Source: a virus
Virus record (IMG/VR): IMGVR_UViG_3300017951_000078
Location: 1 to 29,483 of that record
DNA length: 29,483 bases
Reading direction: 5' to 3' (one strand)
The notes beneath the pieces were generated by a model that saw only the letters and a program-made list of their open reading frames with translations, made no database searches and was not told the DNA's origin. Below are positions 1-29,483 of this stretch, piece after piece; position 1 is the stretch's first letter; each line of letters begins with the position of its first letter. A program made the translations under genes and the position numbers.

Positions 1-744
1 AAATGCACTCTTGTTCACAGTTATGCTTTATCTGGAACATCTTTGAAACACCACATCAATTACTTTTTATACTGCTTAGATAATTTTAATATTGTTGCTA
101 TAGTCGGTGACTATAATGGAGGCGTTCAGTTTTTGCAATCTTGCAATGAAAGTGAAGTGTTTCAATCTAGGAAATTAAAATTAAAAACTATTGATATATC
201 TTTTGAAAATCCAGAAGAATATAAAAACGACCTGAGAATGTTCAAGATAGAATACAATAAAAACGACAATAAAATAGTTTATTTAAGAAAGCCTACTAGT
301 AAATGGATTAGACTGGCAAACGAATTACTTCAATCTAATTTTGATCATAGAAGATTGTTTTTTGCTTCTAGAGCTATTGATGAATCTTACAGTCAGCAAA
401 AAAAGAAAAGTATACCTATAGAAGATTTAAAATTTTTAAGATCTGCTGAAGAAACAAAGCAAAGTCCTGCAGCCAAAATGATTGATTTTATCGAGCACCA
501 ATCTGATATGATTGACTTAACAAAGAATGAATGTGCTTTGATACAAATTACAACAACTTCTCAAGGAACCCAAACATTTGATTTGCCTCCAAACTTGAGA
601 AGGCAGTCTGGACCAGATAAAGCCAGAAAAGACTCATATTCCGCTTTAGTATTAGGAAATTGGATGGCTAAAATATATTTTGATAGCAATAGTAAAGATG
701 TAGAAGAGGTATTCGAAACCTTCACTCCTATGTTTATAAGTTAA
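1..744 (+). CDS. terL: Terminase large subunit, C-terminal nuclease part (5' end outside the window)
   Basis: The frame is open from the first base, so this is the last 247 residues of a longer gene; the TTG at 43 is an internal Leu codon, not a start. The piece resembles the RNase H-fold nuclease of the large terminase, which cuts concatemeric DNA during packaging. A hydrophobic strand leads into a likely metal-binding Asp (VAIVGDYNGG, Asp at visible residue 37), and an acidic residue followed by a helix lies near the end (ARKDSYSALVLG), the usual arrangement of the late catalytic Asp. The ATPase Walker motifs would lie upstream. Its position directly before a portal gene is the standard packaging order and supports the call. 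The nuclease assignment rests on motif pattern and synteny, not on an alignment. Confidence 0.75.
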   Translation, partial: KCTLVHSYALSGTSLKHHINYFLYCLDNFNIVAIVGDYNGGVQFLQSCNESEVFQSRKLKLKTIDISFENPEEYKNDLRMFKIEYNKNDNKIVYLRKPTSKWIRLANELLQSNFDHRRLFFASRAIDESYSQQKKKSIPIEDLKFLRSAEETKQSPAAKMIDFIEHQSDMIDLTKNECALIQITTTSQGTQTFDLPPNLRRQSGPDKARKDSYSALVLGNWMAKIYFDSNSKDVEEVFETFTPMFIS

Positions 745-794
745 AGTTAGAAAAGTAACTTTTAACTTTTAAAATACTTTTAAAGGAAACTTTT
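744..794. repeat. ACTTTT repeat cluster upstream of the portal gene
   Basis: Four copies of ACTTTT start at 758, 765, 776 and 789. Inverted copies (AAAGT, AAAAGT) sit at 744-756, and AAAAGTAACTTTT at 751-763 is a near-perfect palindrome. The cluster lies between the terminase stop and a promoter-like motif at 803. It could be a binding site for a regulator or only AT-rich low-complexity sequence. A related palindrome (ACTTTTTAAAGT) lies in the divergent promoter region at 11739-11750, and ACTTTAAAAGT lies before the gene at 26955. Confidence 0.35.
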
Positions 795-802
795 CATAAC
801 TT

Positions 803-817
803 GTGTAATAAATATAA
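803..817 (+). promoter_or_regulatory. GTGTAATAA motif just upstream of the portal start
   Basis: GTGTAATAA at 803-811 is followed after six bases by the ATG at 818. It is the most divergent member of a motif (GTGTATAAT-like, then 6-10 bases, then ATG) seen before five genes in the window. No Shine-Dalgarno sequence is present in this gap. The motif may be a -10 element giving a transcript with almost no leader. Confidence 0.35.
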
Positions 818-2791
818 ATGTCTAAAAGAAAATATACTAAAAGATCGGATTACTGGAATAAGTTTAAATCTGAGCATGAGGCGTCTCTTTCAGAAATGTT
901 TGTATCTCAAGCTTCTGAAAATTATGAGCCACAATTAATGGGTGAGCCTTTTTATGCTTACGAATCAAAAGCTTACTCCAGATCTTCTTTGAATGATAAT
1001 AACGCTTTATCAAGAAGAAATCAGGTTGCTGTAGGCCCAAAAGTATTTGGTTATACGAATATAAGGGCCGGGATGTTGCCTTATGACTACGGTATTGATG
1101 GTGTTAATGTTAGGGATGCTATTGAGCTTTGCCAGAAAGCATACTGCAATATTGCTATATTCAGAAATTCTATAGACATGATGGCGGATTTCGCTAATTC
1201 TAATTTATACTTAGAAGGCGGAAGCGTAAAATCAAGAAAATTTATAAACTCTTGGTTTAAAAAAATAAAAATTTGGAGTTTGAAGGATCAATTTTTTCGG
1301 GAGTTTTACAGAAGCGGTAACGTCTTTCTTTACACCATTAATGGTAAATTTAATTTAGATGATTTTGCTAAAATTAGAGATTTAGGAATCCTTGGCAAAG
1401 TTAATAAAATACCTATTAGGTATATATTATTAAACCCCTATGATATGGCTGCTAAAAGATCCACTTCTTTTGAAAACGGGTTATATGAAAAAATTCTTAG
1501 TGAATACGAATTAGAAAGATTGCAAAACCCTAAGACTGATGAAGATAAGGAGTTATTTAATTCTTTGACTGAAGAAATGCAGACAAAGATTAAAAAGGGT
1601 GGTTATTACACTGACGGAATGAAAGTGGCCCTTGATCCTGAGAAGCTTCGTTATTCTTTTTATAAAAAGCAGGATTATGAGCCATTTGGTGTACCTTTTG
1701 GGTTTGGAGTTTTAGATGATATAAACTTCAAGCTAGAAATGAAAAAAATTGACCAATCTATTTGCAGAACAATTGAGAATGTTGTGCTGTTGATCACTAT
1801 GGGTACTGCGCCCAAAGACGGAGGTATAAATCCTAGAAATATAGGGGCCATGCAGAAATTATTCCAAAACCAAAGTGTTGGTCGAGTTTTGGTTAGTGAT
1901 TATACCACTAAAGCTGAATTTATTATCCCAGATTTGCAAAAAGTTATTGGCCCATCTAAGTATGAAGTAGTAAATCAAGATATTAAAGAAGGTTTGCAAA
2001 ATATAATTCTCAATCAAGAAAAATTTGCTAGCACTGAAATCAAGGCTCAAATGTTTTTGCAGAGATTGAATGAGGCTAGAGACGCCTTTTTAAATGAATT
2101 TTTACAGCCAGAAATCAAGCAACTATGTAAGAACTTTGGTTTAAGGGATGTGCCGGTAGCTAAGTTTGAAACTATAGATCTCAAAGATTCTGCTCAAGTT
2201 CAAAGGGTCATTACTCGAATGATGGAACTTGGTATTCTTCCTCCAGAGGAGGGAATCAAGGTTATAGAAACTGGAGTTTTTCCTAAAGAAAACGAGTTAA
2301 GAAAAGCTCAAGAAAGGTTTATCGAAGATCGTAAAAAAGGTTTTTATAATCCTATAGTTGGTGGGATTCCTTTTTATGAAGGGGATAGTGAAGAAGAAGT
2401 CGAAACCAAAGTTACTGTTACTCCTCGTCAATCTGGCAGACCTGTCGGCGCAAAATCTTTTGCTAAAGATAAATATTCTGTAGATACGATTAAACAAACA
2501 GTAGATAAAACTGTTGATTTATATAATATATTATTATCCGAAGCAAAAAAAGTTTACAAAAAGAAAAGGCTTAATAAAGATCAAAAGCAAGTTTTAGCTA
2601 GAGTGTGCGAATCAATAGTGGTTGGATGTGAGCATTCAGAGTGGGAAAAAAGGGCTGTAGATTGCTTAAACGACAATAAAAAAATGTTAGAAATAGGAAC
2701 TTTAGAAGGCGTTGATAAAATAAGTAATGAGCATGTTCTTGATGCTTACGCATCAGCTATTTTGTATCATAGCAATAAAATTTCTTTTTAG
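818..2791 (+). CDS. Portal protein
   Basis: This 657-residue protein follows the terminase and precedes a prohead protease, which is the canonical place for the portal, the dodecameric ring through which DNA enters the capsid and to which the tail is joined. Content fits: a soluble mixed alpha/beta N-terminal half with a helix of the type FRNSIDMMADFANS near residue 115, a clip/stem-like central part (YEPFGVPFGFGVLDDINFKL, then a long helix), and a helical C-terminus rich in Lys and Glu. At 657 residues it is longer than many siphovirus portals; the last 150 or so residues form an extra charged helical region after a low-complexity linker. The ATG at 818 is preceded by the GTGTAATAA motif and no Shine-Dalgarno sequence. 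The gene leaves a 26-base gap before the next one. Assignment is by context and overall pattern. Confidence 0.8.
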   Translation: MSKRKYTKRSDYWNKFKSEHEASLSEMFVSQASENYEPQLMGEPFYAYESKAYSRSSLNDNNALSRRNQVAVGPKVFGYTNIRAGMLPYDYGIDGVNVRDAIELCQKAYCNIAIFRNSIDMMADFANSNLYLEGGSVKSRKFINSWFKKIKIWSLKDQFFREFYRSGNVFLYTINGKFNLDDFAKIRDLGILGKVNKIPIRYILLNPYDMAAKRSTSFENGLYEKILSEYELERLQNPKTDEDKELFNSLTEEMQTKIKKGGYYTDGMKVALDPEKLRYSFYKKQDYEPFGVPFGFGVLDDINFKLEMKKIDQSICRTIENVVLLITMGTAPKDGGINPRNIGAMQKLFQNQSVGRVLVSDYTTKAEFIIPDLQKVIGPSKYEVVNQDIKEGLQNIILNQEKFASTEIKAQMFLQRLNEARDAFLNEFLQPEIKQLCKNFGLRDVPVAKFETIDLKDSAQVQRVITRMMELGILPPEEGIKVIETGVFPKENELRKAQERFIEDRKKGFYNPIVGGIPFYEGDSEEEVETKVTVTPRQSGRPVGAKSFAKDKYSVDTIKQTVDKTVDLYNILLSEAKKVYKKKRLNKDQKQVLARVCESIVVGCEHSEWEKRAVDCLNDNKKMLEIGTLEGVDKISNEHVLDAYASAILYHSNKISF

Positions 2792-2801
2792 TTAATAAAT
2801 A

Positions 2802-2817
2802 GTGTATTTTATATTAA
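2802..2817 (+). promoter_or_regulatory. GTGTATTTT motif upstream of the protease-scaffold start
   Basis: GTGTATTTT at 2802-2810 lies seven bases before the ATG at 2818, in the short gap after the portal stop. It matches the recurring start-proximal motif at 803, 13561, 28338 and (minus strand) 11740. No purine-rich ribosome site is present, so the motif may be a -10 element for a short-leadered transcript. Confidence 0.4.
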
Positions 2818-4434
2818 ATGAGTGAGCAACAAAAAGAGTATAAATACAAAACGCAATTTGACTTTAGTATCTATGCCACTAATGACTTAGAAAACGATCT
2901 AAGTATTAGTATTGCTTCTTTGGAAAACTTAAAGCCTTTAATACCTAAATCAGTAGACTTAAAAAAGAACATTGATTTAGTTGGCGTTGCTTTTAATGCC
3001 GCAGTGGTTAACAAGTTTAACAAAAACGGAGACGGCATTGATTCTGAAACTGCGACTGAAATAATTAAATATTTTGTTAACAAGCCTACCAATATCGAAC
3101 ATAAAAAAGAAAAAGTTGTAGGTCATATTGTAAACGCAGGTTTTACAGACTTAGAAAATTCAAAAGTTTTAACTTCTAATGAAGCTTCTGGAAGAGCAGA
3201 GCCTTACTTTTTATCTTTAGCTGCGGTTGTTTACAAAACTGTTAATCCAGATTTTGCTAACGCACTTCTTCAAACAGGGGATCCTGAAAGCCATTTATAT
3301 AAAGCTATATCTGCAAGTTGGGAACTTGGATTCAATGAATATAGCATAGCCGTTGGCTCTCAAGACTTAAACGAAGCTAAGATTATATCTGATCCAGAAG
3401 AAGTTGAAAAGTTTAAGCATTACTTAAAAAGCTTTGGCGGTTCAGGAAAACTAGAAAACGGAGAGCCAGTTTACCGTTTAGTTACAGGTGAAGTTTTTCC
3501 TTTAGGAATAGGCTTTACATCGAATCCTGCTGCAGACGTTAAAGGAATTTATATCGAAAAAAACGAAGATATAAAAATCAAAAAGGAAGATAACTCTTCT
3601 GAGCAAAATCAAAAACAAGAAATTGTTGATAATAATTCCCTAAAAATTTCACAAAACAGTGAAAATGATGTAAAATCACATAACAGTATATCTATCATGA
3701 ATATAACAGAAATCACAAATGAGTTCGCAAAAATTCTTGATAGTAAGCTTTCCGAGAAAGCTGAATTCTCTCAAGAGGCTGTTGCTAGCATATCTTCTTT
3801 TGTCGCTGACAAAATTAGAGAAAAAGATGTCGAGTTCCAAAAGGAACGTGAAGAGATCGAGCAGCAAAAAGCTTTGGCAGCAGAAGAGGCAGAACAGGCA
3901 AAGGCTTCTATCGTAGAATTACAAGAGCAATTAAAGGAAGCGCAAGAGAAAATTGATTCTCTTGAGTCTACTATGGCTGCTGCTAAGGCAGAAGAGCTGT
4001 TCAACAGCAGAATGGAAGCCTTAGATGAAGCTTTTGATCTCAGTGATGCTGACCGTGCTGTCATCGCCAAAGAGGTTCAATCTTTGGATAGCGCCGAAGC
4101 TTCATTTGATTCTTACCAAGATAAACTTAACACCCTTCTTCATCATAAGAGCAAAGCTTTTAAGTTGGAGCAGGAAAAAGTTATCAGCGAAAGAGTTGAA
4201 ACTGAGGTTGAGAAAAGAATCGCTTCTTTGGATACCAAAGAAGAAAGCGCACCTGCTGCGCAGACAGTGGAAACGGCTGAAGCTTCAGACGCAGATGTTG
4301 AAGAGGCTTTAGATCGTGTGGAGGCTTCAGAAGAAGCTCCCGTAAATAATAATGGAGCTTCTGCACACGAAGAGTCTCTTCTGGAGAAATTTAGCAAAGC
4401 TTTTAACAAAGACAACATTCAAATTAAATACTAA
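2818..4434 (+). CDS. Prohead protease fused to capsid scaffold
   Basis: A 538-residue protein with two parts. Residues 1-250 look like a capsid maturation serine protease of the prohead core protease type: NIEHKKEKVVGHI carries the probable catalytic His (His95), and KAISASWELGF carries the probable nucleophile Ser (Ser165 or Ser167). Residues 250-293 are a polar linker. Residues 294-538 are a charged, Ala/Glu-rich segment with a long predicted coiled coil (about 340-395), typical of an internal scaffold that is later degraded. Protease and scaffold in one frame recalls lambda C/Nu3, where a nested start makes the scaffold alone; Met294 (position 3697) is a candidate for this. Glu codons shift from about 5 GAG in 27 before Met294 to 19 in 43 after it. 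The decoration gene starts four bases after the stop. Confidence 0.8.
   Translation: MSEQQKEYKYKTQFDFSIYATNDLENDLSISIASLENLKPLIPKSVDLKKNIDLVGVAFNAAVVNKFNKNGDGIDSETATEIIKYFVNKPTNIEHKKEKVVGHIVNAGFTDLENSKVLTSNEASGRAEPYFLSLAAVVYKTVNPDFANALLQTGDPESHLYKAISASWELGFNEYSIAVGSQDLNEAKIISDPEEVEKFKHYLKSFGGSGKLENGEPVYRLVTGEVFPLGIGFTSNPAADVKGIYIEKNEDIKIKKEDNSSEQNQKQEIVDNNSLKISQNSENDVKSHNSISIMNITEITNEFAKILDSKLSEKAEFSQEAVASISSFVADKIREKDVEFQKEREEIEQQKALAAEEAEQAKASIVELQEQLKEAQEKIDSLESTMAAAKAEELFNSRMEALDEAFDLSDADRAVIAKEVQSLDSAEASFDSYQDKLNTLLHHKSKAFKLEQEKVISERVETEVEKRIASLDTKEESAPAAQTVETAEASDADVEEALDRVEASEEAPVNNNGASAHEESLLEKFSKAFNKDNIQIKY
3697..4434 (+). CDS. Possible internally started scaffold protein (nested in the protease gene)
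   Basis: An in-frame ATG at 3697 would make a 245-residue protein holding only the coiled-coil scaffold part. It falls exactly at the boundary between the polar linker and the scaffold. Codon choice changes there towards the pattern of the capsid genes downstream (more GAG, CGT and CTT/CTC), as expected if this part is made in larger amounts. AGTATAT lies 12 bases before the ATG; no clear Shine-Dalgarno sequence is seen. Lambda Nu3 inside C is the known precedent. This is an inference; the fused protein may also be cleaved after translation. Confidence 0.35.
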   Translation: MNITEITNEFAKILDSKLSEKAEFSQEAVASISSFVADKIREKDVEFQKEREEIEQQKALAAEEAEQAKASIVELQEQLKEAQEKIDSLESTMAAAKAEELFNSRMEALDEAFDLSDADRAVIAKEVQSLDSAEASFDSYQDKLNTLLHHKSKAFKLEQEKVISERVETEVEKRIASLDTKEESAPAAQTVETAEASDADVEEALDRVEASEEAPVNNNGASAHEESLLEKFSKAFNKDNIQIKY

Positions 4435-4438
4435 CCAT

Positions 4439-5098
4439 ATGGCACTTAGATTATTACCTTTCAGACAATATTCTGACAACGATGTGGTCAACCTGTTTGC
4501 AAACCAGACAGTTGACTCTACGCCTAGCACTAACGGAAACGGTAGCGCTGGAGTGATGGTCAAAGTATTAAGCGGAAACCTCAATAAGGATGTTATTGAT
4601 TTCATCGATAGCAGCTACCTTGGAAAGACTGATTACCCATTTTTGGGCGCTGACCAGTATCCTACGGTTCCTTTGAGAGTCACAGCCGCCACCGCAGACG
4701 CTTCTGTCTTAGGTGTTACTTTGAGACAAACCTTAGAAACTGACGAAAACGGAGAGAAACTCATCTACAACCCTATTAAGCGTGATGAGTTACAGGCTGT
4801 TCTTAGTGGGCAGGCTGTTCCTGTAGCAACCAAAGGTTTATTCACCTTCTCTGAAGATGGATATGAGAAGGATTCAAACTTTGCTCCCGGTAACCTCGCT
4901 GTTATCTCTGCAAACGCTGGCAAGCTTTCTGGTGTCGCATGGGCGAACACCTCTGGCGAAACCATTGTCGGGACCATTTTAGGAACTGGAAACAGAACTT
5001 CCCAGAATGGTCAGTCTGATCAATTCGCAGGTACTGGCACTGCTCAGTATGCGCTTGTTCAGTTGGATTGTTCAATTAGCAACACTTACACTGCTTAA
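4439..5098 (+). CDS. Probable capsid decoration or stabilisation protein
   Basis: This 219-residue protein sits between the scaffold and the major capsid gene, the position of the lambda D head decoration protein. The ATG at 4439 lies four bases after the upstream stop and is preferred over an in-frame start at 4352 that would overlap the scaffold gene by 83 bases. The sequence is soluble, Gly/Thr/Ser/Ala-rich and beta-prone, with no signal peptide, membrane segment or cysteine cluster except one Cys near the end. Codons are more GC-rich than in most genes of the window, like the capsid gene, which suggests high expression. No family motif is recognised, so the call rests on position, size, composition and codon use. 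Confidence 0.55.
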   Translation: MALRLLPFRQYSDNDVVNLFANQTVDSTPSTNGNGSAGVMVKVLSGNLNKDVIDFIDSSYLGKTDYPFLGADQYPTVPLRVTAATADASVLGVTLRQTLETDENGEKLIYNPIKRDELQAVLSGQAVPVATKGLFTFSEDGYEKDSNFAPGNLAVISANAGKLSGVAWANTSGETIVGTILGTGNRTSQNGQSDQFAGTGTAQYALVQLDCSISNTYTA

Positions 5099-5103
5099 TA
5101 AGT

Positions 5104-5111
5104 AGAAAGGA
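5104..5111 (+). promoter_or_regulatory. Shine-Dalgarno-like site of the major capsid gene
   Basis: AGAAAGGA ends nine bases before the ATG at 5121. It is the clearest ribosome-binding site in the window, where most starts have none, and fixes the capsid gene start. Confidence 0.6.
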
Positions 5112-5120
5112 TTTATAGAA

Positions 5121-6275
5121 ATGAATATTACTCTTAAAAGAACCGATGAACAAGTTGAATTAGTTAAGGCTATGGCTTCTCGCAACAGAGATGTTGCTTA
5201 CTCAGCTCAGGTTGCCTTGGCAGAATTCATTGGTCCAGTTTTAGCAGAGGTTATCAACAACGCTCCTACGATTAGTAACTTGTTTACTTCTCTTCAGTAC
5301 AACGCTGATGACAACCCTTCTATTCCTTTGGATCTTTATCACGACATTTTCGACGAGGATTATATCAAGGTTTACAGCCAGTCTGTTGCTGGTGGTCTTC
5401 CTACCAACTATGTGCAGCCAACTGCTGCTGAGTTGAAGTTTACCACTTACACCTTGGATTCTGCTGTTTCTTTTGACCGCAGATACGCTTCTCGTTCTCG
5501 TTTAGATGTAGTTGGAAAAACTTTCACCAGAGTCGCACAGGAAGTTTTATTGAAGCAGGAAAGAACTTCTGCTAACTTAGTTTTCACCGCTGCTGCTAAT
5601 GCTGCAACCGGAAATGATTCTTTCACTGCGAAGAATCGTCACATCTTCCGTACAGCTCAAGCTAACAGATTGTTATTGGATGACTTGAACAAGTTGTTCA
5701 CTAAGGCTAAGAGAATCAATGCTTCTTTTGTTGGAGGTACTCCTACTGGCGCTCGCCGTGGAATCACTGATTTATTAGTTTCTCCTGAAGTTGTGGAGCA
5801 GATTCGTGCAATGGCTTACAACCCAATCAATACTTTAGCACCTAATGGTGCTGCCGTTCAAGCCACTTCTCAGCCTATCGCTTTGAGTGAGAATGTTAGA
5901 TCTCAGATCTTCTCTCAGTCTGGCTTAACTGAGTTCTATGGTGTTGCCATCATGGAAGTATTGGAAATGGGTATCGGCAAGAGATTCAACAGCATCTTCG
6001 GTACTGTTGCAGGATCTACCGATTACTTAGACCATGGTTCTACCTCCGCATCCAGTGCTTTCACTGCTGCGAGCGAAGAAGTCATCATTGGTCTTGACCG
6101 TAGCCGTGACGCAATGGTTCGTGCTATTGCTGTTGATTCTGACACTGGTTCTGAATTCAACTTGGTGGCTGACGATCAGTTCTCTGCTAGACAGCAGCGC
6201 ATTGGTTACTACGGAGCTTTGGAAGAGGGCCGCATGGTTCTCGATAACAGAGCTTTAGTTGGTTTAATCATGTAA
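5121..6275 (+). CDS. Major capsid protein
   Basis: A 384-residue protein in the invariant place after the scaffold and decoration genes, ending at a strong terminator. Its length, a soluble mixed fold, and a C-terminal region rich in small hydrophobic residues fit an HK97-fold capsid subunit. Features include an N-terminal helical segment, a conserved-looking stretch with aromatic and acidic residues (residues about 75-100), a basic central part around RRYASRSRLDVVG (possible E-loop/P-domain region), and a late stretch TDLLVSPEVVEQIR typical of the strand-then-helix elements in capsid domains. The gene has the window's clearest ribosome site and the most GC-rich codon choice, both consistent with the most abundant virion protein. 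No N-terminal propeptide can be recognised, which fits a separate scaffold. Confidence 0.85.
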   Translation: MNITLKRTDEQVELVKAMASRNRDVAYSAQVALAEFIGPVLAEVINNAPTISNLFTSLQYNADDNPSIPLDLYHDIFDEDYIKVYSQSVAGGLPTNYVQPTAAELKFTTYTLDSAVSFDRRYASRSRLDVVGKTFTRVAQEVLLKQERTSANLVFTAAANAATGNDSFTAKNRHIFRTAQANRLLLDDLNKLFTKAKRINASFVGGTPTGARRGITDLLVSPEVVEQIRAMAYNPINTLAPNGAAVQATSQPIALSENVRSQIFSQSGLTEFYGVAIMEVLEMGIGKRFNSIFGTVAGSTDYLDHGSTSASSAFTAASEEVIIGLDRSRDAMVRAIAVDSDTGSEFNLVADDQFSARQQRIGYYGALEEGRMVLDNRALVGLIM

Positions 6276-6302
6276 TTATACTGCTAAAATTCATTATGAA
6301 TG

Positions 6303-6335
6303 CCTCGCCTCCATTTGGGGGCGAGGTTTTTTATT
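6303..6335 (+). terminator. Rho-independent terminator after the capsid gene
   Basis: A ten-base-pair stem (6303-6312 with 6317-6326, one G-T pair) closes an ATTT loop and is followed by six T residues (6327-6332). It starts 27 bases after the capsid stop and would end the head-gene transcript. Confidence 0.9.
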
Positions 6336-6365
6336 GAAAAACTCAAAGAAAAATTATTATATAAA
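6334..6365 (+). promoter_or_regulatory. Possible promoter for the 132-residue protein gene
   Basis: TTGAAA (6334-6339) and TATATA or TATAAA (from 6358 or 6360) are spaced by 18-20 bases and end a few bases before the ATG at 6369. Some promoter is expected here because a strong terminator lies directly upstream. In AT-rich DNA such matches are common. Confidence 0.35.
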
Positions 6366-6368
6366 AAT

Positions 6369-6767
6369 ATGGCTCAACGTAAAAAGAAAACTAAGCAAAA
6401 GATTACTAACCCTGATCAGCTTGAAAATTTTTCAAGCGGCAAGATAGAAGACGAAGCAATTCAAAAAACTAAAGAGCTAGAAGAGATGATGGGCATTAAG
6501 TCTGTAAACCATTTTGGAACTAATGATCCTGATGTTTTTGAGGAAAAAATGAGAGACTGTAACTTGGCAGATCTTCAAAGATTATGTCAGAAAGTTGGCA
6601 TTTTTCCTAGTCACGATAAAGTTAGACTAAAAGAGCAGTTAAGGCAAGCATTCAGAAGAACAACAAAAGGCACTAGAAGCGTAGTTCTTCAGCAAGAAAT
6701 GGACGTTATGAATCCTGATCATCCTGATCACGAAAAGATCAAAAAGCTTCTTTCAGATGGATTTTAA
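6369..6767 (+). CDS. Small basic protein with SAP/HeH-like motif, at the lambda FI position
   Basis: The ATG at 6369 gives 132 residues; an in-frame ATG at 6300 is rejected because it would run through the terminator. The N-terminus is Lys-rich (MAQRKKKTKQK). Residues about 65-102 have the pattern of a helix-extension-helix fold: an acidic helix (CNLADLQRLCQKVG), a short loop with a Lys/Arg-rich turn, and a second helix (LKEQLRQAF). Such motifs bind nucleic acid or proteins and also occur at the N-terminus of some head proteins; lambda gpFI, of the same length and also directly after the capsid gene, has a comparable element. The gene is a transcription unit of its own between two terminators. 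Function is not established; a head-assembly or packaging helper is a reasonable guess from position. Confidence 0.65.
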   Translation: MAQRKKKTKQKITNPDQLENFSSGKIEDEAIQKTKELEEMMGIKSVNHFGTNDPDVFEEKMRDCNLADLQRLCQKVGIFPSHDKVRLKEQLRQAFRRTTKGTRSVVLQQEMDVMNPDHPDHEKIKKLLSDGF

Positions 6768-6828
6768 GTTGGTTAAATAGGGTTTAGCGGACGTTTAACC
6801 TATCTAGCAGGGATACTGTCAACCAACT
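6767..6828 (+). other. Inverted-repeat element, possible structured RNA with a three-way junction
   Basis: AGTTGGTT (6767-6774) pairs with AACCAACT (6821-6828). Inside are a hairpin (about 6777-6784 with 6797-6803, one bulged G) and a short CAG/CTG hairpin (6808-6818). The result is an outer eight-base-pair stem with two arms, starting at the last base of the upstream stop codon and ending 12 bases before the next terminator. It may be a 3' mRNA structure, a small RNA or a DNA site. No known ribozyme or riboswitch core is recognised. Confidence 0.4.
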
Positions 6829-6840
6829 AAATTTAAACAT

Positions 6841-6869
6841 AAAAAAAGCCCCCCTTTCGGGGGGCTTTT
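6841..6869. terminator. Bidirectional rho-independent terminator between convergent genes
   Basis: A seven-base-pair G/C stem (6848-6854 with 6859-6865) closes a TTTC loop. It is flanked by A residues on the left (6841-6847) and TTTT on the right (6866-6869), so it can stop transcription in both directions. The T tract is longest on the minus strand, where it ends the tube-gene operon 17 bases after its last stop codon. Confidence 0.9.
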
Positions 6870-6885
6870 ACTTTACAATAATCGT

Positions 6886-8310
6886 TTACGTCGCAGGTGT
6901 AACACCGGCTACTAATTGGCTTAGCTTCTTCTCGCCTAACGGGTAAGACCTAATACATCTAAATAAGTTGTAACTACCATTCATGATCAAACCGTTTGTG
7001 GTATCATTTGCGCCACCAACTTGGAATGAAAATGTCAAATCAGCAGTTTGATTATCTCCAATAGCGTTAGAGATAGTTTGACTTTCTAATCTAGCCCCTT
7101 TGATTTGGAACTGAATATCAAAAGCGCCTGCTCCTGTTACAGCCGATCCAGTAGCTGGATTACAAGCATATAAGCTTAATGTCATATCTAAAGTTTGAGT
7201 ATCACAAAGTTTATGGAATAAGTTTATTTTATTGTACTCAGAAACAATAGTGGACAAAGTGACCTCACCATTTAATGGTAAATCAACGACTCTTGCATAT
7301 CCGAAAGTATTACCTAATCTACCTAATACTGTGCGGGACATTGGCATGCTTAACGTGAAGCTTTGAATATGAGCTTTACCGTCTCCTTCAGTAACAATTA
7401 TTCCATCAGTAGAATTAGAAAGGGACAATGTGATATCTCCCGGGCGTAATGCAGAAGGTGTTCCATCTGTACCTGTAGTATTAATAGCAAGCGTATCATT
7501 AGCATTTTCTTCTCCTTGCATAATAAACTGAGGAACGCTACTTGCAGTGCTTGCATCACCTGTCGAATAACTGCCTTCAGATGTTACAGAAGGAACGAAT
7601 CTAGCATAATGGTTAGAATTAGTAGGATCTGCTTGTGTTACAACACCACCTGATATTACGTCGTTTACGTTAATATTGAACGCTTCAACTGTGACGCTAG
7701 CAGTAGGGATTGCCCCTACAGCAGCTTCTACAGTGTAATCTGTAATAAAACCGTTGCCAATACCGATAACATTGAATACTCCGCTTGATTGAGTTTTATC
7801 TGCATCGTGTACATCAACACCTTCTTCACTGGTAAGGATGAAAAAATTGTTGCCTTGACTATCTTCAATTAACCCTGATAAAGCGCTAATTCCAGAGTAA
7901 CAAACATCGCTTGAATTATAAAGAGCACTATCTCTAGAAGCTATTTTATTCGTAGGTATATTGAAACCCATTTTTCTTTCATTGGCACCATCAGTTAAAT
8001 AATAACTGAAATCCAAACCGACAGTTGGAGATTCCATGGAAATAGAATCTAATCGTGCAAGTTTGCCAAATTCATTAATATCAGTTCTGTTGATAGTAAA
8101 ATTGAAATTAGCATTTTGCACTCTTGAAATGGGCATTGTTAAAGATCTTAAATTGTAACTACTTGTAAGATCGCCTATACCTGAAATATTACTCCATGTT
8201 TCATTTGCGGTTACATCGTCACCACCATTACTTTCTTGAAGACAGCAACCAGTTGAACCGGGGGTAATAAACAGCGCCTCGCTTTGATAAATTATTCTGT
8301 TTCTTGCCAT
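6886..8310 (-). CDS. Tail-tube-like protein, paralogue 2
   Basis: A 474-residue protein and the last gene of the minus-strand operon. It is a clear paralogue of the next upstream gene: both start MARNRIIYQSEALF and share long blocks such as FTINRTDINEFGKLARLDSI. Two tube-like halves can be seen, about 50-215 and 315-435; each has a strand-rich start (LRSLTMPISRVQN; IQSFTLSMPMSRT) and an end of related form (ITDYTVEAAVG; LESQTISNAIGD). Tail-tube subunits with two domains build rings around the tape measure protein. Residues 220-310 are a variable linker or inserted domain. A weak AGAAAG lies before the ATG. The gap to the upstream stop is 24 bases. The tail-tube call is from position, size and fold-like pattern. 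Confidence 0.6.
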   Translation of the reverse strand: MARNRIIYQSEALFITPGSTGCCLQESNGGDDVTANETWSNISGIGDLTSSYNLRSLTMPISRVQNANFNFTINRTDINEFGKLARLDSISMESPTVGLDFSYYLTDGANERKMGFNIPTNKIASRDSALYNSSDVCYSGISALSGLIEDSQGNNFFILTSEEGVDVHDADKTQSSGVFNVIGIGNGFITDYTVEAAVGAIPTASVTVEAFNINVNDVISGGVVTQADPTNSNHYARFVPSVTSEGSYSTGDASTASSVPQFIMQGEENANDTLAINTTGTDGTPSALRPGDITLSLSNSTDGIIVTEGDGKAHIQSFTLSMPMSRTVLGRLGNTFGYARVVDLPLNGEVTLSTIVSEYNKINLFHKLCDTQTLDMTLSLYACNPATGSAVTGAGAFDIQFQIKGARLESQTISNAIGDNQTADLTFSFQVGGANDTTNGLIMNGSYNLFRCIRSYPLGEKKLSQLVAGVTPAT

Positions 8311-8334
8311 TTTATATTCTTTCTATTTTAAATT

Positions 8335-9735
8335 TTAAGACCTGTAAGAACCATCTATAGCTTTATTTTTACCTAATGGGTAAAATGGTAGCGTCCTAAA
8401 TAGTGGGTAGCTTCCATACATAAATATACCGTTATTTTGATCTTTTGCTCCGCCAAGTTGGCAGCTAAAAGTCATATCGACAGTTTCGTTGTCTCCAATA
8501 GCGTTAGAAAAAGTTTCACTATCTAATCTAGCATTTTTAACTTCAAATTTAATTTTGCTAGATCCCGGTAAACCTGTAGAAGGATCACAATTGTATAAAT
8601 CCAAGGTGAATGTGTGGGTTTGAGTGTGGCACAAATTATTGTACAAATTAAAGGCATTGTTTAATTCTGAAACAATTGCAGAAATAGAAACCTCAATATT
8701 TAAAGGTAAATCTATAACTCTAGCATAACCAAACGTATTCCCAAGTCTTTGTAAAACTGTTCTAGACATTGGTACAGAGATACTCATACTTTGAATGTGT
8801 GCAACTCCATCGCCTGCTAAATCTGTTATACCGTCATAAGCTCCAGATTGGCCAATGGTTAAAGTGATATCTCCGGGTCTTAATGCTGTTACGCTTCCAG
8901 TTCCAGAAACATTTAATGGTAGACCTACTGCCTCAGTGCCTTGAATGAAGTATTCTTGAGTTGAGTTGATAGAGCCATCACTAATATTAATCCAAGGAGA
9001 AATCGGTGATGTGCTAGCGTTACCTGATGCTCTGTCTTCTACTTTGATATTAAAAGCTTCAACGGTAACAGAAGCAGTAGGAATAGATCCAACCGCAGCT
9101 TCAACGGTGTAATCAGATATAAAACCGTTACCAATTGAAACAACATCGTATTCTGTAGCAGCATTAGCTGATGTTACTGAGTTAGCTTGAACATCTTTGC
9201 CTTCTTTGGTCACAAGGATAAAAAAGTTATTTCCTTGGGTATCCTCAATTAAACCAGATAGTGCGCTATATCCTGATAAAGCCAAATCGCCAGTACTATA
9301 AGGAGTACTTGTATCTGGTCTACCTCCATCGTAACCATCTAATGTAGATGTTGGTACATTAAACCCTAGTTTTCTTTCGTTACCTCCATCAGTTAGGTAA
9401 TAATTGAAATCTAACCCAACAGTCGGGGATTCCATTGCTATAGAGTCTAATCGTGCTAACTTACCGAATTCATTGATATCTGTTCTATTAATCGTAAAAT
9501 TAAAATTCGCAGATTGAATTCTTTCCAGCGGCATAGTTAAAGACCTTAATTTAGGTCCACTAGTGTAATTGGGACTTTCCCATTCTGTAATCCCAGTCCA
9601 AGAAGTATAACCATGATCATCTAATACGTTTGGGGTATCAGATGCACCGGCACCTCCTTTTTGCAAATGGTAGCCAGTTGAACTGGGGGAAACAAAAAGA
9701 GCTTCACTTTGATAAATTATTCTATTTCTTGCCAT
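8335..9735 (-). CDS. Tail-tube-like protein, paralogue 1
   Basis: A 466-residue protein with the same plan as its downstream neighbour: an almost identical N-terminus, shared blocks around FTINRTDINEFGKL, ESPTVGLDF and GFISDYTVEAAVGSIPTASV, and a second half beginning near IQSMSISVPMSRT. The regions that differ are the loop after residue 20, the segment around 120-140 and the central linker (about 225-300), which suggests surface-exposed parts under different selection. One of the two proteins is probably the main tube subunit and the other a decorated or end-ring version; the sequence does not show which. The gene starts 64 bases after the previous stop and no Shine-Dalgarno sequence is seen; a TTGTAAATT direct repeat lies in that gap. 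Confidence 0.6.
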   Translation of the reverse strand: MARNRIIYQSEALFVSPSSTGYHLQKGGAGASDTPNVLDDHGYTSWTGITEWESPNYTSGPKLRSLTMPLERIQSANFNFTINRTDINEFGKLARLDSIAMESPTVGLDFNYYLTDGGNERKLGFNVPTSTLDGYDGGRPDTSTPYSTGDLALSGYSALSGLIEDTQGNNFFILVTKEGKDVQANSVTSANAATEYDVVSIGNGFISDYTVEAAVGSIPTASVTVEAFNIKVEDRASGNASTSPISPWINISDGSINSTQEYFIQGTEAVGLPLNVSGTGSVTALRPGDITLTIGQSGAYDGITDLAGDGVAHIQSMSISVPMSRTVLQRLGNTFGYARVIDLPLNIEVSISAIVSELNNAFNLYNNLCHTQTHTFTLDLYNCDPSTGLPGSSKIKFEVKNARLDSETFSNAIGDNETVDMTFSCQLGGAKDQNNGIFMYGSYPLFRTLPFYPLGKNKAIDGSYRS

Positions 9736-9750
9736 AATGTTTTAGGTGTT

Positions 9751-9770
9751 AAATTTACAATAATTTACAA
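9751..9770 (-). repeat. Tandem TTGTAAATT repeat upstream of the first tube gene
   Basis: Two copies of TTGTAAATT (minus strand) lie with a ten-base period 17 bases before the ATG at 9735. A ten-base period puts both copies on one DNA face, so a regulator site is possible, but this is also ordinary AT-rich sequence. Confidence 0.25.
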
Positions 9771-9799
9771 CTTTTGGTTAAATTTGAGAAATTTTATAT

Positions 9800-10657
9800 T
9801 TATAATCTGGGGAACCGATACTTGTGAATTTCAAAATCTATAAACCCAACATACAAAGAAGGTTCTAAAACTTTTTTGATTCTATCCGAGAACTTCGATA
9901 CCATAGTATTATCTATTAAGTATATATCGTTAGGATAATTACTTGCTAACCCTGTATAATTATATCCATTGGGATATTGAGACGTTTTGATATCACCATA
10001 TTCGTTTAATGGAACTCCTGTAAATGGCACATTAGCAAATACTTCCTTGTTTGAATCATTGAATATAGAGAGTATACCGTCTAACTCGTACATATTTTCC
10101 GCAAATACCACAGCTTTGCCTTGAGCTATAGTGTTATCTTCGCCGCCTAAAGCGAAAGGTTGGTTGTTTAAGCTTTCTATGGATAAAAATGCAGCAGGCG
10201 TTACTTGATCGTAAGGTTTTATGTTTGTAAGTGTTCTAGTATACCTACTGTTGCTTTCGTATTTACCTTCTAATATTAGTTGTTCTTCGTTTTGATTAGA
10301 TATGTAAGTATTAAAGTTTTTGACACTATAAGTGCCGCTAATATTTGTTCCAGTAGGAAACCCTTCGTCGAACATCACTCTTCCGTTATCATAATCTATA
10401 ATTAAGCCACTTACGCCTCTTGTGTATTCTACGCCATCGCCACTGACAGACTCTATAACAACAGCACTATCGATAGATTTATCAGCGACAAACTGTTTGT
10501 AAGGACTGCCAAAAACAACTTTGTCGGGAAACCTTGTGTCAGAATAATAATAAAAATCGCTAGTAAACGTTTCGTAAGCTTCGCCTTTTCTCATTAAATA
10601 TGAGTCGAACCATAAATAAAAACTGCTAAGTAGTTGGTGCTGAAAAACTGGTTTCAT
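9800..10657 (-). CDS. Structural protein at the tail-terminator position, family not recognised
   Basis: A 285-residue soluble protein between a probable neck protein and the tube proteins. The order suggests a tail completion or tail terminator role (lambda U position), but the protein is about twice the size of a typical terminator. The middle (about 70-120) is beta-rich with turns such as GVSGLIIDYDNGRVMFDEG, a pattern seen in virion proteins; the end is aromatic and basic (HKYRFPRL). It starts with ATGA overlapping the stop of the previous gene, so the two are translationally coupled. No catalytic motif, membrane segment or signal peptide is seen. The specific role is open. Confidence 0.5.
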   Translation of the reverse strand: MKPVFQHQLLSSFYLWFDSYLMRKGEAYETFTSDFYYYSDTRFPDKVVFGSPYKQFVADKSIDSAVVIESVSGDGVEYTRGVSGLIIDYDNGRVMFDEGFPTGTNISGTYSVKNFNTYISNQNEEQLILEGKYESNSRYTRTLTNIKPYDQVTPAAFLSIESLNNQPFALGGEDNTIAQGKAVVFAENMYELDGILSIFNDSNKEVFANVPFTGVPLNEYGDIKTSQYPNGYNYTGLASNYPNDIYLIDNTMVSKFSDRIKKVLEPSLYVGFIDFEIHKYRFPRL

Positions 10658-11271
10658 TTCGTGTATCTATCTTCTAAATTTTTTACGTTTTTGTAATATT
10701 CGTTTAGTAATTCACTTAAATAGCCTGTGTTTGTGAATTTACCTGACCTGATTTTTCTGTTAGCTTGTATACCTTCTCCAGACCTCGATTCTTCATGGTC
10801 AGATGTAATATACATGCCGAAGCCTGATAGCCCTGTTTCCATGGCTTTAACCCATGATCTTCCTCTTGCCCAAGGTAAAGGAGTAGCTTTATATATTTTA
10901 TCTTTTGTTGGTACGTCTATTTTAACATCTGTATAACCATTTCTACTAACAATTTTAATTTCGTATTCCATCAGTATAGCTTTTAAAACTTTTATAGGTT
11001 TTTCGTCTTCATAAAAACCAATAAAACCAAACAAATTTGAATACCCTTTTAAAGTGCCGCTAAGATTGTATCCATTAGGACCCATATCTATTTCTCTTGA
11101 TATAGGGTGATTTAAAAAACTTTGTATGAATTTATTGCGAACTGATCGCATAGCCTTTTCAGCTCTAGTTCTAACTGTCTTTTTCCACTCCGCTGTTAAA
11201 TGCAATTTGTTAAGCTCCGGTATTACGTAGAGCTTCATCAAATCCCTTTTTCTATAAGTGATAGATGGCAT
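10654..11271 (-). CDS. Probable neck or tail-completion protein
   Basis: A 205-residue protein, the second gene of the minus-strand operon, coupled to both neighbours (TAATG overlap before it, ATGA after it). The first 60 residues form a basic helical region (WKKTVRTRAEKAMRSVRNKF) like the N-terminal helices of HK97 gp10 or lambda Z-like tail-completion proteins, which join tail to head. The C-terminal third carries an aromatic, basic stretch (PLPWARGRSWVKAMETGLSG), then a helical end. Size fits lambda gpZ. Sequence identity to that family cannot be tested here, so the call is from size, order and helix pattern. Confidence 0.5.
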   Translation of the reverse strand: MPSITYRKRDLMKLYVIPELNKLHLTAEWKKTVRTRAEKAMRSVRNKFIQSFLNHPISREIDMGPNGYNLSGTLKGYSNLFGFIGFYEDEKPIKVLKAILMEYEIKIVSRNGYTDVKIDVPTKDKIYKATPLPWARGRSWVKAMETGLSGFGMYITSDHEESRSGEGIQANRKIRSGKFTNTGYLSELLNEYYKNVKNLEDRYTK

Positions 11272-11723
11272 TATTGAGATGATTTAACAAAGAATGTATA
11301 AAATTGAACATCAAATAAACCATGCCCACGAAAATCGCTATCGACAAAGTAAACGCCATTATCGAATTCTAATCTTAGGCAATCTTTAACTGTGCTATAA
11401 TCAGCAGCTTTAATTTTAAGCCTTATCTTGCCTTCTTGCATTTTAATTTTTAATTGAGAGTCTGCTTCAGAATCTGAAAAATAATCTTCATCATAAGATT
11501 TGTTATACATAATTCTGGCATATATTTGCGCAGATTGAGGCGTATAAGTTATACTCGTTGTGGCCCCAGCATTTCCGTAAACTGAGTTGAAAGATGTACT
11601 TGGAGTAGAAATAGTTTCTTTAGCTCTTTTATAAACAGTAACCAGCCTAGCAAAAGTATCATGCTGATCATTCATTATGCTATTTAATGCGCTTTTTTCT
11701 GTTGATGTTAGTAAGCTTGACAT
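11271..11723 (-). CDS. Probable head-tail joining (head completion) protein
   Basis: A 150-residue protein, the first gene of the minus-strand operon. Its N-terminal helix (TEKSALNSIMNDQHDTFARL) followed by a beta-rich body with a short late strand motif (FDVQFYTFFVKS) fits small head-closure proteins that bind beneath the portal. It is preceded by the GTGTATAAT motif eight bases before the ATG, with no Shine-Dalgarno sequence, and its stop overlaps the next start by one base (TAATG). Being first of a head-tail joining operon supports the role. The exact family is not recognised. Confidence 0.5.
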   Translation of the reverse strand: MSSLLTSTEKSALNSIMNDQHDTFARLVTVYKRAKETISTPSTSFNSVYGNAGATTSITYTPQSAQIYARIMYNKSYDEDYFSDSEADSQLKIKMQEGKIRLKIKAADYSTVKDCLRLEFDNGVYFVDSDFRGHGLFDVQFYTFFVKSSQ

Positions 11724-11731
11724 ACAAAAAC

Positions 11732-11740
11732 ATTATACAC
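11732..11740 (-). promoter_or_regulatory. GTGTATAAT motif, likely -10 of the minus-strand operon
   Basis: On the minus strand GTGTATAAT is followed after eight bases by the ATG at 11723. It contains a perfect TATAAT, but no good -35 hexamer at the usual distance. A start of transcription about seven bases downstream would give an mRNA with almost no leader. The same nine bases lie seven bases before the gene at 28354. Confidence 0.55.
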
Positions 11741-11750
11741 TTTTTAAAGT
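11739..11750. repeat. ACTTTTTAAAGT palindrome between divergent operons
   Basis: A perfect 12-base palindrome overlaps the upstream end of the minus-strand GTGTATAAT motif and lies 12 bases from the plus-strand TTGACA. Its place fits a site where one regulator could control both divergent operons. ACTTTAAAAGT before 26955 and the ACTTTT cluster at 744-794 are related. Confidence 0.35.
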
Positions 11751-11762
11751 TTTTTTAGAAAA

Positions 11763-11790
11763 TTGACACATTTTATTTAATATTTATAGT
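11763..11790 (+). promoter_or_regulatory. Sigma-70-like promoter of the tail operon
   Basis: TTGACA (11763-11768) and TATAGT (11785-11790) are spaced by 16 bases. The ATG at 11794 is three bases after the -10 box, so transcription would start at or just after the start codon unless another -10 (for example in the TTTAATATTTA just before) is used. No ribosome site is seen. Confidence 0.45.
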
Positions 11791-11793
11791 CAT

Positions 11794-12573
11794 ATGTTTA
11801 AGCAAATTTATTCATTCACAATTCAAAGCGAAAAAGAGGTTGAAAAGATCACCAAAGAAATCATGAAAAATGATGAAGGTGTTGAAGAGGAGGTCGAAGT
11901 CAAGAAAAAGGTCAAAGAAAAATACCCTATTGAATTCATTATCAAGAAGCCCTCTAGGAGACAATTAGAGGAAGCAGATACTGAATATTCGATTGCGATG
12001 AGCCAATCTATCAAAAAGGGTATTTTGACAAAAGCAATGTTGGCCAAAAAGTATGCTGATTCAGGCGGGGCATTGACAGAAAAAGATGCCCAAGAATTAT
12101 TAGATAATTATAAGAAGCTTAGCGATTTAGAGCAAGAAGTTACAAGAATGGCTATCTCTGGATATGACGAAAAAGACACAGACCAAAAAGCCAAAGCTAA
12201 AAAAATCAATGATGAGTTAACTGTAGTTAAGCGTCAGATTGTAGATTTAGAAACTAATTACCAAACTATTTTTGCTCATACTGCAGATATCAAAGCTCAG
12301 CAAACTACAGTTTTGTGGTATTTGCTCAACCTCACTTACATTCAGTACGATTTAGGTGGGTCAACTAGCCCGAGTTTATATTTTACAGGTAAAACATTTG
12401 AAGACAAGTTGGATAATTACTATGAAAAAGATGAATCTTCTGACGAAATATTCAACAAGGTTATAAATAAACTTACCACAATTATTAGTTATTGGTACTA
12501 CAGCGGAGATAATTTTGACGAAGCTCAAGTCGCTGCTTTGGTTAAATCTGACTTAGATGAACCAGAAGAGTGA
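11794..12573 (+). CDS. Probable tail assembly chaperone 1 (lambda G position)
   Basis: A 259-residue charged, soluble protein, first of the plus-strand tail operon. It lies two genes before the tape measure gene, where lambda G is found; such chaperones coat the tape measure protein while the tube assembles around it and are not in the virion. Residues 13-40 are an acidic/basic low-complexity run. Residues 85-175 are a predicted coiled coil, followed by a hydrophobic, aromatic segment (TVLWYLLNLTYIQYDLGG) that could bind tape measure helices, and an acidic end (DLDEPEE). The ORF overlaps the next by 17 bases in a different frame. The call rests on position and composition. Confidence 0.6.
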   Translation: MFKQIYSFTIQSEKEVEKITKEIMKNDEGVEEEVEVKKKVKEKYPIEFIIKKPSRRQLEEADTEYSIAMSQSIKKGILTKAMLAKKYADSGGALTEKDAQELLDNYKKLSDLEQEVTRMAISGYDEKDTDQKAKAKKINDELTVVKRQIVDLETNYQTIFAHTADIKAQQTTVLWYLLNLTYIQYDLGGSTSPSLYFTGKTFEDKLDNYYEKDESSDEIFNKVINKLTTIISYWYYSGDNFDEAQVAALVKSDLDEPEE

Positions 12574-13543
12574 CATTAACTATAGAGAAATGTTTAGAGA
12601 TATTGTTTTTGGTTATTCTGAAATAGAATTCCAAAATCAAATCTTGTACATTAAACATTTGTCTGTTTTTGATCAAATTCACATTGATGAATTGCGAAAT
12701 AAATTTTTATCTGCCGCAAAAAAAAGAGGGATACCTACCGAAAAAGAGTATTTAGAATATCTTACAGAAAACAATATATGGACTTCTAAAGATGAAAGCG
12801 AATTAAAAGAAAAAACTAAATACTTAGAATCTTTAGAAACAACTAAAAAAGGTTTATATTTAACATCTGAAATAGACAACATCAATAAGCAAATATCTGA
12901 TGCCGAAAAGGATGTAGCAAGCGTAAGGTATAAAAAACTGCAATTGATGACAGAAACTTGTGAGTCTTATGCGGACAAAAGAGTTTCTGAGCATTATGTA
13001 TTTTTGTCTTTTTACAAAGAAAAAGATCTTATAAATAGGAAGTTTTGTCAAGAAGAAGTAGACGAGCTTTCAAAAAACGAAATGCTTGAGCTTGTCAATA
13101 AGTACAATTACAAATACGAAGTCTTTAATGATTTAAATATACAGAAACTAACTTTAGAAGAATTTTTCTCAATGTATAGGCCGTTTTGCGAAAGCATTAA
13201 CGACTTTTACGATAAAAGTATATTTTTATTATCAACCCACCAGCTGAAGCTTATAGTTTATTCAAGAATGTTTAAAAACATTTTTGAAAATTATCCAAAG
13301 ATACCTGATCAAATCAAAAAAGAACCCGATAAAATTATTGATTATGTCAATGCTCAAGATAAGGCGAAGAATACATTGAAGAATGTAGACAGAGAGGGGG
13401 CATCTACAATTGTTGGGGCAAAAGAGTCTGATTACGATAATTTGGGCGTAGGAGGAAATAAATCTCAATCATTATCAGACATGCTGAAAAGTCATGGAGG
13501 CAAAATGGACATGAAAGACCTCATGAAAGCGATGAATAAGTGA
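12557..13543 (+). CDS. Probable tail assembly chaperone 2 (lambda T position)
   Basis: A 328-residue charged helical protein between chaperone 1 and the tape measure gene. Its frame opens at the ATG at 12557, directly after an in-frame TAG, so it overlaps the previous gene by 17 bases; a second Met at 12590 is an alternative start with AGAGAA just before it. A coiled-coil region spans about 75-125. The C-terminus is Gly/Lys-rich with a MKDLMKAMNK end, like an exposed flexible tail. In lambda the T part is made as a GT fusion by a -1 frameshift; here the frame relation is +1, no slippery run is seen, and reinitiation is simpler. Family assignment is by order only. Confidence 0.55.
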   Translation: MNQKSDINYREMFRDIVFGYSEIEFQNQILYIKHLSVFDQIHIDELRNKFLSAAKKRGIPTEKEYLEYLTENNIWTSKDESELKEKTKYLESLETTKKGLYLTSEIDNINKQISDAEKDVASVRYKKLQLMTETCESYADKRVSEHYVFLSFYKEKDLINRKFCQEEVDELSKNEMLELVNKYNYKYEVFNDLNIQKLTLEEFFSMYRPFCESINDFYDKSIFLLSTHQLKLIVYSRMFKNIFENYPKIPDQIKKEPDKIIDYVNAQDKAKNTLKNVDREGASTIVGAKESDYDNLGVGGNKSQSLSDMLKSHGGKMDMKDLMKAMNK

Positions 13544-13560
13544 TTTTTTTTGTAAAAAAA

Positions 13561-13569
13561 GTGTATATT
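13561..13569 (+). promoter_or_regulatory. GTGTATATT motif upstream of the tape measure gene
   Basis: GTGTATATT lies ten bases before the ATG at 13580 and directly after an eight-T/seven-A stretch (13544-13560). The A/T tract may act as an upstream activating element. It shows that the tape measure gene may have its own short-leadered transcript as well as the operon mRNA. Confidence 0.45.
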
Positions 13570-13579
13570 GATTAAGAAT

Positions 13580-16500
13580 ATGGCGATTAATATACCTGCG
13601 AATATAAATCTTCAAGTTAGCGGTTCTAGACCGTTAGGAAAATTAACTGGAGATTTGAATCAGTTTGAAAGCTCGTTACGTGCTGCTAACGCCCGTGTAT
13701 TAGCTTTCGGTGCCTCTACTGCTATCATTGCAGGTATCACTAAATCGTTTAAAGATTTAGCTGCTACCACCATTCAAGTTCAAAAATCTTTCACTGACAT
13801 TAATCGTATTTTATCTGTAACAGATTCTACTTTTAATAAATTTGGGTCAGATATTTTCAGGATAGCAAAGCAAACTGCCACAGGTTTTGATGATGTAGCC
13901 AAGGCTGCTTTGGAATTTTCTCGTCAAGGTTTGAGTGTTGAAGAGGTGTCTAAAAGAACCGCTGACGCTTTAACTTTGGTTCGATTGACGGGTATAGACG
14001 CAGAAAAATCAGTGAGTCTTTTAACTGCCACAGTAAATGCTTTTAGTAATCTAGATACAACAAAAGCTCTTAATAAATTTGTGGCTGTAGAAACTAAGTT
14101 TGCTGTTTCTGCCGGTAACCTTATTGAAGGTTTGAGTCGAGTTGGTTCTGCTGCAACTGATGCAAAAGTGAGTTTTGATGAACTAAATGCTTTGATTACA
14201 GCGGTTCAACAAACAACCGGTAGAGGTGGTGCTGTAATTGGTAACGCTTTAAAAACTATATTTACTCGTTTGCAACGACAAAGCACACTAGAGCAATTAG
14301 AAAGGTTCAATATAGGTGTGCGAGATATCGAAGGTAATATTTTACCGGCTGTTAGAATATTAGAAAATTTTGCTAAAGCTTATGATGGTTTATCTGATTC
14401 AACTCAAGCTTATTTAAGAGAGCAAGTTGCTGGAGTTTTCCAAGCGAACAATCTTTCTGCTATACTTAAAGATTTAAATAAAGAGCAATCTATCACAGCT
14501 AAATCTTTAGAAGTTTCAAAGAATGCTACCAATGAAGCTGCTTTAGCTAATGAAAAATTAAACAGAAGTTTAAGCGCATTATTAGCGCAGTCTTCTACAG
14601 AGGTAGCGCAGTTACAAGCTAATATTGGCAAGGTAACTTTTGAGCCGCTTGCAAAAAGTGTCACAAAAATTTTCGTAGATAGTTTAGAGCAAATCAACAA
14701 AGTGATATCTACTCCTCAAAAAGATTTAGAATCAGCAGGCGAACAGTTTGGAGGTTTTTTGAGCAAAGGTATACTGAAAGGTTTGTCTAATTTATTATTA
14801 CCTGCAACAGCTGGGATATTTACTGTTTTAGCCGTAGTCGCAAAAAGATTTTTAAAAGATTTGGCGGCGGCAGTGCCAGCATATTTAGGTTTAGAAACTC
14901 AAGCTGCTAAAAGGCTTCAACTAGAACAAAACATATTAAGAGTTTTGCAGCAGCAAAACGAACAAACCAAAAAAAACACAATGCTGTCCACTTTACCTGC
15001 CAATAAAAGGCAGGCTGCAGGAGTTACATCTATGGAATTAGGTGCTGAATCTGCTTCAGCTATGAAAGAGCAAAGGAGAATTCAGGACATACAGTCTAGA
15101 ATTGCACTTGGTGGCGTTGGATCAAGCAAAGGTATGGTTTCAGCTTTTGGGAATGTAGCAGGTAGCTTGGTGGGTGGAGCTTTATCTATAGACCCTAAGG
15201 CTAGTGCATCGATGGTTGCTAAAGCAAACCAATTATCTTCTGCGTTAGCGGTTGGAGTAAAAGACCAACAAAAGTTCAATGCTCAAGTTAAACGTGTAGC
15301 TCAACAATACGGTGTTAACTATAATCAATTGTTAGGGCAAATAAGAAATGCGTCTAAAGTTAATTTAGCTGGGGTAGTATCTCAAGCAAACCCAAATTTC
15401 AAAAAAATACAAATTGAAGCTAGTAAGCTTGCTGGGTCAATAAATAGAGGTTCAATTCAAGCAGATGTAGCTGCTTTGGAAATGAAAGAATTTGCTATAA
15501 GTTTAGGTATGAGTAGTGCGCAAGCTACTAAAATAGCAAACAGAATGCTTTTGATGTCTCAACAAGCGGATCAGGCCGCTAAAGGAGGCTTTTTTACAAG
15601 ATTAAGTAGAAGAATGGGGGGAATGGGGGGGAGGCTTGGGTTGGGGCTTGCAACAGGCCTACCAATGGTCGCTGGATTAGCTGAGCAGGCTATTTTTAGT
15701 GATACGCCTAGAAGCAAACTAAGCGGAGGTGAGAGAATTTTTAAATCAGGACTAGCTAATGTCTCCAGTTATGCAAGCGTGGGCGGGACGGCAGGCTTTA
15801 TTATGGGTGGGCCTGCTGGGGCGGCAGCAGGTGCGGCAGCTGGAGCTATAGCAGGATTAGCGCAAGCTGCATTGAATGCTAATTTAAGTTTAGATGAATT
15901 AGCTGAAGTAACAGAAGAGTATGCTAACAAAACCAAAGAAGATACTAGCTTAGCTAACCAGTATATAGAAGCAGTCAGAAAATTGAATGATCCGGCTTTA
16001 AGTGGGCAAGCCAGATTGGAGGCTCAAAAGAAATTTCAAGAAGTTTTAGAAAAAGTTAGTAAAAGCGATTTGCCTGAAAGATTTAAATCAGCAGGCAGGA
16101 ATGTAACCGAGCTAGCTAGTTCGCTTAAGCTTTATGAAAAAGAACGTCGTAGAGGAGAAGTAATTCGGGGATTAGGAACCAAAGGAGCTCAACTTCAATT
16201 ACTACAAAGAGGTTTTACATCTGCTGCGGGAGCTCCTACAGGAGGATCTGCAGCAATAACCAGTGCAGAGGCTTATAAATTTTTCGATAAAGAAACTATT
16301 GCGTCAATAACTCCGGCATTTGGAGAATTTTTTGGTTACTTTGCTGACGCAGCAGGTAAAATATCTCCAGAAACTGCGCAAAAATTAAATAAAATAGTAA
16401 AAGATAATAGTGGCGGACTTTTTGGTTTTGATGAGGAAGGTTTAGCCAAGGATTTGCAGAGCGCTTTCCCAGATACGATTGGGCTTGGAGATATTGAGAT

Positions 16501-19114
16501 ATTAAGTGAACAGTTTAAGAAATTTGGAAACGAAGAATTAATAAAGTTGTTTGAAATGTCAACTAGTATTGTTGAAGAGTATTATGAGCTTCTTAATGGA
16601 GAAGTGGAAGTTGAGGAACTCGAAAGAAGCTTAATCAGAACTAAGCAAAGATTAACAAATATAACAAGGCAAAAGGGCGCAACCTCTTTTGATCAAAAAA
16701 TTAGAGATAGTTACGATCAATTGTTGTCCAGTATACAAGATCAAATATCTACAGATTTAAAATTAACTGCTGAGCAACTTGTAAGGAGACGTTTCGGAAA
16801 TCAATTAGCGCAATTAGGTCAAACTAGATCACAAGCAGAAGCTGCATTTAGTCTTAAAAATATAAGCGGATTGCAAACCGCTTTTGATCAAGCAAAATTT
16901 ACTCAAAGTGATCCGGCATTGCAAGCTTATGAACGTGCTATGGCAGATTTTGTGTTGAATCCTGATCAAGCATTAGCAGATTTAAGAAGCGATATATCTA
17001 AAGGCATTTTTCAGGGTGAAGATATAGATAAACTTCAGAATTATGTCGCAGATTTATCTGAAACAAGAAGGCAAGAATTAGTAAACCTTCAATACGAAGA
17101 AAATGTTTTAAGAGCTAGGCAAGAAATCGAACTACAGCGAGCAAAAAACACTGACAAGCTTGCTACTTTAGGCTTCCTTGAGCGTTCCGGTCAATTTCAA
17201 GCACGAATAAATCAAGTAGGAACTATTAGGCCAATGCAAAGAGAGCTGGCTAACCTTGAATCTCAAAGAGGTCTTATTAGCAGTTCTCCATTTTTAAATG
17301 CTGCAGAAAAGTTTGAACAAACTCAAAAATTAGATGCAGATATATTTAAAAAGCAAAGAGAAATTGAGGCAGCTAGGCAAAAGTTTGAATTGGATATGTT
17401 TGATGCTCAAAAATCTTTCGAAAGAGAAAGATTGAGTACCGAATTATCATTAGCTGATGCGCAGGTAAGAGCTCAAGGCATTTTAACTCAAGCTTTAAAT
17501 AATTTAGCCGAAGTCATAGCTAACCCAGCTTCTATTATTGAGCAAGCCAAAAAGAACGTATTAAACGATAGATATGAAAGATACAAGTCTGACTTTGAAG
17601 GAACAAAAGATGTTGATAAGAGAAGAGCCCTGACTAAATCTTTCAAAGAGGATCAAAAATTAATAAATGATAGATACTCTCAGCTTCAAGAAACAACCGG
17701 ATATTCTCCAAATAAAACAGGGTCAACAAGCGTAAGCGCTTTTCGAGGTGTGTCTGATAGTTTAAGCCAAGTTTCTGTAGAAATGAGTAGGCTGCAAATT
17801 TTAACAGATCAAGAAAGGGAGCTGATTGTAAAAACTTTTGGTGAAGACGGCATAGACGCTTTAAATAACTTTAAAGAAAAACAAAAAGCAGCGCAACAAG
17901 AATTTGAAAATGTGCGTGGAGCAGGATCTTTTACGAGAGGCCTTGAAAAAGGTTTTAATAATATAACTGATGATGTAGACACTTTTAGATTTACTTTAGG
18001 GGAAGAAATTCCAGATATGTTTGCAAATAATATGGCAAACGCTCTTAATCAAGCAATGGATGGGGCCGAAGATTTAGGTGATGCTTTAAGAGGGGCTGCG
18101 ATTGGATTTTTGACAGAAATAAGAAATCAATTAACAGCGAATGCTGTAAAAGGTTTAATAAGTGGGACACAAGGATTATTTAGCTCAGACTATAGCGGCA
18201 TAACTGCAAGCAAAGAACAAAGAGGAGGTTTTATTCATGCTCAAAATGGTATGTACATATCTGGCAACAGATACGGTGACCGTAATCCGGCGTTACTTGA
18301 AGATGGAGAATATGTATTAAATAGAAATGCTGTTCGTGCTTTAGGTGGGCCAAATTCTATAGATCAACTTAATTTTGGAATGGCTCCGAGATTTCAGTCA
18401 GGAGGATCAGCATTTATCAATGAACCGATGGGTAGTTCAAGATTAAGCGGGTTATTTTATGCTTCTGATGATCCTGCATTGCAAGAAGCTAGAGACGCTG
18501 CTAGAGCTAGATACGAAGAAAGGCAACGAAAAAAAGCGGAAAGCAAAGCGTTAAGAAACGCTTTTATAAGTGCTTTAGCTATGGGCGCATTTAGCGGCGT
18601 ATCAGGATATATACAAGATCAAGGGGGTCTTGGAGAAATGTTCAAAAATAAGGGCTCAGGTGCAGATCCCGGTGGAGAATTAGAAATACAAAAAGGTGGG
18701 TACATAAATAGCGGCGCACGAAATATAGATTCTATTCCTGCTTTTATGGCTGGAGGAGAGTTTGTGATGAACAATAAAGCTGTTCGTAAATATGGATTAG
18801 GTTTTATGAGCAGGCTGAACGGGGGATACATTCCTACTTATCAATCTGGGGGATCGGTCGCTGAATCTCCGGCTCCCACTTTAAACGCCATGGGCGGAGG
18901 AAGCACTAATAACATCAACATTAGTGTTAATATGGGTGGATCACAGTCTGGTGAAGCGTCTAGCGGTTCATTAGGAAACGGTCAAGATGGAGGAGATGAT
19001 ACTTCAAATGCAGAAGAGTTGTCCAAGAGAATTGAGGCCGCAGTAGTTAAAGTTATACAAAAAGAACAAAGAGTTGGCGGCTTGTTAACAGAAGGCGGCA
19101 GAAAGAATAACTAA
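13580..19114 (+). CDS. Tape measure protein
   Basis: A protein of 1844 residues from the ATG at 13580; an in-frame TTG at 13568 overlaps the promoter-like motif and is less likely. It sets tail length and spans the tube lumen. Residues about 60-200 match the phage minor tail/tape measure core (helices with SRQGLSVEEVSKRTADAL). Hydrophobic segments lie near 405-440, 680-705 and 733-765 (Gly/Ala-rich), typical of the part inserted in the host membrane during DNA entry. Long coiled-coil regions follow (about 1000-1400). The C-terminal 300 residues hold two related blocks, around 18223 and 18695, each with GEYVLN/GEFVMN and a Gly-rich flank (FQSGG; YQSGG). No transglycosylase or peptidase domain is seen. 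At about 0.15 nm per residue the length suggests a tail near 280 nm. Confidence 0.9.
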   Translation: MAINIPANINLQVSGSRPLGKLTGDLNQFESSLRAANARVLAFGASTAIIAGITKSFKDLAATTIQVQKSFTDINRILSVTDSTFNKFGSDIFRIAKQTATGFDDVAKAALEFSRQGLSVEEVSKRTADALTLVRLTGIDAEKSVSLLTATVNAFSNLDTTKALNKFVAVETKFAVSAGNLIEGLSRVGSAATDAKVSFDELNALITAVQQTTGRGGAVIGNALKTIFTRLQRQSTLEQLERFNIGVRDIEGNILPAVRILENFAKAYDGLSDSTQAYLREQVAGVFQANNLSAILKDLNKEQSITAKSLEVSKNATNEAALANEKLNRSLSALLAQSSTEVAQLQANIGKVTFEPLAKSVTKIFVDSLEQINKVISTPQKDLESAGEQFGGFLSKGILKGLSNLLLPATAGIFTVLAVVAKRFLKDLAAAVPAYLGLETQAAKRLQLEQNILRVLQQQNEQTKKNTMLSTLPANKRQAAGVTSMELGAESASAMKEQRRIQDIQSRIALGGVGSSKGMVSAFGNVAGSLVGGALSIDPKASASMVAKANQLSSALAVGVKDQQKFNAQVKRVAQQYGVNYNQLLGQIRNASKVNLAGVVSQANPNFKKIQIEASKLAGSINRGSIQADVAALEMKEFAISLGMSSAQATKIANRMLLMSQQADQAAKGGFFTRLSRRMGGMGGRLGLGLATGLPMVAGLAEQAIFSDTPRSKLSGGERIFKSGLANVSSYASVGGTAGFIMGGPAGAAAGAAAGAIAGLAQAALNANLSLDELAEVTEEYANKTKEDTSLANQYIEAVRKLNDPALSGQARLEAQKKFQEVLEKVSKSDLPERFKSAGRNVTELASSLKLYEKERRRGEVIRGLGTKGAQLQLLQRGFTSAAGAPTGGSAAITSAEAYKFFDKETIASITPAFGEFFGYFADAAGKISPETAQKLNKIVKDNSGGLFGFDEEGLAKDLQSAFPDTIGLGDIEILSEQFKKFGNEELIKLFEMSTSIVEEYYELLNGEVEVEELERSLIRTKQRLTNITRQKGATSFDQKIRDSYDQLLSSIQDQISTDLKLTAEQLVRRRFGNQLAQLGQTRSQAEAAFSLKNISGLQTAFDQAKFTQSDPALQAYERAMADFVLNPDQALADLRSDISKGIFQGEDIDKLQNYVADLSETRRQELVNLQYEENVLRARQEIELQRAKNTDKLATLGFLERSGQFQARINQVGTIRPMQRELANLESQRGLISSSPFLNAAEKFEQTQKLDADIFKKQREIEAARQKFELDMFDAQKSFERERLSTELSLADAQVRAQGILTQALNNLAEVIANPASIIEQAKKNVLNDRYERYKSDFEGTKDVDKRRALTKSFKEDQKLINDRYSQLQETTGYSPNKTGSTSVSAFRGVSDSLSQVSVEMSRLQILTDQERELIVKTFGEDGIDALNNFKEKQKAAQQEFENVRGAGSFTRGLEKGFNNITDDVDTFRFTLGEEIPDMFANNMANALNQAMDGAEDLGDALRGAAIGFLTEIRNQLTANAVKGLISGTQGLFSSDYSGITASKEQRGGFIHAQNGMYISGNRYGDRNPALLEDGEYVLNRNAVRALGGPNSIDQLNFGMAPRFQSGGSAFINEPMGSSRLSGLFYASDDPALQEARDAARARYEERQRKKAESKALRNAFISALAMGAFSGVSGYIQDQGGLGEMFKNKGSGADPGGELEIQKGGYINSGARNIDSIPAFMAGGEFVMNNKAVRKYGLGFMSRLNGGYIPTYQSGGSVAESPAPTLNAMGGGSTNNINISVNMGGSQSGEASSGSLGNGQDGGDDTSNAEELSKRIEAAVVKVIQKEQRVGGLLTEGGRKNN

Positions 19115-19116
19115 TC

Positions 19117-20040
19117 ATGTCAAAAAACGCATCACCAAGTTACGAGCACATTTTTTATGTTAATGGCACTGGAATCTCTGGTATAAGAGATTTAGATATT
19201 AGTTACAGTGTTTCTCGTAACCCTATTAGTGCATTGGGCATTGGTCATGTACAACCTAGTTTGTCTGATGCTATACAAGGCGAAGTTAGTTTTACTAGAG
19301 ATTTAATTTATGAAGACCCGCTCTTCACCTTGACGGGCGATCAAATGGTGAATGGCACGTTGATTTATGCTTCAGATTTAGAAGAATCAAATGGTCAAGT
19401 TATAGGTTTTACTTCGGGTTATTTAACTAGTTATACAACAAGGGCAACTGTTGGAGATGTACCTACAACACAATGTAGTTTTGCGGTTTTTGGTCAATTA
19501 GGAAGCGGCGTAAGAAAAGGTGAATTAGATTATTCAGGTATTCATCCTTTATCTTCTATAAAGTTTATTAACCAAGGTTCTATAGTACTCAACGTAGACC
19601 AAAGTGAAACTAATAGAATAATGTCTTATGATCAACAATATACAATGGAGAGAATTCCTATATATGATCTAAGAGAAAAAACAAGCCAAAACTATTATGC
19701 TCCAACTCAAGTAATAAGTAAAACACCTGTTTCTGTGACGACAAATTTTGTTGTGGAAGTAGATAATTTTAAAACGGCGAACATGATAGATAACACCAGA
19801 AGCGGTGTTTACAGAAACTTGGATTTATATGTAAGGCAAGTAGATAGATCAGACGAAGGATTGCAAGACGAAACAGAAGCTTTTTTAAGAGACGAAAACA
19901 ATGAAATTCTAGAAGACGCAGGAAGAGTCACTGTTTTTTCATTCGATCCTATTTCAGGAAATTTAATATCAGAAAGTGTAACTACTTCTATAGATGGAGT
20001 GTTAACTGTAGCTTTAGGATTTCAAAACTATTTAAAATAA
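19117..20040 (+). CDS. Tail-tube-like protein, distal copy A
   Basis: A 307-residue protein starting three bases after the tape measure stop. It has two tube-like halves like the minus-strand tube proteins: domain 1 with GIRDLDISYSVSRNP and, at 101-126, GYLTSYTTRATVGDVPTTQC, the same pattern as the tube motif (GFxxDYTxxAxVGxxPT); domain 2 with SVTTNFVVEVDNF and a late strand TTSIDGVLTVALGFQ. It could be a distal tail ring or a second tube protein near the tip. Residues 255-275 are acidic. The tube-fold call is inferred from the shared motif and domain plan, not from an alignment score. Confidence 0.5.
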   Translation: MSKNASPSYEHIFYVNGTGISGIRDLDISYSVSRNPISALGIGHVQPSLSDAIQGEVSFTRDLIYEDPLFTLTGDQMVNGTLIYASDLEESNGQVIGFTSGYLTSYTTRATVGDVPTTQCSFAVFGQLGSGVRKGELDYSGIHPLSSIKFINQGSIVLNVDQSETNRIMSYDQQYTMERIPIYDLREKTSQNYYAPTQVISKTPVSVTTNFVVEVDNFKTANMIDNTRSGVYRNLDLYVRQVDRSDEGLQDETEAFLRDENNEILEDAGRVTVFSFDPISGNLISESVTTSIDGVLTVALGFQNYLK

Positions 20041-21929
20041 TGGGAAAAATACTTTCATACGGCAATTTAGGTGCACCAGCTGCTGCTGGAGATGTGTTGT
20101 TTATAGGAGACATATCAACAAGCGCCAGTAACCCTGAGATAAAATTTGTCATAACAAATGACCTATTTAGGCGGTCTAATATTTGGGCTGCAGATGGTAA
20201 CGGGTTAAGCTTGTATGATGACGGATCAACTTTAGGTGTTTTTATAAAAGACGGGGGTTATGTGGGAGTAGGTACTAATGCTCCCACAGCCCCTTTGCAT
20301 GTTTACGAAACTGCTGCAAACTCTGTTTTAAAATTAGAAACTTCTGCTGACAGTTACGATTCTTATATTGATTTTATTCAAGCTGGTACGAGTAAATTTA
20401 ACATAGGTTTTGATGATACAAATGATCAGCTTGTTATCACAAGGGCTATTGGTAGTAATACTGATATTGTAGTAGCTAGCAATGGTAATGTTGGAGTCGG
20501 AACAACAACTAGCTCTAGCACTTTAAATGTGTTAACAGACCTCAGGGTTGATTCTACTGCTGACATTATAATCGACGCAAGCAAAAAAGAAATTAGGGTA
20601 GATGATGGTGATTTAAAATTAATGGAGTATGGAGGCGGCACTTCTACTAATAAATCTACTGGAGGTGTGGAAATTTTTGGGAATGGAGGATCTTCCCCTT
20701 TATTTTATGCTAAAGTTGCTTCAACAACTGATGATACTCAAAATTTTGTGGGTATAGGTACAAATGCTCCTGATGCAAAGCTTCATGTAAAAGATGCTAG
20801 CGCAAATGTACTTCATTTAGAAACTACCACAAACACTAACCCTTATTTAAAATTAACTGGTAAATCAGGAGGCACTGCTTTTAGCAGTTATATATCTAGC
20901 TCTATAAACATAGTAGGTATAGGAGGATCGAATTCTGCTGGAACAGGGACTTTAAATATAAGCAGGGCAAGCGGAACAGAAGGTTATGTTCATATTGGTG
21001 GCACTTCATTCAGCCATAAATTTGCAGTTACCGATTCTGCAACTGGTGGATCTCCAACTGTAGCATCTTTAACATCTAATAATAGTACTGGGACTGTATT
21101 AAGAATAAGAAATGGATATAGTACTTTGGGTGATGGGGCAAGAAGTATAACAGCTTATACTATATTCAATGGAACAAATCAAATTATAAATTGGATTAAT
21201 GGCTATTTTCAAAACGGAGGATCCCGTTATTACGGCATACATTATAATGACGCTGGTGTAGGCGGAGATTCCTCGCTTAATTTTCAAAGTACATTAAATC
21301 AAAATTTATTTTATATAAATACTTCTGGTGCAGCTAATTTAGGTGGAGCTATACATACCCATAATTTATCTAGTTCGACTTCTGGTCATAATACAGGAAG
21401 ATTTGTTCAAGCTTATCATTTAAGAGTTTATCTGAATGGTACAGAAAATCAGCTTTTTGGGGGGTTTGGGCCTCCGATGAGGGCTGGAGGTCGTACTTAT
21501 TTAGGAACGTATAATCATCAAAGTACTTCTGTAGCTAATGTCACAGCAACGAGTATAGCCCCATTCGCAGGCAAACTAATAAAAGCTTTTGTTTCGGGGG
21601 GGAACGTTAATGCTCAGTATGATGAACCTATAAGTGTTAGTACAAGTTTGTTTTTTAATGTTACAGCGTCAGGTGGAACTCTTCCAGCTATAAGCGACGA
21701 TAGACTAATAAGCACAAACAGTGCAAATATTACTTTTTCGGGTGGAACTATAAAGTCAAATACTCCTTTAGCGATAGAAGAAGGCGGAACTTATGAATGG
21801 GATACTTCTACTGGTGGAACTTTAGAATTTGATGAAAAATCTTTAATTATGCTAGCGATAAAAGCTGGCGGTAGTATTCCTCAAAGTTGTATAAATCTTA
21901 CTTTAATATACGAATTTAAAGTCACATAA
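20040..21929 (+). CDS. Fibre-like structural protein with VGxGT...LHV repeats
   Basis: A 629-residue protein starting with an ATG that shares its A with the previous stop codon. It is rich in Gly, Ser, Thr and Asn and strongly beta-prone. The motif VGxGTxxxxxxLHV (or LNV) occurs at residues about 75-88, 151-164 and 237-250, a repeat common in phage fibre and spike shafts and often ahead of an S74 chaperone domain; no such domain is present here. The C-terminal 170 residues (from about 460) have no repeats and could be a globular head that binds a receptor. It lies between two tube-like proteins in tail-tip territory, so a side fibre or decoration is likely. The receptor is unknown. Confidence 0.6.
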   Translation: MGKILSYGNLGAPAAAGDVLFIGDISTSASNPEIKFVITNDLFRRSNIWAADGNGLSLYDDGSTLGVFIKDGGYVGVGTNAPTAPLHVYETAANSVLKLETSADSYDSYIDFIQAGTSKFNIGFDDTNDQLVITRAIGSNTDIVVASNGNVGVGTTTSSSTLNVLTDLRVDSTADIIIDASKKEIRVDDGDLKLMEYGGGTSTNKSTGGVEIFGNGGSSPLFYAKVASTTDDTQNFVGIGTNAPDAKLHVKDASANVLHLETTTNTNPYLKLTGKSGGTAFSSYISSSINIVGIGGSNSAGTGTLNISRASGTEGYVHIGGTSFSHKFAVTDSATGGSPTVASLTSNNSTGTVLRIRNGYSTLGDGARSITAYTIFNGTNQIINWINGYFQNGGSRYYGIHYNDAGVGGDSSLNFQSTLNQNLFYINTSGAANLGGAIHTHNLSSSTSGHNTGRFVQAYHLRVYLNGTENQLFGGFGPPMRAGGRTYLGTYNHQSTSVANVTATSIAPFAGKLIKAFVSGGNVNAQYDEPISVSTSLFFNVTASGGTLPAISDDRLISTNSANITFSGGTIKSNTPLAIEEGGTYEWDTSTGGTLEFDEKSLIMLAIKAGGSIPQSCINLTLIYEFKVT

Positions 21930-22744
21930 TGGCAACAAAATTCATAAAATATGAAAATGCGTTATTAAAAATTGCTAATCAAACCATATTAGCAAACCAA
22001 GCTACTATTGGTGTCGAAGCTTCTTTGCAACCTATTACAAACGTTACCGGTTCTACAATTAGGTATGCCCCAGCTGCGCCAATAAAAGGAACTTTATCTT
22101 TTACTCATTATTGTACAGGCAGTTTTCATGATTTTTTAAACCCTATAACAGCTATAGAGCACACCGGAGAACCTTTGAACGGGAGTTTAGGCGGTGTACA
22201 GTTCGCCAGCGGATATGTTAGATCTTTAAGTTTTGATGTTCAGCCTTTTCAGCCTATTGTTTTTCAGTCACAAATAGATATATACGGCGAATTGACTCAA
22301 CTATCTGATGATGGTGACGAAGACTTGGATAGAAAAAATCTACCTGTTATTCCTGAGGACACATTAATAGGTCATGGTTTGCGTTCTTATTTGGCTGGAG
22401 ATGATTTAGGAGTAAACAAAAAAGTTAGTTTTTCATATAGCGCTTCTGCAGATAGAAATCCTGTAGTTACCATACCAAATGAATTACCTTACAGAGTAAC
22501 TAAAGAAAATGTTATGATTAGCATGTCTGTTGAAGGCGAAGACTTTGGTGACATATTAAAAGTGACAGGTAATCAAGCTGGAGTAGAAATACAAGTGTAC
22601 GATGTTTATGGCGATTCAGCCATAACACAGTTTGGTTGCACAGGTCAAATATACAGAAATAACTTATCTGCAACTGCGGGTGGTTATATCCAAGGAGGCT
22701 TATCTTTGAGTCAAGAATTTTTAACCGGAAAAGCTGAAGTATGA
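21929..22744 (+). CDS. Tail-tube-like protein, distal copy B
   Basis: A 271-residue protein overlapping both neighbours (TAATG at its start, ATGA at its stop). It follows the same double-domain plan as the other tube-like proteins: an N-terminal strand pair around IGVEASLQPIT, the shared element at 95-121 (GYVRSLSFDVQPFQP then QSQIDIYGEL), and a second domain with VSFSYSASADRNP and VMISMSVEGED, ending in GYIQGGLSLSQEF. Its VGxxPT block is replaced by PFQP, so it is the most divergent member. A ring at the end of the tube or a distal tail adaptor is a likely role, given the gpM-like gene directly after it. Confidence 0.5.
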   Translation: MATKFIKYENALLKIANQTILANQATIGVEASLQPITNVTGSTIRYAPAAPIKGTLSFTHYCTGSFHDFLNPITAIEHTGEPLNGSLGGVQFASGYVRSLSFDVQPFQPIVFQSQIDIYGELTQLSDDGDEDLDRKNLPVIPEDTLIGHGLRSYLAGDDLGVNKKVSFSYSASADRNPVVTIPNELPYRVTKENVMISMSVEGEDFGDILKVTGNQAGVEIQVYDVYGDSAITQFGCTGQIYRNNLSATAGGYIQGGLSLSQEFLTGKAEV

Positions 22745-23928
22745 TAATAAATTCGGGTATTAATAATATTAATGTTTCAGCTTTTGAACTTGGGAATAAT
22801 TATTCTATGTTTGATGTTGTGTATTATAGTGGTTTTACTGATGGTGGTAGCGAAAATTATGCAACACAAAGTCAGTCTGGTCATTATTATTATACAGGTG
22901 CTGCGGCAACATCTAGCGCATCAAATACTCCGCCAAGTGCAAATTCTCCTTGGACTCAGAAGTTCTTTTTTGAATCTTCATATGGATCTTCGGTTTCGTA
23001 TAAAAACTCTTCATATGACAATAATTTCGGAGACGGATATTATAGTTATTTAAGCAAAAGCGAAAACAGTTTAAAGGCTGCGTTTTCAGTTCAACTAAGT
23101 AAAAGGTCAGATAAAGAAGCAAAAGCTGCTGTTCATTTATTAGAAGATTCTTTTAACAAAGGACCAAAGCCAAGTGGAGGATACACAGGTATATATTGGA
23201 CCCCTTTTTCGCCTTATGACAAAGAACACGAATTTTACATAGAAAATATAGAGAATCAATTAGAATACCCAAATGTAAATAATATATCTACAGTTTTTTA
23301 CGATGAAACTCAAAGCACTACAGATTGGCAAGATTTCTTTATTCCATTTAAGAACACTCAAGGATTTTTCAAAATAGGAGAAGATTATTCAAGAGATGAT
23401 ATTGTTTATGCAAGCGGATCTAGTTATACAAATTACACAAGCGGTTGGTATTATTACACAGGTTTAGATACTACAGCTGCAAGCGCTTCAAATGGGCCAG
23501 CTGCAAATGATTCTTTATGGGTTAAAGATACTTTTTATTTCGACATAAACAAAGGTATACAATTCAAAGAAGCGCCAAGATTTTACAAACAGAACTTCCC
23601 AAATGAATTTTATATAAGAGTTGATGATGGAATTAATAAAAGCTTACTGTTCTTAAATTTTATTTTGCGGGGTAGGTCAGACAAAGAAGCCAAATCTATT
23701 TTGCATTTTTTGGAAAAACATAGAGGAAAAGATCAATTTAGATTTACGCCACCAGCTCCTTATAATCAAGATAAAGTGTTTGTATGTCCTGAGTGGAGCC
23801 ATACTTTGAATTTTAAAGATAACAATGATATTAGTGTAAAATTTATAGAACAACCGATTGATTATATAACAAGGCAAGTTACTTTTAAAAGTTTAATTAC
23901 TATAGATCCCTATATAAGAGAAAGATAA
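22741..23928 (+). CDS. gpM-like minor tail protein with internal duplication
   Basis: A 395-residue protein made of two copies of one unit (about 21-190 and 216-372, offset about 190). Each copy starts with an aromatic 50-residue module (DVVYYSG/DIVYASG, then YYYTG, then a final Trp), similar in pattern to small CBM5/12-type carbohydrate-binding domains. A tail segment with the motif RSDKEAKA and helix (V/L)H(L/F)LE follows. The second copy then has FRFTPPAPYNQDKVFVCPEW and a late SVKFIEQP, the pattern of lambda gpM-like minor tail proteins; the first has a matching WTPFSPYD. gpM works at the tail tip with gpL. The sequence is directly followed by the adhesin gene. Confidence 0.6.
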   Translation: MIINSGINNINVSAFELGNNYSMFDVVYYSGFTDGGSENYATQSQSGHYYYTGAAATSSASNTPPSANSPWTQKFFFESSYGSSVSYKNSSYDNNFGDGYYSYLSKSENSLKAAFSVQLSKRSDKEAKAAVHLLEDSFNKGPKPSGGYTGIYWTPFSPYDKEHEFYIENIENQLEYPNVNNISTVFYDETQSTTDWQDFFIPFKNTQGFFKIGEDYSRDDIVYASGSSYTNYTSGWYYYTGLDTTAASASNGPAANDSLWVKDTFYFDINKGIQFKEAPRFYKQNFPNEFYIRVDDGINKSLLFLNFILRGRSDKEAKSILHFLEKHRGKDQFRFTPPAPYNQDKVFVCPEWSHTLNFKDNNDISVKFIEQPIDYITRQVTFKSLITIDPYIRER

Positions 23929-23929
23929 T

Positions 23930-26929
23930 ATGGCACTCCCAAGCACAGTAACAAGTAGGGCTGAAGGCAATGAATTTGTTGCAACTACAGGTATGGAAAT
24001 ATCTGTTCAAACTGGGTTTGCCATAAGAACAGGATTTTACTTAACTAATAGTGGAAGCTATGGAGTTGATGTGACCATGGTCACAAACAATACAGAATTA
24101 GCTTTTGATTTCATTTCTGGAGTGCAATCTGAAATTAGTTTGCCTGCAGGGTCTACAAGATTAATACCTTTTGATTTTTATGGACTCAAAGATGTTAGTG
24201 GGCCAGTGGCAGGATCTACGGGGCCTGCTGGAACTGGCGCTTATACTGTTTCTCCTGTTTTAACGGTAAGATCGAAAATTAACAATCAAACTGACCCTGA
24301 AGGAACTATTAGGGTTAGAATCACAGGTTATGTTACTGGAGCAATAAACAGGTCAGCGGTAGTTGGACCTCAACCTGATATCGCACCCCAACATCCAAGC
24401 GGGTTTTTAGTGCTAACTGGGAAATTATCTGATGGAGGTAAACCTTATAATCAGCTTCAATGGAAAAATCCTTCTACTGGATATTACTTTGAAGAATATC
24501 AATTGCAATATTCTGATACAAATACTCAGTCTGCATCTTGGGCAGATGTCAGTTCTGCATCTTTAAGTTTTGACAGAAAGTATGAAATCAATGGCGAATC
24601 ACTAACTAATATTACTGTCGGATCAGATAGTATAGATTCTTATTATTATGGCACCCCCACGGGATTAGTTGGAAACGAAGATTATCTTGATCAGAATTTA
24701 TCATTTGATTCGGACTATTATTATAGAATAAGAGGCGTTCATTATGGTTTAGATCAATCAACAGTAATGACTACCACTGATTGGGTTTATGGTTACGCTG
24801 TAAATGATTTATCTTACGATGGTTTAAATAACGATATATTGACAGGTTTAGTCACAGGATCTTCTACGTTGCCAAGTGATAATAGTGTAGATCCTTCTAC
24901 AATTCTAAATGCTAAAACTGCGAAAAAACAAGCTATGATTACTTATCTTAAAGATGGAGAATCAGATATCAATATAAACTCTAAATTCAACAGTGAACTA
25001 ACCGAAAGAAACATTAGTTTGCAGGATTTTACTGATAATTTTTCAGGATACCACGTAGTAGTTCCAGTAGGTTATGCTGTGGGATCAAAAACAGTTGGAA
25101 AAGCCGCTATTGAAACTGGTGATCGAATTTTAGATTCAAATAGTTCTGAAGTCAAAGTTTTATTAAAATTACAGTCAAATAGTTTAGTGGCAGGTCGAGG
25201 TGGAGATGGTGGAGATGGCGGTTGGATTCGTGGGGAATTAAGGTCACAGATGACAAGTGCACGAACTACAAAAGTTATTGTTGTGTACACAGGAACGCAA
25301 CCATCTACAGAAGGTAGAAATGGTGATGCAGCCATAAAGATAACAAATTCCGATATAACAGAGTTTAAGATTTTTGCGCACTATAGTTCAAAAATTTACG
25401 GCGGCGGCGGAGGAGGTGCTGGAGGAGACACGACTTGGTTCACTAATCCGGTTTTAGCGAGATCAGTTGGTATAAATAATAGGATTCAGATAACTGGCGG
25501 GGCTAACGGACAGGTATTAAGTGTTACAGAAAATGAAAATCGAAGAAATGAGCAAACTTATGTCTTTTCAGTAAAAGATATAGTAGGTGTTACTATGGCT
25601 GGAATCGGGGGAGGAGGGCAAGGTTTTACTTCAAAAGGAGGATTGAATATTTATAGAAATTTACTGCATATACAAGGAAATGGAAGTCTAGAAGGCCCGG
25701 GAGCTGGCACAGAGAGAAGTTATCAGCAAAAAATAGGCCAAGGTGGTACAGGTGGGGTGTTTGGGGCCATAGGGGACAGATTGCAGAGCGAAGACGCTTT
25801 GAGTATAGAATCAAACAGAAATTACAGATCAAATGCAAGGTTACCCGGACTTGCTGGTTATGCAATAGATGCTCAATCAGCAAATTATACTACATATCAA
25901 TCTGCCAACTTCAGATCGAACTTATTTTACATTACTAAGCCTGCTGCTAGCTCTGACGTATCCAGTATAAATGGTTTTTTTGCTAGGTGGACAGCAGATC
26001 AAAAAGCTTATAATGCGGGAACAACTCAAGCGACAGATAATCAAACAGTAGAAAAATGGGAGGCAGTCGAGTATGCAAGCGCTTTAAGTTCTACTATTCC
26101 TTATTTAGAGCAAACAACAAACAGTCGCAAGCCTTACTTTAGAAACAGCACAAGTCGAGCAGACACAAAATATTTCGGTCAAAAGGCTCATATAGGTTTT
26201 GCTGGAAATTTAAAACATATGCGATTTTATAATGTTGTGGACGAAGATGCTAACGACACATATTTTAGGTCAAACATGCCCGGTTTTGAAGTTTTTTACA
26301 ATTTAATACCTAGAACAGATGGTTTTGATTATAGGCAGTTCAATGCAAATGGCCATTATCCTTTAACATTTAAATTGCATCAATGGGGTAAAAACAATAA
26401 CACTTCAAAAATGTATACGAGAGATTTAAAAGTTGTAGAATCTATGGGTTTAGAAGACAATAGATTCACATTTAAAGATCAGTTTTGGGGTGGTGAGGGT
26501 GGGTTTTTAAACCCGTCTTCGTCTTTTGTGTACAATGTATCCGTAAAAAAAATCAACTCCAACAGATTTGTACATGAAGTTTATTCTGGTACAGAATTGC
26601 AATCGTCAAACACAATAATCAATAGAGAACTTTACTTTAATAGCGATAATACTGCTTATTTAGGAGATCAAGTGCAAGCTGGAGATGGAGCAAGTTTTTG
26701 TATATCTGATATAATATTATTTAACAAAGCTCTATCAGACTCTGAAAGACAAGCGGTTAACACATTTTTAGTAAATAAGAATAGAGTATTTTATACTGCA
26801 ACTGTAACCGATATTACCGGAACCAACTATACGAATACGCTTAATAAGCAGTCATCTCAAATCCCGACGAACACTTTGCTGATGAATAACGGTATGGCTG
26901 GTTATATTATAACACCTGAAAGCCCTTAA
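23930..26929 (+). CDS. Mosaic tail-tip adhesin: Ig-like, FN3-like, glycine-rich and LamG-like regions
   Basis: A 999-residue protein in the middle of the tip genes, probably a receptor-binding protein. Residues 1-145 are beta-rich and Ig-like. Residues about 150-290 resemble fibronectin type III (a proline start, then QLQWKNP, YEEYQLQYS, YYYRIRGV). Residues about 345-655 form a glycine-rich region (GRGGDGGDGG at 422-431, YGGGGGGAGG at 490-499, GIGGGGQG at 558-565, GQGGTGG at 603-609, closing with GLAGYAI), the pattern of polyglycine-helix adhesin tips found in several phages. Residues about 670-955 look like a LamG/concanavalin-like lectin, ending in FNKALSDSERQAVNTFL, a helix typical of this fold. 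The last 45 residues are unassigned. It may bind a glycan; the target cannot be read from the sequence. Confidence 0.6.
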   Translation: MALPSTVTSRAEGNEFVATTGMEISVQTGFAIRTGFYLTNSGSYGVDVTMVTNNTELAFDFISGVQSEISLPAGSTRLIPFDFYGLKDVSGPVAGSTGPAGTGAYTVSPVLTVRSKINNQTDPEGTIRVRITGYVTGAINRSAVVGPQPDIAPQHPSGFLVLTGKLSDGGKPYNQLQWKNPSTGYYFEEYQLQYSDTNTQSASWADVSSASLSFDRKYEINGESLTNITVGSDSIDSYYYGTPTGLVGNEDYLDQNLSFDSDYYYRIRGVHYGLDQSTVMTTTDWVYGYAVNDLSYDGLNNDILTGLVTGSSTLPSDNSVDPSTILNAKTAKKQAMITYLKDGESDININSKFNSELTERNISLQDFTDNFSGYHVVVPVGYAVGSKTVGKAAIETGDRILDSNSSEVKVLLKLQSNSLVAGRGGDGGDGGWIRGELRSQMTSARTTKVIVVYTGTQPSTEGRNGDAAIKITNSDITEFKIFAHYSSKIYGGGGGGAGGDTTWFTNPVLARSVGINNRIQITGGANGQVLSVTENENRRNEQTYVFSVKDIVGVTMAGIGGGGQGFTSKGGLNIYRNLLHIQGNGSLEGPGAGTERSYQQKIGQGGTGGVFGAIGDRLQSEDALSIESNRNYRSNARLPGLAGYAIDAQSANYTTYQSANFRSNLFYITKPAASSDVSSINGFFARWTADQKAYNAGTTQATDNQTVEKWEAVEYASALSSTIPYLEQTTNSRKPYFRNSTSRADTKYFGQKAHIGFAGNLKHMRFYNVVDEDANDTYFRSNMPGFEVFYNLIPRTDGFDYRQFNANGHYPLTFKLHQWGKNNNTSKMYTRDLKVVESMGLEDNRFTFKDQFWGGEGGFLNPSSSFVYNVSVKKINSNRFVHEVYSGTELQSSNTIINRELYFNSDNTAYLGDQVQAGDGASFCISDIILFNKALSDSERQAVNTFLVNKNRVFYTATVTDITGTNYTNTLNKQSSQIPTNTLLMNNGMAGYIITPESP

Positions 26930-26954
26930 CTTTAAAAGTAAATAATATTTTAAT
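26929..26954 (+). promoter_or_regulatory. ACTTTAAAAGT palindrome and AT-rich leader before the gpL-like gene
   Basis: ACTTTAAAAGT (26929-26939) is followed by AAATAAT and an AT-rich spacer, with the ATG at 26955. The palindrome matches the elements at 744-794 and 11739-11750. A start-proximal -10 is possible here (AATAAT eight bases before the ATG), but the match to GTGTATAAT is weak. Confidence 0.25.
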
Positions 26955-28004
26955 ATGGCAACTCAAGACCACAATGAATCATTGTTAGATTTATTACCTG
27001 ACACGATTATAGAATTATATGAAATGGATCTAGGTGAACAAGATGGGATATACAGGTTTCATCCGGGCGTAATAAGCGGAGAGGTTTTATTTTTTGATTC
27101 TTTTCCATACTATCCGCTGCCTGTTCAAGCTTCAGAGTTCGATAAAAGAGCTGACGGGCAAATGCCAAGGCCATCTTTAGTTTTGGCAAATGTAGATGGT
27201 TTTATTACCGATGTTTTAAAAGGAAGGCAGGATTTAGTGGGGAACAATTTTACAAGAAAAAGGGTGTTTTTAAAATTTTTAGACAACTCGAATTTTCCAA
27301 ATAATTTTAATCCTTTTGGTGTACCTAACTCAGAATCAAGGTTTGATGATGAATTTTATGTCGTAAATAAAAAAATAACAGAGAATAAGTTTTTTATAGA
27401 ATTCGAACTAGTTTCGCCTTTAGAATTTGAAAATGTAAAATTACCAGCTAGAATAATGATAGCTAATTATTGCCCTTGGAAGTATCGAGGAATAGGCTGC
27501 AAATATGGCCAGCTTTCTGATTTTAATAATCAGGTTATTAGCAATGAGAATGTATCAAATAAAACTCCGTCTACGGTTTTTACTTCAGGGGGTTCAGAGT
27601 TAGGAAATTTAGGTTTGCCCGTATCAGACGAAAACGATAAAATGTTTTTTGAAAAAGAAGGTTATGATTTGAAGGCGTTAACTTGGAGAGGGGATTATGA
27701 TAAAACAGTTTCAAATTATGTTAAGGGAGATATCGTAAGAATCAAAAGTAAATTCAACAATTTGGCAAAAATGAATTTATCTGATCCTGAACAAAATTTA
27801 CAGGATGATCCTGACACTTTTTTTGTTTGTATTAAAGATGCTCCCGCTGATCAAGACCCACGGTATGAGCAAATTTATTGGGCTCAAGACCAATGCTCTA
27901 AAAAATTAACAGGTTGCCAAAATAGATTTTCATTCTATGGACAGTATAGAAAAGGTTTACCGTTTGGCGGATTTCCATCAATTGAGTCTTACAGATTTCG
28001 TTGA
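26955..28004 (+). CDS. gpL-like minor tail protein with cysteine pairs split by an inserted module
   Basis: A 349-residue protein with the layout of lambda gpL: a beta-rich N-terminal domain that contacts the distal tube ring (about 15-165) and a C-terminal cysteine domain that in lambda binds an iron-sulfur cluster. Cys173 and Cys182 (NYCPWKYRGIGCKYG) form the first pair, Cys314 and Cys321 (QCSKKLTGCQNRF) the second, ending in GLPFGGFP as in the family. About 130 residues lie between the pairs; within them 247-312 has the aromatic pattern KGDIVRIK ... TFFVCIKD ... IYWAQD, like the modules in the gpM-like protein. Cys292 inside it is extra. The start is the ATG at 26955. The ORF ends 68 bases inside the gpK-like ORF. 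Confidence 0.75.
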   Translation: MATQDHNESLLDLLPDTIIELYEMDLGEQDGIYRFHPGVISGEVLFFDSFPYYPLPVQASEFDKRADGQMPRPSLVLANVDGFITDVLKGRQDLVGNNFTRKRVFLKFLDNSNFPNNFNPFGVPNSESRFDDEFYVVNKKITENKFFIEFELVSPLEFENVKLPARIMIANYCPWKYRGIGCKYGQLSDFNNQVISNENVSNKTPSTVFTSGGSELGNLGLPVSDENDKMFFEKEGYDLKALTWRGDYDKTVSNYVKGDIVRIKSKFNNLAKMNLSDPEQNLQDDPDTFFVCIKDAPADQDPRYEQIYWAQDQCSKKLTGCQNRFSFYGQYRKGLPFGGFPSIESYRFR

Positions 28005-28335
28005 TTCGTGTTTAGAAATACAAAACTATTGTAGGTTAAGCAGTAATGAAAAATGCGGTATCACAACTAACATTAAAACGCACATCGTAAAAAATTACTC
28101 TCAAGCTCAAAAAACCTTTTTTTATATAGATCCAAGCGAATATTACAGTATTTATTGCAAAGAAAATGTGCAATTTATTTGGCATTCCCACCCTATAGGC
28201 GATGCTAATCCAAGCCCTGTTGATATAGAAATATCTAACGAACACCAATATAATTCTATTATTTTTTCTAAAGAAAATAAAAATTTTTCTTTATACAGGT
28301 TTGATTTGCCTTCTGTAGTTTATTTTTATGTTTAA
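27937..28335 (+). CDS. gpK-like JAMM (JAB/MPN) peptidase
   Basis: A 132-residue protein with a complete JAMM zinc-protease motif: Glu38 (NEKCG), then His83-Ser-His85, Ser93 and Asp96 in HSHPIGDANPSPVD. This is the N-terminal domain of lambda gpK; the NlpC/P60 peptidoglycan hydrolase domain usual at its C-terminus is absent, so only the metalloprotease-like half is present. It acts in tail-tip assembly, possibly cutting a tip protein. The ATG at 27937 overlaps the gpL-like gene by 68 bases; a TTG at 27982 is an alternative that would trim 15 residues without touching the motif. The gpI-like gene follows, matching the conserved K-I pair. Confidence 0.8.
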   Translation: MDSIEKVYRLADFHQLSLTDFVDSCLEIQNYCRLSSNEKCGITTNIKTHIVKNYSQAQKTFFYIDPSEYYSIYCKENVQFIWHSHPIGDANPSPVDIEISNEHQYNSIIFSKENKNFSLYRFDLPSVVYFYV

Positions 28336-28337
28336 TT

Positions 28338-28346
28338 GTGTATAAT
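28338..28346 (+). promoter_or_regulatory. GTGTATAAT motif upstream of the gpI-like gene
   Basis: GTGTATAAT lies seven bases before the ATG at 28354, identical to the motif on the minus strand at 11740. It has a perfect TATAAT and would give a transcript with a leader of a few bases at most. No Shine-Dalgarno sequence is present. Confidence 0.55.
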
Positions 28347-28353
28347 ATTGTGA

Positions 28354-29016
28354 ATGACAGAAGTTCACATAGAAGGAAGATTGGGGAAAATTGTTGGATC
28401 GTACCATCGATTAAGTTGCTCTAATCTTAGGGAGGTTTTAGCAGCTATTGAATGCAATACTGGTAAATTAAGAAAATATTTACAATTTAACAAAAAAAGG
28501 TATTTTTCTATTTTTGTAGACGGTAAGCATGTAGATGGTTCTTTTTTGGGCGAAACAAAAGTAGCAGGGAAAAAAATAGTAATATTACCGATTATTATGG
28601 GGGCGATTGGTTTTACTATAGCTTTTAAAATAGGCCTAACAACAACTGTGGCAGGGGCTACGAAATTAACTGCGGTTGGAATGATAGTTGGATCTGTTAT
28701 AACTGCTGCCGTTTCTTTTGGTATAAGTATGATCATATCTAAAATGCTTGCTCCTGATGATCCAGAAATCATAAATACGACTTCTTTTGTTTTCAGTAAA
28801 GCTGAAAATGTTGCAGCCCAAGGTCAACCCGTTCCTGTAGGGTATGGAAGGCTCAGGGTTGGTGGTAGTGTTATATCGGTTAATATTTTTAATGTGGATA
28901 AAGAAAAATTTGATTCTGCAACTTTTTATAACGTATTCGCTGATAATATTGTTACAACTCTTGAGGGAAGCCCAGATGGCGGGGCAGCAACAGAAGAAGA
29001 AGAGTTTAAAGGTTAA
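28354..29016 (+). CDS. gpI-like tail assembly protein
   Basis: A 220-residue protein in the K-I-J order of the tail tip. The first 75 residues resemble the ubiquitin-like beta-grasp domain of lambda gpI (a strand, NLREVLAAIECNTGKL, then FSIFVDGK and a final strand). Residues about 76-130 form two hydrophobic Gly/Ala/Ile-rich segments that look membrane-spanning. They are followed by the family end pattern: FVFSKAENVAAQGQPVPVGYG then RLRVGG. gpI helps assemble the tail tip and is associated with gpK, whose JAMM domain may process this type of beta-grasp protein. The C-terminus is acidic. The next gene starts six bases after the stop. Confidence 0.75.
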   Translation: MTEVHIEGRLGKIVGSYHRLSCSNLREVLAAIECNTGKLRKYLQFNKKRYFSIFVDGKHVDGSFLGETKVAGKKIVILPIIMGAIGFTIAFKIGLTTTVAGATKLTAVGMIVGSVITAAVSFGISMIISKMLAPDDPEIINTTSFVFSKAENVAAQGQPVPVGYGRLRVGGSVISVNIFNVDKEKFDSATFYNVFADNIVTTLEGSPDGGAATEEEEFKG

Positions 29017-29022
29017 ATTATT

Positions 29023-29483
29023 ATGGCTTTTATAAATCTAATAAATCAAAAATCTAGATATAAGTATTCTGATTGGTCTTTTGAGGGGGATTTTTACCAA
29101 TCTTATGTTAATTTGTGGAAAAAATTAACAATTAAAACCGTTTGTCCAAACGTTAATGATGGTAACAAAGGAAGATTGGAGTCAGTTTCAGCTTATCAAG
29201 TAGTAGATTTAGTAAGTGAAGGACCTATAAAAGGGTTTTGTGATAGGTTAGGTCAAGACATAATAACTACAAATAATTCTTCAAGCAACGAAGACATTTT
29301 TAAAGGGGTTTATTTAAATGATGTTCCTGTTAAAAATACGCCTTCTGACACGTTAAATTATGCAAGGACTTTTGTTGATTATAGGGTAGGGACCCATAAT
29401 CAAGACCCTTTAACTCAATTTGAAAACAGTACTTTAAGTTTTAGGAATAATTATCAAAGTTTCAGTTATAACACGAAAATACC
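29023..29483 (+). CDS. gpJ-like central tail fibre / host specificity protein, 5' part (cut by window end)
   Basis: The frame opens with the ATG at 29023 and stays open to the last base (153 codons visible), so the gene continues outside the window. The motif SAYQVVDLVSEGPIKGF, about 50 residues in, is diagnostic of the N-terminal domain of lambda gpJ-like tip proteins, which start with LSxxxVVDLISEGPIxG. A further pattern of the family follows (IFKGVYLNDVPV). gpJ forms the central tip and usually carries the receptor-binding end, which is not in view. It directly follows the gpI-like gene, as in lambda. Confidence 0.8.
   Translation, partial: MAFINLINQKSRYKYSDWSFEGDFYQSYVNLWKKLTIKTVCPNVNDGNKGRLESVSAYQVVDLVSEGPIKGFCDRLGQDIITTNNSSSNEDIFKGVYLNDVPVKNTPSDTLNYARTFVDYRVGTHNQDPLTQFENSTLSFRNNYQSFSYNTKI

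Follow-up and report, generated by a model that had tools for sequence, protein, structure and literature searches.

In the window, which is the whole stretch of DNA analyzed here (a virus record of 29,483 bases), tail genes are arranged in the order tape measure, u307, u629, u271, tandem M, d999, L, K and I. The tandem M gene encodes a protein of 395 amino acids in which a small aromatic module followed by a gpM-type domain occurs twice. The genes around it and the parts of the protein itself are as follows.

13568..19114, + strand: tape measure protein (phrog_4211, E 4.8e-42)
19117..20040, + strand: u307, conserved, between the tape measure and tandem genes
21929..22744, + strand: u271, conserved, upstream of the tandem gene, whose start is overlapped by its last four bases
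22741..23928, + strand: tandem gpM-type distal tail protein, module-M-module-M (ORF, PF05939, internal duplication, structure model)
22780..22956, + strand: module 1, residues 14-72, small aromatic domain with a CBM5/12-like predicted fold (alignment A7)
22957..23325, + strand: M1, residues 73-195, first gpM/distal-tail domain (VIA-align, HMM)
23371..23526, + strand: module 2, residues 211-262, linker between M1 and M2 (alignment A5, hhalign)
23527..23904, + strand: M2, residues 263-388, second gpM domain, nearest to canonical gpM (VIA-align, phmmer)
23930..26929, + strand: d999, Gly-rich protein of 999 aa downstream of the tandem gene; a homologue is fused in frame in 20 of 44 window-like relatives
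26955..28004, + strand: gpL-type tail tip protein (PF05100, E 1.7e-38)
27937..28335, + strand: gpK-like (JAB) protein (PF14464, E 9.4e-5, below the cut-off; phrog_5556, E 5.6e-11)
28354..29016, + strand: gpI-type tail assembly protein (phrog_32, E 1.4e-29)

As is the case for gpM, the tandem M gene lies between the tape measure gene and L, here with extra genes intervening, and its neighbors fit a lambda-like siphophage tail. No PDB relatives of u271 were found at E 1, and a PDB profile search with u307 returned antibody-type chains alone (E 0.11 to 0.85). The idea that u271 is a second duplicated tube protein was dropped, given that its halves align no better than shuffled sequences (476 of 1,000 scored as high). 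The window's d999 gave no match in Pfam or the PDB at E 1, and its assignment as a named lectin or adhesin was rejected on its lack of a Pfam match. Among d999 homologues, GP38 was matched below the cut-off in one group D relative (E 4e-4) and Laminin_G_3 in one fused relative (E 0.16).

Two gpM-type units in one protein

A preliminary description of this DNA had placed a gpM-like protein, duplicated as a whole, at exactly the coordinates of the tandem ORF, and each of these points held on analysis. When residues 1-203 are compared with residues 204-395, BLASTP yields an E value of 1e-22, with 177 columns aligned at 31% identity. By Smith-Waterman, the two halves score 194, against a mean of 36 and a maximum of 67 for 1,000 shuffles. 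For either the modules alone or the M domains alone, none of 1,000 shuffles scored as high as the real sequences. The Phage_min_tail family of lambda gpM (PF05939) matches the tandem protein with 59.2 bits (cut-off, 39) in two stretches, the best of which covers residues 263-370, and phmmer relates the protein to the lambda chain 8iyk_M (E 5.9e-6). Instead of the single domain of about 110 residues that is typical of lambda-type gpM, the protein contains two M domains; together with the two modules and a short linker, these account for residues 14-388. The family searches made here label it simply as a minor tail protein.

The motifs singled out in the preliminary description (VVYYSG, YYYTG, RSDKEAKA, FYIENIE and VFVCPEW) are all found in the translation. 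The Cys of the last motif, which belongs to copy 2, is not a hallmark of the family. By a loose motif, it occurs in M2 of 29 of the 44 window-like and 46 of the 80 distinct group A proteins, and it is kept in M1 of 57 of the 63 group E proteins. Its absence from copy 1 is clade-specific and does not by itself prove separate roles for the two copies, as had been proposed, and in view of the motif counts by group it was rejected as family-wide evidence for them. Two loop motifs are also unevenly distributed. G[DNE]G[YF] is found in M1 of 51 of 63 group E proteins and of 42 of 44 window-like ones, and in none of their M2 domains. For [DE]G[IL]N, the corresponding M2 counts are 54 of 63 and 41 of 44, and those for M1 are 1 of 63 and 0 of 44. 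Reciprocal loss was not relied on, as the patterns are narrow, GAGY-like forms are kept in M2 of group E, and no such loss is seen in groups A and D.

Relatives, architectures and the age of the duplication

Relatives were collected in five scans of viral contigs and one scan of genome contigs, all of which used tandem queries, so that single-gpM relatives are under-sampled. The resulting 311 loci, taken from among the matches listed, include the window itself and contigs that were fetched repeatedly. Using HMMs of the four parts, M1 and M2 were detected in one ORF in 307 of these 311 loci, with M1 ahead of M2 in all 307, and the number of distinct tandem proteins is at least 207 to 208. The four remaining loci comprise three that are cut at the contig start (L037, L090 and L229) and L047, in which an in-frame stop separates the two units. 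Within the 307, M2 is broken over two ORFs in L193 and was matched in two pieces in L088. The tandem could conceivably be an assembly artefact or a decaying duplicate, of which the in-frame stop in L047 and the broken M2 in L193 are reminiscent. We give this explanation practically no credence: the 207 distinct tandem proteins share a constant M1-M2 order and have diverged deeply, yet motifs are conserved in both copies. The number of distinct contigs already refutes this explanation.

The tandem proteins occur in several architectures. In architecture A, of about 320 aa, the order is M-module-M. Architecture B, that of the window, is module-M-module-M and spans about 395-440 aa, and in architecture C the d999 homologue is joined to it in frame. 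Proteins of architectures D and E are longer and contain large inserts or C-terminal parts. In addition to the 20 fusions among the 44 distinct window-like proteins, the d999 homologue is a separate ORF in the locus in 21 cases and was not found in three; two of these three (L216 and L228, about 950-965 aa) look like group D proteins sorted in by rule. As read from the sample numbers, the environmental contigs appear to be marine and those of group D freshwater.

No cultured member of this siphophage group was found among the searches made. Searching 50,697 phage records by tblastn with four queries resulted in partial matches (at most 34% of the query among the matches listed) or none. At E 0.001 or better, a fold search of BFVD yielded 62 matches. 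Some of these are longer isolate proteins, for example, those of Synechococcus virus S-ESS1 (397 aa) and Loktanella phage pCB2051-A (580 aa). On the strength of these longer proteins, tandem proteins with the same predicted fold may well exist in cultured phages. Five isolate gpM genes, including that of lambda, encode 109-118 residues. Across 299 genomes from the phylum of the genome that carries one tandem locus (L120), PF05939 was matched 20 times in 13 genomes. Frames of 112-177 aa hold 17 of the 20, and a 561-aa frame holds a weak one. The sole frame with two PF05939 matches is the tandem protein of L120 itself, a member of the family.

A maximum-likelihood tree was built from 56 M1, 56 M2 and five single gpM sequences over 131 columns. 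All 56 M1 sequences fall on one side of a branch (SH-aLRT of 91, not starred), with M2 and the single gpM sequences on the other. The latter have long branches and are located inside M2, adjoining group E M2 on a starred branch (95). This placement may equally reflect a long-branch artefact or descent of single gpM from a tandem ancestor. The tree is compatible with one old duplication. The match between the module 1 and module 2 alignments (hhalign, Prob 98.4, E 8.9e-15) likewise agrees with a duplication of the whole module-M unit. The tandem arrangement, the gpM family membership, the conservation and the fusion are established at the sequence level.

Predicted folds of the M domains and modules

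Structure prediction of both halves had been suggested as a check, and both M domains came out gpM- or distal-tail-like. The model, computed from a 91-sequence alignment, has a pLDDT of 89.4 and a pTM of 0.85 and replaces a first, weaker model from 24 sequences (pLDDT of 53.6). In VIA-align comparisons, predicted M2 superposes on all 109 residues of lambda gpM (8iyk_E; Z 11.9, rmsd of 1.6 A, 25% identity), which supports the family assignment, and M1 fits a GTA chain (6tba_6A, Z 8.4) and a T5 tip chain (7qg9_V, Z 7.8). Moreover, M1 and M2 can be placed together, in one fit, on residues 175-567 of phage JBD30 chain 8rk3_D (Z 12.8, 233 residues, 3.2 A), as well as on the phage Chi tail-tip chain 8vjh_B (Z 13.1, 242 residues, 3.7 A). 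Sequence identity to these chains equals 8% and 11%, respectively. These two chains also ranked on top when the weaker first model was compared (Z 7.5 and 7.0), a result for the same protein and as such not independent. The folds and the M1-M2 orientation are predictions of the model.

Tail hub proteins of the gp27 type are fused tube-domain pairs too. They align over both M domains much less well (Z 6-7, 4-6 A, 160-200 residues), as illustrated by the fits to Mu 1wru (Z 6.9, 5.2 A), 80alpha 6v8i_AE (Z 6.5, 5.4 A) and T4 1k28_D (Z 6.1, 4.2 A).

The aromatic modules had been likened to CBM5/12-type domains, which bind chitin or similar glycans. At the level of the predicted fold, this comparison stands. 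Far from having an unrelated fold, module 1 superposes on residues 310-354 of a Vibrio chitin-oligosaccharide deacetylase (9jen_A) over 45 residues at 1.5 A with 29% identity; these matches rest on predicted structures, the Z score of 6.1 is modest and a common fold proves no function. For module 2, the fold matches come from the weaker first model and include residues 357-405 of that deacetylase chain and further Vibrio enzymes of this kind (Z 6.1-6.7), Serratia ChiB (Z 4.9) and a tail-fibre domain of cyanophage A-1(L); the 15 matches within residues 199-264 consist of 11 deacetylase, three chitinase and one cyanophage fibre entries. A profile of CBM_5_12 sequences finds each of the deacetylase chains in two stretches (best, 359-398) and ChiB at 459-492, so the module 2 matches fall on CBM5/12 domains.

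At the level of sequence profiles, the resemblance is weak. Only two of 46 linker modules match Pfam CBM_5_12, below its cut-off (best E 0.077), and searching the window's record with this profile at E 10 found none. The hhalign matches to 17 CBM_5_12 stretches are weak for both alignment A5 (Prob 4.5, P 0.009, 21 columns at the start) and alignment A7 (Prob 0.9, P 0.06, 15 columns), and a PDB profile search with the modules gave nothing significant. In the models, the modules are CBM5/12-like in fold, outside the Pfam family.

Across the 46 diverse linker modules, one Tyr is invariant, and conservation reaches at least 90% for the Tyr next to it, a third Tyr, an Asp, a Pro and a Trp. The modules do not keep, residue for residue, the Trp-Trp pair found in most of the CBM sequences that were fetched. 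A YYC..H[T/S]-like motif occurs in the linker modules of 72 of 80 group A and 3 of 63 group E proteins and in none of the 64 proteins of the other two groups; by eye, a few fetched CBM sequences look similar to it. Separately, phrog_20658 (head decoration) matched 17 of the 46 modules, with a best E value of 1.3e-4.

These data bear on what the modules do. It is quite possible that they have the CBM5/12 fold and act structurally, module 2 as an obligate link between M1 and M2 and module 1 as a docking or insertion platform for adhesins, with no glycan binding. One loose pattern fits the linker module in all 303 tandem proteins that passed the length filters, and in these 303 the gap from M1 to M2 is 44-86 residues. 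This constant presence between M1 and M2 argues that the linker may be at least partly structural. Outside group A, a loose pattern detected the N-terminal module in 120 of the 128 distinct proteins; in group A, it detected this module in none of the 80. The N-terminal module also tolerates inserts (L010, L084 and group E). The lack of a significant CBM_5_12 profile match points the same way. A purely structural role is harder to reconcile with the conserved YY pair, Tyr, Asp, Pro and Trp, and with the finding that the closest solved folds are the binding domains of chitin-active enzymes.

That the modules bind chitin-like or GlcNAc-containing glycans, with the tail ring contacting host sugars as do the evolved Dits of Gram-positive siphophages, is a comparably serious possibility that we hold short of probable. 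It would account for the fold match to the CBM domains of the chitin-oligosaccharide deacetylases and ChiB and for the motif shared by eye between group A linkers and some CBM sequences, and CBM-bearing Dits with demonstrated cell binding are known, as described in PMC7291167. The missing profile-level homology and the unconserved Trp-Trp pair speak against glycan binding.

A candidate distal tail ring and its known counterparts

Taken together, the tandem protein is probably a distal tail protein of two fused gpM domains that forms a pseudo-six-fold trimer ring with CBM5/12-like modules at its periphery. Three tandem chains would close a ring of the form (M1-M2)x3, which would dock under the last hexameric ring of the tail tube and present a three-fold face to a gpL/gpJ-type tip. 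Each fused pair would fill both positions of the ring, so that three chains suffice, and the two conformers that lambda obtains from identical gpM chains would here be encoded separately, with one domain per position. The modules, located N-terminal to each M, would form up to six small knobs at the periphery of the ring, probably with low-affinity sugar-contacting or fibre-docking functions. In many relatives, the fused Gly-rich protein of the next gene would serve as an arm, present three times per virion. The stoichiometry, taken from the superposition, depends on the predicted model, and the trimeric state, the docking to the tube, the placement of the modules and their glycan binding are what we infer from this arrangement.

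In an alternative stoichiometry, six tandem chains would build two stacked six-fold rings, one of M1 and one of M2. Phage T5 offers a precedent of sorts, with extra tube-like rings above its distal tail protein (PMC10038345). We regard stacking as unlikely, as M1 and M2 in the model are oriented like the neighboring domains of JBD30 gp49 (233 residues superposed, 3.2 A). By analogy with gp49, the two fused gpM domains are best explained if three tandem chains take the place of six single subunits in the ring.

A more far-reaching version of the trimer model is that this large siphophage group fused gpM once, long ago, fixed the copies per ring position as they diverged, and equipped the ring with up to six CBM5/12-type sugar-binding knobs and, in some lineages, exactly three fused adhesin arms, making it a receptor-binding device. 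This reading is tentative and on the doubtful side. If true, a symmetry-adaptor ring would at the same time be the device by which the receptor is bound.

The closest structural counterpart is JBD30 gp49, a trimer that, according to PMC11445458, mediates the mismatch between the six-fold tail and the three-fold baseplate. In the same source, each gp49 subunit is described as having two beta-sandwich domains, each with an OB domain, the small domain that its authors call oligosaccharide binding. We take chain 8rk3_D to be gp49, since its aligned range (175-567) equals the published gp49 domains III and IV. Like gp49, the tandem protein is predicted to have a pair of adjacent beta-sandwich domains of the distal-tail type in the same relative orientation, each decorated with a small domain. 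The decorations differ, however: in JBD30, OB domains are inserted within each sandwich (252-320 and 444-532), whereas the tandem protein has no such insertions and its CBM5/12-like modules precede each M. Homology to gp49 was not detected by sequence, as 8rk3_D is not among the four chains found at E 10 or better with profile A6.

The ring of the phage Chi distal tail protein is reported to ease a C6/C3 mismatch as well (PMC12724387). Both M domains superpose on the 557-residue Chi chain 8vjh_B at 11% identity. A tandem reading of the Chi protein does not fit the description in PMC11945409, a paper on T1 that groups it with the lambda and T5 distal tail proteins as one sandwich plus a hairpin.

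The lambda ring between the hexameric tube and gpJ/gpL is described as three-fold and built from six gpM chains that adopt two conformers (PMC10721106). Lambda gpM and tandem M2 belong to the same family and have the same fold in the model, with the tape measure gene before and L after. Lambda gpM is a single domain of 109 residues, of which six chains make up a ring, in contrast to the two domains of the tandem protein. The lambda-type single gpM solves the six-to-three problem with two conformers of one chain. The evolution of such symmetry adaptors is testable, as M1- and M2-specific positions can be compared with the two lambda conformers.

Fusion is also described for T5, in which tail-tube domains are duplicated and fused in pb6, p140 and pb3 to form pseudo-hexameric rings (PMC10038345). 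The T5 distal tail protein pb9 stays a hexamer, whereas here the distal tail protein itself is fused. Domain fusion that lowers symmetry is known for the T5 tube and hub and for the JBD30 distal tail protein, and this family would add the gpM lineage.

With evolved Dits, the tandem protein shares the combination of a distal tail ring protein and carbohydrate-binding-type modules, as far as these are described in PMC7291167 and PMC8540738. In the evolved Dits covered there, galectin or arm regions carry the CBMs as insertions, often of the BppA or CBM4 type, whereas the tandem gpM has no galectin domain and no galectin or arm domain with an inserted CBM; its CBM5/12-like modules are N-terminal to each M. 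The predicted fold would extend the decoration of distal tail proteins with carbohydrate modules to environmental lambda-like siphophages. The literature searches made returned no title that combines a tandem gpM and CBM5/12-like modules. Precedents exist for CBM-decorated distal tail proteins (the evolved Dits, PMC7291167) and for a trimeric distal tail protein of tandem type (JBD30); new are their combination in the gpM family, the N-terminal CBM5/12-like decoration, the fused Gly-rich arm and the spread of this arrangement in environmental contigs.

Genes neighboring the tandem gpM protein

Two conserved proteins are encoded between the tape measure gene and the tandem gpM gene, and a Gly-rich protein is encoded downstream of the latter:

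19117-20040, plus strand, conserved protein u307
21929-22744, plus strand, conserved protein u271
23930-26929, plus strand, Gly-rich protein d999 (999 aa), with glycine runs

Neither u307 nor u271 matched Pfam or PHROG, and no phage relative of either protein was found in the PDB. For d999, searches against Pfam and the PDB returned no matches at an E value of 1. By eye, its C-terminal part displays a LamG-like pattern. In addition, the structural gene block contains five ORFs on the minus strand, opposite to the block itself (6886-11723). None of the five matched PHROG at a threshold of 0.01, nor did any of the four that were scanned match Pfam at the same threshold.

Architecture of the tandem protein in relatives

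Among 44 distinct window-like tandem proteins, 20 are fused to a d999 homologue in a single protein. In two relatives (L010:253-1665 and L084:5001-6413), module 1, which precedes the first M segment, is interrupted by an additional segment, extending the module-1 match to 130 residues. This suggests that a loop of the module tolerates inserts. At L047:4311-5501, a stop codon separates the two module-M units into two ORFs in the same frame, reflecting either a sequencing error or a genuine split. Lastly, in one of the longer tandem proteins (L095:6132-7793), the C-terminal region matched the phage adhesin GP38 at an E value of 4e-4, which does not reach the cut-off.

Profile matches of the modules and of CBM_5_12 sequences

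The profile built from CBM_5_12 sequences also matched 9rkv_M, a putative tail fibre in the PDB (E value, 9e-4), and, weakly, 7b5h_AE, which belongs to a contractile injection system from a cyanobacterium (E value, 0.69). The latter is also the best, albeit weak, PDB match of the tandem gpM modules (E value, 0.36). Of 46 diverse aligned linker modules, located between the two M segments (at 23362-23526 in the window), 17 matched the head decoration family phrog_20658 (best E value, 1.3e-4). Judging from this sequence similarity, the same small domain may decorate the heads of other phages.
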